A stretch of DNA of 48,358 bases from Acidobacteriaceae bacterium (GTDB lineage: Bacteria; Acidobacteriota; Terriglobia; Terriglobales; Acidobacteriaceae), in the NCBI GenBank assembly GCA_025356095.1, contig JANXUR010000086.1:1-48358 (forward strand), written 5' to 3'. Below the pieces are notes generated by a model, which saw only the letters and a list, made by a program, of their open reading frames with translations, was not told the origin of the DNA and did not search any database. Position 1 is the stretch's first letter. Each line of letters starts with the position of its first letter. Position numbers and translations under genes: made by a program. Shown here piece by piece: positions 1-48,358 of the stretch.

Positions 1-2
1 AA

Positions 3-101
3 ACCGCAGGCGGGGGATGGACTCTGACATCTGGCACGAAGCTCACGGGCACCTATCAAGCAACCACGGTGTTTCCTGCATTCGCCGAAGCTGGCAGTTG
101 A
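3..101 (+). CDS. 3' end of a surface/secreted protein gene, cut by the window edge
   Basis: An open frame enters from the left edge and ends at TGA 99-101. Its last 32 residues (ending ATTVFPAFAEAGS) look like the final beta-strands of the bacterial extracellular module that normally continues '(G)(S/T)W.V..VF..D.VGN', which precedes choice-of-anchor domains. The next open frame (105-839) is in the same reading frame and begins exactly with that expected continuation (VSDVFGVDAVGN). The TGA therefore sits where Trp (TGG) would be expected. I read this piece and the next one as a single gene with a nonsense codon, a sequencing error, or less likely two separate genes. The N-terminus lies outside the window. 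Confidence 0.55.
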   Translation, partial: TAGGGWTLTSGTKLTGTYQATTVFPAFAEAGS

Positions 102-104
102 AGC

Positions 105-839
105 GTGTCCGATGTGTTCGGGGTTGACGCTGTAGGAAACCGGCACGACTACCTGCCGAGCGAGCTGCGAGCTCTCGGCTTCCCCACCACTCTTTTCAAC
201 GGCCCAGCACTCACGATCACGCCAGCCAGCCTGAGCTTTGGTACGCAGGACTTAACGACGCAATCTCCCCCACAGCTAGTCACCGTCAAGAACAGCAGTA
301 TAGTCCTTGCGGACATCAGTAGCGTAACCATTGGCGGCACCAATCCGAGCGACTTCATCAACTCAGATGGTTGTGGCACGGTTCTGGCGGCGGGTGCGAG
401 TTGCACCGCATCCATCAGCTTTCAGCCCACTGTTCGTGGAGCGCGCAATGCCACGTTGAACGTCGTCGGCGACGTGGGCAGCATTCCGCAGGTGGTCGCG
501 CTGAGCGGCACAGGCGATGCCCTGAGCGTTTCCGCTGCGTCGTTGAACTTTAGCGGCGTAGCCGTTGGCAGTTCGGCACAGCAGACGGTGACGCTGACCA
601 ATCTTGGCAACAAGTCGGTTTCCCTGGGCGCGATCAGCCTGAGCGGTAAGAACAAGAACGACTACGCCCAGTCGAACACCTGCGGCAGTAGCTTGGGTTC
701 AAAGAACACCTGCACGATCACTGTGACTTTTACGCCGGGTTTCAAGAACTCCACGCGAACGGCGTCGCTTAACATCCCCAACAGCGGAACGGGGACAAAC
801 AGTGTGCAACAGGTGAGCCTGACCGGCATGGGGCGGTAG
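105..839 (+). CDS. Choice-of-anchor D / ASH-type surface protein (C-terminal part)
   Basis: The first ~35 residues finish an extracellular beta module (VFGVDAVGN...LRALGFPTTLF). Two tandem ~100-residue choice-of-anchor D (ASPM-SPD-2-Hydin-like) immunoglobulin-fold repeats follow: ALTITPASLSFG...VVALSGTG at about 45-137 and LSVSAASLNFSG...VSLTGMG at about 138-243. Each contains a Cys pair near 'SxxCGxxLxxxxxCTxxxxFxP'. Such repeats are common in secreted or cell-surface proteins of Acidobacteria and relatives. GTG 105 is the first start codon after the in-frame TGA at 99-101, has no Shine-Dalgarno site and lies inside a conserved module, so it is probably not the original start. A strong terminator follows at 1024. 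The repeat-domain call is firm; the gene boundary is not. Confidence 0.7.
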   Translation: MSDVFGVDAVGNRHDYLPSELRALGFPTTLFNGPALTITPASLSFGTQDLTTQSPPQLVTVKNSSIVLADISSVTIGGTNPSDFINSDGCGTVLAAGASCTASISFQPTVRGARNATLNVVGDVGSIPQVVALSGTGDALSVSAASLNFSGVAVGSSAQQTVTLTNLGNKSVSLGAISLSGKNKNDYAQSNTCGSSLGSKNTCTITVTFTPGFKNSTRTASLNIPNSGTGTNSVQQVSLTGMGR

Positions 840-1023
840 CGGCTCGCAGCCCGGCTGCGGTCAGGTAGCGGGAAGGCTGGCGCGGCTGGGTCTGCCCCCT
901 TTTCGTTTGCCTCAACCGTCGCTGCAAGTCCCTTTCTTGCAAACAGTTTGCATCACTCCATGTTGTACTCAGTCACGCTCCAGTGCGCTTGGGGTTGGTT
1001 ACACCGCAAGCGAAGGTCTGAAA

Positions 1024-1055
1024 GCCGCCCGGCGCTATCCGGGCGGCATTTTCTT
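1024..1055 (+). terminator. Rho-independent terminator
   Basis: A perfect 9-bp GC stem (GCCGCCCGG 1024-1032 with CCGGGCGGC 1039-1047, loop CGCTAT) is followed by ATTTTCTT. It closes the surface-protein gene 185 nt upstream. The stretch 840-1023 between them shows no gene I can support. Confidence 0.85.
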
Positions 1056-1112
1056 GTATCGCAGCGACCCAAACTCCGGTAATCTTTTCACATCGCCAGC
1101 CGCCGTGTAGGC

Positions 1113-2135
1113 TTGCTTCAGGTAGAAGTTAGCAACTATTTCCGACTACCTGCCCCGCCGCGTAGCCGATTCAGGAATCGGCCATTGAACTCTCCTATTT
1201 GTAGTGCTTCATCTCGCTCAAATTTGCGCAACACTTCGAGTGAAACGAGCGACGCGGGGTCCTCAAGTCGCCCCAGCGGCGCGCGACAACCGAGTGAAAC
1301 GAGTACGTCCCATGCACCCGGCTTGGAGACTGCTGCTGCTGCCGCACCTGGGGTAGCCATCCCGGCCAGCTCGGGAGGTGCCGCGCCCGCCACTGGCAAC
1401 GGGCAGGTGCGAGTGATCGTTGCCGACAGCCATTGCATCTTCCGGCTCGGCATTTCGCGCATTCTGGAGCAGCACTCCGACCTTCGCGTGGTGGCTGAAG
1501 CAGAAACCTATGGCGAAACGCTGACGGCGGCGATGCAGTGGGAAGCCGAGGTACTGCTATTCGAGGCGCAGTTGATTGGCGAAGTGGCTCAGGCTGTCTC
1601 CGCGATCCTGGCCAAGGCGCCAGAATTGCGCATCGTGGTGGTAGGCGACATGGCACCTGCGGCACAGACGCTGGAGATGCTGCGCCGCGGCGCGCAGGGT
1701 GTGGTGGATCGCTCCATCGAACCAGATCTGCTGGTAAAGTGTGTTCGCTGCGTGGCGTCGGGCGAGCCCTGGCTCAGTCACCAGATTACGCACTGGATTC
1801 TGGGCGCGTATCGCAATCTGGCGGCGCATAGCGGCACCTCCAATACCCGGCTCACGCCGAAAGAAGTCTTCATCGCCAATTGCGTGGTGCAAGGCATGCG
1901 GAACAAAGACATCGCGGAACAAGCGCGGACGACCGAGCAAGTGGTTAAAAATTATCTGCGCAAAATTTTTCACAAAGTTCAGGTCTCTGACCGCATGGAA
2001 CTCGCCATGTATTTGGTAGAGCATCCCATTCAAGATGGTATTCCGCTGGATTTAGACAAGCGCGACGTAAGTGTGCGGCCCGTGGCGGCGGAACAGGCAA
2101 AGCCCAAAGCGGCAGCAGCGGCAGCTGGACGCTAG
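1113..2135 (+). CDS. LuxR-type response regulator with degenerate receiver domain
   Basis: The receiver-like domain spans about residues 99-215 (VRVIVADSHCIFRLGISRIL onward) and the LuxR helix-turn-helix about 245-305 (LTPKEVFIANCVVQGMRNKDIAE...VVKNYLRKIFHKV). The protein should be a DNA-binding transcription regulator. The receiver has lost its phosphorylation chemistry: one of the two N-terminal acidic residues remains (D105), the phospho-acceptor Asp position reads Glu (E151 in VLLFEA), and the switch Thr and the Lys are not at their usual places. This suggests a constitutive or phosphorylation-independent regulator. TTG 1113 has no convincing ribosome-binding site, and residues 1-98 are Ser/Ala/Pro-rich with an internal DNA hairpin and a direct repeat, so the true start may be as late as GTG 1407. 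No sensor kinase is adjacent. Confidence 0.8.
   Translation: MLQVEVSNYFRLPAPPRSRFRNRPLNSPICSASSRSNLRNTSSETSDAGSSSRPSGARQPSETSTSHAPGLETAAAAAPGVAIPASSGGAAPATGNGQVRVIVADSHCIFRLGISRILEQHSDLRVVAEAETYGETLTAAMQWEAEVLLFEAQLIGEVAQAVSAILAKAPELRIVVVGDMAPAAQTLEMLRRGAQGVVDRSIEPDLLVKCVRCVASGEPWLSHQITHWILGAYRNLAAHSGTSNTRLTPKEVFIANCVVQGMRNKDIAEQARTTEQVVKNYLRKIFHKVQVSDRMELAMYLVEHPIQDGIPLDLDKRDVSVRPVAAEQAKPKAAAAAAGR
1165..1303. repeat. Small hairpin and direct repeat at the 5' end of the LuxR ORF
   Basis: GCCGATTC (1165-1172) and GAATCGGC (1175-1182) form an 8-bp inverted repeat with a 2-nt centre. A 13-bp direct repeat CGAGTGAAACGAG occurs at 1237-1249 and 1291-1303. Both lie in the low-complexity part of the open frame that I suspect is untranslated leader rather than protein. 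Confidence 0.5.
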
Positions 2136-2364
2136 GAGCAGGCAGAAGGCCGGCGGCAAGTGCAAGTGCCGACTCCAGGGCGTTTGCTCGGTGCGGAACC
2201 CGTGAAGGCGCCGCCCAACAAGGAATTTGCGCGAGCATCCGCCCCGCAAATCCGCGCTGGGCATGGCGATCGCACGCCCGCAGCTTGCAGCAAGGCGCGG
2301 CAACCCATAAAATCAAGAAAGCATCTTCCTGCGGGCGTCCCTGCCCGCGCTTGCAGCTTCCCAA

Positions 2365-2454
2365 GGAGAGATGGCCGAGTGGTTTAAGGCGCACGCTTGG
2401 AAAGCGTGTGTAGGTGAAAGCCTACCGTGGGTTCGAATCCCACTCTCTCCGCCA
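2365..2454 (+). tRNA. tRNA-Ser (anticodon GGA), CCA encoded
   Basis: The acceptor stem pairs GGAGAGA (2365-2371) with TCTCTCC (2444-2450), followed by discriminator G and CCA (2452-2454). The anticodon stem is CACGC/GCGTG with loop TTGGAAA, giving anticodon GGA at 2399-2401. The long variable arm (TAGG/CCTA) and T-loop TTCGAAT are typical of serine tRNA. An integrase remnant lies about 140 nt downstream in the same orientation and a degenerate copy of positions 2426-2450 recurs at 28406, so this gene is a plausible island attachment site. The 229 nt between the LuxR gene and this tRNA show no other gene. Confidence 0.97.
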
Positions 2455-2596
2455 TTACGTCGTTCCAAGACATCCTAGGAAGTCCAATCCAACGCAATAA
2501 CACAATGAAAACAAACATTTTATCGCCTCATAGCGTCCATCGGGATGCGATGGAAGCCAGCGACTGGTGCGGGTACACTTGTGGGGTACATAAACA

Positions 2597-2806
2597 ATCA
2601 CTGGTCAACACGAATGGCACTTTCCCGGCGACCAAAACATCCGGAGGCCAATGAGCAACAACACCATCCTTAAAGCGCTGGAGCGCATGGGCTACAAGGG
2701 ACGTATGACCGGACACGGCTTCCGTGGGCTGGCTTCCACAGTTTTGCACGAGCAGGGCTGCAACCACGACCACATCGAATTGCAGTTGGCGCACGCCCCG
2801 CCGATT
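2597..2806 (+). pseudogene. Remnant of a P4-type tyrosine recombinase (integrase), C-terminal fragment
   Basis: Translation from just after a stop at 2591-2593 gives '...WHFPGDQNIRRPMSNNTI' and then residues matching the catalytic part of tRNA-targeting integrases: MSNNTILKALERMGYKG, the box-II motif TGHGFRG (HxxR), and LAHAP (box-III His region). The expected N-terminal arm-binding and core domains are missing; only about 140 nt separate this piece from the tRNA. After LAHAP the similarity stops and the C-terminal catalytic Tyr segment is absent. The frame then runs on (nominally to 2884) into the 3' end of the opposing cyclase gene. The enzyme would be inactive. The rest of 2455-2834 shows no further gene. 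Confidence 0.8.
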
Positions 2807-2834
2807 CTGCTGCGTGGGGCACACGTGCTTCCAA

Positions 2835-5201
2835 CTACTTGTGATGCAGATCGTAGATTCCAGTCCAGTTCGTGGGCGGAATGAGGTGGAATTGCATGCA
2901 GCGATCGTGCATCACCTGCGCCGGGCCATCCTCTGGGAAGTCGCGAAGCAGAGCGGCAAAACGCTCGGCGGCCAAGCGCCAGTCTTCCGCTGCATAGGCT
3001 GCCATCGCTTCCCCATAGGCGCGGATGCGGGGGGCAAAGGCTGGACTCTGGCTGGCGTCGCCGAGTAACTCGTAAATTGCCACCGCCTCGCGTTCCCGTC
3101 CCTTAACGCGGATACGGTCGAGCAAGCGGGCGGCGAACTGTTCGTGCACCAGAGTCCATGTGGCCTCAGTGATCAGAATGTGGCAGCGGTACTCCTTGTT
3201 TACGCCTTCCAGCCGCGAGGCGAGATTTACATTGTCGCCAATCACCGTCCAGGAGAGCCGCCGGTCGGAACCCATGTTGCCCACGTTCATGGTGCCGGTA
3301 TGGATGCCCACACCGATATCAAACTGCGGCTTGCCCAGACTCTTCCAGCGGGCATTGAGCTGTTCCAAGCGGCGCATCATCTCCAAGGCACTACGGCAGG
3401 CTCGTGCAGCGTGGTCTTGCTGCGGGTACGGCGATCCCCAGAAGGCCATCACGGCATCGCCAATGTACTTGTCGAGCGTACCTTGCTCCTGGAAGACGGC
3501 ATCCGTCATCTGGCTGAGATATTCGTTGAGTAACTGGACGACGGCGCAAGGTTCGAGCGTCTCAGAAATTGTAGTAAAACCCCGGATGTCGCTGAACATC
3601 ACAGTCAGCTCCCGGGACTCGCCTCCCATGCGGATATAACGCTCCGGGTCTTTTTCGATGAGGGCAATCACGTCTGGTGAAAGATATTGGCCAAAGGTCT
3701 TGCGTACTCTGCGCTTCTCGCGCTCCTCAAAAACCATGCGATAGCTGGTGACGGCGGCGTAGTTCACAATGAGGGTAGTTGCAGGAATGACGAGACTAAG
3801 CCAGCGCCCCTGAATGGCGAAAGCCCAATAGACAAAGCCGCAGAATGCAGCAAGCGTCAGCAATACGGTGGCCGTGGCAAGTAACGGCCGCAGCAAGCAA
3901 AACAGCGCGCCGAAGGCCAGTCCAAAGAGAAGGATGAGTGCGGCATCAGTCAGCTCCTCCCAGATGCCGCGGGTCAAGAAGCCTCTCCCGGCTTCGTCAC
4001 TGTGGAGCAGGTTGTCCAAAATGTTTGCGTGGACTTCCACGCCCATGTAAGTGCGCCCATGCCCTTGGTAGGGCGTGGTACGGATATCGCCGATGCCGAT
4101 GGCCGTTGCGCCGACCAAGACGATCTTGTCGCGAAAGGCGTCAGCAGGCACGGTACCTTGCAACACGTCCCACATGGAGTAGTGGGTATAAGTTTGGTAG
4201 GGGCCGACGAAATTGATGAGGGTAGTGCCGTCGCGGGAGGGGTGAAGGCTGGTGGCACCCATCTCTAGTCGCTCCAAACCGTTGGGGGCAATATAGGCCG
4301 CCACCTGCTGGTCGGGTAGCTTGTGATACTCGCGCAGCATCTCTAAGGCTAAAGAGGGAAAGAGGTAAAAGTCTTTGTCGTGATAGTAACCCAGTACTAA
4401 CAGGGCATGGCGTAGAGTGCCATCGGCGTCGGACGCGATATCGAGATATCCATAAGAAGCTGCCGCGCTAGCCAAGGGTGCAATATTCGCCTCTGTGCCA
4501 GAGGCCACGGACCCGCCGTTCGCCGTCCAGGCCTGCCCTAGATCGAAGGGAGTACCTGCATTGCCCACGGGGATCATTTGGGGAATGGCCTTGCCCCAGA
4601 CAATGTTGAAATACTCTTCCGCCCGAGCGGGATTCACTCCCTTGACGCGATCGCGATCGAGAAAAAAATGCCCTAGAAGCACGTTGCCGGAGCGCTTCAT
4701 CGCCGCAGCGAAGGCAGCGTCTTGATCGGAGCTTACTTCCAGTTCCGCGATGGTGCGGCGCGTCTCCGGCGACGCCGAAGAGCCCAGGCGGTTGCGAAGG
4801 CTAAGGAGTGCGGCGGTTGCGGAATTGGATTCCGCAGTCGGGAAAGTAACGTCAAAGCCGACTATCTTCGCACCACCGGCATGAAGCACATCCACCAGTT
4901 GCGCGTAGGACTTCCGCGGAAAGGGGTAGGAGCCAGTGTTTTGCAGGGTCTTGTCGTCAATCCCGACGATGACGATCTGTTCGTCGTGCTGGCGCTCTCC
5001 CCGCAGGGCAAAGCGCAAGTCGAGTGTGCGCTCCTCAATCTGCTGCACGAAGACGAATCCGGCGCGCTTGTTCTCCCCAATGCCAGTGAACGCGAACAGT
5101 ACCAGACCGCCCAGGGTGACGGCCAGAACCAAGCCTGCATCCACATAGCGGACGGGGACACTACCCAGCCAACGCGCGAGCTTTCTTAGCAGGTTCGCCA
5201 T
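2835..5201 (-). CDS. CHASE2-domain membrane adenylate cyclase (class III)
   Basis: Makes a cyclic nucleotide, most likely cAMP from ATP, in response to an extracytoplasmic signal. Order: short cytoplasmic tail, membrane segment about 23-42, periplasmic CHASE2 sensor about 45-405, three membrane segments about 416-487, class III cyclase domain about 528-712, and a C-terminal helical tail. Catalytic residues are complete: metal Asp D538 (FSDIRGFT) and D582 (IGDAVMAFWG), purine-specifying K578 and T652 (adenylate type), and transition-state N659 and R663 (NVNLASRLE). The FecR-domain gene ends 63 nt upstream on the same strand, a pairing often seen with CHASE2 cyclases. The product could feed the two cNMP-binding domains of the Fe-S protein at 14220-16403; that link is inference. 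Confidence 0.93.
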   Translation of the reverse strand: MANLLRKLARWLGSVPVRYVDAGLVLAVTLGGLVLFAFTGIGENKRAGFVFVQQIEERTLDLRFALRGERQHDEQIVIVGIDDKTLQNTGSYPFPRKSYAQLVDVLHAGGAKIVGFDVTFPTAESNSATAALLSLRNRLGSSASPETRRTIAELEVSSDQDAAFAAAMKRSGNVLLGHFFLDRDRVKGVNPARAEEYFNIVWGKAIPQMIPVGNAGTPFDLGQAWTANGGSVASGTEANIAPLASAAASYGYLDIASDADGTLRHALLVLGYYHDKDFYLFPSLALEMLREYHKLPDQQVAAYIAPNGLERLEMGATSLHPSRDGTTLINFVGPYQTYTHYSMWDVLQGTVPADAFRDKIVLVGATAIGIGDIRTTPYQGHGRTYMGVEVHANILDNLLHSDEAGRGFLTRGIWEELTDAALILLFGLAFGALFCLLRPLLATATVLLTLAAFCGFVYWAFAIQGRWLSLVIPATTLIVNYAAVTSYRMVFEEREKRRVRKTFGQYLSPDVIALIEKDPERYIRMGGESRELTVMFSDIRGFTTISETLEPCAVVQLLNEYLSQMTDAVFQEQGTLDKYIGDAVMAFWGSPYPQQDHAARACRSALEMMRRLEQLNARWKSLGKPQFDIGVGIHTGTMNVGNMGSDRRLSWTVIGDNVNLASRLEGVNKEYRCHILITEATWTLVHEQFAARLLDRIRVKGREREAVAIYELLGDASQSPAFAPRIRAYGEAMAAYAAEDWRLAAERFAALLRDFPEDGPAQVMHDRCMQFHLIPPTNWTGIYDLHHK

Positions 5202-5264
5202 AGGGCAAATGGGGCCGGAGCGTTTGCGAAGTGATCGGGTACCAGCCGCAGCTCCGCTGCAAGC

Positions 5265-6068
5265 CTAAGGCGTTCCCTTCCTCTGGATATTCGAGCCGCC
5301 CCGTGTCGCGACGATTCCAATCACCACACCGGCAACTGCCACCGCACCGATGGTGATCCACGTCCACTTGCCCAGATGGTGCGAAGCAGTGGCGGCAGAC
5401 GATCCAGCCGCAGACCCTGCCCCGCTGGTCTCCGTCTCCTGCATGCTGGCTGTGAGTTCAGCGGAGGATGCCGCGGCGGCGATCGAGCCTGCCGATAGAC
5501 CGCTGACCACAGCCTTCTGGCCCGCAGTAAGGCGCGTTGCCTGCGCTGCGCCGGTTGCTCCAGCTGGGCTGGATGCTGCCGCCGCCCCGGCGATCGCGGA
5601 GACCGTCACCACACCCTTATAGCAAATTACCGTGGTTTGGGAATCCACGTAACTCACGTAAAAATCGGTGCCCACCACGCCAATCACGGCATTAGGGGTT
5701 TTTACCTCGAACTTGCCGCCGGACTGCGTTACCTTTACGACTTTGCTCCGAAGCTTGCCTACGCTGAGTTCCAGTTCGGTTTGTTGGGATGCGGTTTCGT
5801 GCCGCGTTACCCGCATTTGGCTGCTGGAACCAAGACTAAGAATGGAGCCATCACTCAGGCCAGCGCGCATGCGACCGCTGGGCCCGGTGCGCAGCAGGTC
5901 ATTGGCCGCGAGTTCTTCCTTCAACTGCGCCGGCTTCTCATTGCGCGAAGCATCGGGAATGAGCGCCTGAATGTGCCCAGCAGCAGGGTCGGCTGGCGCC
6001 GCGAAGGCGGCAGGTGCTCCGGAAAGCACCGTGCATAAAACCAAAGCAACTGCTTGACGGAATCGCAT
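5265..6068 (-). CDS. FecR-domain exported protein
   Basis: Signal peptide about 1-23 (ending AFA-AP), FecR-like beta domain about 55-155 with the hallmark TPNAVIGVVGTDFYV (124-138), an Ala/Gly/Ser-rich linker, and a C-terminal membrane helix about 235-254 with a short basic tail. In classical FecR this domain lies in the periplasm and signals to a sigma factor; stand-alone versions next to CHASE2 cyclases probably act as periplasmic partners of the sensor. No FecI-type sigma factor is adjacent. The gene is first in the operon with the cyclase. A ribosome-binding site AGGGAGG lies 6 nt before the ATG and a promoter candidate lies at 6096-6122. Confidence 0.85.
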   Translation of the reverse strand: MRFRQAVALVLCTVLSGAPAAFAAPADPAAGHIQALIPDASRNEKPAQLKEELAANDLLRTGPSGRMRAGLSDGSILSLGSSSQMRVTRHETASQQTELELSVGKLRSKVVKVTQSGGKFEVKTPNAVIGVVGTDFYVSYVDSQTTVICYKGVVTVSAIAGAAAASSPAGATGAAQATRLTAGQKAVVSGLSAGSIAAAASSAELTASMQETETSGAGSAAGSSAATASHHLGKWTWITIGAVAVAGVVIGIVATRGGSNIQRKGTP

Positions 6069-6095
6069 GAGGTGCCTCCCTAAACTTCTCTTGCA

Positions 6096-6122
6096 TTCTT
6101 ACAGATAATTTCTAACTGTCAA
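6096..6122 (-). promoter_or_regulatory. Candidate sigma-70 promoter of the FecR-cyclase operon
   Basis: On the minus strand a perfect -35 TTGACA (6117-6122) lies 15 bp from TAAGAA (6096-6101), about 30 nt upstream of the FecR start. The -35 is exact; the -10 is weak and the spacing short. Confidence 0.45.
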
Positions 6123-6158
6123 TGTAATTCCAAACGCTCTTTACGCAAGTAACCGACT

Positions 6159-7037
6159 CTAGAGGCCTTCTAGAAAGGCGAAGGCAGACTTGAGCGCAGC
6201 TTCTACGCCATCCGCATGGGTGTTGTCTCCGTTGATTTCCAGTAGCAGCGGCGGAGCGAGTGGCGCACGGCGGAGCAGGTGCATGGCGGCCTTCCAGTCC
6301 ACGTCTCCCCCGCCCGGCCAGCGATGGGAGTCGCGGGTTCCGCAATTGTCGTGAACATGAGTCGAACGGATATGATGCTGCAGTTGTTGAAACTCCGCCT
6401 CCACCCCACCCGCCATGTGGGCGTGACCTACATCAAAACAAACTGCAAGTTGCGGGTGAAGGGAAAGCAAGTGCAGAAGCGCTGAGGGCGCGGATATCTG
6501 ATTGGGGATATTTTCGAGTAATAGTTGGACTCCACAACTGTCGGCTGCTGCTGCAATCCGGTGTACTGACTCCTGCGCTGCCTGCAGTTGGCCGCGGGCC
6601 AATTCGTCACCGGCCATGCCAACATGCTGCACTAGGAACTGGAAGGGAATGTACTGCGCCACCGTGAGCGCGCTTAGCACTTCATCCACGGCGCGATTGC
6701 GATCGTTAACTGCCAAAGCCGTGATGTCCACACAATACCCTCCGGCCTCGCCCCACGCGGTATCCGTATAGAGTGGCGAGTGCAGCGAATGGAGAGGCAC
6801 CCCACTGGAGGCAAACCATGCCGCGATTTCTTCCACCTGCCGTGGATCGCGATAGTCGAAGTGCTGGCGAGCGCAGAATATTTCAATGGCCTCCGCTCCG
6901 GCCCGTGCGAGCTGATCCAGCAGCGGCGGTGTGAGTTTCTGCTCCGTAAAGACGTAACTTGAGATGGCGTGCCGCATGGGTTTGATGGGTTTGATGGGTT
7001 TGATGGGTTTGATGGGTTTGATGGGTTTGATGGACAT
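6159..7037 (-). CDS. Sugar phosphate isomerase/epimerase-like TIM-barrel protein (AP-endonuclease 2 fold)
   Basis: A xylose-isomerase-like TIM barrel of normal length for the family (~270 residues of core). Metal-binding type motifs appear in order: EIFCARQH, LHSLHSP, LVQHVG, LLLENIPN, VCFDVGHAHM, THVHDNCG and LLLEINGD, with His/Glu/Asp at the usual strand ends. The substrate cannot be told from sequence. From ATG 7037 the protein starts with M-S followed by six copies of I-K-P, encoded by a 9-bp tandem repeat. The conserved core starts at the internal ATG 6977 (MRHAISSYVF), so either start is possible; neither has a clear Shine-Dalgarno site. The gene begins 8 nt after the stop of the K+ channel gene and is probably co-transcribed. 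Confidence 0.8.
   Translation of the reverse strand: MSIKPIKPIKPIKPIKPIKPMRHAISSYVFTEQKLTPPLLDQLARAGAEAIEIFCARQHFDYRDPRQVEEIAAWFASSGVPLHSLHSPLYTDTAWGEAGGYCVDITALAVNDRNRAVDEVLSALTVAQYIPFQFLVQHVGMAGDELARGQLQAAQESVHRIAAAADSCGVQLLLENIPNQISAPSALLHLLSLHPQLAVCFDVGHAHMAGGVEAEFQQLQHHIRSTHVHDNCGTRDSHRWPGGGDVDWKAAMHLLRRAPLAPPLLLEINGDNTHADGVEAALKSAFAFLEGL
6976..7029. repeat. Six perfect copies of a 9-bp tandem repeat (ATGGGTTTG on +)
   Basis: Copies run 6976-6984, 6985-6993, 6994-7002, 7003-7011, 7012-7020 and 7021-7029, followed by a partial ATGG. On the coding strand the unit is CAAACCCAT, read as the tripeptide I-K-P. Copy-number change would keep frame but alter the N-terminus by three residues, or move the 5' end relative to the internal ATG at 6977. 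Perfect identity suggests a recent or actively slipping repeat. Confidence 0.95.
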
Positions 7038-7045
7038 GTGCGGGC

Positions 7046-8107
7046 CTAGCTGCCCGGGTGGTGGGAACCTGCCGCCACCCGAGCCCGCTGAAAGTCTTGA
7101 ATGTCGCCCATCGCCACAATGATCATGCCAGCCTGCAAGGGAGTGTCGTAGGCAGGGTCCACTACAAACTGGTTCTCACTGGCGCGACCAGGAATGTATA
7201 GCGCTAGCGGAAGCAGCTTGAAGGTAGCCCGTAGATCGGCCGACGCCAGCGGCATACCAGCCCATGCCGATTTCTCGCCCACTTCGATCTGTTCCACCCG
7301 CAAGGTATGCGACCGCTCGCGGAGCATCATGTCCAGGAAATTGACAGCGTGGGGCCGCATCAGTTCACTCGCCATGCGCAATCCCCCGATGCGACTGGGG
7401 GAGACGGTAGCGCTGGCACCAGCCCGGGTCAGGCGGTCGGCAAACTTCTGGTCATTGGCGCGCGCCACCACGCGCAACTTCGGATATCTCTGCCGGGCCA
7501 GCACGGTGATCACCAGATTGTCTTTTTCATGCGGCAGGCAGGCGATGACGCCGCCGGCCTGGCGGATCCCGGCGCGATCCAGCACTTCTTCTTCGGTCGC
7601 ATCGCCCACCACGTATAGCAGATCACCGAAGAGGTCGGGTTGCAGTTCTTGCCAGCGCTTGATGTTCTCTTCCGAGCAGTCCACCACCACGTAAGCCCCG
7701 CCAGCTTTGTGAATCTCTTCCACGGTGTGCCGCCCAGTGTCGCCGAGGCCGCAAAGAATGGAATGGCCCGACAGATGATCAATCCGCTTTTGCATGCCCC
7801 GCCTCCAGAATGGATTCTTGCTTTCCATCTCCAGCAGAAAAGCTGCTACGACGGAAAAAACATAGACCGTGACCGCAACCCCAAACAGAACGACGAAAAT
7901 ATTAAAGACGCGCAATGCCGGATTGCCAGCAGTGTTGACGATTTCGCCGTATCCGACTCCGGCCACCGTGATCACACTCATGTAGAGTGCATTGAGGAAT
8001 GAGACCGAAGGCCCGCCGAGAACTCGGTAGCCAGCCGTGCTGAGCGCTACCAGCAGCAGTAGAAGAATCGCCGCTGTGCGCAACCGTTTTCCAAGGGGCA
8101 TCGTCAA
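7046..8107 (-). CDS. Two-TM potassium channel with RCK (TrkA-N/TrkA-C) domains
   Basis: Membrane helices about 11-27 and 67-92 flank a pore loop whose selectivity filter reads A-G-V-G-Y-G-E (49-55). An RCK domain follows with nucleotide-binding GLGDTG (120-125) and a distal acidic VVDCSEE. A TrkA-C-like domain makes up the last ~80 residues (VGEKSAWAGMPLASADLR...MIIVAMGD). This is the domain plan of bacterial ligand-gated K+ channels (MthK/Kch type), in which nucleotide or ion binding to RCK opens the pore. The gene ends 8 nt before the TIM-barrel gene; the combination is not one I recognise as functional. Confidence 0.9.
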   Translation of the reverse strand: MTMPLGKRLRTAAILLLLLVALSTAGYRVLGGPSVSFLNALYMSVITVAGVGYGEIVNTAGNPALRVFNIFVVLFGVAVTVYVFSVVAAFLLEMESKNPFWRRGMQKRIDHLSGHSILCGLGDTGRHTVEEIHKAGGAYVVVDCSEENIKRWQELQPDLFGDLLYVVGDATEEEVLDRAGIRQAGGVIACLPHEKDNLVITVLARQRYPKLRVVARANDQKFADRLTRAGASATVSPSRIGGLRMASELMRPHAVNFLDMMLRERSHTLRVEQIEVGEKSAWAGMPLASADLRATFKLLPLALYIPGRASENQFVVDPAYDTPLQAGMIIVAMGDIQDFQRARVAAGSHHPGS

Positions 8108-8168
8108 GTCCGTCTTACCTTGATGCTACTGTGCTTTTCTGAAGAGAATTAGTAAGCCCGCCGGAGAC

Positions 8169-10892
8169 TTACCGGCACCATTCGTCAATCATATTCGCCA
8201 CTAAGCCACTCCAGCCAGTCTGGTGGCTAGCCCCCAAACCCATTCCCGTGTCGCCATGATAGTACTCGTGAAACAGAATGCAATCCCGCCAATGGGGATC
8301 CTGTTGGAATTTCTCGTACTTTCCTGCACTGGGGCGAATTCCATTCCCGTCTCGCTTGAAGATGCCGATCATACGCCTACCGAGATCGGCTGACATCTCT
8401 GAGAGGGACATGGTTCCGGAGGGAGACTGGGAGGTCGAGACTCTGAACTCGGCCCCGAGTGCTTCGTCAAAGCGTAGCAACGACTGCATCAACAGATAAG
8501 TAGTGGGAAACCAAATTGGGCCCCGCCAGTTGGAGTTCCCGCCCATTAGTTTGCCATCCGCTTCACCAGGTTCGTATTTCACCGAGCGGTCGCCAAACAC
8601 AAAAGGCGCATCCCGATGCACCCGCGACAAGCTGCGGACGCCGTGCTCGGACAGGAACTCGTCAGGATTCCCCACCCGCTCCATCACCCGCTTCAGTTGG
8701 CAGGGATCCACGATGGAGAGCACATAGCGCTGGTTACTGTCTCCCGTCCGGAAGCAGGCGTGGCCCACCAAGTCGGCACGATTTTCGAAAAACCAATCGA
8801 GGTCGGCTAGAAACGTAGGATGGCCGACCAACTGGTTCCGGTCGAGAACCTCCACAGCAAACAGCGGGATCAGCCCCACCGCCGAACGCAGGCGGAACTT
8901 CTTGAACTCGCCATTGGGGTAACGAAGCACGTCGTAGAAGAAACCATCCGCTTCATCCCACAACTGATAGTCGCGGCCGCCCATGCGCTTCATCGCGGCA
9001 CCAATGTAGATAAAGTGCTGGAAGAACTTGGTGGCTAAACCCTCATAGGCAGCATTCGTTTTCGCCAGCTCCAGGGCAATCCGCATCATGTACAGGCAAA
9101 AGTGGCCCATCCACCCGGTGGCGTCGGATTGCTCCAAGGTGGCCCCGTCGGGCATGGCCGCGCCGCGGTCAATCACCGTGATGTTATCCAGCCCCAGAAA
9201 CCCGCCTTCGAAGACGTTATTGCCCTCGCTATCCACCCGATTGACCCACCACGCAAAGTTGATCAGCAGTTTGTGGAAGCACTTCTCCAGCCACTGCGAA
9301 TCGCCGCGCCCAGCCTGTGCCTTTTCCTGTTGGTAAACCCGCCAGCACGCCCAGGCGTGCACGGGAGGATTGATGTCGGAGTACTCCCATTCATAAGCGG
9401 GGATTTGTCCATTGGGGTGTAGGAATTGCTCAAACAGCAAATCCCATAAGTTTCCCTTGGCAAATTCCACATCCACCAGCGCCAAGGTTACGCACTGAAA
9501 CGCCAAATCCCATGCGGCGAACCAAGGGAACTCCCACTTGTCGGGCATGGTCATGACGCGCATGGAGTTCAAGTGGCGCCAATGGGTGTTGCGCCTATGT
9601 TTGCGCGATTCGGGGGGGGGCGAAGCCGGGTTATCCCCTTCCAGCCAGCGCTGCACGTCGAACAGATAAATCTGCTTACTCCACAACATGCCGGCAAGAG
9701 CTTGCCGCTGGATCACCTTCTCTTCTGGAGTGGCCTGCGGCGGCTGCACCGCAGCGTAGAATTCGTCGGCGTCTGCGCGACGTTGTGCCACGACAGCATC
9801 TACCTCCGCCATTGGCTCTCGCAGGGAATTCGGCGTCAATCTAAGCCGTACCACGAACGAATCTCCGGGCGCGATGGTGGCGCGGTAGTGGATGCCGGAC
9901 TTGGTTCCCACCCGCAGGGGGTTGGTGCTGTCCTCGCCCCCAACAATTGAACGATGGAAGGCATCTTTCACGTAGGGCGTGGAATTCTGGGAACCGTACA
10001 AGCGCTCATCGTTGGTTTCGTTGTTTGTGAACAGAGGCTCACCGCCGGGTGCTGCATAAAGGAATCTCTTCCCCAGCCGGTAGGGGAAGCGCAGGCTCGC
10101 TGGCGGCTTGGCGGCGGAATCGTCGGCGCAGAGAACGATCGCGCCATCCGCATTCTCCATTTGCGTGATTACAGGCTGTGGCTCAACCTCTCCATTCCAT
10201 CCCCAGGTCTTGCGAAACCAAAGCTGTGGCAGTAGATGAATCTCCGCGGGATCGGGGCCGCGATTGAACGCCTCCATGCGGATGCAGATATCTTCCGGGC
10301 CGCTTTTGGCATATTCGACAACGACGTCAAAATAGCGATCCTCGTCGAAGATTCCGGTATCGAGCAATTCGTACTCGCCTTCACTCGCTCCCCTACGGTT
10401 GTTTTCCTCAATTAATTGTTGATATGGGAATGCGGCCTGCGGATACTTGTAGAGCATTCGCATGTAGCTATGGGTGGGAGTGTTGTCGAGATAGAACCAA
10501 TACTCTTTGACGTCTTCGCCGTGCTTACCCTCATTCCCGGAGAGTCCGAACATGCGTTCCTTGAGGATGGGATCCTTGCCGTTCCACAAGGCGAGTGCGA
10601 ATACCAGGATTTGATAGCGGTCGCAAATCCCGGCAATACCGTCTTCACCCCAGCGGTAGGCTTTGCTGCGAGCGTGGTCGTGCGGAAAGTACTCCCACGC
10701 AGTGCCGTGCGGGCTATAGTCCTCGCGGACGGATCCCCAGGATCGTTCGCAGACATAGGGGCCCCATTTGCGCCAGGGCTGCACCGGTCCCTCGTAGGGT
10801 TCGGTCAGACGCTGCGACTCCTGTGTGCCAAAAAAAGAGGCAGGGTTCTTCGCGGTATCGAAAGGAGCGGAATGGCTCGGTTCTGCAGTCAT
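8169..10892 (-). CDS. Large glycoside hydrolase, GH63/MGH1-like (alpha/alpha)6 barrel
   Basis: 907 residues, the usual size for bacterial 'glucosidase / MGH1-like' proteins. The N-terminal beta domain carries [19 protein letters not shown] and [13 protein letters not shown]. The C-terminal barrel carries family-typical segments [56 protein letters not shown] and [13 protein letters not shown]. The acidic residues in the EWEYSD and SDATGWM regions are the likely catalytic pair. There is no signal peptide, so it probably acts in the cytoplasm on an alpha-linked oligosaccharide or glycosyl-glycerate type compound; the substrate is unknown. It starts 5 nt after the pentahaem cytochrome stop codon, so it is co-transcribed with an electron-transfer gene, which is unexpected. 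Confidence 0.88.
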
Positions 10893-10897
10893 GGGAC

Positions 10898-12289
10898 TCA
10901 GGGCCTCGGTGCGGGAGGCGGGGTCTTCTCCGCCGCCAGCAGCGCGTTCACTTTCTGTAACTGCGCCGCAAAGCGCGGGGCACTGTAGGCCGAGGGATTA
11001 TTCACCAGATCGAAGAGTCCGGCGATGGCTTTCCCAGTGGGCGTATCGTTGTTCTTGTCGGTTCCGCTGTAGGCGGTGTAAAGATCATCTAGTGTCATTG
11101 CCGACTGCTCGGCTGCGCGTTCGCCCTTCGCCGATATCCGGGCACCGTCTTCTGCCAGGCCTCGCATTAGCCGAAGCGTGGTCCCGCGGTCAAACGTGGC
11201 GCTTTCGAACTGCTTTGCCAACTGTTGCGCTGCCGCCGCTGCGCGGCCTGCGGCTTCACTAATCTCTTGGCGATTGCCGCTCAAGTGGCCCATCAGATGG
11301 GCAAGCTTCGTCATTTCGGAGTCGAGCTGCTGCAAAGAATCGCGATTCATCTGGTTGGCAAGGCTGCGAAACACCACGTAGCGCGACTCATTCCATTGCG
11401 GCACCCCGGCCTGGCGACCCGCATAACCTACTTGCTGCCGCCAGCTCTCTTCGGGCTTGGTCAAGCTATGGTGGCAGGCAAAGCAGTCAAGCTCGGCGTA
11501 TTCGGGCCACTGTTCGGTGGCCGCCCGGCGTTGCAGGCGCAAAAGCGACTCCCGCAACTGCACGGCACCGCCCACCATCTCGCTCTGGATGCTGCGCCAA
11601 GGTTGATCCGCTGGTTCCACCCAGTGTTTGGGCATGACGGCGCTGAACAGCTCCAGATCAAAGGTCAAGTCCGGATGGCCCGCAGCGATCATCGCATGAT
11701 CTACGAATTTTTCGGGCGTTCCCAGATGGCAAGTCAGGCAGTTCTCCGCGCGGTGAGTGAGGCTGCGCAAATCCACCATGCCGAGACGAACCGAGTCTTC
11801 GTGTTTCCAATCTCGCGCCGTGTGTGCGCCCAGCCAACCGGAAGCGGGGCCGTGGCAATTCTCACAAGAGACTCCGTCTGAGGCATCGAAGCTGAGGGCC
11901 TTCTTTTCCGTCGGAACATTGAGCGAATGGCAGGCCAGACACTTGCCAGCTTGGCTCGGTGCCCCAATCTTGTCTTTGGGGTCGGCGGCACTCTCGTCCA
12001 GAAGTCGACCAATGCGGCGGGAAGCCTCGTTGGATAAGACCTGAAAGGCGCGGGCATGCTTATCCCGAGTGACCCAGATGGTGTATTCATTCTGCGGAAT
12101 CCGCAAAACCCGGCGGGCTTGCACGCTGCCATGGCAACTGCTCGCGGCGCATCCTCCCGCTCCGTTGAACAGCCCCAATGCTGGCGAGGGATTCGCGGCG
12201 AATGCGCAGCATCCCCCTAACGCAAACAGAACTACCCAAGGTGCGCGAAGATAGGTTCGAGCAAGAGGCAGATTGGGCCAGCGTGACAT
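10898..12289 (-). CDS. Exported pentahaem c-type cytochrome (cytochrome c554-like)
   Basis: Start chosen at ATG 12289 (the frame extends to 12355) because it puts a normal signal peptide first ([18 protein letters not shown]). Numbering from the longer frame, haem sites are CAASSCH at 69-75, a CX4CH site, then CLACH 139, CENCH 164, CLTCH 206 and CFACH 291. After residue 300 a helical, haem-free region (about 300-465) follows. The spacing and the His-rich segments ([27 protein letters not shown]) resemble cytochrome c554-type multihaem proteins. It should be a periplasmic electron carrier. It is divergent from the NuoEF operon across a 263-nt region with several inverted repeats, and leads the operon with the GH63 gene. 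Confidence 0.88.
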
Positions 12290-12376
12290 ACTTTTGTGTT
12301 TCCCCCCAGCGGGCTTGGGTATATCACGATCAAGGGTCGAAAGCAACAATTTCAAAACGGGAAATACTGCCTTGTA

Positions 12377-12452
12377 AGGTAAGTTACCTCCGGTGCAGGT
12401 AGGTTGCTCGGCAACACCTATCGTGCTGCAAATATTGGCGCGCGCATATTTG
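12377..12452. promoter_or_regulatory. Divergent control region with three inverted repeats
   Basis: Between the divergent cytochrome (start 12289) and nuoEF (start 12553): a 13-nt palindrome AGGTAAGTTACCT at 12377-12389; a TTGC-TCG-GCAA core with flanking TAGG/CCTA arms at 12400-12420; and a 7-bp inverted repeat CAAATAT...ATATTTG with a 10-nt centre at 12429-12452. These are candidate operators for co-ordinate control of both sides. None matches the CRP consensus well; the regulator is unknown. Confidence 0.5.
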
Positions 12453-12552
12453 TGGACAACAGGCCCATTTTTCTATATGGTCAAAGCCGAGTGCACCCGC
12501 TGCGCGTTTTCGATGTCGTGAACGATGGAGTAAACCACCAGGCGCTCTTACC

Positions 12553-14223
12553 ATGTTTGAGGAGCTAAGATCCATCCAGGCCGAGTATGGCTACCTGCCC
12601 GCCGAACAGTTGTCGGCAGTAGCTTTGCGTCTCAATTTGCCGGTCAGTCAGATTCACGCGGTCGCTAGTTTCTACCCGCACTTTCATCTTTCCCCGCCGC
12701 CACCAGCCGACGTCCGGGTTTGTTGCGACATGACGTGTCACCTGTACGGTGCTGATCAGAACCGGGCCGATCTGGCTGCGGAGTTTCATAACGATCCGGG
12801 GGTTTCAGTACGGAGCGTTTCCTGCCTTGGGCGTTGCGATTCCGCCCCCGCAATCTCGGTGAATGACCATATTTATTGCCCAGCAGATCGGGCTTCGGCC
12901 GCAGCGTTTGTGCGGGACGCGTTGGCGGGGCGATTGCAGGCACCACCTCCACCCCCAGCTTCCACGCGCGAGCTGGTGTGTGATCCCTATGCCGGGACGG
13001 GAAAGTACGAAATATTGCGCCAGTTGGTGCAGACGCGCGACTTTACAGGGATCATTGCCACACTGAAGGCGGGCGGGCTGCGCGGTATGGGTGGGGCTGG
13101 CTTCCCCACTGGTGCCAAATGGGAGATTGTGAGGAACGCTCCGGGCACCACCAAGTACATCGTCTGCAACGCCGACGAGAGCGAGCCCGGCACCATTAAA
13201 GACCGCTTCATCATGGAAAACCTGCCTTACATGCTGATCGAGGGAATGATTGTTGCCGGTCTGGTGACCGGAGCCAAGCAGGGGATTCTGTACATCCGCC
13301 ATGAGTATGAGCACCAGAAGGAAGTGTTACAGGCTGAAATTGAGCGCTGTTATCAGCAGCAACTTCTGGGGCCGGGAATTCTGGGCGGTAACCTGAGCTT
13401 TGATCTGAAGATATTTGTAAGCCCCGGTGGCTATATTTGCGGCGAAGAAAGTGCGCTACTGGAAGCGATTGAGGGCAAGCGGGCGGAGCCTCGCAACAAG
13501 CCACCATTCCCGGGAACCAACGGCCTATGGAATCAGCCGACCGCTATCAACAACGTGGAAACCTTCACTTTTGCCACGCTGATCTTACTCAAAGGGGTGG
13601 AGTGGTTTCGGGCGCAAGGCAAGAACGGCTGCGCCGGGCCCAAGTTTGTGGGTATTAGTGGCGACGTGGTGCGTCCCGGAGTCTTTGAAGTTCCCATGGG
13701 AAGCAGCTATCGAGAGTTGATTTTTGAATACGCGGGAGGCATATCGCGGGGGCGCACGTTGCTAGGCTTTGCTCCCTCCGGCCCCTCGTCGGGTTATCTG
13801 CCCGCGGCCATGGTGGATCTGCCGCTCGACTGGGACGCGGTGCAGAAAGCTGGCTCAATGGTTGGTTCGGGTGCCATCGTGGTTTGTGCGGATGACCGCT
13901 GCATGTTGGATATGGCGCTGAATGCCGTGCGCTTCTTCCGCAATGAATCTTGCGGAAAGTGTGTTCCCTGCCGAATGGGGTCGCAGAAACTGGTGGAAAT
14001 GCTCACGCGCTGGACCGAGGGCACTAGCTCACAAGGCGATATCAGCCTGCTCGACGAGTTGACGGCTGCCATGAAGCTGACTTCGATTTGCGGCCTTGGG
14101 CAAGTAGTGCCGGTACCGATTGCTTCGGTCTTGAAACACTTTCGTGACGTCATAGATCAACATCTGATGCACCTGCATTGCCCGACCGGGGTGTGTCCGA
14201 TGGGCGGAGGCGCAGCGCGATGA
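12553..14223 (+). CDS. NuoE-NuoF fusion: NADH-oxidising flavo-Fe-S subunit
   Basis: Residues ~1-130 are a NuoE/HoxE-like thioredoxin fold with [2Fe-2S] ligands C57, C62 (CX4C) and C91, C95 (CLGRC). A proline linker (131-136) leads to a full NuoF/HoxF-like domain: FMN/NADH glycine-rich GLRGMGGAGFPTGAKW (175-190), NADESEPGTIKDR (206-218), GGYICGEESALLEAIEGKR (292-310), and the [4Fe-4S] N3 ligands C467, C470, C473 and C513. It should oxidise NADH (or be reduced by a partner) and pass electrons to the next subunit. The same pair occurs in complex I, bidirectional hydrogenases and formate dehydrogenases, but no hydrogenase, formate dehydrogenase or membrane-arm gene is present here. First gene of the plus-strand operon; stop overlaps the next ATG by 4 nt. 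No good Shine-Dalgarno site is visible. Confidence 0.93.
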   Translation: MFEELRSIQAEYGYLPAEQLSAVALRLNLPVSQIHAVASFYPHFHLSPPPPADVRVCCDMTCHLYGADQNRADLAAEFHNDPGVSVRSVSCLGRCDSAPAISVNDHIYCPADRASAAAFVRDALAGRLQAPPPPPASTRELVCDPYAGTGKYEILRQLVQTRDFTGIIATLKAGGLRGMGGAGFPTGAKWEIVRNAPGTTKYIVCNADESEPGTIKDRFIMENLPYMLIEGMIVAGLVTGAKQGILYIRHEYEHQKEVLQAEIERCYQQQLLGPGILGGNLSFDLKIFVSPGGYICGEESALLEAIEGKRAEPRNKPPFPGTNGLWNQPTAINNVETFTFATLILLKGVEWFRAQGKNGCAGPKFVGISGDVVRPGVFEVPMGSSYRELIFEYAGGISRGRTLLGFAPSGPSSGYLPAAMVDLPLDWDAVQKAGSMVGSGAIVVCADDRCMLDMALNAVRFFRNESCGKCVPCRMGSQKLVEMLTRWTEGTSSQGDISLLDELTAAMKLTSICGLGQVVPVPIASVLKHFRDVIDQHLMHLHCPTGVCPMGGGAAR

Positions 14224-16403
14224 GCACGGAAGCGTTGGCGGTGGAGGTCACACTCACGATCGACGGCACCACCGTGTTTGTCCCCAAAGGAACCACGATT
14301 TTCGACGCCGCTCGCCTCAACGGAATTGCCATCCCGACCCTCTGCCACCAGCAAAATGAGAAACCGGTAGGAGTGTGCCGCCTCTGTGTGGTGGATGCTG
14401 GCCAGCGGGTCTTTCCTGCATCCTGCGTTCGCGAAGCAGAGCCGGGCATGAAGATTGAGACCGCCAACTCCGGTGTGGTGGCGGCTCGCAAGACATTGGT
14501 GCAGTTGCTCATGTCCGATCATCCTTCGCCCTGTGCCCGCCAGCAACACACGCATGATTGTGAACTGGAGACGCTGGCGGCGGCTCTCGACGTCCGGACC
14601 TCACCGTTTCCGGCGAAGATCTCGATTCGAGGTCACGATGATTCATCGTCGGTGATTGCGGTGGATCACGAGTCTTGTATTCTTTGCGACCGCTGCATTC
14701 GGGGATGCGACGAGGTTCGCCACAACTGGGTACTGGCGCGGCGGGGCAAAGGCTATCAAGCGGGTATCGCGTTCGATAACAACCTGCCCATGGGGAGTTC
14801 ATCGTGCGTTAGTTGCGGCGAGTGCATGATCTCCTGTCCCACCGGGGCGCTTACCAATAAGCAGATCGTCGGTACTACCCTTGAGCAAGGTGAGGTTCTC
14901 GATCCTGCGGAGCTGCTGGGCCTCCCGGTGTTCCACAATGTCTCGGGAACGTTTCTGCAACTCAATCAGCACGCGGTGGTTAAACGCCATTTCAAAGCCG
15001 GGGAGTTGGTTTGCCGCGAAGGAGACTATGGCTCGTCTGCTTTTTACATTCTGCAAGGCAAGGCCAGCGTCTATCTGGAAAGCGTCATGGGCCATGTGGC
15101 AACACAAGCTGAGCCCAGTTTCTTCCGCAAGCTGACCAGTTTGCTGCGGCCGCGGGAAGAACACGTTCGAAGCGAGGAGGGCTCTCGGAAGTACATTCCG
15201 ATTGACGCGGGGATTGATCTCGCCTACGAGAATCCGGTGGCCGAGCTTGGCCCGGGTGAACTCTTCGGTGAGATGACCTGCATGAGCTATTACCCGCGGT
15301 CGGCGACCGTGCGCGCCACCACCGACTGCGTCATGTTGGAAATGCTGCGCAACGTCCTGGATATTTTGCAGCGCAACAAAAACTTCCGCGAGCAACTGGA
15401 TCGCAACTATCGCGCCCGGGCGCTGGATACTCACCTGCGCAGCGTTCCCATTTTCGCCGATCTGGATCCCGGCTTTATGGATGACCTTCGCCCCGGAGTG
15501 GAACTCATCCGCTATGCGCCGGGCCAGACGATCTTTGCTCAGGGGGACGCAGGAGACAGTTTTTATCTGGTGCGGCTAGGCTTTGTGAAGGTGGCAGAAC
15601 AGCACCCCGGCGGAGACCTGGTGCTGGCCTACATACCGCGCGGTGGATTCTTTGGCGAAATGGCATTGCTTTCGGGCGCACCGCGTTCGGCCACCTGCAC
15701 CGCGCTCGATCACGTTGAAGTCGCACGTATTAACAAGAAGGACTTTGATCATTTCTTGGAACGGTACCCCGTGGTTCGGCAGCGCATGGAAGCGGAGGCC
15801 GCGAGCCGGCGCCAACAGAACCAGGCATCTACCAAGACGCAGCATCTCGACGTAGATCAGTTCTTATCGCAAGGACTGATGGAGGCGCAAAGCCTGTTGT
15901 TGCTGGATCTGGATCGCTGCACCCGCTGTGACCAGTGCGTGCGCGCCTGCGCCGATGCCCATGACGGCGTAAGCCGGCTTGTGCGAGAAGGATTGCGATT
16001 CGATCACTATCTGGTGGCAACTTCCTGCCGGCAGTGTCGCGATCCGCTGTGTATGGTCGGGTGCCCCGTGGGCTCGATCCGCCGTCGGAATTCGCTGGAA
16101 GTCATCATTGAAGACTGGTGCATTGGCTGTGGGCTATGTGCCAATAGCTGCCCCTACGGCAACATCAATATGCATCCGTTTCCGCTGGTGCAGGAGGCGG
16201 CCAATGGTTGGGTGGATGGGCGAAGCGATCACCGCATGGAGCGGCACGTCGCCGAGTCGAGAGTCAAAGCTACGTCGTGTGATTTATGCCATGACCACGC
16301 CGAACCCAGTTGCGTATACGCCTGCCCGCACGATGCTGCGCATCGGGTCAACCCGCTGCAATTTTTCGCCAAAGTTCCCACGCGCATGGAGGGACAGAAC
16401 TAA
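14220..16403 (+). CDS. Multi-cluster Fe-S protein with two cyclic-nucleotide-binding domains
   Basis: Start ATG 14220 overlaps the nuoEF stop (ATGA); 727 residues. Domains: NuoG-like [2Fe-2S] ferredoxin (C42, C53, C56, C69); His-Cys region H101, C105, C114 with the middle Cys replaced (Q108); two [4Fe-4S] motifs (C153-C156-C159-C163 and C196-C199-C202-C206); cNMP domain 1 about 237-385, with a ~45-residue insert at 292-335 and a phosphate cassette FGEM...PRSAT (349-363); cNMP domain 2 about 405-515 with FGEMALLSGAPRSAT (478-492); then a DmsB/NrfC-type four-cluster ferredoxin (Cys groups from 567, 603, 634 and 687). It can be read as an electron wire between NuoEF and the membrane subunit, gated by cAMP or cGMP. 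Both cassettes keep the Glu and Arg that bind the cyclic phosphate. There is no DNA-binding domain. Confidence 0.92.
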   Translation: MSTEALAVEVTLTIDGTTVFVPKGTTIFDAARLNGIAIPTLCHQQNEKPVGVCRLCVVDAGQRVFPASCVREAEPGMKIETANSGVVAARKTLVQLLMSDHPSPCARQQHTHDCELETLAAALDVRTSPFPAKISIRGHDDSSSVIAVDHESCILCDRCIRGCDEVRHNWVLARRGKGYQAGIAFDNNLPMGSSSCVSCGECMISCPTGALTNKQIVGTTLEQGEVLDPAELLGLPVFHNVSGTFLQLNQHAVVKRHFKAGELVCREGDYGSSAFYILQGKASVYLESVMGHVATQAEPSFFRKLTSLLRPREEHVRSEEGSRKYIPIDAGIDLAYENPVAELGPGELFGEMTCMSYYPRSATVRATTDCVMLEMLRNVLDILQRNKNFREQLDRNYRARALDTHLRSVPIFADLDPGFMDDLRPGVELIRYAPGQTIFAQGDAGDSFYLVRLGFVKVAEQHPGGDLVLAYIPRGGFFGEMALLSGAPRSATCTALDHVEVARINKKDFDHFLERYPVVRQRMEAEAASRRQQNQASTKTQHLDVDQFLSQGLMEAQSLLLLDLDRCTRCDQCVRACADAHDGVSRLVREGLRFDHYLVATSCRQCRDPLCMVGCPVGSIRRRNSLEVIIEDWCIGCGLCANSCPYGNINMHPFPLVQEAANGWVDGRSDHRMERHVAESRVKATSCDLCHDHAEPSCVYACPHDAAHRVNPLQFFAKVPTRMEGQN

Positions 16404-16404
16404 C

Positions 16405-17325
16405 ATGCGTATAGACCAGACCCATCGCACGTGGCTCATTGGCAGCACGGTGACCTTGGCCGTAGCGTCGGTGGGATACGGATTCTATGCTGCGTGGTCT
16501 CCAGCGGGGCCGCAGGGGGGCAGCACCGTCGGCATCCTCTACGGAGTCGTAGGTTCGGCGATGATGCTCTTCGCGGGGCTGCTCGGAGCACGGAAAAGCG
16601 TCCCCATCTGGCGTTTGGGCCGGGCCCAGTCGTGGATGCGCGGGCATCTTTGGCTTGGCGTGCTGACGCTGCCGATCATCTTGTTCCATGCGGGCTTTCA
16701 CTTTGGCCACGGACTAACCCGCGGGCTGGTATGGCTGCTGCTATTTGTATGGCTGAGCGGAGTGTTCGGTGCGGCGCTGCAACACTTCATACCCCGGATG
16801 ATGACCCAGCAATTGCCAATGGAAACCATCTACGAGCAGATTGAGCGGGTGCGGCTGCAGCTATGCGACGAAGCCACACGGATTGTGACCGAATGCACTT
16901 CGCGGTTGAGCGGCAATCTTTCGCAAAGCGCCGCCGGTGAGCGTGCGCTCGCCGCCGCCGCTGGAACCATGGGCGGAAACACAGTAGCGTCGGCGTTGCA
17001 GATGGATTCAGAAGGCAGCGCGGCACTGACCGGCTTCTTCCAACGTGAGCTGCAACCGTTTCTGGATGGATCTGCCGCCAAAGGCCATCGGTTGGCAAAG
17101 GCGGCGAGTTCCCGCACCGCCTTTCGAGAGCTGCGAGTATTGCTCCCGCCTTCTGCAGAGGCTTTTCTGGACGACTTGGAAAACATCTGTGAAGAAAAGC
17201 GGCAACTGGACTGGCAACGCACCATGCACCACATGTTGCACGGCTGGCTGTTGGTGCACGTTCCAGCTTCTTATGCGCTTTTGCTTTTGGGTGCGATTCA
17301 CGCGGTAGCAGCTTTGCGATATTGA
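16405..17325 (+). CDS. Membrane b-type cytochrome-like subunit
   Basis: Start ATG 16405, one base after the previous stop; 306 residues. About five membrane helices (10-29, 42-60, 80-100, 106-128, 277-303), with a long soluble section between 130 and 275. Histidines able to ligate haem b sit in helices 3 (H81, H95, H99, H102) and 5 (H279, H285, H299), and in the HH pair before helix 5 (H275, H276), as in ferric-reductase or cytochrome b561-like proteins. I could not assign an exact family. Position between the Fe-S subunit and a tethered decahaem cytochrome implies that it carries electrons across the inner membrane or exchanges with quinone. Confidence 0.75.
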   Translation: MRIDQTHRTWLIGSTVTLAVASVGYGFYAAWSPAGPQGGSTVGILYGVVGSAMMLFAGLLGARKSVPIWRLGRAQSWMRGHLWLGVLTLPIILFHAGFHFGHGLTRGLVWLLLFVWLSGVFGAALQHFIPRMMTQQLPMETIYEQIERVRLQLCDEATRIVTECTSRLSGNLSQSAAGERALAAAAGTMGGNTVASALQMDSEGSAALTGFFQRELQPFLDGSAAKGHRLAKAASSRTAFRELRVLLPPSAEAFLDDLENICEEKRQLDWQRTMHHMLHGWLLVHVPASYALLLLGAIHAVAALRY

Positions 17326-17365
17326 TCGAGATATTGATCGAAACGACTCCAGGGAGGCGTTCTAC

Positions 17366-18787
17366 TTGCGGCGAGTCCGCACTACCAAGTCGCTAGCCAA
17401 GCGGATTGACCTACAGTACTTCACGCGCGCGCATCCGCTGCGGCGCTGGAGGCTGTGGCTCTCTCTTGCGCTGCCGGTGGTGTGTTTGGGAGTATTCTTC
17501 GCGGTGCGGGCGCAAGGCGGACCGAAGGTGTACAGCAGCGGGCCGCTCTCCTCCGCCCACGCCGCGTTGAGCAAGCAGTGTGCGGTGTGCCACGCGCCGC
17601 GGGGTGGTGAATTTCGTCTCCACGTGGATGACCGGGCGTGCCTAGGCTGCCACGATGCGCCTGCGCATCATCAGACAAAGGTTCAGTTCACGCCCGCCTG
17701 CGCAAGCTGCCATCTGGAACATCAGGGCGCGCACAAATTAGCGGAAGTGGACAGCACCAGTTGCGCTCGCTGCCATGCGAACCTGATCACCAAGGCTGGC
17801 ACGCCTCGCTACGCTGCAAATATCACCCGTTTTGACGACGGCCATCCCGAGTTTGCGTGGTTGCGGAATGCGACCGCTGACCCCGGTGGGGTGAAGCTTA
17901 ACCACTACGCTCACCTGCAGCCCGGCTTGCAGGGGCCGCAAGGCAACGTCCAAATGCAATGCGAGGATTGCCATCTGACGAGCGTGGGACAGCCATCTTG
18001 GCCATATGCCAAAGCACCCCAAGCAATGCCAGCAGCGAACGCAGACCCAGCGGCCACGCCTGGGCTGCCGACTTTTCGCGACACCGACTCACGCCGGACC
18101 ATGCAGCCCATCCGCTATGCGCAGCAATGTGAGGGCTGCCATGAGCGCGACTTGCGGTTCGACCCGCGCCCCCCGCTGGGCGAACTCTCCGTGCCGCATG
18201 ACAAGCCGAAAGTGGTGCACCGGTATCTCGTCCAGCAATTTGCGAGCTACATCGCCGCCCATCCCAGCGCCGTCCACGAAGTGGCCCCGCCCGATCGCTA
18301 TCTACCCGGCGACCCCAAGCCTTCCGCACTGGCAGCGCGGAATTCGGCAGAGTGGGTGGATCAGCACGTGGCCCAATCGGAGCGGCTGCTGTGGAACAAA
18401 GGCTGCAAGCTATGCCACACCTTGCGTTTTACTGAGGGCGAAGCGCTGCCTGAGGTACAGGCCTCGAAGATGCAGCCGCGAGGGTTTGCCCACGCTGAGT
18501 TTAGTCATGATTCGCACCGGGCAGTGGATTGTTCGAGCTGCCACGCCCGCGCGCGCAACACCAAGTTGACGTCGGACGTTTCGCTGCCCGGTATCGCCAC
18601 CTGCCGCGCCTGCCATCAGGATAAGGGGCCTGCACAGCAGGCTGCGGACGGCCGTTGCTCGGCTTGCCATAGCTATCACGACTGGACGCAGGAGCAGCCC
18701 ACTCACGGTACGTTCACAATTGAGCAGTTGCGCGGTAAGGCGAAGGTGATCCCTGACGCGGCGCAACCCGGTGGCAATAGCAACTAG
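17366..18787 (+). CDS. Membrane-anchored decahaem c-type cytochrome
   Basis: Start TTG 17366 is supported by AGGGAGG (17351-17357) 8 nt upstream. A single uncleaved membrane anchor lies at about 28-47, followed by a periplasmic domain with ten CXXCH sites at residues 72, 92, 112, 133, 199, 255, 347, 389, 413 and 431 (CAVCH, CLGCH, CASCH, CARCH, CEDCH, CEGCH, CKLCH, CSSCH, CRACH, CSACH). The tight spacing of the first four and last three is like cytochrome c3/c7 modules. Extra His for bis-His ligation are plentiful. It is the last gene of the NuoEF operon and ends 12 nt from the convergent LVIVD cytochrome stop. Likely periplasmic electron acceptor from the membrane subunit. Confidence 0.92.
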   Translation: MRRVRTTKSLAKRIDLQYFTRAHPLRRWRLWLSLALPVVCLGVFFAVRAQGGPKVYSSGPLSSAHAALSKQCAVCHAPRGGEFRLHVDDRACLGCHDAPAHHQTKVQFTPACASCHLEHQGAHKLAEVDSTSCARCHANLITKAGTPRYAANITRFDDGHPEFAWLRNATADPGGVKLNHYAHLQPGLQGPQGNVQMQCEDCHLTSVGQPSWPYAKAPQAMPAANADPAATPGLPTFRDTDSRRTMQPIRYAQQCEGCHERDLRFDPRPPLGELSVPHDKPKVVHRYLVQQFASYIAAHPSAVHEVAPPDRYLPGDPKPSALAARNSAEWVDQHVAQSERLLWNKGCKLCHTLRFTEGEALPEVQASKMQPRGFAHAEFSHDSHRAVDCSSCHARARNTKLTSDVSLPGIATCRACHQDKGPAQQAADGRCSACHSYHDWTQEQPTHGTFTIEQLRGKAKVIPDAAQPGGNSN

Positions 18788-18799
18788 CCCTCTGCTGCG

Positions 18800-21700
18800 C
18801 TATTTGCTTGCGCTGGCAGGCACAGGCGGCTCTTCGCTCACGGTGTATAACTTGCCTTGCCGCAAGTACATCCGCTCCATTTCTTGCTTGTTGAAGGGCC
18901 GGGCACCCCGGCGTCCCAGTACCGCGAGTTGGTTCCCACTTTCGTCGGCAGCACGGTCACGGTCTATTCCTTTGGAGATGGCCAGAGCTGGCGCATGGGT
19001 CCGAAACTCCGCAATCATGCGCGGTGAAGGCCGCGGACTGAAGCCTGCAAAGCCCGGCGTATCCTGAGGAGAAAACAACTGCACTACCTTCATGCCGTTT
19101 TTGCCATCTGCCAGGTAGGCAAACAGACTCGAGCCGACCATACCGATCTTCACGTCGTTGAGATCATTGATGGTGCCGCCGCTGCTGAAGATCTGGTCGA
19201 GCTTCGGAGCCTCGGGCCGCTCCACATCCACCACAGCCAGTCCTTGCGATCCTCCTGCGATGTAGGCATAGGTGCGGGCCACGTACAGGTTACGTGCGTC
19301 CACAAGCGGCACGGACGCGCCTTTTACCATCACGGGCGAGCTCAGATTGGTTACGTCGAGAACCTTCAGGCCCTCTCGATCTACTACGAAAGCGTAGCGA
19401 AACTGCACGGCGATCCCTTTGGGTTCAACCAACAATGGGCTGCCAATTTCCGCCGTGATCTTCGGGGCCAGTGGGTTGTCTATTTCCACCACTACCAAAC
19501 CGCGGTCGCACAGAATGTACGCATAGGTGCCCGCGATGGTGATTCTGCGGGCACCATTCAAGGCCCCTCCCGGATTAAAGGCTAAAGCCCGCTGCAGAAA
19601 GTTATTGGCAGGGTCGCCATCGAGCAGCGTGCCCACGCCGGGGCTCTTGTGCTTCAGGTTCGGATCGCCGACGATGACCAGACCTTCGTACTTGTCGGCG
19701 ACATATAAAAATCCATACATCAAGTGAATGGATTGCTCCTCGTTTTCCTTGCGATGGGTGCGCAGGGGATCCACGCCAAGCGTGGTGGGCGTAGCCACCG
19801 CGGTCGCGTATTTCGTGGGCACACTAAACTTCTGGCCCAGCGGCGATACGGGAGCTGTGGTCATGCGCTCAGACAGTTCTTTGTTGTCAACGTTGGCAAT
19901 ATCAAAGACTCGAAGACCGCCCTTGCCCATCGCAGCGTAAAGATATTCTCCGCGGGCCTGCACGTCTAGGACCTCAGATCCCTCATGGTGATGCGCCTCG
20001 CGGAGTTCGAGATGGGCCTTCTGATGCCCGGCGAAGTCGTCGGGGTAAGAAACCTTCTGGAAGTTACTACCGATGACCGCTGGGGGCTCCTCGTGCTCGG
20101 CGATGGCGACCGCGTCGTATCCGCCGCGACCTTCGGCCACATAGATGTAGCGGCCCATAAAGTTCATAAAATTGGTGCCCTGCAACAAGAGCTGGGCGAG
20201 CCAAGCGTTGTTATTGTTTTCCTGCGAAACGTGGCAGTCGCCGCAGGTCTTGGTTTCCGTGGCCCGAACGGTATGCGGGACGAATGTGCTGAACGCCTGG
20301 CCGCTGAAGCCTTCCGCCGAAATTGTCTGCTGCTGATAGTAGACCCAATCACGGTCAGCGTTTTGGGAACTTACCACCACCGCACAAGCGGACCGTGTCG
20401 GGGCCACGCGATTCCCAGTCACCGTGCCGTCAATGGCCAGCGTATAGATATCGTCGCGTAAGACTTGAAAGTTGTAAGAAGTCCAGTTGCGGGTTAGCAG
20501 GCCTTCGTTATGCAGGGTAGACATTCGTTGATTGGCGGTCATGGAGAGATGGCAGCCATAGCAGGTAGGTGCCCAGGAGGAATGGCAGCTATAGCAGGTC
20601 ATGCGGCTGTTTTTGTGGGCCAGCGCAGCTTCGTCTTTCGGCGAGTCACCCCAAGTGGTGCCATCCTGCTGTATTGTTTTGGCCAGGCGCGATTTCTCGC
20701 TATAGTGCGGGTTCCCCGGAGTAATGGAATCCAGCACCTGCACCACTTCCCACTTCACGCCAAGCTCCACCATCGAACGCTGATATAGCTTCCCGTCGTC
20801 CCAGTAGAACCGGGCTTGCTTTGAGGGCGTTCGCAGCGCGTCCATGCGGGTACCGCCCGAAGGGGCGGCTATCCCTGAGGTGCTTAGAGTCGCGCGCTGC
20901 TGAATGCTGCCGTGGCAATCCACACAGTCAATCTCAATGGCGTTGCGGGTCTCTCCGTAAAGCTTGCCGTTGCCATGGCTATCCTGCTCAAAGTGGCAGT
21001 CAATACATTGCATCCCTTTCTCCAGATGGATGTCTTTCAGGTGCACAGCCTTCTTAAACTTGTCTGGATCGTTAAAGTCCACCGGCTTGTCGTTGGCATC
21101 CAGCAAGGTTCCTTTGCGATCGTGCTTATAGACTGCGCGAAAAACCCATCCGTGGCTATGGAAGTCGGCGAACTGGGTGTGTTGCAGTTTCTGGTTGAAG
21201 TCAGCATCGCCCACCTTTTCCAGAAACTTCTCATCGGACCACAACCCGCGTTGCGCCGAGCGTTCTGGGTTGCGAGTCTGCACCTGCTGCTGCTCTTTCT
21301 CCGAGGGATGGCGTTGCTCTGCCGGGTACATCTTTTCGGCGTCCATCTCGTTGTCCCACCAGGTGTAGCCGAAGTAAGTGGTCACCATGTTCGTGCCGGG
21401 GTGGACGTGGCACACCATGCACTGGCTGGAGGGAATGGCGCGGGTAAACTCGTGGCGTATGGGATGCCCCGGCTCGTCGTGCGGGATGGTGGGGTCCGCC
21501 GAGGCGGAGGTGCCGGAATGTCCCTGCGCGGCATAGTGGCCTGAGTGTTCCGGCGACCGGTCGTTGGCATAGACCACATGGCAGGCGCTGCAGCCGCTAG
21601 CCCTATAGTCTCCCGGCTGGTCATTCGTGCCCGGAAAGTACAGCAGGGGATCGAGCAGGCGAGTCTTCTGTAGGCCGAGGAACACTGGGTCGGTACGGAG

Positions 21701-22540
21701 CTGGGTGCCAAATCCCCTCGAACTTAGCTTCTGATCGGGCTTACCTGGGTCTTCATCCAGCATGGGGTTACCGACTTCCGGCTTCTCCCGCCCTCCTCGC
21801 TCAAAGACACGCAAGATATTGCCGGGTTGAGAAATCTCCCACCGCTGCAAGGGATCAAGGTAAGGCAGCACACCTTTGGTTCGAGTTTCTTCCGCCGTGG
21901 GTGGAGGAAAGGCAGTCAAACGCTGGGGCGTGCCATCTTCGCTGTAACTCTCGCCGAAGTGGGGATCTTTGAAGGGGACCGCGCCGTTGTTGTAGAGCGC
22001 GGCACCCCAAAGCATGGCCCCGTGCGACATCATGCTGGTGCGCACCTTCTGCACTTCTGCTTGGTGGCAGCCGGCGAGGCCACACGTCTGGGCAGCAACC
22101 CGCAAGTCACCGGGGTTCACGAACGCAATGTATTCCGAACTCTCTTGTAGCCATTTGGTGTAAGGCCGCACCGCGTTGGCCGAACTCTTGGCGTTCTCTG
22201 GGAATCGCGGCTTGGGATGCGCCTCGCCCAGAGCCTTCTTGTATTCGGCAGAATCGCGTCCAGCACCCGCTGCGGCCAGAATGGCAGGGTTGCCGCCGTG
22301 GCAATCCGCACAGCCGATGCGAACTGTTCCCGTCGTATGCATGGTCGGGCTGTCGGTGGCGGTATGGCAGGTCAAGCAGCCTCGCGATTTCTGGTCCGCA
22401 TCCGCCGCACTCTGCTGCACCAGCACCATCGCAGTCGCCGGTGTCTGCGACCGCGAAGGCAGCGTGCTAAGGGATAACCCCAGCGCTAGGGCGAGAGGTA
22501 CGATCTTCGTAACTCGGAAGGAACGGGCGCTACGCTGCAT
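18800..22540 (-). CDS. Giant exported decahaem cytochrome with C-terminal LVIVD beta-propeller
   Basis: 1246 residues with signal peptide (about 1-32). Ten haem sites: CLTCH 55, CADCH 77, a CX4CH site CGLAGCH 153, CSACH 317, CMVCH 374, CIDCH 512, CVDCH 539, CYSCH 649, CYGCH 660 and CGDCH 766. From about 795 onward LVIVD-type repeats form a propeller (for example YIYVAEGRGG, GLRVFDIANV, LYVADKYEGLVIVGD, GLVVVEIDNP, GLKVLDVTN, GLAVVDVERPE). Such fusions are predicted to be periplasmic or surface redox proteins. The gene follows the barrel gene by 41 nt, so it is plausibly threaded through or docked on that barrel. Its haem count and length are at the upper end for single-gene cytochromes in this window. 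Confidence 0.92.
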   Translation of the reverse strand: MQRSARSFRVTKIVPLALALGLSLSTLPSRSQTPATAMVLVQQSAADADQKSRGCLTCHTATDSPTMHTTGTVRIGCADCHGGNPAILAAAGAGRDSAEYKKALGEAHPKPRFPENAKSSANAVRPYTKWLQESSEYIAFVNPGDLRVAAQTCGLAGCHQAEVQKVRTSMMSHGAMLWGAALYNNGAVPFKDPHFGESYSEDGTPQRLTAFPPPTAEETRTKGVLPYLDPLQRWEISQPGNILRVFERGGREKPEVGNPMLDEDPGKPDQKLSSRGFGTQLRTDPVFLGLQKTRLLDPLLYFPGTNDQPGDYRASGCSACHVVYANDRSPEHSGHYAAQGHSGTSASADPTIPHDEPGHPIRHEFTRAIPSSQCMVCHVHPGTNMVTTYFGYTWWDNEMDAEKMYPAEQRHPSEKEQQQVQTRNPERSAQRGLWSDEKFLEKVGDADFNQKLQHTQFADFHSHGWVFRAVYKHDRKGTLLDANDKPVDFNDPDKFKKAVHLKDIHLEKGMQCIDCHFEQDSHGNGKLYGETRNAIEIDCVDCHGSIQQRATLSTSGIAAPSGGTRMDALRTPSKQARFYWDDGKLYQRSMVELGVKWEVVQVLDSITPGNPHYSEKSRLAKTIQQDGTTWGDSPKDEAALAHKNSRMTCYSCHSSWAPTCYGCHLSMTANQRMSTLHNEGLLTRNWTSYNFQVLRDDIYTLAIDGTVTGNRVAPTRSACAVVVSSQNADRDWVYYQQQTISAEGFSGQAFSTFVPHTVRATETKTCGDCHVSQENNNNAWLAQLLLQGTNFMNFMGRYIYVAEGRGGYDAVAIAEHEEPPAVIGSNFQKVSYPDDFAGHQKAHLELREAHHHEGSEVLDVQARGEYLYAAMGKGGLRVFDIANVDNKELSERMTTAPVSPLGQKFSVPTKYATAVATPTTLGVDPLRTHRKENEEQSIHLMYGFLYVADKYEGLVIVGDPNLKHKSPGVGTLLDGDPANNFLQRALAFNPGGALNGARRITIAGTYAYILCDRGLVVVEIDNPLAPKITAEIGSPLLVEPKGIAVQFRYAFVVDREGLKVLDVTNLSSPVMVKGASVPLVDARNLYVARTYAYIAGGSQGLAVVDVERPEAPKLDQIFSSGGTINDLNDVKIGMVGSSLFAYLADGKNGMKVVQLFSPQDTPGFAGFSPRPSPRMIAEFRTHAPALAISKGIDRDRAADESGNQLAVLGRRGARPFNKQEMERMYLRQGKLYTVSEEPPVPASASK

Positions 22541-22581
22541 TTGGCCTCTCGGTGTGTCCGGGATCGCTCAACCCCATCTAC

Positions 22582-24804
22582 CTAAAACTGAAGCTTGACC
22601 CCGGTGAAAATGGCAACTAAGGTCTTCTTGTCGTAAATCTGCTGGAACCCTTTATCTGGAATCAGCGTGGATACCCCGCCGGTGAATGTAATGTTCTCCG
22701 TCAGTGGTGGACGATACTCCAAGCCGACACTTAGATCCGTACCGATCCCGTGACGAATGGGGCGCTGAAACAGCAGCAGTTCCAGCGGCTCGGTTCGCGC
22801 AAAGCGCAGATAGTTGGCGTTCGCAAACAAGCGCGTCTTCGGAGTCAGATCAAAATCAGCCCCCGCGTTTGCGATGTAGATGCCGGGATTGACGAAGTTG
22901 GCCTGCCCTTCTTCCTTGTTCGTGCGCAAGCTTGGCAGCAGACTGAACGGCTGAACCAACCCCACGCCGGTTCCGGTCAGACGAATGCCTTCGCGATTAA
23001 AAAAGCTGAGCCCGCTGCCTGCAAAGTGAGTGTCGTCCACAATCGTGTCGAAACCGCGAGCGGTGTCATCCGTTCGGGACGCCCCAGAACGGTTGCTGGA
23101 GTCGCCCGATGCATATAGAAACGACGTCCGGAAGCGCATCCAGTCCTTGTCCACGGAGAGTTCCAGCGCTGCCATTTGGGCGTTAATCTTCAGGCGCCGC
23201 GCTGCGATGGCGTTAAAGTCGTCATGTCCGAAGACTTGGTAGAGGGCATGGCTCACGTTCACGCGTCCGATGTGGCCATTGCTGGTCCAGCCCAGATAGT
23301 AGGCGGCAATGCGGTGGGTGTTCACCTTGTCATTTACCACCAGGCCCACGGGGGCCGGACGCACCAAAAATCCGTTGTCGTCGAAGTGAACTTTTCCGTC
23401 GTCTTGGTTGTAGTGGAAGCTGAACTCGGTGGTATATCCCTTGGCGAAAAAATCTTGCCAGTAAAGATTCGCAACATAGACCTGTTGTTGACGATTCTTG
23501 AAGATCGTGTTCAGGCCGCTGTTGGTGTTCTTCTCCAGCAAATGAAAGTAGGCCAGATTGTAGCTCAGGCGATTCGATTGTAAATTGCCAAACAACCGCA
23601 AGCCGGGCTGTTCATCCACAAAGATAAAGCCACGAAAGTCGCTAGAAAACTGCTGAATGCCTGCCCGAACCGAAACAAAATCGTAGTTCGGACTTAAATC
23701 GTGCAGTTTCGCTTCCACGAAAGCTTCCTGAAAACCGATGTGCGCGTCGAATCGCTGGGGTCCCTCGCGAACGTCCACATTCACCAGACCACGTTCGCGC
23801 GTGTGCAGAAAGTTCAGGTTAAAGGCTGGGGTGACGCGGATGCGGAAGTCAACCGGCCGAAAGCTGGTATCGCCGCGGAACAGCTCGAACGACAGCCGAA
23901 CTGTCTCGGAGATGGCCGCCTGCTCGCCGCGACCGAAGAAGCCCGAGCGTCCGGGATTCTCCGCCGCCACGCCGCTGGGTACCGGCAGTCGCCGACCTTC
24001 GAATTCAGTGTCGCTGGTGGCTTTGAGGTTCAGAAACCAGCGTTGGCCAAGGACTGGGTAATCACCCTTTAGCTTGTTGCGATTGAAGGGGTCATACCAG
24101 CGGCTGCGAGCGTATGGTGTAACCCCTTGGTTGGCGTAGCGGCGCCACTCCGGCATTTCTAGCGTCCACCGATAAGGCTGAAGCGAGAACAGTTCGGAAT
24201 CTGGAGTGATGGCTTCAATCTTCTCCACCGGTGGCGATGGCGCGGTTTGCCGCAATCCAGGATACGGCGACCCGCCCTCTTCGCCACCGGTTGAGGTTGC
24301 ACCCGGCACTCCTGCGGGGCCTTTGGATTCGGGGGTTGCCGGCGCGCCTTCCACTAGAACCACTTCGAGAATCGTGACCAAGGCAGCGGAAAGTGATACT
24401 TGCGAAAAACGATATTGCTGGTATTCGCTCTTCTCCACCACTAGGTCATAAAGCCCGGAGGACACATTGCGAACGCGAATGATGCCGTCAGCGCTTGACC
24501 GGCATACATCGAGCGGGCAGTTCGCCGTCGCGCCATTGCTGCCGGTAAAGGTCAGTCGCGCGCCGACTACCGGGCGGCCGCTCTGATCTTTAATTTCCGC
24601 GAAGACCACTGCCGTGTTGTCTGCAGCCTTACCCGGCACGTGGCGGGATGTACCCGGAATCTGCTCTAGAATGCCACTCGATTGAGACACCGATGCCTGA
24701 CCGCAGGCATACCCGGATAAGATGAGCAGCGTTGCCCACCGCAAGCAAAGAGCACACCGGGATCGCGGCGCAGCAGCGTGCGGTACTTTAGACCTCAGCA
24801 ACAT
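22582..24804 (-). CDS. Outer-membrane beta-barrel with N-terminal carboxypeptidase-regulatory-like domain
   Basis: 740 residues: export signal (about 1-36, hydrophobic ATLLILSGYACGQA), a carboxypeptidase-regulatory-like/TonB-plug-like Ig domain about 65-155 (VFAEIKDQSGRPVVGARLTFTG), a Pro/Gly linker, then a long region of alternating amphipathic strands ending in a C-terminal Phe (GVKLQF), the classic barrel-insertion signal. Strand-rich segments such as RWFLNLKATSDTEF and TRLFANANYLRFAR fit a porin rather than a TonB receptor; no TonB box is evident. Upstream partner of the LVIVD decahaem cytochrome in one operon, as in porin-cytochrome conduits. It contains no haem motif itself. Confidence 0.82.
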   Translation of the reverse strand: MLLRSKVPHAAAPRSRCALCLRWATLLILSGYACGQASVSQSSGILEQIPGTSRHVPGKAADNTAVVFAEIKDQSGRPVVGARLTFTGSNGATANCPLDVCRSSADGIIRVRNVSSGLYDLVVEKSEYQQYRFSQVSLSAALVTILEVVLVEGAPATPESKGPAGVPGATSTGGEEGGSPYPGLRQTAPSPPVEKIEAITPDSELFSLQPYRWTLEMPEWRRYANQGVTPYARSRWYDPFNRNKLKGDYPVLGQRWFLNLKATSDTEFEGRRLPVPSGVAAENPGRSGFFGRGEQAAISETVRLSFELFRGDTSFRPVDFRIRVTPAFNLNFLHTRERGLVNVDVREGPQRFDAHIGFQEAFVEAKLHDLSPNYDFVSVRAGIQQFSSDFRGFIFVDEQPGLRLFGNLQSNRLSYNLAYFHLLEKNTNSGLNTIFKNRQQQVYVANLYWQDFFAKGYTTEFSFHYNQDDGKVHFDDNGFLVRPAPVGLVVNDKVNTHRIAAYYLGWTSNGHIGRVNVSHALYQVFGHDDFNAIAARRLKINAQMAALELSVDKDWMRFRTSFLYASGDSSNRSGASRTDDTARGFDTIVDDTHFAGSGLSFFNREGIRLTGTGVGLVQPFSLLPSLRTNKEEGQANFVNPGIYIANAGADFDLTPKTRLFANANYLRFARTEPLELLLFQRPIRHGIGTDLSVGLEYRPPLTENITFTGGVSTLIPDKGFQQIYDKKTLVAIFTGVKLQF

Positions 24805-24979
24805 AATGCCTTTCGGATGCCCCTCTTAGGTATCACACGCCGGACAGCGAAACAAGCTAGTTTTTCAAGCCTGTCTTCAAGCCAGGTCCAACCCGGAAGG
24901 TCGCACTCCGCCGTGGCCTTGGACCGCACACTTGATTCGTGCCCCGCCAAAGGGTATTGTTTCGTGCTGACGGGCAATT

Positions 24980-26539
24980 ATGGCACTGTGGCGAACATGG
25001 CGGCGACTTGTCGAGGGTAGGTTCGCCGTGGTGCGGCAAATTCTTGCCTTTTGCGCCTTGGCAACGCTAAGCGGCATACTCCTGACTTGCGGTGGCGGCT
25101 CGTCGTCGCCCACGCCATCCCCTGCTCCCAGTGCAGCGGTTGCACTTACTTCGGCGGACGTTTCCACTTTGGTCAGCAATGTGGTGCAGTCCGTGAACGC
25201 CCCAATGGTGGTCGCCGTCGCCGATCGCAGCGGAAAAATACTCGCTATATTTCACAATGCCGGGGCCCCGGCCACGGGTATTGGCAACTTCGGTGCCACG
25301 GTAGATAGTAAGGAACTGGCGGCTGCCTTGGCACGCACCGCTGCCTTCTTTAGCAACAGCCAGGCACCGCTTAGTTCGCGTACCGTGCGCTTTATCAGCG
25401 GCATCCATTTCCCCCCCGGCATCGCGAACACCTCCAGCGCTGATCTCTACGGAATCGAAAACACTAACCGGGGATGTGCGCTCGACGCCTCGCTTCCCGG
25501 CCTTGGCCTTTCTCCCTCCACACTTCTGGATGGAATTAGCCCGGGGTTGGGCGTGATTACTGGCAAGGCGAACCTGCTGGATAGCCAGCCTGAAGCGGTG
25601 AACCCGGGCGGCATCCCGTTGTTCAAAGGCGGCGCGCTGGTGGGCGGCGTTGGGGTGGTGAGCGTACGCAGCGATATTGCGGAATTCGCCGCGTTTCAGG
25701 GCGCAACTACCTCTAGCATGTTGCCCTCCGCCTCGCAGTTGCCGCCTCCCGGCATTGTGGTCGTCGGAGGGGTCTCGCTTCCATTTGCCAACCAGACCAC
25801 CCTGCCCGCTGGCGAGACGGCTGGCACCGCTGCCGGTACCTTCGACTTTGGGCCCCTAGTCGGGTCGCTGCCGCCCGAGGGCGCTCTGATACCGGCCAAG
25901 GCAGGGAGCGCGCTCACCCAGAGCGATGTGGCTATGATTATCTCCAACGCGGTGGCAACGGCAAATCTGACTCGTGCGGTGATTCGGCTGCCCCAGGGTT
26001 CCCGCACTAAGATGAGTATCGCGGTCTCCGATCTTGACGGCACCCTGCTGGGCCTGTATCGGATGCCGGATGGAACGGTCTTCAGCCTCGATGTAGCCGC
26101 CTCTAAAGCCCGGAACGTGATCTGGTTCAGCGGACCCGGCTTTGCGGACCTGCCCGGCGTCCCCAACGGCACTGCCGTAAGCAACCGGACGATTAGCTTC
26201 GGTGCCCAGCCGCTTTACCCATCTGGCATTGATGGCTCGCAACCGGGACCGTTCTATCACTTGTTCGTACAGGACGTGCAGCACCCCTGCACCCAAGGAA
26301 GCGGAAACCTCGCCCATCAAAGCGGGATTGTGTTCTTTCCCGGCAGTCTGCCCCTCTACAAGAATGGCGTGCTGGTGGGCGGACTCGGCGTCAGTGGCGA
26401 TGGTGTGGATCAGGATGACTACGTGACTGCCGGAGGGGCAAAAGGCTTCGAAGCGCCATCCGCCATTCGGGCCGATCAGGTGATTGATCAGGACGTCCGC
26501 TTGCCGTACTTAAAATTTCCGCGTAACCCCACGGATTGA
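24980..26539 (+). CDS. Lipoprotein with two HbpS/GlcG-like domains
   Basis: N-terminal lipoprotein signal with lipobox LLTC (C37) and a Ser/Pro linker, then two similar ~200-residue modules. Each starts with 'LTxxDVxxxxxxxxxxx' (about 56 and 308) and ends in 'PLxKxGxLVGGxGV' (about 215-230 and 465-478: LPLYKNGVLVGGLGVSGDGVDQDD). This is the HbpS-like/GlcG (PF03928-type) fold known for haem or small-ligand binding and redox sensing. The domain copies are longer than typical single-domain members. The usual haem ligands cannot be confirmed by eye. ATG 24980 is used; GTG codons at residues 17/18 are alternatives. It is divergent from the barrel gene. A role in haem supply to the neighbouring cytochromes is possible but unproven. 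Confidence 0.78.
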   Translation: MALWRTWRRLVEGRFAVVRQILAFCALATLSGILLTCGGGSSSPTPSPAPSAAVALTSADVSTLVSNVVQSVNAPMVVAVADRSGKILAIFHNAGAPATGIGNFGATVDSKELAAALARTAAFFSNSQAPLSSRTVRFISGIHFPPGIANTSSADLYGIENTNRGCALDASLPGLGLSPSTLLDGISPGLGVITGKANLLDSQPEAVNPGGIPLFKGGALVGGVGVVSVRSDIAEFAAFQGATTSSMLPSASQLPPPGIVVVGGVSLPFANQTTLPAGETAGTAAGTFDFGPLVGSLPPEGALIPAKAGSALTQSDVAMIISNAVATANLTRAVIRLPQGSRTKMSIAVSDLDGTLLGLYRMPDGTVFSLDVAASKARNVIWFSGPGFADLPGVPNGTAVSNRTISFGAQPLYPSGIDGSQPGPFYHLFVQDVQHPCTQGSGNLAHQSGIVFFPGSLPLYKNGVLVGGLGVSGDGVDQDDYVTAGGAKGFEAPSAIRADQVIDQDVRLPYLKFPRNPTD

Positions 26540-26619
26540 ATTCGGCACTGCTATCCTCAAGGCCGCGTCACAAGAGAAAGTCAATACAGATATTTAATCG
26601 GCTTATATATACCTATTAT

Positions 26620-26693
26620 TAGATTTTGTTCTAAACAGTCGTTTTAAATCTATTAGCGTTGCTTTTAGCGATAATCGGTCATAATATACCGAT
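26620..26693 (+). promoter_or_regulatory. hipBA promoter/operator region
   Basis: AT-rich stretch with a 7-bp inverted repeat TAGATTT (26620-26626)/AAATCTA (26646-26652), a TTAGCG direct repeat at 26653 and 26665 (12-bp period), and a perfect palindrome ATCGGT-N8-ACCGAT (26674-26693) touching the hipB ATG. The 8-nt spacer matches the geometry of known HipB operators (half-sites separated by 8 nt). A -10-like CATAAT (26680-26685) lies inside the palindrome, so bound HipB would block RNA polymerase. Confidence 0.7.
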
Positions 26694-27014
26694 ATGGCTG
26701 ATATTGTATTTAAGACTGCGAAGGAACTACAGACTGATCTGGGCCAACGGCTTCGACGCCTCCGACTGGCGCGCAATATCGATCAGAGGACGGTAGCCGG
26801 GAAGGCGGGGATTTCTGAGAAAGCTTTACGCAACCTCGAATCTGGGAATGGATCTACAGTGGAGACTTTGCTTAGGACACTCAAAGCTCTTGGTTACACA
26901 CAAGGCATAGAGATGCTTGCCCCGGAGCCAACCATTGATCCGCTCGCATTGCTGCACAGAGCCAAGCCTCCACAGCGCGTGCGTCGAACCCGAAAGCAGA
27001 AGGTCGGACTGTGA
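26694..27014 (+). CDS. hipB: HipB-type XRE-family antitoxin
   Basis: 106 residues with an N-terminal helix-turn-helix of the Cro/C1 type (about 15-70: LGQRLRRLRLARNIDQRTVAGKAGISEKALRNLESG) and a basic Pro-rich tail (PPQRVRRTRKQK). It represses its own operon and neutralises HipA. ATG 26694 directly abuts the palindrome and has no Shine-Dalgarno site, which suggests a leaderless transcript. The stop overlaps the hipA GTG by 4 nt. The tail is longer than in minimal HipB proteins and could contact HipA. Local base composition is clearly more AT-rich than flanking genes. Confidence 0.9.
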   Translation: MADIVFKTAKELQTDLGQRLRRLRLARNIDQRTVAGKAGISEKALRNLESGNGSTVETLLRTLKALGYTQGIEMLAPEPTIDPLALLHRAKPPQRVRRTRKQKVGL

Positions 27015-28303
27015 AAGATGTCCACGTCATTGAAGTTCTTATGTGGGGAAAGAGGGTGGGTGCAGTGGCACTCGATCCGAAACTCGGCTTTTATGCTTTT
27101 GCGTATGAGCCAACATGGCAACGCGCCGCAATTGAGCTAGCGCCGCTCACTTTGCCTATTAGCAATCGCAGCGGCCCTTTTATTTTCCCAAATCTCCCTA
27201 TTCCCACATTTCATCGCCTGCCTGGAATGCTGGCTGATGCGCTGCCCGACGCATTTGGCAATGCTCTGATTGATGCATGGATGGCACAGCACGGGATGGA
27301 AAAGAGTGCTGTGACTCCGCTTGACCGCCTAGCCTACATGGGTAGGCGAGGAATGGGCGCGCTGGAGTTCAAGCCAGCGCGGGGCTCCCATAAAGAAAGT
27401 GCTGCACCCCTTGAGATGAAGTCGCTCGTGGAGGAAGCACGCAAGCTGCTTGAAGGTGATCTCTCGCACGACGCGCAGGCCCAGGCTGCACTTGCCAATA
27501 TCATCCATGTGGGTACGTCCGCTGGCGGCGCGCGCGCTAAGGCGGTCATCGCGTGGAATCCTAAAACGAATGTCATCCGTAGCGGTCAGTTCGATGCTGC
27601 CGAAGGTTTTGAGCATTGGCTTTTGAAATTCGATGGGGTCGGCAACGACGTCGAACTGGGCACGGGGGCTGATTACGGCAGGATTGAGTACGCATATTAT
27701 CTCTTGACCAAGCGGGCAGGGGTCATTATGCACGAATGTCGTTTGCTTGAGGAGAATGGGCGAGCTCACTTCATGACCCGCCGCTTTGATCGCGACCTAG
27801 TGGACGGTCAAACAATCAAGCATCATGTGCAGACGCTTTGTGCGATGGATCATCTGGACTTCAAACAACGAGGCACTCACGCGTACGCCCAATTGTTTAA
27901 CGTAGTCGCGCGACTCGATTTAGGGGATGCAGCCTTGGAGCAAGTATTTCGCCGAATGGCATTCAATGTCATGGCGCGTAATTGCGACGACCACACCAAG
28001 AATTTTTCGTTCCTTATGAAGCAAGGAGGTAGTTGGGAGCTCGCACCAGCCTATGACGTGACCCATGCCTACAATCCAAAAGGCGAATGGACTTACCAAC
28101 ACCTGATGAGCGTGAATGGAAAGTTCAAAGACATTGATCGTGGGGACCTTCTGAAAGAAGCAGAACGTTTCGGAGTAGCGAGACCTGACAAGCTGCTAAA
28201 AGAAGTTCATACCGCGCTAAAAAGCTGGCCAGAACTCGGCAAGGAAGCGGGCCTCAGCACCTCGGCGTCCACTCGAGTAGCTGCTGATTTCCGTTTGATG
28301 TAA
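27011..28303 (+). CDS. hipA: HipA-type Ser/Thr kinase toxin
   Basis: 430 residues, normal for HipA. The N-subdomain-1-like part (about 5-105) is followed by the kinase: glycine-rich ATP loop GTSAGGARAK (168-177), which contains the usual autophosphorylation-site Ser region, K206 (WLLKFD), catalytic NCDDHTKN (324-331, D326), and metal-binding D349 (APAYDV). Known HipA kinases phosphorylate glutamyl-tRNA synthetase or related targets and cause growth arrest; the target here is unknown. GTG 27011 overlaps the hipB stop. All kinase motifs look intact, so it is probably active. It lies at the distal end of the suspected tRNA-Ser island. Confidence 0.92.
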   Translation: MKDVHVIEVLMWGKRVGAVALDPKLGFYAFAYEPTWQRAAIELAPLTLPISNRSGPFIFPNLPIPTFHRLPGMLADALPDAFGNALIDAWMAQHGMEKSAVTPLDRLAYMGRRGMGALEFKPARGSHKESAAPLEMKSLVEEARKLLEGDLSHDAQAQAALANIIHVGTSAGGARAKAVIAWNPKTNVIRSGQFDAAEGFEHWLLKFDGVGNDVELGTGADYGRIEYAYYLLTKRAGVIMHECRLLEENGRAHFMTRRFDRDLVDGQTIKHHVQTLCAMDHLDFKQRGTHAYAQLFNVVARLDLGDAALEQVFRRMAFNVMARNCDDHTKNFSFLMKQGGSWELAPAYDVTHAYNPKGEWTYQHLMSVNGKFKDIDRGDLLKEAERFGVARPDKLLKEVHTALKSWPELGKEAGLSTSASTRVAADFRLM

Positions 28304-28405
28304 AGGCGTGCAACCAGTCCGCAATCACTTCGTGGGGTCTTGCTAGTTCTTCGCTGTATCTATGGGTCGTCCGTGCCCATTAAGTTGTTGCTCGTACCTT
28401 TTTGA

Positions 28406-28430
28406 CGTGTTTTCCAATCCCACTCTCCCC
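28406..28430 (+). other. Degenerate copy of the tRNA-Ser 3' end (att-like site)
   Basis: Ungapped alignment of 28406-28430 with tRNA positions 2426-2450 gives 21 identities in 25, including the 12-nt run AATCCCACTCTC. The match covers the T-arm and acceptor 3' strand, the part normally duplicated when an element integrates into a tRNA gene. It lies 103 nt after hipA. The rest of 28304-28590 holds no gene I can support. Confidence 0.6.
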
Positions 28431-28590
28431 ATGCTTTGGCACCGCAAAAGTCAGCACCAGTGATGCCTTTGGGTATCTTACTCCCGCGCATATCAGAAAC
28501 TTGTTCTGGAAGACTCCATTGTTGTGTCTTACCAGCCGTGCAACATTTCGCGGCGTGACGCGATCCGGCACAGACTGGAGAACACTTGCT

Positions 28591-30081
28591 ATGAAAACAC
28601 AGGCCCGTACACGGATTACCGCGGCAAACATTTTGACCGCGCTCTTTATGCTGCTCGCCTTGGTCGGCTTCTCAACCGCCGCACAGGCGCAAACCGTAAC
28701 CATCTCCGGCGACCTTTACAACTTTCAGGCGGTCAACAACACGGGTGCTCCCGTGCATGGCTTTGAACTGCAAATTGAAGGTGCTCTGGCGGGTGATATT
28801 TACTACTCGGATGTGAACGGGCGTTACGGCGCGCCCTCCATCGTTCCCTACGCCACTGGCGTCTATGTTCGCTGGGAGAGCACGTATAACAGCGCCACCG
28901 GCCAATACGACGAAAGCACTCCAGTGGGCACCACCACAAGTTTCTCTTGGCAGGACTGTTATCCCGGTGGAACGGGTTACGCGACCTCGGGCTGCGAAAG
29001 CTTCGGCCAGTCCACCTTCCCAATCGGAACCCGCGTCTTGACGACAACTGGCCGCTGGATGCAGGACGACCCGGCGAACCCGGGGCACTTAATCGGCATT
29101 GATCCGCCCGCGGCGGTTCCCTTCCCGTCGTGGACTACACCCTCCGGGACATCGCCGACCGCGACCGTGGAAGTAGAGGCACCCGAGCCGCCGGAGACGC
29201 CTGAGACTTACGGCGACGCGCAGTGGATCAAAACCTACACCAACACACTAACCAATTCACTGGTGGAAACCGATCTGTACGCCACCAATACTTCGGTGGT
29301 ACCGGAAAGTGCCAGTCAGATCGAAGTGGCGTGGGACATCATTCAGGCCTCGCCCGTCAGCAACGGCAACGGCGGCACGAATCGCGGCAAGAAAAGCAAC
29401 TCCGCCACGTTAAAAGTAGACACTCGTTCGGTAGTCAAGCGCTATGAACTGTACCAGTACACTGGCGTGTATGACGCGGTGACCCACCAAGTAGTATGCG
29501 CTGACACCACCTGTACCACACCGGGAGCGGGCGAACTGGGGTCATTCCTCAGCGGCCAGGATGTTGCATCCAACGTTCTTGCCGATTCGCTCACGGTGAC
29601 GAAGACGGGCAGCGGCAGCGGCACGGTGACCGGCGCAGCAGGTGCTATCAGTTGCGGCAGCAAGTGCTCGGTCTTTCTGAACGCAGGGTCGTTGCAGACC
29701 TTGACCGCAGCACCCGCGTCGGGCAAGTTCTTTACGGGATGGGGCGGAGCCTGCTCTGGCAAGAGCCTAACCTGCACCGCAACCGTGAACGGACAGACCA
29801 CGGTCACGGCCACCTTCCAGAGCCAGCACACCCTCACGGTTTCCAAGAGCAACTCTGCGAACGGCACCGTGACGGCGACCCCGGCTGGGAACGACAAGAC
29901 CATCAACTGCGGCAAAACCTGCTCCGCCAAATTCACCGACGGAACAGTGGTAACGCTGACCGCCACGCCGAATGCTGGCAAAACCTTCACCAACTGGACC
30001 AATGGCTGCACCGGAACCGCGAAGACCTGCACCCTTACCATCTCCAAGGATGTGACCGCGCAGGCCAACTTCGGCAAATAG
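28591..30081 (+). CDS. Secreted protein with two C-terminal bacterial repeat (InlB B-repeat-like) domains
   Basis: Start ATG 28591 is chosen because it gives a clean signal peptide (ILTALFMLLALVGFSTAAQAQ); the frame is open from 28402. After a ~330-residue N-terminal region of unknown function (SGDLYNFQAVNNTGAPVHGFELQIEG...), two ~75-residue repeats occur at the C-terminus: LTVTKTGSGSGTVTG...TATFQS and LTVSKSNSANGTVTA...TAQANFGK. Each has a Cys pair (ISCGSKCS / INCGKTCS) and a second pair before GKSLTC/AKTCTL. These are divergent InlB-B/Flg_new-type repeats found in bacterial surface proteins. A strong terminator follows 40 nt after the stop. Confidence 0.82.
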   Translation: MKTQARTRITAANILTALFMLLALVGFSTAAQAQTVTISGDLYNFQAVNNTGAPVHGFELQIEGALAGDIYYSDVNGRYGAPSIVPYATGVYVRWESTYNSATGQYDESTPVGTTTSFSWQDCYPGGTGYATSGCESFGQSTFPIGTRVLTTTGRWMQDDPANPGHLIGIDPPAAVPFPSWTTPSGTSPTATVEVEAPEPPETPETYGDAQWIKTYTNTLTNSLVETDLYATNTSVVPESASQIEVAWDIIQASPVSNGNGGTNRGKKSNSATLKVDTRSVVKRYELYQYTGVYDAVTHQVVCADTTCTTPGAGELGSFLSGQDVASNVLADSLTVTKTGSGSGTVTGAAGAISCGSKCSVFLNAGSLQTLTAAPASGKFFTGWGGACSGKSLTCTATVNGQTTVTATFQSQHTLTVSKSNSANGTVTATPAGNDKTINCGKTCSAKFTDGTVVTLTATPNAGKTFTNWTNGCTGTAKTCTLTISKDVTAQANFGK

Positions 30082-30121
30082 GCACGGCGGCAAACTGCCG
30101 TCGCAGGTGCAGCACAAAAGA

Positions 30122-30154
30122 CCCCATCCGGTGAACTGCCGGATGGGGCCTTTC
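30122..30154 (+). terminator. Rho-independent terminator
   Basis: Perfect 10-bp stem CCCCATCCGG (30122-30131) / CCGGATGGGG (30139-30148) with a 7-nt loop, preceded by AAAAGA and followed by CCTTTCGTT. It ends the repeat-protein transcript. Confidence 0.88.
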
Positions 30155-30162
30155 GTTGGTCT

Positions 30163-30228
30163 GAGCACCTAGTGAGCACCCAGCAAGCACCCAGCAAGTG
30201 CCCCGCAAGTGCCCCGCGAGCGCATGCC
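30163..30228. repeat. Decaying 11-bp tandem repeat, six units
   Basis: Units GAGCACCTAGT, GAGCACCCAGC, AAGCACCCAGC, AAGTGCCCCGC, AAGTGCCCCGC and GAGCGCATGCC run end to end between the terminator and the TPR-CHAT start codon. The 11-bp period is close to one helical turn, so repeated protein-binding sites on one face of the DNA are conceivable. Confidence 0.7.
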
Positions 30229-30256
30229 TGCGCTGCGGATATACTGCAAATGACCC

Positions 30257-32857
30257 GTGAGACTGCTGATCATTTTCGCCATCTTCCTCGTATCCGCGAC
30301 GCAGTTCGCACGCGGCGAGCCGTCAAACTCAACCTCGTCCCGGCTAAGCGAAGAAGTCATCCGCGAGCGCGCACTCGCTCATCGCGGCGCCACGCAAGAG
30401 GCTGCGCAACTTCTGCAAGGGCTGATTCCAAAGCTGCGCAGCAGCGGAGATGCCATCAACCTGAGCCGCGCACTCAACGACCTGAGCTTGCTGCAGAGCG
30501 GTGACGGCAACTACACCGAAGCAATCCGGAACGCGCGCGAAGCAGCAGCACTCAGCCAAAAGCTTGGTGACAAAGACGGGGAGTCGCGAGCGCTCGACAA
30601 TCTTGGCGTGGCACAGCTATTTCTGGCAGATTACCCTGCCGCGCAAAACAGCTTTGCCTCCGAGCTTGTGCTGGTTCGAGCACTCAAAGATGCGCAAGCG
30701 GAAGTGCAGGCCGCGAACAATCTGGGCAGCGCATACTTTTATCAGGGAAACTACACGCAGGCTCTCGCTGAGTACGAGGGGGCGAGTGCCGTTCTGGATG
30801 CGTCTACACCGCAGCCATGGGTCAGCGACTGGCGGCAGATAAGTGACGTGAACATCGCGACGCTGTATCAGCGGCTGAGCCGCTTTGATAGGGCGCTGCA
30901 AATTTACCGGAAGGTACAAACCTCAAACCAGAAGATGAGCGCAGCCGACCGGGCACAACTCTTCTCCAATCTCGGCGCGCTCTACCGGCATCTTGGGGAT
31001 TCCTACAAAGCACTTGAGAGTTATCACAGAGCGCTCCAATTGCTGCGGCAGCGCAACCCAGCGGACGAAGCGCTTGGCGTACTCCTAAATATTGGTACTT
31101 TGTATGCGCTCGATCGCGGCGACCTAACACAAGCATCTGCGGCGTTCCGCAAAGTGCTTACACTTGCTGCCCCGGCGGGCAACCGGGCTGCGGCGGGCCA
31201 GGCACACTTGTATCTAGGAGAGATCGCGTTGCGTCAGCGACGTCCCGACGAGGCGTCCGCAGAATTCGGCGCGGTGGCCGCTTCTGCGGAGAAGCTTGGC
31301 ATTGGCGAAGACCGCTGGCAGGCGCAATATGGCTTGGGCCGGGCGGCGGCACTTCGGGGTGACTCTGCAGCAGCCGAGCGTCACTTTCGCGCCGCTATCA
31401 TCAGCATCGAGTCTTTGAGGAGCCAGATACATCTGGCCGCGCTCAAGGCGGAATTTCTGGCCGAGAAACGTGATGTGTACGACGCGCTCATTCGCCTACT
31501 GCTCGAAAGAAATGATATTCCGGGAGTCTTTGAGTACCTGGAGCGGAGCCGGGCGCGCACTTTTCAAGACCGGCTGCAGTCTGAGCGAAGGGCTTCGCCT
31601 CCAGCGGGCGCGCCTCTGACGCTCGCGCAAACTCAGCGCCACCTCGCGGAGGGGGTGCTGCTGGTCGAGTTTTGGACGACTGGGGACCAAGCTGCCGTCC
31701 TCTGGGCGACCCGGGGCGACCAAGACGTGACGTACTGGAAAATCTCTACAGCGGATCAGGCTGCACTCAGTGCATTCCTCGCCGGCCTGCCGGGCAGCCT
31801 CGATCAGACCTGGCGACAGTCCATGGCTCGACTGCAAATCCTCCCGCAGAAAGTATTGGAATCGCTGCGCCAAAAGAACGTGAAGCACCTGATCATCGTG
31901 CCTGATGGTGCCTTTAGTTTGGTTCCGATGGAACTGGTGCCGCTGGATTCCGGCGAGCTGCTGATTGAACGTTACGACGTCAGTTACCTACCCTCCGCAG
32001 CGCTTCTTCTGCGGCCGTCCGCTGCGGTGAGCGCTTGGCACGTTGGCTTTCCGTGGCAGCAGCAACTCGCGGCCTTCGGTGCACCCGCGCTGGGATCAAC
32101 CCCCGCCCGCAGTGAAGCGCAGGTTGGAGTAATGGGAGAAGCCCTACCGCTCCTCCCCGGCTCTGAAAGAGAGATCTTTGGTATCGCGCACCTCATCGCG
32201 GGTAAGGCAAAGACTTATCTGGGCAACCGCGACCTCCGCGCTACTTTTCTGAGCGGTGCTGCCAACGCCGCGCCGCTGCTGCACGTCAGCACCCATGGCT
32301 TTGCGGACGCGAGCAATCCAGAACGGACACGTTTGCTGTTTTCGCCAGCAGGTAGCACCGTCACTGCCGACTATGTGTTTCTACGAGAACTGGAAGCCCT
32401 CGACTTACGCCTTGTGGATATGGCTACGCTATCCGCCTGCGACACTGAGAAAGGACAACTGATTCGAGGGGAAGGAACCCAAGCCTTCAGTCGCGCATTG
32501 CTGTCAGCAGGTGCGCGCACGTCGGTGACAACGTTGTGGCGCATTGGCGATGCCGCGTCAGCGGAGTTCATGAAGCAGTTTTATTATTACTTGCTGGTCA
32601 AGCGGCAGAGCAAAGCCGAAGCGCTGCGCTCGGCGAAGCTTAGACTCTTGCATTCGCAGACCGCACTCGCCAACCCACAAGACTGGGCGGCGTTCGTGTT
32701 GAGCGGCGACGGGCAGAACGCGACCCCTGCGTTTCTGCCGTGGTTTGCCGTGATCTTGCTACCGGGGGCACTCGTATTGGCACTTGCTGCCGCCGCGTGG
32801 GCCTTGGCAACTCTATGGCGTCAGCAACGGATCCACCGGCGTAATCGTCTTGGCTGA
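30257..32857 (+). CDS. Exported TPR-CHAT (caspase-like) protein with C-terminal membrane helix
   Basis: 866 residues from GTG 30257: signal peptide (about 1-20), TPR repeats from about 35 to 390 (for example ALDNLGVAQLFLADYPAAQNSF, AANNLGSAYFYQGNYTQAL), linker, CHAT domain about 540-815, and a C-terminal membrane helix about 827-850 followed by a basic tail. The caspase-like dyad is present: H680 (LLHVSTHGFAD) and C728 (TLSACDTEKGQ). CHAT proteases are known effectors, but secreted or membrane-tethered TPR-CHAT proteins like this are common in Acidobacteria and Cyanobacteria without assigned function. The last 45 nt overlap the convergent IPT-domain gene. Confidence 0.88.
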   Translation: MRLLIIFAIFLVSATQFARGEPSNSTSSRLSEEVIRERALAHRGATQEAAQLLQGLIPKLRSSGDAINLSRALNDLSLLQSGDGNYTEAIRNAREAAALSQKLGDKDGESRALDNLGVAQLFLADYPAAQNSFASELVLVRALKDAQAEVQAANNLGSAYFYQGNYTQALAEYEGASAVLDASTPQPWVSDWRQISDVNIATLYQRLSRFDRALQIYRKVQTSNQKMSAADRAQLFSNLGALYRHLGDSYKALESYHRALQLLRQRNPADEALGVLLNIGTLYALDRGDLTQASAAFRKVLTLAAPAGNRAAAGQAHLYLGEIALRQRRPDEASAEFGAVAASAEKLGIGEDRWQAQYGLGRAAALRGDSAAAERHFRAAIISIESLRSQIHLAALKAEFLAEKRDVYDALIRLLLERNDIPGVFEYLERSRARTFQDRLQSERRASPPAGAPLTLAQTQRHLAEGVLLVEFWTTGDQAAVLWATRGDQDVTYWKISTADQAALSAFLAGLPGSLDQTWRQSMARLQILPQKVLESLRQKNVKHLIIVPDGAFSLVPMELVPLDSGELLIERYDVSYLPSAALLLRPSAAVSAWHVGFPWQQQLAAFGAPALGSTPARSEAQVGVMGEALPLLPGSEREIFGIAHLIAGKAKTYLGNRDLRATFLSGAANAAPLLHVSTHGFADASNPERTRLLFSPAGSTVTADYVFLRELEALDLRLVDMATLSACDTEKGQLIRGEGTQAFSRALLSAGARTSVTTLWRIGDAASAEFMKQFYYYLLVKRQSKAEALRSAKLRLLHSQTALANPQDWAAFVLSGDGQNATPAFLPWFAVILLPGALVLALAAAAWALATLWRQQRIHRRNRLG

Positions 32858-34030
32858 GTCGTCTCCGGTAAACCCCAGCATTTGAATGCCGGTCGCAGCC
32901 GTCGTGGCTTGCAGCGTGGAGTTGGCTGGCGGCACGATCACCCCCGGAAATAGCTCTGACACATCGCGCACCACATAGCGACCAGCGGAGACGGTGATGC
33001 TTGTCGTGCCCAGCACGCCGCTGCTGCTAGAGAGTTGCAGTTGGATGCTGGCATTCGCCGTCCCGGTATTCTGCAGGGCGATGCCAGAGAAAGTGCTGCC
33101 GCTCAGGACGGGATGGAAGAACGCTGAGGTGTAGGTGAGCGTGGAAAACATCGGTAACGCCAATTTAAGCAGGGCATGCTTGCTGGCGCTCTGCGATGCG
33201 TATTTTTGGAAAGAGTAAAAGGTGGCGGCCTCGCGGTTCGGATTGGTGAGGGTAATCGCGGCCCCAGTCAGGTTCACCGTTGTGTCTAACGTGATATCTA
33301 CTTCCGAAGTGCTGACGACCGTGATGGTGGAAGCTTTGGCATCCACGGAAAGCTTTACGGTCAACCCCGCCACAAAGCCCGTACCGCGAATGACAATCTT
33401 CTTGCCCGCACTGACCGTGCCACTACCGGGGCTGATGCTGGCTATGGAGAGCGTTCCGCCAACCGTCATCACACCGGAAGTAAGCGTGACCGCATAATTC
33501 TGGCCCGTTGTGGGATCCACCCAATCGGCGATTTTGGGGTCGAGCGTAAGGTTCTCAGTTTGGCCCGCCGTCGCCGTGGCCTTTACCGGAAACAGCAGCA
33601 CCAGAGGCGGTGTATCAAGCGACGTTCCCAGCAGAGACTGCGTCGAGTTGAACGATACCTGCACGCTATTGCCACTTGGCAGGGCAAATCCGCTGGCATC
33701 GCCGCCGGGGCTAAACAGCGATCCACCCTGTAGGGCGCCAAGAATAGATGCGGCTGGCACGGGAGCAGCGAACACGCCGGTCGTGAAAGAGGCTCCCTGA
33801 CGGCCTTTCACTATGGGCTTGGGCGTGGTCGGTGCCAGTTGAAACTCTAGCGTTCCACCGGCTGGGACGGTTGCGCTCGCTACCCGCAGTTCGATGGACT
33901 GCTGGGCTTGCGCGCCAGACACCACGCAGATGGAGGATAGGACCACCACCATCACCATCCGCAACATGGCCCATACCGGCAGGACGAGGCGAAAAGCCTC
34001 ACCACACACAAAACGCTCATTTCGATTCAT
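32813..34030 (-). CDS. Exported protein with cohesin-like and IPT/TIG domains
   Basis: Signal peptide ending AQA-QQ (about 42; the true start may be the internal ATG before MLRMVMVVVL). Residues ~45-190 look like a cohesin-type beta sandwich (IELRVASATVPAGGTLEFQL...PLVLLFPVKATATAG). Residues ~192-275 form an IPT/TIG Ig-like domain (LSIASISPGSGTVSAGKKIVIRGTGFVAGLTVKLSVDA). The C-terminal ~125 residues are a further beta-rich module. It is probably a surface or periplasmic protein. Third gene of the ECF sigma operon, 9 nt after the anti-sigma gene, so it is likely a client or signal partner. Its 3' end overlaps the TPR-CHAT gene by 45 nt. Confidence 0.78.
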   Translation of the reverse strand: MNRNERFVCGEAFRLVLPVWAMLRMVMVVVLSSICVVSGAQAQQSIELRVASATVPAGGTLEFQLAPTTPKPIVKGRQGASFTTGVFAAPVPAASILGALQGGSLFSPGGDASGFALPSGNSVQVSFNSTQSLLGTSLDTPPLVLLFPVKATATAGQTENLTLDPKIADWVDPTTGQNYAVTLTSGVMTVGGTLSIASISPGSGTVSAGKKIVIRGTGFVAGLTVKLSVDAKASTITVVSTSEVDITLDTTVNLTGAAITLTNPNREAATFYSFQKYASQSASKHALLKLALPMFSTLTYTSAFFHPVLSGSTFSGIALQNTGTANASIQLQLSSSSGVLGTTSITVSAGRYVVRDVSELFPGVIVPPANSTLQATTAATGIQMLGFTGDDSAKTITPVDPLLTP

Positions 34031-34039
34031 GAAGATCCC

Positions 34040-34813
34040 CTATTTAGACTGCCCATCTGCGCCAGAAGCCACAGATGGGCCAAGCACACGAAACCGCTCC
34101 AACTGCGAGGTTGCGCTCACCTTGCCGCCGGAGTCGAAGGCGGTGACCCGCCAAAGCATGGGCTTGCCTTTCAGCATCTTAGCGCGAAGCGACTGCGGGA
34201 GAGTCACAAAAATTTCAGTAATTTGGCCTGTCCACAAGATGCTCCCGTCCACTTCCATCACATCCACTCGGTACGAGACCCCTTGAGGTACGGCGTTCCA
34301 ATGAAGCTGTGTGGGTTTCGCGTTTACGTCGCCCACGGGTGCGAGTCCCGCAATTTCTTCCGAACGCATCACTACTTCATGCCCGCCAGCATCGGCGACG
34401 ATGGTGGGCTCAGCAGGCCGCATCCAAACTGAGGCTGCAATAGCAACCGCCGCCAGCGCGGTCGCGGCGAAAGCCAGTCTACCCCCAGAAGTGCTCCACC
34501 ATCGGGACCACCAAGGCCGCTCTTTGGGGTTCGCAGAGACTCGCTGCTTGCCTCCTTTAATCTCAGGCAGCTTCCGCTCCAGTTGGGCGCTGATCCATGC
34601 GACGGCGGCTCCCTCATTTTCCAGCGGTTGGTCTGCGGTGAACGCACGTAACATCGCCACCTCGGCCTGACAACGTGGGCATCCGCCCAAATGCAAAGCC
34701 GCAGCGTTGCTCGATTCAGCTTTACCCGAGTCGAGCAGAGTCTGCAGCACCTCCGCCGAGAGGCACTCTGGCGACGGCGACAGTGCGGATTGTAAGAGCT
34801 CGCGTTCCATCAT
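34040..34813 (-). CDS. Membrane anti-sigma factor (ZAS-type)
   Basis: 257 residues. The N-terminal cytoplasmic part contains the zinc-binding anti-sigma motif HLGGCPRC (His-x3-Cys-x2-Cys, about 41-48), a single membrane helix about 112-130 (LAFAATALAAVAIAASVWM), and a periplasmic domain about 135-257 with a fibronectin-III-like pattern (LHWNAVPQGVSYRVDVMEVDG...LWRVTAFDSGGKV). Such proteins hold the ECF sigma factor inactive until a periplasmic signal arrives. It lies 19 nt after the sigma gene and 9 nt before the IPT gene. Confidence 0.85.
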   Translation of the reverse strand: MMERELLQSALSPSPECLSAEVLQTLLDSGKAESSNAAALHLGGCPRCQAEVAMLRAFTADQPLENEGAAVAWISAQLERKLPEIKGGKQRVSANPKERPWWSRWWSTSGGRLAFAATALAAVAIAASVWMRPAEPTIVADAGGHEVVMRSEEIAGLAPVGDVNAKPTQLHWNAVPQGVSYRVDVMEVDGSILWTGQITEIFVTLPQSLRAKMLKGKPMLWRVTAFDSGGKVSATSQLERFRVLGPSVASGADGQSK

Positions 34814-34832
34814 AAAATTCCTCCGCTACTGC

Positions 34833-35630
34833 TTAACCAACACTGCGGCCACTCGCCTTCCACCTCGGCACCGCCCTCGCTAGCTTTCGTCGTGCGCTAA
34901 CGATGTAGGCCTTGGCTCCGCTGGCATTCCCTAAACCCAGCATCCGGGTAATGCCATCAAGCGACAACTCATCGCCGTAATGGAGCGTGAAAACCGCCTG
35001 CTCGGTTTCATCCAGCGCCTCGGCCAGCAACACTCGCAAAGCGCGGGCGGAATCGCTCCGCTCCAGTTGGCTTTGGGCATCGGGGTTCAGGTCGGGGATG
35101 GCTTCGAAGAATCCCTCCGCCGTCTCCGCACGCATTTCTGCTGCGTCGCGGGCCTGCGAGCGGATTGCGTTCAGGCAATGATTCCGGCTGATCGTAAACA
35201 GCCACGTGGAAAATTTGCTGTTGCCCTGAAATGAAGAGAGGTTCTGATAGACCCGGGTAAAAATTTCTTGAGCCAGATCCGCCGCCGTTTCGCGGTCGTC
35301 TGTAAAGCGGAGGCACCACCGTGCCACTTTGGTGTAATTCCGCCGGAAAAGCTCATTCACGTAGGCTTCCCGGTTCGGGTCACTTGCTTCCCCGTGCCGG
35401 AACACCAGATCCTCGTCAGAGAGTTCGTCGAGGTGCATTTCGGTAAGTATAGCAACGGGAAGCACACTGCCCGGCTGCCGCGCCCCACCGAAAGGACCCA
35501 CTGCAGGAGCCTCGGCGACTCCGTCGGCACTCGCCATTCGCCCGCTGATGTGGAGCACCTGATGCATCATCTTCCGTTTGAAGACCCCATATTCTTTATC
35601 CCGTCGCGACGGAGCCACCACACTATTCAC
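34833..35630 (-). CDS. ECF (RpoE-like) sigma factor
   Basis: Sigma-70 region 2 spans about 88-155 (YVNELFRRNYTKVARWCLRF...DLAQEIFTRVYQNLSSFQ...KFSTWLFTISRNHCLN) and region 4 about 195-250 (ALDETEQAVFTLHYGDELSLDGITRMLGLGNASGAKAYIVSARRKL). This is the two-domain plan of ECF sigma factors. Typical proteins start near residue 65 here (ATG 35438, MHLDELSDEDLVF), so the first ~64 residues from ATG 35630 may be untranslated or a non-conserved extension; neither start has a strong ribosome-binding site. Operon: sigma, anti-sigma, IPT protein. It should direct a small extracytoplasmic-stress regulon that includes its own operon. Confidence 0.88.
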   Translation of the reverse strand: MNSVVAPSRRDKEYGVFKRKMMHQVLHISGRMASADGVAEAPAVGPFGGARQPGSVLPVAILTEMHLDELSDEDLVFRHGEASDPNREAYVNELFRRNYTKVARWCLRFTDDRETAADLAQEIFTRVYQNLSSFQGNSKFSTWLFTISRNHCLNAIRSQARDAAEMRAETAEGFFEAIPDLNPDAQSQLERSDSARALRVLLAEALDETEQAVFTLHYGDELSLDGITRMLGLGNASGAKAYIVSARRKLARAVPRWKASGRSVG

Positions 35631-35862
35631 TGAGACAAACCCGCACTCAGCTCTGGAACAGAATTCTTTTAGGCGGGTAGATATGCTGGTCTGGTGACGA
35701 TGGGGCGGGACATAATGCCGCAGCCTGCAGGAACGAAAACGGCGCTCGCACTCTTTATCTACGCGATCGCGACGAGGTTACGGTCGTAACCAAGACACGG
35801 TTACCTCCGCCAATAGAGCGCGCTTTCTTGCTCGCCGATGAAAGGCTTGAGGTGATATCCAG

Positions 35863-36048
35863 ATGAGTCTTTCCATCCATGGCAGTTCTTCGGCCGCCGC
35901 AGCGCAGCAGGCCCAGCAATCCCAACCGGCTCCCAAGCCCCAGCCACCGGCGCAAAGCGCTCCGCAGCAGGATAAGGTCACCATCAGTGCCGCCGCTCTG
36001 AAAGCGGCGTCGGGTGGCGACAAAGATCACGACGGCGACAGCAAGTAA
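35863..36048 (+). CDS. Small Gln/Pro/Ala-rich protein ending in a DHDGDS motif
   Basis: 61 residues, supported by a clear ribosome-binding site GAGGTG (35849-35854) 8 nt before the ATG and a perfect terminator 28 nt after the stop. It has a low-complexity N-terminal half (AAAAQQAQQSQPAPKPQPPAQ), then DKVTISAAALKAASGGDKDHDGDSK. The closing acidic DxDHDGDS pattern recurs at the C-terminus of many small uncharacterised bacterial proteins and resembles a Ca2+-binding loop (DxDxDG). I know of no function. It is a stand-alone transcript. Confidence 0.8.
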   Translation: MSLSIHGSSSAAAAQQAQQSQPAPKPQPPAQSAPQQDKVTISAAALKAASGGDKDHDGDSK

Positions 36049-36075
36049 ATCGCTGACACGGATGCAACACTAAAA

Positions 36076-36117
36076 GCAGCCGCCGCCCCTTTCCTCCTGA
36101 GGCGGCGGCTGCGTTTT
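36076..36117 (+). terminator. Rho-independent terminator
   Basis: Perfect 12-bp stem GCAGCCGCCGCC (36076-36087) / GGCGGCGGCTGC (36101-36112), 13-nt loop, then GTTTT. It ends the small-protein transcript. Confidence 0.9.
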
Positions 36118-36222
36118 GCCGTGCAGAGTCAGCGAGGTGCACTCGGCTGCGCGAATCACATTGCGTTCGCGCCTCAACTGCGGCACGCATATCCCCGACG
36201 ACAGCTTTGCTCCGAGTAATCT

Positions 36223-37020
36223 CTAAACGTGGACGGGCACCAGCCTGCGTTCGGCGTCGTGCATTGCTTCGTAGATCTGGTCGAAGCTTTCTATGGCGAA
36301 CAGCACCTTTTGTATCTCATCAACCTTGACCGGGGTCGCCAGTACCTCGTCGAGCGAGAAGTCGCGGACTTCGGTAACGCCTTGCAGAATCGCGAGTGAT
36401 TCCCCATGCGAACTCATCACTCCACTACCGTAAAACTTCACCTTGCCCGACTGTCGAATCAAACCAAACTCCACCGTGTACCAAAAGAGGCGGCCCAACC
36501 GTTCGAGTAAGTCGTGGTCGTCTATGCCGTAGCAAACCGACCCGTAGTGAGCTAAAAAGTCACCAAACACTTGGTGCGCGTGCATGGGAATATGGCCCAG
36601 CGTGTCGTGAAATATATCCGGCTGTGGAATGTAGTCCAGCGAGGTACGTTCGCGAATCCAGGTTGCGGTTGGAAACTGGCGTGACGAGAGCATCTCAAAA
36701 AACGCGCCGTGCGGCAAAAAGCCACTCACCGGTACCGCCGACCAGCCTGTCCGCGGACGCAGCCGCTGCGACACCTCCGCCAGATTCGGCAAATGATCTG
36801 CCGTCAAACCGATCAACGCAAAGCCCTCCAGATATTCCAAGCATGCCCACTCTTCCAGATGCGGCATACGTTTGCGCACCAAGTCGCCCCATACCGCGTG
36901 CTGCTCTGGCGTATAGGCGCCAGAGTTCTGCTCGATCAGGTACGGCGCGGCGTGAACCAGCGGGCACACGGCAGCGTCGGCTGGACTGGTAGCACGGGTA
37001 ATCAGCGGAGCGGGCTTCAT
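36223..37020 (-). CDS. phhA: Phenylalanine 4-monooxygenase (phenylalanine hydroxylase)
   Basis: Converts L-phenylalanine to L-tyrosine using O2 and tetrahydropterin, non-haem Fe(II). 265 residues, the size of bacterial monomeric enzymes without a regulatory domain. The iron triad is present: H138 and H143 (FHDTLGHIPMH) and E184 (WYTVEFGLI). Conserved SLDYIPQPDIFHD, YGSGVMSSHGES and pterin-loop segments match the family. Ribosome-binding site GAGGA lies 5 nt before ATG 37020. It is divergent from an Lrp/AsnC regulator, which very likely controls it. With the nearby thiolase it points to aromatic amino-acid breakdown. Confidence 0.95.
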   Translation of the reverse strand: MKPAPLITRATSPADAAVCPLVHAAPYLIEQNSGAYTPEQHAVWGDLVRKRMPHLEEWACLEYLEGFALIGLTADHLPNLAEVSQRLRPRTGWSAVPVSGFLPHGAFFEMLSSRQFPTATWIRERTSLDYIPQPDIFHDTLGHIPMHAHQVFGDFLAHYGSVCYGIDDHDLLERLGRLFWYTVEFGLIRQSGKVKFYGSGVMSSHGESLAILQGVTEVRDFSLDEVLATPVKVDEIQKVLFAIESFDQIYEAMHDAERRLVPVHV

Positions 37021-37110
37021 GGAAATCCTCGTGTGCGTGAAACAGCACTACTTCCACTTTAGCTAGCTGAAGCAGTCGAAAGAAGCGGCAGTTCGTGAAT
37101 CTCAAGGCCA

Positions 37111-37161
37111 TATTGCTTATGATTCATGCTTTCAACTTACAAATAGCCTTATAATCGTAAT
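37111..37161. promoter_or_regulatory. phhA/Lrp divergent control region
   Basis: Contains a 9-nt palindrome ATGATTCAT (37119-37127) and a perfect -10 TATAAT (37150-37155) reading toward the Lrp gene. The -10 ends 6 nt before GTG 37162 and 9 nt before ATG 37165, and no Shine-Dalgarno site exists, so the mRNA would be leaderless. An Lrp binding site here is inferred from context. Confidence 0.5.
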
Positions 37162-37671
37162 GTGATGCCCACCAAGAGCCATACTCAGAGCCGCACCCAC
37201 AATCGCACTCACCCTCTCGACAAGCTGCTCGACGGCATCGGCTGGGCCATTCTTGAGCTGTTACAAGAAGATGCACGACTTTCCCTCTCCGAAATCGGTC
37301 GCCGGGTTGGCCTTTCCACCCCAGCCGTCACTGAACGCGTCCGCAAGCTGGAGGAGGCAGGCATCATTACGGGCTACCACGCCTCGGTGTCGCCACAGAA
37401 GGCGGGCTTTCCGCTGGTCGTCTCCATGCGGCTTTCGGTTTCCGGTGGCGAAACCATGGTCGCCCGCACCACCAACGCAATCAAAGAGATCCCCGAGATA
37501 CTGGAGTGCCACCGGGTCACCGGCACCGAGTCGTTTCTGCTGCGCGCTGCGTTGCTCTCAGTGAACCATCTGGAAGCCTTGATCGACCGCCTGAACCATT
37601 ACGGCATGACGTCTACCTCAACTATCTTGTCCTCGCCCGTGCCTTTCCGAGCGCTGCGGCCGAAAGAGTAG
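37162..37671 (+). CDS. Lrp/AsnC-family transcription regulator
   Basis: N-terminal helix-turn-helix about 25-75 (GWAILELLQEDARLSLSEIGRRVGLSTPAVTERVRKLEEAGIITGY) and C-terminal ligand-binding RAM/ACT-like domain about 85-165 (PLVVSMRLSV...ECHRVTGTESFLLRAALLSVNHLEALIDRL). Lrp-family proteins sense amino acids. Divergent position next to phhA suggests control by phenylalanine or tyrosine. GTG 37162 is immediately followed by ATG 37165, which may be the true leaderless start. The first ~18 residues are His/Thr/Ser-rich and not conserved. Confidence 0.92.
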   Translation: MMPTKSHTQSRTHNRTHPLDKLLDGIGWAILELLQEDARLSLSEIGRRVGLSTPAVTERVRKLEEAGIITGYHASVSPQKAGFPLVVSMRLSVSGGETMVARTTNAIKEIPEILECHRVTGTESFLLRAALLSVNHLEALIDRLNHYGMTSTSTILSSPVPFRALRPKE

Positions 37672-37760
37672 GGCGCACCAATGAAGATGAACAACGTTTC
37701 AAGTGAGCTTGCCGCGCTAGTAGTTTCGGCACCTAACGACAACCGTTCTACACTATCCCC

Positions 37761-38984
37761 ATGCCTCAAGCCTTTGTCTGCGATGCAATTCGCACGCCCT
37801 TTGGACGCTATGGCGGGGCGCTCTCTTCTCTGCGCACCGATGACCTGGCCGCGCTGCCGCTGCGGGCGCTAATCGCGCGCAACCCATTGCTCGCGTCAGC
37901 CGAAGTTGACGACGTGCTGCTGGGCTGCGCCAATCAAGCCGGTGAAGACAATCGCAACGTGGCGCGTATGGCGCTGCTGCTGGCGGGCCTGCCCGTATCG
38001 GTGCCGGGATCCACCATCAACCGGCTGTGCGGCTCCAGCATGGATGCCGCTGCCATAGCTGCGCGCGCCATCCGCAGCGGCGAGATGGAAGTAGTGATTG
38101 CGGGCGGCGTGGAGAGTATGTCTCGCGCTCCCTTTGTGATGGCCAAGGCCGAAGCCGCCTTTACACGCACGATGAAGCTGGAAGACACCACCATGGGCTG
38201 GCGACTGATCAACCCACAGATGAAGGCGCTGTATGGCGTGGACTCCATGCCGGAGACAGCAGAGACCGTGGCGGAAGAGTTCAGCATTTCGCGCGCTGAT
38301 CAAGACGCCTTCGCCCTGCGCTCGCAACAGCGTGTTGCCGCCGCACAAAAAGCTGGCGTGTTTGCGGAAGAAATTGTACCGATCGAACTACTCGCGAAGT
38401 CCGCATCGTCAACGAATGGCGACGCGCCGCAGAAAGTTTCGCAGGACGAGCATCCGCGTCCCCAAGCCACACTGGAGTCTCTGGCCAAGCTCAAAGGCGT
38501 AGTGAAGCCCGAAGGCACGGTCACAGCGGGCAACGCATCCGGCATCAATGACGGTGCCTGTGCCCTGCTCATCGCCTCAGAAGCGGCGGCGCAAAAGCAC
38601 GGCCTCACTCCCAAATCACGCATCGTAGCCTCGGCAGTGGCAGGGGTGCCGCCGCGCATTATGGGGATGGGACCCGCGCCTGCAATCCGCAAAGTACTGG
38701 CGCTCGCAGGCCTTACGCTTGAGCAGATGGATGTGGTAGAGCTGAACGAGGCTTTCGCAGCGCAGGCCTTGGCGGTTTCACGCGAACTGAGGCTGCCAGA
38801 TGACGCCCCGCACGTCAACCCCAACGGCGGTGCCATCGCACTGGGACATCCTCTGGGTGCGAGCGGGGCGCGGCTGCTCACCACTGCGACCTATCAACTG
38901 CGCCGCACGGGTGGACGCTATGCGCTATGCACAATGTGCATTGGCGTAGGTCAGGGTATCGCCGTTATTCTGGAAAGGGTTTAG
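37761..38984 (+). CDS. pcaF: Acetyl-CoA acyltransferase, 3-oxoadipyl-CoA thiolase type
   Basis: 407 residues with thiolase catalytic C90 (NRLCGSSMDA), H363 (ALGHPLGASGAR) and C393 (CTMCIGVGQG). The segment VLLGCANQAGEDNRNVARMALLLAGLPVSVPG and the NRLCGSS box closely resemble PcaF/PaaJ-type 3-oxoadipyl-CoA thiolases, which release succinyl-CoA and acetyl-CoA at the end of aromatic degradation; a general acetyl-CoA acetyltransferase cannot be excluded. ATG 37761 has no ribosome-binding site; a -10-like TACACT (37749-37754) ends 6 nt upstream. It lies downstream of the Lrp gene on the same strand. Confidence 0.9.
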   Translation: MPQAFVCDAIRTPFGRYGGALSSLRTDDLAALPLRALIARNPLLASAEVDDVLLGCANQAGEDNRNVARMALLLAGLPVSVPGSTINRLCGSSMDAAAIAARAIRSGEMEVVIAGGVESMSRAPFVMAKAEAAFTRTMKLEDTTMGWRLINPQMKALYGVDSMPETAETVAEEFSISRADQDAFALRSQQRVAAAQKAGVFAEEIVPIELLAKSASSTNGDAPQKVSQDEHPRPQATLESLAKLKGVVKPEGTVTAGNASGINDGACALLIASEAAAQKHGLTPKSRIVASAVAGVPPRIMGMGPAPAIRKVLALAGLTLEQMDVVELNEAFAAQALAVSRELRLPDDAPHVNPNGGAIALGHPLGASGARLLTTATYQLRRTGGRYALCTMCIGVGQGIAVILERV

Positions 38985-39043
38985 ACTCGGCTTCGCATTC
39001 GGTATACACTGCTGGCACGTGAACCTTCCACGCCCGCGAGGTA

Positions 39044-39275
39044 ATGATGAAGTTCTGGCTCTGCGTCTGCCTGTTTGCCTTAACTCTCCGGGTCCACTCC
39101 CAAAACGCCCCGGTAGAAGATGCCGAGTTTGCCAACGCGATGCGTGAAGGTAACGCCTCGCTACTGGTCCATCAGTACGAGAAGGCTGCAGCATCGTTTA
39201 AGAAGGCCAATCGGCTCAAGGACAATCTCTGCTCTTCCTGCTGGCTTGCACTGAGCCACGTGGCCTCTTTGATTA
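39044..39275 (+). pseudogene. Truncated exported TPR-protein gene
   Basis: A signal peptide (MKFWLCVCLFALTLRVHSQ) and one TPR-like unit (AMREGNASLLVHQYEKAAASFKKANRLKDNLCSSCWLALSHV) resemble the N-terminus of TPR/thioredoxin-like exported proteins of Acidobacteria. Ribosome-binding sequence CGAGG precedes the ATG. After about residue 75 the similarity stops; the open frame continues out of register into the sulfite-oxidase gene to 39607 with shadow-type composition. I read this as a 5' remnant left by a deletion, with a promoter for the next gene just after it. Confidence 0.6.
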
Positions 39276-39278
39276 TTG

Positions 39279-39306
39279 TTGACAATCTCGATTCTTATAC
39301 TAGTAT
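39279..39306 (+). promoter_or_regulatory. Candidate sigma-70 promoter of the sulfite-oxidase operon
   Basis: Perfect -35 TTGACA (39279-39284), 16-bp spacer, -10 TAGTAT (39301-39306), about 54 nt before ATG 39360 and its AAGGA ribosome-binding site. Confidence 0.6.
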
Positions 39307-39359
39307 TACAACAGATGGCTTGACTTGCCCGACCCAGGGAACTCTATGCAAGGACTTCT

Positions 39360-40523
39360 ATGATCACTCGTCGCAACTTTCTTTACGGCGTCTCGGGAAC
39401 CATGCTGGCGGCCGCCGCCGCGCCGCAATTGGCGTGGGCGGGCGAGACCAGCAAACTGGTCGTCCTTGGCAAAGAGGAGATGATTGTCCGCTCCTTCCGC
39501 TTTCTCGATCTGGAAATGCCACTTTCCGGGTTCGGCTCTTGGGTCACCCCGGTCAACCACTTTTTCGTGCGGAACCACATGAGCGGCCCGGTGGATTTCG
39601 ATGCTGAGGAATATCGGCTCACTGTGGGCGGCGAGGTGGACAATCCGCTGTCGCTCACACTCAAGCAACTTGAGTCGCTGCCCATGCACAGTATCGTCAA
39701 CACGCTGGAGTGTGCGGGTAACGGACGCGGCTTTCAGAAGCCACAGGTGTTTGGCGTGCAGTGGCAAAAGGGCGCGGTCGGAACCGGCAAATTTGCCGGT
39801 GTACGTTTGGGCGACGTACTCGCCAAGGCCGGAGTAAAGACCACAGGCAAACACGTGAGCTTTCGCGGGCTAGACGTGGTGCCCGGCAAGGTGCCGCCGT
39901 TTATCCGCAGCATCCCCGTGGAGAAGGCCCTGCACCCGGATACGTTGCTGGTGACGCACATGAATGGCGCGGTGCTGAACAAACACCACGGCTATCCACT
40001 GCGGGTTGTGACTCCGGGCTGGATCGGCGCAGCCTCGTGCAAGTGGCTCACTGAGATCAAAGTGCTGGAAAAAGAATTTGACGGCAACTTCATGAAGCCG
40101 GGCTATCGCTGGCCCACAAGGCCACTTACTCCGGGCGAGGCGGTAAAACCGGAAGAGACGACTCCACTGACCGCGCTGGATGTGAAGTCCATTATCGCCG
40201 GACCCACAGAAGGCGCGAAACTCAAGCCGGGATTGAATACAGTGCATGGGGCGGCGTGGGCCGGCGAAGACGATATCGTGAAGGTAGAAGTTTCGGCTGA
40301 CGGCGGTGCCACTTGGGTGGATGCGAAGCTCGACCCCCAGCAGTCGAAGTATGCTTGGCGTCTTTGGAGTTATGCGTGGAAGCCCAAGCAGCGCGGCGAA
40401 TACGCACTACAGTCTCGCGCCACCGACAGTCAGGGCCGCACCCAAGGAGCGGCCGCCAAGTGGAATCCTAGCGGCTATCTGTATAACGCGATAGATCAGG
40501 TGAAGGTACATGTGGATGCGTAA
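39360..40523 (+). CDS. Tat-exported molybdenum-cofactor sulfite oxidase-like protein
   Basis: 387 residues with twin-arginine signal TRRNFLYG (3-10) and cleavage near AWA-GE. The sulfite-oxidase fold's Mo-binding Cys is C118 (NTLECAGNGR), and the molybdopterin domain contains HGYPLRVVTPGWIGAASCKWL. A Mo-co dimerisation Ig domain covers about 265-387 (GLNTVHGAAWAGEDDIVKVEVSADGGATW). It should oxidise sulfite (or a related small substrate) in the periplasm. The next gene, a monohaem cytochrome c, overlaps it by 14 nt, as in sulfite dehydrogenase pairs of the SorAB/SorTU type. Confidence 0.92.
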   Translation: MITRRNFLYGVSGTMLAAAAAPQLAWAGETSKLVVLGKEEMIVRSFRFLDLEMPLSGFGSWVTPVNHFFVRNHMSGPVDFDAEEYRLTVGGEVDNPLSLTLKQLESLPMHSIVNTLECAGNGRGFQKPQVFGVQWQKGAVGTGKFAGVRLGDVLAKAGVKTTGKHVSFRGLDVVPGKVPPFIRSIPVEKALHPDTLLVTHMNGAVLNKHHGYPLRVVTPGWIGAASCKWLTEIKVLEKEFDGNFMKPGYRWPTRPLTPGEAVKPEETTPLTALDVKSIIAGPTEGAKLKPGLNTVHGAAWAGEDDIVKVEVSADGGATWVDAKLDPQQSKYAWRLWSYAWKPKQRGEYALQSRATDSQGRTQGAAAKWNPSGYLYNAIDQVKVHVDA

Positions 40524-40923
40524 CCAACCAAGGCAGGGCCTCATCGTCAGCAGCAAGTTTGTTCACCTTTTTGTTCACCTTGCCGTCTTAGTCGGCGCTT
40601 GTGCCGTGCTCATTTTGGCGACCATCCTGATTCCGACGCGAGTTCAGGCCGCTGGCCCCGCCCTGCCCTCTGGCACTATGCAGGCCAAGGCCGTCACCCT
40701 TTGCATGGAGTGCCACGATGCACACATCATCGTGCAGCAGCGCATGGCCAAGCCTGCGTGGATAAAGGAAGTGGAGAAGATGACGCGCTGGGGCGCAACC
40801 GTGGCACCGGAAGATAAAGACGCACTGGTGGACTATTTCAGCTTGAACTTTGGCGTGGACGTTCCCGCATACGAAGCGACCATGACTGCGGCAACCAGGA
40901 GTGCGAAGAAAGCAAAGCCATAA
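40510..40923 (+). CDS. Periplasmic monohaem cytochrome c, partner of the sulfite oxidase
   Basis: 137 residues: long signal/anchor (HLAVLVGACAVLILATILI, ending VQA-AG near 47) and one haem site CMECH (65-69); the likely distal Met ligand is M89 or M93 (KMTRWG region). The conserved 'W..EV.KM..WGA.V' after the haem is typical of SorB/cytochrome c subunits that accept electrons from sulfite dehydrogenases. ATG 40510 overlaps the enzyme gene; ATG 40516 is an alternative. Translation is probably coupled. Confidence 0.88.
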   Translation: MWMRNQPRQGLIVSSKFVHLFVHLAVLVGACAVLILATILIPTRVQAAGPALPSGTMQAKAVTLCMECHDAHIIVQQRMAKPAWIKEVEKMTRWGATVAPEDKDALVDYFSLNFGVDVPAYEATMTAATRSAKKAKP

Positions 40924-40970
40924 GTGGAGTTCTGGCAGCCTTCGGTGGAGGTCGCGAGTAAAAATCAATC

Positions 40971-40999
40971 GGGCTGCACCGGGTACACCGGTGCAGCCC
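40971..40999. terminator. Perfect 12-bp hairpin between convergent genes
   Basis: GGGCTGCACCGG (40971-40982) pairs with CCGGTGCAGCCC (40988-40999), loop GTACA. No immediate T-run follows on either strand, but its place between the cytochrome stop (40923) and the convergent YncE-like stop (41029) suggests a bidirectional terminator or 3' stabiliser. Confidence 0.6.
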
Positions 41000-41028
41000 G
41001 ACTTACTGGATAGCTTGCTACCTGCTCT

Positions 41029-42081
41029 TTATTTTTTGCCCGCTGTAATTACGACGAATGTATCGGGCAAAATGCTAGGACGCGGACGCGGATTCTCCGT
41101 CGTTTTCGCCGGTGCCGGGCCAAAGTCCGCAGAGACTGTCAATAGCTGTTTGGTGCCTGGGTCATAAGTAATCGTCCGTGCGCCCTTCTTCGTAACTAAG
41201 GTCTGAATCACCTCATACTTGCCCTTGCGCTCGCCGACAAAGGTCATGGTGCCGTCCTGACCATTGGCACTGACGGCAACCTTGCCCGCCTCATCGAACG
41301 CGGTGCCATCTACTCCGTCACCGATTGGAAGATTGGCCAGCAACTTACCCGACTTAGCTTCCACCACGGCCATCACTTTGTTGCCACAACCGGCAAACAA
41401 GTGGCCCTTGGACCAATCTGCCGCCAAGCCGCTGGGCTCTTTGCAGGTGCCAAGCTTCCAGCGCGCGAGTATCTTGTTGGTTTTGCTGTCAATATCTACA
41501 AGTTCGCTCTTGTCTTCCACGTTCACATAGACATGGCCCTTGCCATCAGCAACGGCATACTCCAGTGCGCCGCCGATCTGGATCGTTGCCACCGCCGTGC
41601 GTGTCCTGGGGTCAATCACGGTGACGGTGCCACCGCGATGATCCATGCTCATTACGTGGCCCGATGCCGGGTCGTAAATAATGGCGTCCGGCCCTTCGCC
41701 GGTCTTCACTTTGCCCAGCACTTTCAGCGTTTTGGTGTCGAAGGCAACGGCCATATTGTCGCGACCGCTCGTCCCAAATCCCAGATTCATGCCCGGCACT
41801 ACCGCCACGCCATGTGCGCCGTTAATGTCCGTGACTTCGCCCACTTGCTTGCCCGTGTCGAGATCCACCACCATGTAGCCGGTACCGCGTGCAATATACA
41901 GGCGGTGCGCCCCTTCATCTACGTTCAAATAGTCCCAGCCGCCATCACCACCCAACTTCATGGATGCGCCCAGCTTGTACGGCCCATCCTGTGCTTGCAC
42001 ACTGGCGGTTAACAGGACCAACCCGACCGCCCCTAGTACTATCGCCATACCCACAAAACTTCCGATTGCTTTTCGCTTCAT
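41029..42081 (-). CDS. Exported YncE-like YVTN beta-propeller protein
   Basis: 350 residues: signal peptide (about 1-30, ending VQA-QD) and repeated ~40-residue blades such as RLYIARGTGYMVVDLDTGKQVGEV, MAVAFDTKTLKVLGKVKTGEGPDAIIYDP, GGTVTVIDPRTRTAVATIQIGG and SELVDIDSKTNKILARWKLGT, typical of YncE/'40-residue YVTN' propellers. Probably periplasmic; function unknown. Its ATG overlaps the stop of the upstream permease gene by 4 nt, so the two are translated together, an odd pairing. Confidence 0.88.
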   Translation of the reverse strand: MKRKAIGSFVGMAIVLGAVGLVLLTASVQAQDGPYKLGASMKLGGDGGWDYLNVDEGAHRLYIARGTGYMVVDLDTGKQVGEVTDINGAHGVAVVPGMNLGFGTSGRDNMAVAFDTKTLKVLGKVKTGEGPDAIIYDPASGHVMSMDHRGGTVTVIDPRTRTAVATIQIGGALEYAVADGKGHVYVNVEDKSELVDIDSKTNKILARWKLGTCKEPSGLAADWSKGHLFAGCGNKVMAVVEAKSGKLLANLPIGDGVDGTAFDEAGKVAVSANGQDGTMTFVGERKGKYEVIQTLVTKKGARTITYDPGTKQLLTVSADFGPAPAKTTENPRPRPSILPDTFVVITAGKK

Positions 42082-43598
42082 GATTGCTCCCCGTTACCAA
42101 ATTTGGCCACCTTCTGGCCAGTGGCCTTCCTGCCATTTATAAGGTACATCACTGAGATGAACATAAGCCACGGAATGCCAGCCCGCAGCGCCAATTGCAT
42201 ACCATCCACGAATTGGGTAGTCACTAGAATCGCCACGATACTCGCTGCGCCCGCAATTGTCGTGTAAGGGAAAGCCCACACCCGAACTGGAAGGCTGCTG
42301 AGCGCTCCTGCCCACTTGGCGCGAAATGCCAAGTGGGTGATGAAGATCATCATCCAAACAAACAGTCCGCCGAACAGAGCCACTCCAAACATATACACGT
42401 AGGCCCGGTCTGGGTAAAAATGAGCCAGCAAGATCGCCAACCCTAGCCCCGCGCCTGAAATCATCAGCGCATTCCACGGCGTGCCCCTGCGGGAAACACG
42501 CCCCAGTTCGGCGGGCGCATGGCCTCCCCGTGCCAGCGAAAACATCATCCGGGTCGCCAGGTATAGGTTGCAGTTCATGCTAGAGAGCGCCGCCGTTAAC
42601 ACTACAAAGTTAATGACGTGCGCAGCGGCTGGAATTCCTACAAGGCTAAAAACTTTTACAAACGGACTCGCCGTAACCCCTGCTCCGGGCTGCAACTCCG
42701 TCCACGGCACAATCGCCACCAGCACAGTAATAGAGCCGAGGTAAAAGATGACCAACCGCAATAGCATGGTGCGCATTGCGCGGGGCAGGGCTCGGCTTGG
42801 GTCGCGCGCTTCGCCCGCCGTCACCGCCACCACCTCGGTTCCGATGAAGCTAAAAATGACGATCACCAGCGCCATCCACACGCCCGCAAAGCCATGCGGC
42901 GCGAAGCCACCGTGCGACGAGAGGTTAGCGAAACCAACCTCCGGGGCACGGCCGGGCATGGCAACTCCGAGGATGATAGCCAGACCCAGAGCAATGAACA
43001 ACAGAATCGCCACCACCTTGATCATCGAAAACCAGTACTCAACTTCTCCAAAGTTACCCACACTACTGGCGTTGATTGCGATCAGCGCCAGCGAGCACGC
43101 CACCACGAAGACCCACTGCGGGACCGCAGGCCACCACCACTGGCAATAGACGCCGACCGCCACCGCCTCACCGCCAATCGCGATGACCTGCGCTGCCCAG
43201 TAGGTGTAGCGCATCACATACCCTGCCCAACCGGATAAATAGAGCTCGGCGTACACACCAAACGAACCCGCCGTAGGATGCGCCACCGCCATCTCTGCCA
43301 GCGTACCCATCAGCAACAGCGCAATCGCTGCACCGAGCGCGTAGGTGACGATTACCGCCGGGCCAGCAATGCGCACCGCCAGCCCGCTGCCCAGAAAGAG
43401 TCCGGTGCCAATCGCGCCGCCAATGGCAATCATCGCAAGCTGGCGCGGAGAAAGCTGGCGTGCCAACCCGGCCTCGTTCTGCTCAATCCGGCGCCATTGT
43501 TCGGCAGTGCTCTCTTCTTTCAATCCATCTCCTGTGGACGCATAGGCCCGCATCGGCGCGAACAGTGCGAACGGTGCCTCCCGTTGCTGGGATGTCAA
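42078..43598 (-). CDS. APC-family amino-acid permease
   Basis: About 12 membrane helices starting at residue ~52. The family signature after TM1 (MIAIGGAIGTGLFLGSGLAVRIAGPAVIVTYALGA) and the LAEMAVAHPTAGSFGVYAELYL segment are those of the amino-acid transporter subfamily (GabP/AnsP/LysP-like). The substrate is unresolved. The first ~50 residues are hydrophilic; ATG at residue 16 is an alternative start. Divergent from the class V aminotransferase gene across 90 nt, and co-transcribed with the YncE-like gene. Confidence 0.92.
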   Translation of the reverse strand: MTSQQREAPFALFAPMRAYASTGDGLKEESTAEQWRRIEQNEAGLARQLSPRQLAMIAIGGAIGTGLFLGSGLAVRIAGPAVIVTYALGAAIALLLMGTLAEMAVAHPTAGSFGVYAELYLSGWAGYVMRYTYWAAQVIAIGGEAVAVGVYCQWWWPAVPQWVFVVACSLALIAINASSVGNFGEVEYWFSMIKVVAILLFIALGLAIILGVAMPGRAPEVGFANLSSHGGFAPHGFAGVWMALVIVIFSFIGTEVVAVTAGEARDPSRALPRAMRTMLLRLVIFYLGSITVLVAIVPWTELQPGAGVTASPFVKVFSLVGIPAAAHVINFVVLTAALSSMNCNLYLATRMMFSLARGGHAPAELGRVSRRGTPWNALMISGAGLGLAILLAHFYPDRAYVYMFGVALFGGLFVWMMIFITHLAFRAKWAGALSSLPVRVWAFPYTTIAGAASIVAILVTTQFVDGMQLALRAGIPWLMFISVMYLINGRKATGQKVAKFGNGEQS

Positions 43599-43688
43599 CC
43601 GGGTTCTTCGAGGTCTTCGTCGAGCGAACAGTGTACGCTGTCTAAGGCCGTGCCGCGCTCGCCGCAGATGGTCACGCCCACTCCTCCT

Positions 43689-44909
43689 ATGAATAAAGCG
43701 ACCGCAAGTTTCACCCTTGGCAACGTGCGGCAGCAGTTCCCTGCTCTCGCCGCAAAGACCTTTCTCGACGCAGCCTGCGTCAGCCTGACGCCTCTGGTGG
43801 CAGCCGAGGCGATCCAGAACTTTCTGGAAATGGCGACGCTTTGCCCCTCTGCTTCATCTACGCTGCATCACATCGCAATGGACGAAATGCGCGCTGCTGC
43901 GCGGCCTGCTGCGGCACGGCTCATCCACGCTCACGAAGATGAGATCGCGCTGGTAGAAAGCACCTCGCATGGCCTCGCTATCGCCGCACAGGCGATTCCC
44001 TTCCGTAGCGGCGACCGGGTGTTGCTCTGCGATCTGGAGTTTATGCAGGTAGCGATCCCGTGGCTGCAACTGCAGCAACACGGCGTAGCCGTCGAGTTGG
44101 TGCCGCACCAATCCGGCGGCATTACCGCCGAACAGATTGCAGCCCGTTTAACGCCCGCTACCCGTGCCATCGTCATCAGCTCCACGCAATGGACTAACGG
44201 CTTCCGCTGCGACCTCGCCGCCATCAGCCAGATGTGCCGCGACCGCAATGTGTGGCTCGTAGTGGACGCGATTCAGCAGCTTGGTGCCTTCCCCATTGAC
44301 GTGCAGCAGACTCCCGTGGACTTTCTCGCCTGCGGCGGACACAAGTGGCTGAATGCCCCATTTGGCTGCGGATTTCTCTACATCCGCAAAGAGCGCATGC
44401 AAGAACTTAATTCGCCGATGGCGGGCTATCTTTCGCTGCAATCGCCAGAAGGCGGATGGGGCAACTACTTTCAGACACCCTCGATCACTCCGGTGTCCGA
44501 CTACAAATTCGTGTGCGAGGGGCGGGTGTATGAGGCAGGCGGCACCGCCAACTATCCCGGTGCCATCGGACTAGCCGCGTCGCTCGGTCTGATCGAACAA
44601 TTGGGGCAGGATGCCATCTCGCAGCACATTCGCAGCCTCACCGATCAACTTATCTCCGGCTTGCAGTCGCTGAATGTGCAGGTGGTGACGCCACTGACCC
44701 CGGCCAATCGCTCGGGCATTGTCAGCTTCAGCGTGGGCGAGGCTTCAGCCAACATCGCTTTGATGGAGTTTCTGCTGGCGCGCAAGATTTTAGTGAGCGT
44801 CCGCTACACCTCCCAGGTTGGTGGTGTGAGGGTCTCGTCCCATTTCTACAACCATGCTGCGGATATAGACCGCCTGCTTGCCGCCGTCGGTGAGTACCGC
44901 AAGGGATGA
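43689..44909 (+). CDS. Class V aminotransferase-fold PLP enzyme (cysteine desulfurase/epimerase-like)
   Basis: Start ATG 43689 gives 406 residues, normal for the family; the frame is open much further upstream but overlaps the divergent permease. PLP-binding: Schiff-base K219 (CGGHKWL), D193 (VVDAIQQLG), STSHGL (91-96) for the phosphate cup, and the conserved GTANYPGAIGL region. This resembles the CsdA/isopenicillin-N-epimerase/kynureninase-like branch. No conserved desulfurase Cys loop is obvious near the C-terminus, so a transaminase or epimerase/lyase role is as likely. Neighbouring amino-acid permease suggests amino-acid metabolism. Confidence 0.85.
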   Translation: MNKATASFTLGNVRQQFPALAAKTFLDAACVSLTPLVAAEAIQNFLEMATLCPSASSTLHHIAMDEMRAAARPAAARLIHAHEDEIALVESTSHGLAIAAQAIPFRSGDRVLLCDLEFMQVAIPWLQLQQHGVAVELVPHQSGGITAEQIAARLTPATRAIVISSTQWTNGFRCDLAAISQMCRDRNVWLVVDAIQQLGAFPIDVQQTPVDFLACGGHKWLNAPFGCGFLYIRKERMQELNSPMAGYLSLQSPEGGWGNYFQTPSITPVSDYKFVCEGRVYEAGGTANYPGAIGLAASLGLIEQLGQDAISQHIRSLTDQLISGLQSLNVQVVTPLTPANRSGIVSFSVGEASANIALMEFLLARKILVSVRYTSQVGGVRVSSHFYNHAADIDRLLAAVGEYRKG

Positions 44910-44986
44910 CGAGCAGACCATGCGCTTGGCAGCAGCCCTTGCCTCTGGAGCGGCCACTGCCGCTCTGCTAACATCCTTGCAACCCA

Positions 44987-46132
44987 ATGGCCATATATTT
45001 ACTTCCGTTCATCGCCGCCGTTGCCGGTCTCGCGCTTATCCTCATCATCCTGTGGGATGCCATTGAGACGATCTTGGTGCCGCGCCGCATCAGCCGCAAG
45101 TTACGCCTGGCGCGCGTGTTCTATATGACCAGTTGGAGCACCTGGCGCGCCTTGGCCCGCCGCATCGCCAAGCCTTCCCGGCGCGAGTCGGTGCTTGGGT
45201 TTTTCGCGCCGCTCTCGCTCATCTTGCTATTGGCGGTTTGGGCGACCGGCTTAATCTTTGGCTTCTCTCTGCTGCAATGGAGTGCCGCGCAGCTCTTCCC
45301 CGGCATCACTCCCCGCGGGTGGAATCAGCTGCTATACATGAGCGGCGAAACCTTCTTCACCCTCGGTTATGGCGACATCACGCCCACCAACGGCTTAGGC
45401 CGCCTGCTGTCGGTAATGGAATCGGGCATGGGCTTCGGCTTTTTGGGCACCGTCATCGGCTACCTGCCGACCATGTATTCCAACTTCAGCCAGCGCGAGA
45501 TTGAAATCACCCTACTGGACGCCCGGGCGGGTTCGCCGCCCACCGCCGCAGAATTCCTTTCACGCATGGTGTTGTGCGAAGAACGCGGCGCGTCCGATGA
45601 AGTGCTTCGCGACTGGGAACGATGGGCCGCTCAAGTGCTGGAAACACACATCTCTTATCCGCTGCTGGCCTATTACCGTTCGCAGCACAGCAACCAGAAC
45701 TGGCTCGCAGCCCTCACCATGATGCTGGATGCATCGTCGCTGGTAATGACTGGCGTGAATGGCATTGACAAAGGCCAGGCCCGACTCACCTTTGCCATGG
45801 CTCGACACGCTTTGGTGGACATCACGCAGGTTTTTGTGCGGACCTACCAGCCCCACCTTATCAACCGACTGCCTTCGGAAGACCTTGCCCGCATCCGGCG
45901 TCGAATGGAGCACACTCCTTTGCAGCTACCCGATACACTAGAATTTGAGGAGCGGCTACGCTTGATGCGGCTGAAGTACGAGCCTTACGCGCAGTCGCTG
46001 GCGGATTTTCTGTTGGTGGACCTGCCTCCTTGGATTCACAATGAGTGGCGCAAAGACAACTGGCGAGGCGGCCCCTGGGACGGTGCCATCGGCGCGCAAA
46101 TAGATACCTTCATCGCCGACGATCACTTCTAG
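44987..46132 (+). CDS. Two-TM potassium channel-like protein
   Basis: 381 residues. N-terminal hydrophobic helix (4-24), further helices at about 74-95 and 137-160, with a pore loop containing the K+ selectivity filter TLGYGD (125-130, FFTLGYGDITP). The cytoplasmic C-terminal ~210 residues are helical with no recognisable RCK or cNMP domain. Homologues are annotated as Ion_trans_2 family channels. The C-terminus may be a gating domain of its own. It sits alone between the aminotransferase and kdsD. Confidence 0.85.
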   Translation: MAIYLLPFIAAVAGLALILIILWDAIETILVPRRISRKLRLARVFYMTSWSTWRALARRIAKPSRRESVLGFFAPLSLILLLAVWATGLIFGFSLLQWSAAQLFPGITPRGWNQLLYMSGETFFTLGYGDITPTNGLGRLLSVMESGMGFGFLGTVIGYLPTMYSNFSQREIEITLLDARAGSPPTAAEFLSRMVLCEERGASDEVLRDWERWAAQVLETHISYPLLAYYRSQHSNQNWLAALTMMLDASSLVMTGVNGIDKGQARLTFAMARHALVDITQVFVRTYQPHLINRLPSEDLARIRRRMEHTPLQLPDTLEFEERLRLMRLKYEPYAQSLADFLLVDLPPWIHNEWRKDNWRGGPWDGAIGAQIDTFIADDHF

Positions 46133-46160
46133 AGCGTCGCTGTGTGAAAATAGTTTGACT

Positions 46161-47210
46161 ATGTCCACTACCGCCGCCCAAGTCGTCCGCACGGAAGCCG
46201 AAGCACTGCTTGCGCTGGCCGAGCGACTGGCCGGGCCTATGGCCCCCGCCTTCGACCGCGCCCTCGGCTTGCTACATAACTGTAAGGGCCGTGTCATCGT
46301 CACCGGAATCGGCAAGAGCGGCATCATCGCGCGCAAGCTTGCGGCGACGTTTAGCTCGACCGGCGCACCAGCATTCTTTCTTCACCCGGCGGAATCCATT
46401 CACGGCGACATGGGCGTCATCGTGCACGGTGACGTCGCCATTGCACTTTCCGCCAGTGGCGAAACCGATGAAGTCATCCGGCTGTTGCCCGTCCTGCAGC
46501 GGCTGGAAGTACCTCTCATCAGCATCACTTGTGACGCCATTTGCGCGGGCACCAGCAAGCTTTCCACTCTCGCGGCAGCCGCCAGCGTCGCGCTCGATTG
46601 CTCGGTCGCGCAAGAGGCTTGCAATCTCGGCCTCGCGCCCACCGCTTCCACCACCTCGATGCTCGCGCTCGGCGACGCCCTTGCCGTTGCGCTCAGCCAG
46701 CGCCGCAACTTCCGCGCGGAAGATTTCGCCGCGTTGCATCCCGGCGGAAAGCTCGGCCGCAAGCTCACCCGAGTGGAAGAGTTGATGCACTCTGGCGACG
46801 CGCTGCCGCAGGTCGCACCCACCGCGCGCATGGCGGATGTAATCTTTGAAATGTCGAGCAAGAAGCTGGGGGTAACCGCAGTTGCGGAACCTTCGCCACA
46901 GGGCGCGAACGCACCCGGCAACCTTGTCGGCATCGTCAGCGACGGCGACTTGCGACGGCTGCTGGAGCGCTACTCGCGCGAGGCTGGCAGCAGCGATGGC
47001 GGCGGTGACAACCGCCGTGACGTGCTCGACCTGACCGCCGCCGACTGCATGACCCGCAACCCGAAGACCGTATCGCCCGGCACCTTCGCCGCCACCGCGC
47101 TCGCGATGATGGAAGAGAAAAAAATTACGTCCCTCTGCGTGGTCGGCGCACAGGCAGAACTGCTGGGCATCATCCACATGCATGACCTGTGGGAGTCGCT
47201 GGGAGCCTAG
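46161..47210 (+). CDS. kdsD: Arabinose-5-phosphate isomerase (KdsD/KpsF family)
   Basis: Interconverts ribulose-5-phosphate and arabinose-5-phosphate, the first step to KDO for lipopolysaccharide. The SIS domain covers about 30-185 (VIVTGIGKSGIIARKLAATFSSTG, ESIHGDMG with the active-site His, ALSASGETDEV, PTASTTSMLALGDALAVAL) and two CBS repeats cover about 205-345. A ~15-residue Gly/Ser/Asp insert (SREAGSSDGGGDN) lies between CBS repeats. ATG 46161 is used; an in-frame TTG lies at 46155. It supports a Gram-negative outer membrane. Confidence 0.94.
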   Translation: MSTTAAQVVRTEAEALLALAERLAGPMAPAFDRALGLLHNCKGRVIVTGIGKSGIIARKLAATFSSTGAPAFFLHPAESIHGDMGVIVHGDVAIALSASGETDEVIRLLPVLQRLEVPLISITCDAICAGTSKLSTLAAAASVALDCSVAQEACNLGLAPTASTTSMLALGDALAVALSQRRNFRAEDFAALHPGGKLGRKLTRVEELMHSGDALPQVAPTARMADVIFEMSSKKLGVTAVAEPSPQGANAPGNLVGIVSDGDLRRLLERYSREAGSSDGGGDNRRDVLDLTAADCMTRNPKTVSPGTFAATALAMMEEKKITSLCVVGAQAELLGIIHMHDLWESLGA

Positions 47211-47267
47211 GCCAACACGGTGGCATTTGCCGCAGTTGATGTGGCATAATGTCCATGGAGGTCGTTT

Positions 47268-47699
47268 ATGTCAAGGGCTGTCGCTTACCCTCGCCCCCTG
47301 CCTCGGCTTCAGCAATGGCTGGGCGCGAATGCTGAGTCGGAAAAAGAGCTGCTCACTCTGGTGGAAGCGGGTCTGCCGCTGACCATCGTGGCTCACCTTG
47401 AGGAGCGCGGCCTGACCAAGTCCGAAGTGCTGCATATTGTCCATCCCCGCACTTTGAAGCACCGCAAGAGCCGGCGGGAGCACCTGTCGCGCGAGGAGTC
47501 CGAGCGCGCCCTCCGCACCGCGCGACTCCTGGCACAAGCTGAAGAGGTCATGGGTAGCCCCGCCGCTGCCTTGGGTTGGATGCGCGCTCCCAAACAGCGC
47601 TTTGATGGCCGCACGCCGTTCCAGATCATCGGCACCGAACCAGGCGGGCGACTCGTGGAGGAAATGCTCACCCAAATCAACCACGGCATGTTTGCCTGA
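47268..47699 (+). CDS. MbcA/ParS/Xre-type antitoxin (DUF2384)
   Basis: 143 residues. N-terminal Xre-like helices about 28-85 (LLTLVEAGLPLTIVAHLEERGLTKSEVLHIVHPRTLKHRKSRREHLS) and C-terminal toxin-binding domain about 85-143 (RLLAQAEEVMG...ALGWMRAPKQRFDGRTPFQIIGTEPGGRLVEEMLTQINHG). This is the standard antitoxin of RES toxins. Ribosome-binding site GGAGG lies shortly upstream and a -10-like CATAAT at 47245-47250. Its stop overlaps the toxin ATG by one base. Confidence 0.92.
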   Translation: MSRAVAYPRPLPRLQQWLGANAESEKELLTLVEAGLPLTIVAHLEERGLTKSEVLHIVHPRTLKHRKSRREHLSREESERALRTARLLAQAEEVMGSPAAALGWMRAPKQRFDGRTPFQIIGTEPGGRLVEEMLTQINHGMFA

Positions 47700-48148
47700 T
47701 GTTCCTCTGGCGCATCAGCAACCACCGGTCTCTGGACGGTCGCGGCGGCCTGCTGGCTTCGGCTCGCTGGCACACCAAAGGGCAACCCGTGGTCTATTTA
47801 GCCGAGAGCGCCCCCGGAGCGTTGCTGGAGGCCTTGGTACATCTGGAACTCAGCTTCGCTCACCTGCCAGCGGCATATCAACTGTTGAAGATTGAGGCTC
47901 CGCTCGATTCGCCCATTGCCACTCTCGACGTAGCTGCCCTTGCGGCGACCTGGGCGAGCGATCCTGCCATCACACGCGCCGCCGGTGATGCATGGCTGGC
48001 GGCCGGGGCAACCTCTCTTCTGCGGATTCCCTCAGCCATTGTGCCAGACACCTTCAACCTTCTGCTGAACCCGGCTCACCCCAAAGCCAGTCAACTGCAA
48101 ATCCTCTGGCACCGGGCCCACCCCTGGGACAAACGGCTGGTGAAGTAA
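47699..48148 (+). CDS. RES-domain toxin (NAD+-degrading family)
   Basis: 149 residues covering the whole RES fold. Conserved residues: R5 (WRIS), R23 (ARWH), Y33 (VVYLAES), E44 (ALLEALVH) and S112 (LRIPSAIVPDTFNLLLNPAHP). Characterised members (MbcT, Res) consume NAD+ by phosphorolysis or hydrolysis and arrest growth. TGATG overlap with the antitoxin indicates coupled translation. All key residues are present, so it is probably active. Confidence 0.93.
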   Translation: MFLWRISNHRSLDGRGGLLASARWHTKGQPVVYLAESAPGALLEALVHLELSFAHLPAAYQLLKIEAPLDSPIATLDVAALAATWASDPAITRAAGDAWLAAGATSLLRIPSAIVPDTFNLLLNPAHPKASQLQILWHRAHPWDKRLVK

Positions 48149-48185
48149 ATAGGATGGCGCCCCTGCTCAGGCGCATAATATCCGC

Positions 48186-48358
48186 ATGGCCTACCACTAC
48201 GAACCGCAAACTGCGCTGGATGAGTTGAATGAAGAAGCTCTGTTGCCCAATCCAGTGAAACTGCGCGACATGATTCTGCGCCACGCGCTTACCCCTGAAC
48301 AGTCTCTGGAGATCAACCGTCTGTTCCTCGATTACCAGAAGTTCTTCGCCGAGGCGCA
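48186..48358 (+). CDS. Unidentified gene, 5' part only
   Basis: An open frame from ATG 48186 runs off the window: MAYHYEPQTALDELNEEALL, then PNPVKLRDMILRHALTPEQ. I do not recognise it. It is hydrophilic and helical with no signal peptide. No Shine-Dalgarno site; a -10-like CATAAT (48174-48179) ends 6 nt before the ATG, which would make it leaderless. Confidence 0.55.
   Translation, partial: MAYHYEPQTALDELNEEALLPNPVKLRDMILRHALTPEQSLEINRLFLDYQKFFAEA

Follow-up and report, generated by a model that had tools for sequence, protein, structure and literature searches.

A candidate cyclic nucleotide-controlled electron route from NADH to multihaem cytochromes and an outer-membrane cytochrome-porin unit in Acidobacteriota

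The window analyzed here is a 48,358-nucleotide stretch from the genome of a soil-dwelling member of the Acidobacteriaceae (contig JANXUR010000086.1), and it contains the following genes and domains, where c5 and c10 stand for the pentahaem cytochrome and the membrane-anchored decahaem cytochrome.

2835-5201, minus strand: CHASE2-class III adenylate/guanylate cyclase (PF00211)
10898-12355, minus strand: c5, a pentahaem c-type cytochrome (Cytochrome_C554-like) with four CXXCH motifs and one CX4CH motif
12553-14223, plus strand: NuoE-NuoF fusion (NuoEF), by domain matches an NADH-oxidizing flavoprotein head (2Fe-2S, FMN, 4Fe-4S)
14220-16403, plus strand: Fe-S/cNMP protein with a NuoG-N/HydA1-like Fe-S head, two cNMP domains and a C-terminal part with four 4Fe-4S sites
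14985-15359, plus strand: cNMP domain 1, two Pfam matches flanking an insertion
15507-15767, plus strand: cNMP domain 2, by domain match
16405-17325, plus strand: b-type cytochrome, 306 residues, with conserved His pairs
about 17366-18787 (start codon uncertain), plus strand: c10, a decahaem c-type cytochrome with one N-terminal transmembrane anchor
18800-22540, minus strand: decahaem cytochrome (nine CXXCH motifs and one CX4CH motif) with a C-terminal LVIVD beta-propeller
22582-24804, minus strand: outer-membrane beta-barrel with an N-terminal carboxypeptidase-regulatory-like domain, by domain match and model
24980-26539, plus strand: HbpS-like protein with a possible lipobox (by eye)

The seven genes listed in the preliminary description all lie where, and on the strands on which, it had placed them, and the cyclase and the HbpS-like gene are added here. 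It had also reported that no hydrogenase, formate dehydrogenase or complex I arm is nearby, and a domain scan of the window genes (positions 105-32857) likewise recognized no subunit of any of the three.

The NuoEF fusion consists of a 2Fe-2S thioredoxin fold followed by Complex1_51K, SLBB and NADH_4Fe-4S domains, with the NuoE and NuoF cysteines conserved in the alignment. A complex-I-type assignment of this head is corrected here, because the closest solved relative is HydB of the NAD-linked hydrogenases (5e-114) and the Fe-S head of the adjoining Fe-S/cNMP protein matches HydA1 best (5e-42); by sequence, the NADH head is thus predicted to be nearer to HydB/HydA1 than to complex I. The full NuoE/NuoF/NuoG-N set of Fe-S ligands seen in complex I is incomplete by one cysteine of the NuoG-like head, in which the His-ligated cluster keeps its H, C and C while all 78 rows have Gln, Glu or His at the position of the fourth Cys. 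The likeness to HydABC and the HoxEFU diaphorase therefore extends to the HydB-like NuoEF and the HydA1-like Fe-S head, but that cysteine is lost, the cluster has no hydrogenase active-site subunit, and the Fe-S subunit runs on into the cNMP domains and a four-cluster ferredoxin part, each of whose 16 cysteines is kept in at least 77 of the 78 rows. Within the cNMP domains, the phosphate-binding cassette of domain 1 has its Glu and Arg in 78/78 rows and that of domain 2 has Glu in 77/78 and Arg in 74/78, so both sites keep the phosphate-binding residues and are predicted to bind cAMP or cGMP.

The 306-residue protein is a predicted di-haem cytochrome b carrying two haem b. In bc1- and NOX-like di-haem proteins, two helices each provide two His spaced 13-14 residues apart, and the same pattern is found here, where His81/His95 and His285/His299, 14 residues apart on each helix, are invariant in 75/75 rows. 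These four histidines support the transmembrane b-haem step that the preliminary description had put forward. The structural model has about five long hydrophobic helices, and hydropathy alone gives three transmembrane segments in the window protein and five in its homologue at locus L098. Neither Pfam nor NCBIfam returned a family match, sequence matches in the PDB were no better than E 1.3, and a Foldseek search with the model found nothing at E 0.001 and, on a second look, generic helical bundles only. In NADPH oxidases and ferric reductases (NOX/FRE), electrons from NAD(P)H enter a flavin and then cross the membrane on a stacked pair of haem b, and NOX5 is ligand-gated. The path predicted here is alike, but no sequence match to these enzymes was found, and it would differ in its separate Fe-S chain, multihaem cytochrome acceptor and proposed cNMP gate. 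The c5 protein has its five haem motifs in 66/66 aligned rows, and six non-motif His, present in 65 or 66 of the 66 rows, suffice to make bis-His ligation of its haems possible.

The gene set is conserved well beyond the window. In 80 related loci, mostly from Acidobacteriota with a few from Planctomycetota, genes were predicted with a codon-usage caller (ORFs taken stop to stop, hence with approximate starts), and 70 of them have the NuoEF, Fe-S/cNMP, cytochrome b and c10 genes one after another, all on the same strand, with a divergent c5 next in 63 of these; such a search of other genomes had been suggested in the preliminary description. Cytochrome b is present in 78 of the 80 loci and c10 in 75. 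Because the haem motifs, Fe-S cysteines and haem b histidines are invariant or nearly so (alignments of 24-78 rows) and the order is kept, the set is not a chance assembly. No quinone-binding or membrane-arm subunit occurs in the window cluster or was recognized by eye among recurring neighbor families, and a hydrogenase or complex-I-like partner, considered as a candidate, was likewise not recognized by eye among the neighbor families found in at least six loci. The earlier suggestion that NuoEF lacks another catalytic partner holds for these recurring families, but is weakened by a third NuoF of the same genome, which adjoins a formate-dehydrogenase-alpha-like gene on contig C10.

The relation of this inner module to the barrel-LVIVD pair is looser in gene order than in inheritance. 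The preliminary description had regarded relatives lacking the pair as evidence against a connection, and the outcome of that check is mixed. LVIVD is indeed absent within the fetched flank in 41 of the 80 loci; however, 33 of these 41 genomes carry LVIVD elsewhere, so in most cases the pair is present but unlinked, and no LVIVD was found in 8/80 genomes, for which completeness is not given. In a sample of 197 Acidobacteriota genomes, 19 (our own genome among them) have both LVIVD and the cytochrome b, often on different contigs, none has LVIVD only, 13 have cytochrome b only (four of their loci, L101, L104, L109 and L110, were inspected) and 165 have neither, and a second sample of 149 genomes, drawn from the phylum to which L079 belongs and including those of L068 and L079, has nine with both, seven with LVIVD only and three with a strong cytochrome b match only; the Fisher p-values of 2.6e-18 and 2.8e-8, respectively, are both inflated by relatedness. 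Matches to LVIVD below 300 bits were scored as absent (8/27, 30/46 and 1/34 matching genomes in the three counts), and the locus sets overlap in that L124-L131 and L136 are from genomes already in the main set, while L096 and L078 are on contigs of equal length. Given the 19/19 co-occurrence, it is unlikely that LVIVD is a mere neighbor of the inner module. Moreover, at L097, L098 and L100 the Fe-S/cNMP, cytochrome b, c10, HbpS-like, barrel and LVIVD genes form a single gene run, and both observations bear out the functional tie between inner module and barrel-LVIVD pair proposed earlier.

The variant loci also show that the electron input is exchanged. NuoEF is missing from the fetched stretch in locus types B-D and in L133-L135, and in its place are found Pyr_redox_3 fused to cNMP-4Fe4S (L097, L098 and L100), Pyr_redox_2-FHA-Fer2 (the type C loci L101, L103, L104 and L111), FHA-FAD_binding_6-NAD_binding_1 (L099) or a single chain of FHA, haems, 4Fe4S and Pyr_redox (L105, L107 and L118). 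In L107 and L118 predicted transmembrane segments flank the haems, separating them from the FHA and from the flavin domain, while L105 has only the first of these two segments; at L114 an NDH2-cNMP fusion adjoins LVIVD. Judged from domain content, the input is thus swapped among unrelated flavoproteins around a constant cNMP/4Fe-4S/cytochrome b/decahaem core, and the NADH input of the preliminary description holds to the extent that all input proteins scanned are predicted to be of NAD(P)H type. These data bear on the idea that NuoEF is the head of an ordinary complex-I-like dehydrogenase that reduces quinone, with unrelated cytochrome genes nearby. Its NuoEF and NuoG-N domains would fit, but neither a quinone-site subunit nor a complex I arm is encoded in the cluster, the genome encodes complex I elsewhere (NuoD, NuoF and NuoG, on contig C93), and cytochrome b and c10 not only accompany the head in nearly all loci but stay when other flavoproteins replace it. 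We consider this idea very improbable, as it is strongly disfavored by the conserved association.

The window cyclase is the only PF00211 match and the sole class III cyclase of its genome, and 5.7 kb separate it from the closest gene for a cytochrome. Counting the window, 24 of 81 loci have a member of its family cluster, and a class III cyclase of any kind is found in 25 of the 80 related loci against about 0.75 expected by a chance estimate (the mean over 50 loci, all 25 cyclase loci among them, scaled to 80). The cyclase gene lies 3' of c10 in L013, L016 and L045, between c5 and NuoEF in L029, beyond the barrel in L007, L067 and L077, and between the Fe-S/cNMP gene and c10 in L079 and L080. 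The last two loci also have a PF02112 phosphodiesterase inside the cluster, and in L114 a cyclase and a PF02112 phosphodiesterase are beside LVIVD. A general pairing of cyclase and phosphodiesterase was considered and rejected, with PF02112 confirmed in these three loci only: MBL-fold genes resembling the L079 phosphodiesterase are present at 11 of the 80 loci, and among the five loci scanned those of L079 and L080 match PF02112 while those of L039, L053 and L074 do not.

A cyclic nucleotide switch, as the preliminary description had suggested, is the likeliest role of the cNMP pair, in view of the conserved binding residues and neighboring cyclases. Alternatively, the cNMP domains could be structural relics or sensors of something else, with cyclase proximity being inherited synteny and cAMP acting through CRP-type regulators. 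Indeed, the genome has seven further cNMP-domain places outside the module protein and no PF02112 match, so the single cyclase may work for CRP-like regulators rather than for the module. Furthermore, the related genomes are not independent, three of the five phosphodiesterase-like genes scanned are not PF02112, and the cassettes look degenerate by pattern search in type C and also, within type D, at several loci (L108, L118, L119 and L122), from which it follows that cNMP gating would not be universal. Against the relic explanation are the invariant Glu and Arg of the domain 1 cassette, the several different positions of the cyclases among loci, and the two clusters that enclose both cyclase and phosphodiesterase, and we regard it as unlikely.

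In the outer unit, the barrel gene adjoins the gene of a multihaem cytochrome, as in porin-cytochrome conduits. The two share a locus in 27/39 and 28/28 LVIVD-holding loci of two locus sets, with at most 400 bases between them in 25 loci of each, and in the 12 LVIVD loci that have no barrel, LVIVD is at or near the locus end. The HbpS-like family is present in 28 of the 80 related loci, and its gene is within 4 kb of LVIVD in 8/39 and 18/28 of the LVIVD-holding loci, making it the likely third member of the outer unit. The barrel models with about 18 strands (mean pLDDT 62.6) and has AlgE as its best PDB match (E 3.8e-14), whereas an MtrB-like barrel has about 26 strands and sheathes a decahaem; at modest confidence, the barrel therefore models as an AlgE/Occ-type porin rather than as an MtrB-like one. 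Hence, in the single NADH route across both membranes that had been envisaged, the NADH input, the b-haem step and the inner-outer tie are supported by the data, but the predicted barrel gives no support for an uninterrupted wire across the outer membrane. The porin likeness would also fit a different scheme, in which electrons from the inner module go to a reductase in the periplasm (for instance of an oxyanion, NO or peroxide, with c5 or the decahaem-LVIVD protein in this role), the porin admits the substrate and the cell surface is not reached. The cytochrome part of the LVIVD protein weakly resembles ExtM, which is encoded in a selenite/tellurite operon (E 2.3e-21, 75.7 bits against a cut-off of 800) and c5 is Cytochrome_C554-like, both of which agree with such a reductase; however, no catalytic haem signature was recognized, c5 has enough His for bis-His haems, and the best match of the LVIVD protein among solved structures is only E 0.18. 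We consider this scheme somewhat unlikely.

Based on these data, we propose, with moderate confidence, that the locus encodes a cNMP-controlled NADH:periplasmic multihaem cytochrome oxidoreductase that is coupled to an outer-membrane cytochrome-porin unit. In this mechanism the proteins of the inner module would form a complex. NADH would be oxidized at the FMN of NuoEF, and its electrons would travel by way of the NuoG-like Fe-S head and, beyond the two cNMP domains, the four 4Fe-4S clusters; a stacked pair of haem b would then take them over the inner membrane to the anchored periplasmic decahaem. The c5 protein and the decahaem-LVIVD cytochrome, with its porin and HbpS-like partner, would receive them next, and the final acceptor is probably at or outside the outer membrane. 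The cNMP pair separates the two Fe-S halves of a single polypeptide, and it is here that cAMP (or cGMP) from the neighboring cyclase would bind, opening or closing the path. A gate would be sensible, since electrons on such a path would skip proton pumping and follow the membrane potential downhill, and the system may serve as an electron overflow valve or in respiration with low oxygen or solid acceptors. In NAD-linked hydrogenases, heads of the NuoEF/HydB type work reversibly. Under cNMP control, electrons of periplasmic or external origin could also move inward, by way of the decahaem and then cytochrome b, and reduce NAD+; the homology of the NuoEF head to HydB, as well as the uptake of electrons from cathodes described for Shewanella (PMC5829830), would accord with this. 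We think the inward direction quite unlikely, as such flow would have to overcome the redox span as well as the membrane potential unless the donors are very reducing, and no pump or coupling subunit was recognized in the window cluster.

Known extracellular electron routes are thought to be started mostly by quinol oxidases, such as CymA, CbcL and ImcH, and to be controlled by gene expression. The locus resembles the porin-cytochrome conduits MtrCAB and Geobacter Pcc/Ext in having a barrel gene beside a large multihaem cytochrome, together with periplasmic multihaem cytochromes, but differs from them in the modeled barrel type, in the LVIVD propeller of the cytochrome, in the cNMP/FHA domains of the module, and in a predicted input of NAD(P)H flavoprotein and cytochrome b in place of a quinol oxidase. 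In the same phylum, Holophaga and Geothrix have extEFG/mtrF homologues and extracellular electron transfer has been proposed for them in a paper whose search for known conduit genes, in the part of the text available, makes no mention of the present gene set (PMC11748539); PMC4245776, which it cites, has no occurrence of Acidobacteri, NADH or cyclic. A search of open-licence papers, using the spelling multiheme only, found none linking cyclic nucleotide-binding with NuoE/NuoF or forkhead-associated, Acidobacteri and multiheme.

More broadly, and tentatively, we suggest that the module could represent a previously undescribed, two-phylum family of ligand-gated bacterial electron channels, in which a second messenger (cAMP/cGMP, or perhaps phosphopeptides via FHA in the variants) allosterically controls a direct flow of electrons from NAD(P)H to the outer membrane, with interchangeable inputs on one cNMP/4Fe-4S/cytochrome b/decahaem core. 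Granulicella aggregans M8UP14, a relative sequenced as a named strain, offers a test case, as its locus (L074) has a cyclase, an MBL-fold gene and an HbpS-like gene, with the LVIVD-barrel pair elsewhere in the genome. The analysis offers a likely role for a recurrent, unannotated set of cytochromes, which would constitute a naturally modular, ligand-gated electron wire. If the mechanism is correct, the route would start at NADH and be switched post-translationally by a second messenger, and it would equip Acidobacteriota and Planctomycetota with an overflow path for electrons that they can control.

The genes lie in three runs: the pentahaem cytochrome alone on the minus strand, the four plus-strand genes from NuoEF to the anchored decahaem cytochrome, and the minus-strand pair of barrel and LVIVD cytochrome.

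2835-5201 (-): class III cyclase
10898-12355 (-): pentahaem cytochrome
12553-14223 (+): NuoEF, a NuoE-NuoF fusion (NADH-oxidising head)
14220-16403 (+): FeS/cNMP, an Fe-S protein with two cNMP domains
16405-17325 (+): b-type cytochrome, 306 residues
~17366-18787 (+): anchored decahaem cytochrome
18800-22540 (-): decahaem cytochrome with LVIVD propeller
22582-24804 (-): barrel
24980-26539 (+): HbpS-like gene

NuoEF overlaps FeS/cNMP by four bases, and a one-base gap separates FeS/cNMP from cytochrome b. FeS/cNMP runs from 2Fe-2S and NuoG-like Fe-S sites through the two cNMP domains to 16 C-terminal Cys, which we read as putative ligands for four 4Fe-4S clusters. Its residues 100-113 (Ser2 = 1) form the site of the His-ligated NuoG-type cluster, with His, Cys and Cys in 78/78 rows and Gln, Glu or His at the fourth ligand position in 78/78. 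Cytochrome b gave no match in Pfam and NCBIfam scans; its four His, spaced by 14 residues on two helices, are invariant in 75/75 aligned rows, as would be expected of a protein with two haem b groups in a stack. With ORFs much shorter than the corresponding window protein left out, five haem motifs occur in 66/66 aligned pentahaem rows, and ten in 68/70 anchored decahaem rows (exceptions L021 and L037) and 23/24 LVIVD rows (exception L070).

One scan gave 99 FeS/cNMP relatives, and the best 80 loci, going by record title most of them from Acidobacteriota and four from Planctomycetota (L065, L068, L079, L080), were used for counts. Subject to locus cut-offs, as many loci end at contig ends or at the 10-kb flank, FeS/cNMP is present in 80, cytochrome b in 78, NuoEF in 76, the anchored decahaem in 75, the pentahaem in 67, LVIVD in 39, the barrel and HbpS in 28 each and the cyclase in 25. 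The same-strand order NuoEF-FeS/cNMP-cytochrome b-decahaem is kept in 70/80. The other ten differ: L065 and L068 hold NuoEF and FeS/cNMP only (the L068 genome carries cytochrome b, the anchored decahaem and the pentahaem elsewhere, in L136), L079 and L080 have cytochrome b and the decahaem reversed, and in the remaining six, several of them at contig ends, one or two of these four genes are missing. In all 12 loci with LVIVD and no barrel, LVIVD is at or near the locus end. For 33 of the 41 loci without a local LVIVD it is found elsewhere in the genome, which brings the total to 72/80; it was not found in the genomes of L042, L051, L056, L058, L059, L064, L066 and L079. Two loci, L078 (labelled Bordetella parapertussis) and L063 (Rhodanobacteraceae), resemble the Acidobacteriota ones at 66% and 59% identity, and their records are probably mislabelled bins.

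The input flavoprotein can be exchanged. In type B loci (L097, L098, L100) a single run FeS/cNMP-cytochrome b-decahaem-HbpS-barrel-LVIVD lacks NuoEF, and Pfam places the cNMP pair in fusion with Pyr_redox_3 in 3/3 and FHA domains on the L098 decahaem. Type C (L101, L103, L104, L111 and partial L102) combines FeS/cNMP, cytochrome b (in L103 unlabelled by the gene caller and matched in the genome search) and a decahaem with two more proteins, by Pfam a Pyr_redox_2-FHA-Fer2 protein in the four full loci and one with an FHA match in L104. In type D (L105, L106, L107, L108, L118, L119, L120, L122) a single chain matches both the FeS/cNMP and cytochrome b profiles, and its partner in L105, L107 and L118 is a single FHA-haems-4Fe4S-Pyr_redox chain; the L099 input protein is FHA-FAD_binding_6-NAD_binding_1. 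Predicted TM segments flank the haem block on both sides in L098, L107 and L118, and on the first side only in L105. Planctomycetota loci L133-L135 hold LVIVD, barrel, HbpS, FeS/cNMP, cytochrome b and decahaem together in a stretch without NuoEF, which is present in L137, L139 and L141 of the Planctomycetota sample. Because unrelated NAD(P)H-type flavoproteins plug onto one core, we regard this swap as the best evidence that NAD(P)H would be the cytoplasmic electron partner. A PP2C phosphatase and a Ser/Thr kinase (L103:12455-17154) lie near one variant, and an FHA-kinase (L139:15428-16894) lies near a different one, which suggests phosphorylation control where FHA domains occur.

Among 197 evenly drawn Acidobacteriota genomes, counting the window's own, a strong LVIVD orthologue occurs in 19, each of which also has a cytochrome b match; 13 have cytochrome b only and 165 neither. 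Loci of four of these 13 were inspected: L101, L104 and L110 are cNMP modules without LVIVD, and in L109 a cytochrome b paralogue adjoins a 4Fe4S-Pyr_redox protein, the pair having no cNMP match. Among 149 Planctomycetota genomes (the phylum of L079), LVIVD is strong in 16, cytochrome b in 12 and both in 9, and 13 of the 16 have cytochrome b when any match counts. The barrel was modelled with ~18 strands (21 sequences, mean pLDDT 62.6), and its best structural match is AlgE (E 3.8e-14). Since we know of no AlgE-like pore in which a decahaem sits, the predicted porin may serve instead for substrate entry, or it may be a docking site for the LVIVD protein. HbpS and LVIVD lie no more than 4 kb apart in 18 of the 28 later loci having LVIVD and in 8 of 39 first-set loci; in the first set HbpS is often beside the pentahaem gene instead.

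The cassette Glu and Arg are present in 78/78 rows of cNMP domain 1, and in 77/78 and 74/78 of domain 2; a pattern search found two cassettes in L097 and L100, at least one plain cassette in L098, and none in type C or part of type D. The own genome is 3.53 Mb in size with a completeness rating of 100%, and its single class III cyclase is that of the window, 5.7 kb from the pentahaem gene and 7.4 kb from NuoEF. Such cyclases are sparse in 50 carrier genomes (at least one in 49, exactly one in 23, which in 13 of the 23 lies inside the fetched locus). A cyclase occurs at 25/80 loci vs ~0.75 expected by chance, a mean scaled to 80 from those 50 genomes, which include all 25 with a cyclase at the locus; the cyclase stands at various positions with respect to the core. 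Against the proposed reading of the cNMP pair as a cyclase-fed switch count the relatedness of these loci to one another and, in the own genome, seven other cNMP places and the absence of a match, when searched, to the phosphodiesterase family PF02112. Both a cyclase and a PF02112 phosphodiesterase lie inside the L079 and L080 clusters; MBL-fold genes resembling that phosphodiesterase occur at 11/80 loci, those scanned in L039, L053 and L074 having no PF02112 match. Separately, a type II NADH dehydrogenase (NDH2) fused to a cNMP domain (L114:2357-3991, +), near pentahaem, LVIVD, barrel, HbpS, PF02112 (class II) phosphodiesterase and cyclase genes, is another candidate system in which cyclic nucleotides may control the oxidation of NADH.

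Several neighbours were also recorded. A GH63/MGH1-like glycoside hydrolase (8169-10892, -) is syntenic with the module in 17/80 loci, mostly beside the pentahaem gene and in L026 and L071 between the decahaem and LVIVD; a P450-like gene, recognised by eye only, recurs upstream of the pentahaem gene in 14/80 (e.g. L034, L046, L052). The sugar-isomerase-like gene at 6159-7037 (-), of AP_endonuc_2 fold, has a short KPI tandem repeat as its predicted N-terminus, and its true start may follow the repeat. An HTH gene followed by a HipA-family gene (26694-28303, +) is likely a HipBA-type toxin-antitoxin pair. On own-genome contig C10 (L002) a third NuoF-family gene lies between formate-dehydrogenase-alpha-like and HoxU/HydA-like frames, by its predicted content a separate NAD-linked enzyme.

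In the open-licence literature, searched with the spelling "multiheme" only, no paper joins cyclic-nucleotide binding with NuoE/NuoF, FHA, Acidobacteriota or multihaem proteins; to our knowledge and in that literature, the separate parts are already known and what is new is their assembly with putative second-messenger control. The redox potential of NADH is ~ -320 mV, and electron flow from NADH to c-type haems, from inside to outside, would be downhill on both counts and would conserve no energy, so that a gate would be needed. On these established bioenergetic grounds we favour a role in overflow or with an alternative acceptor over one in NAD+ reduction.
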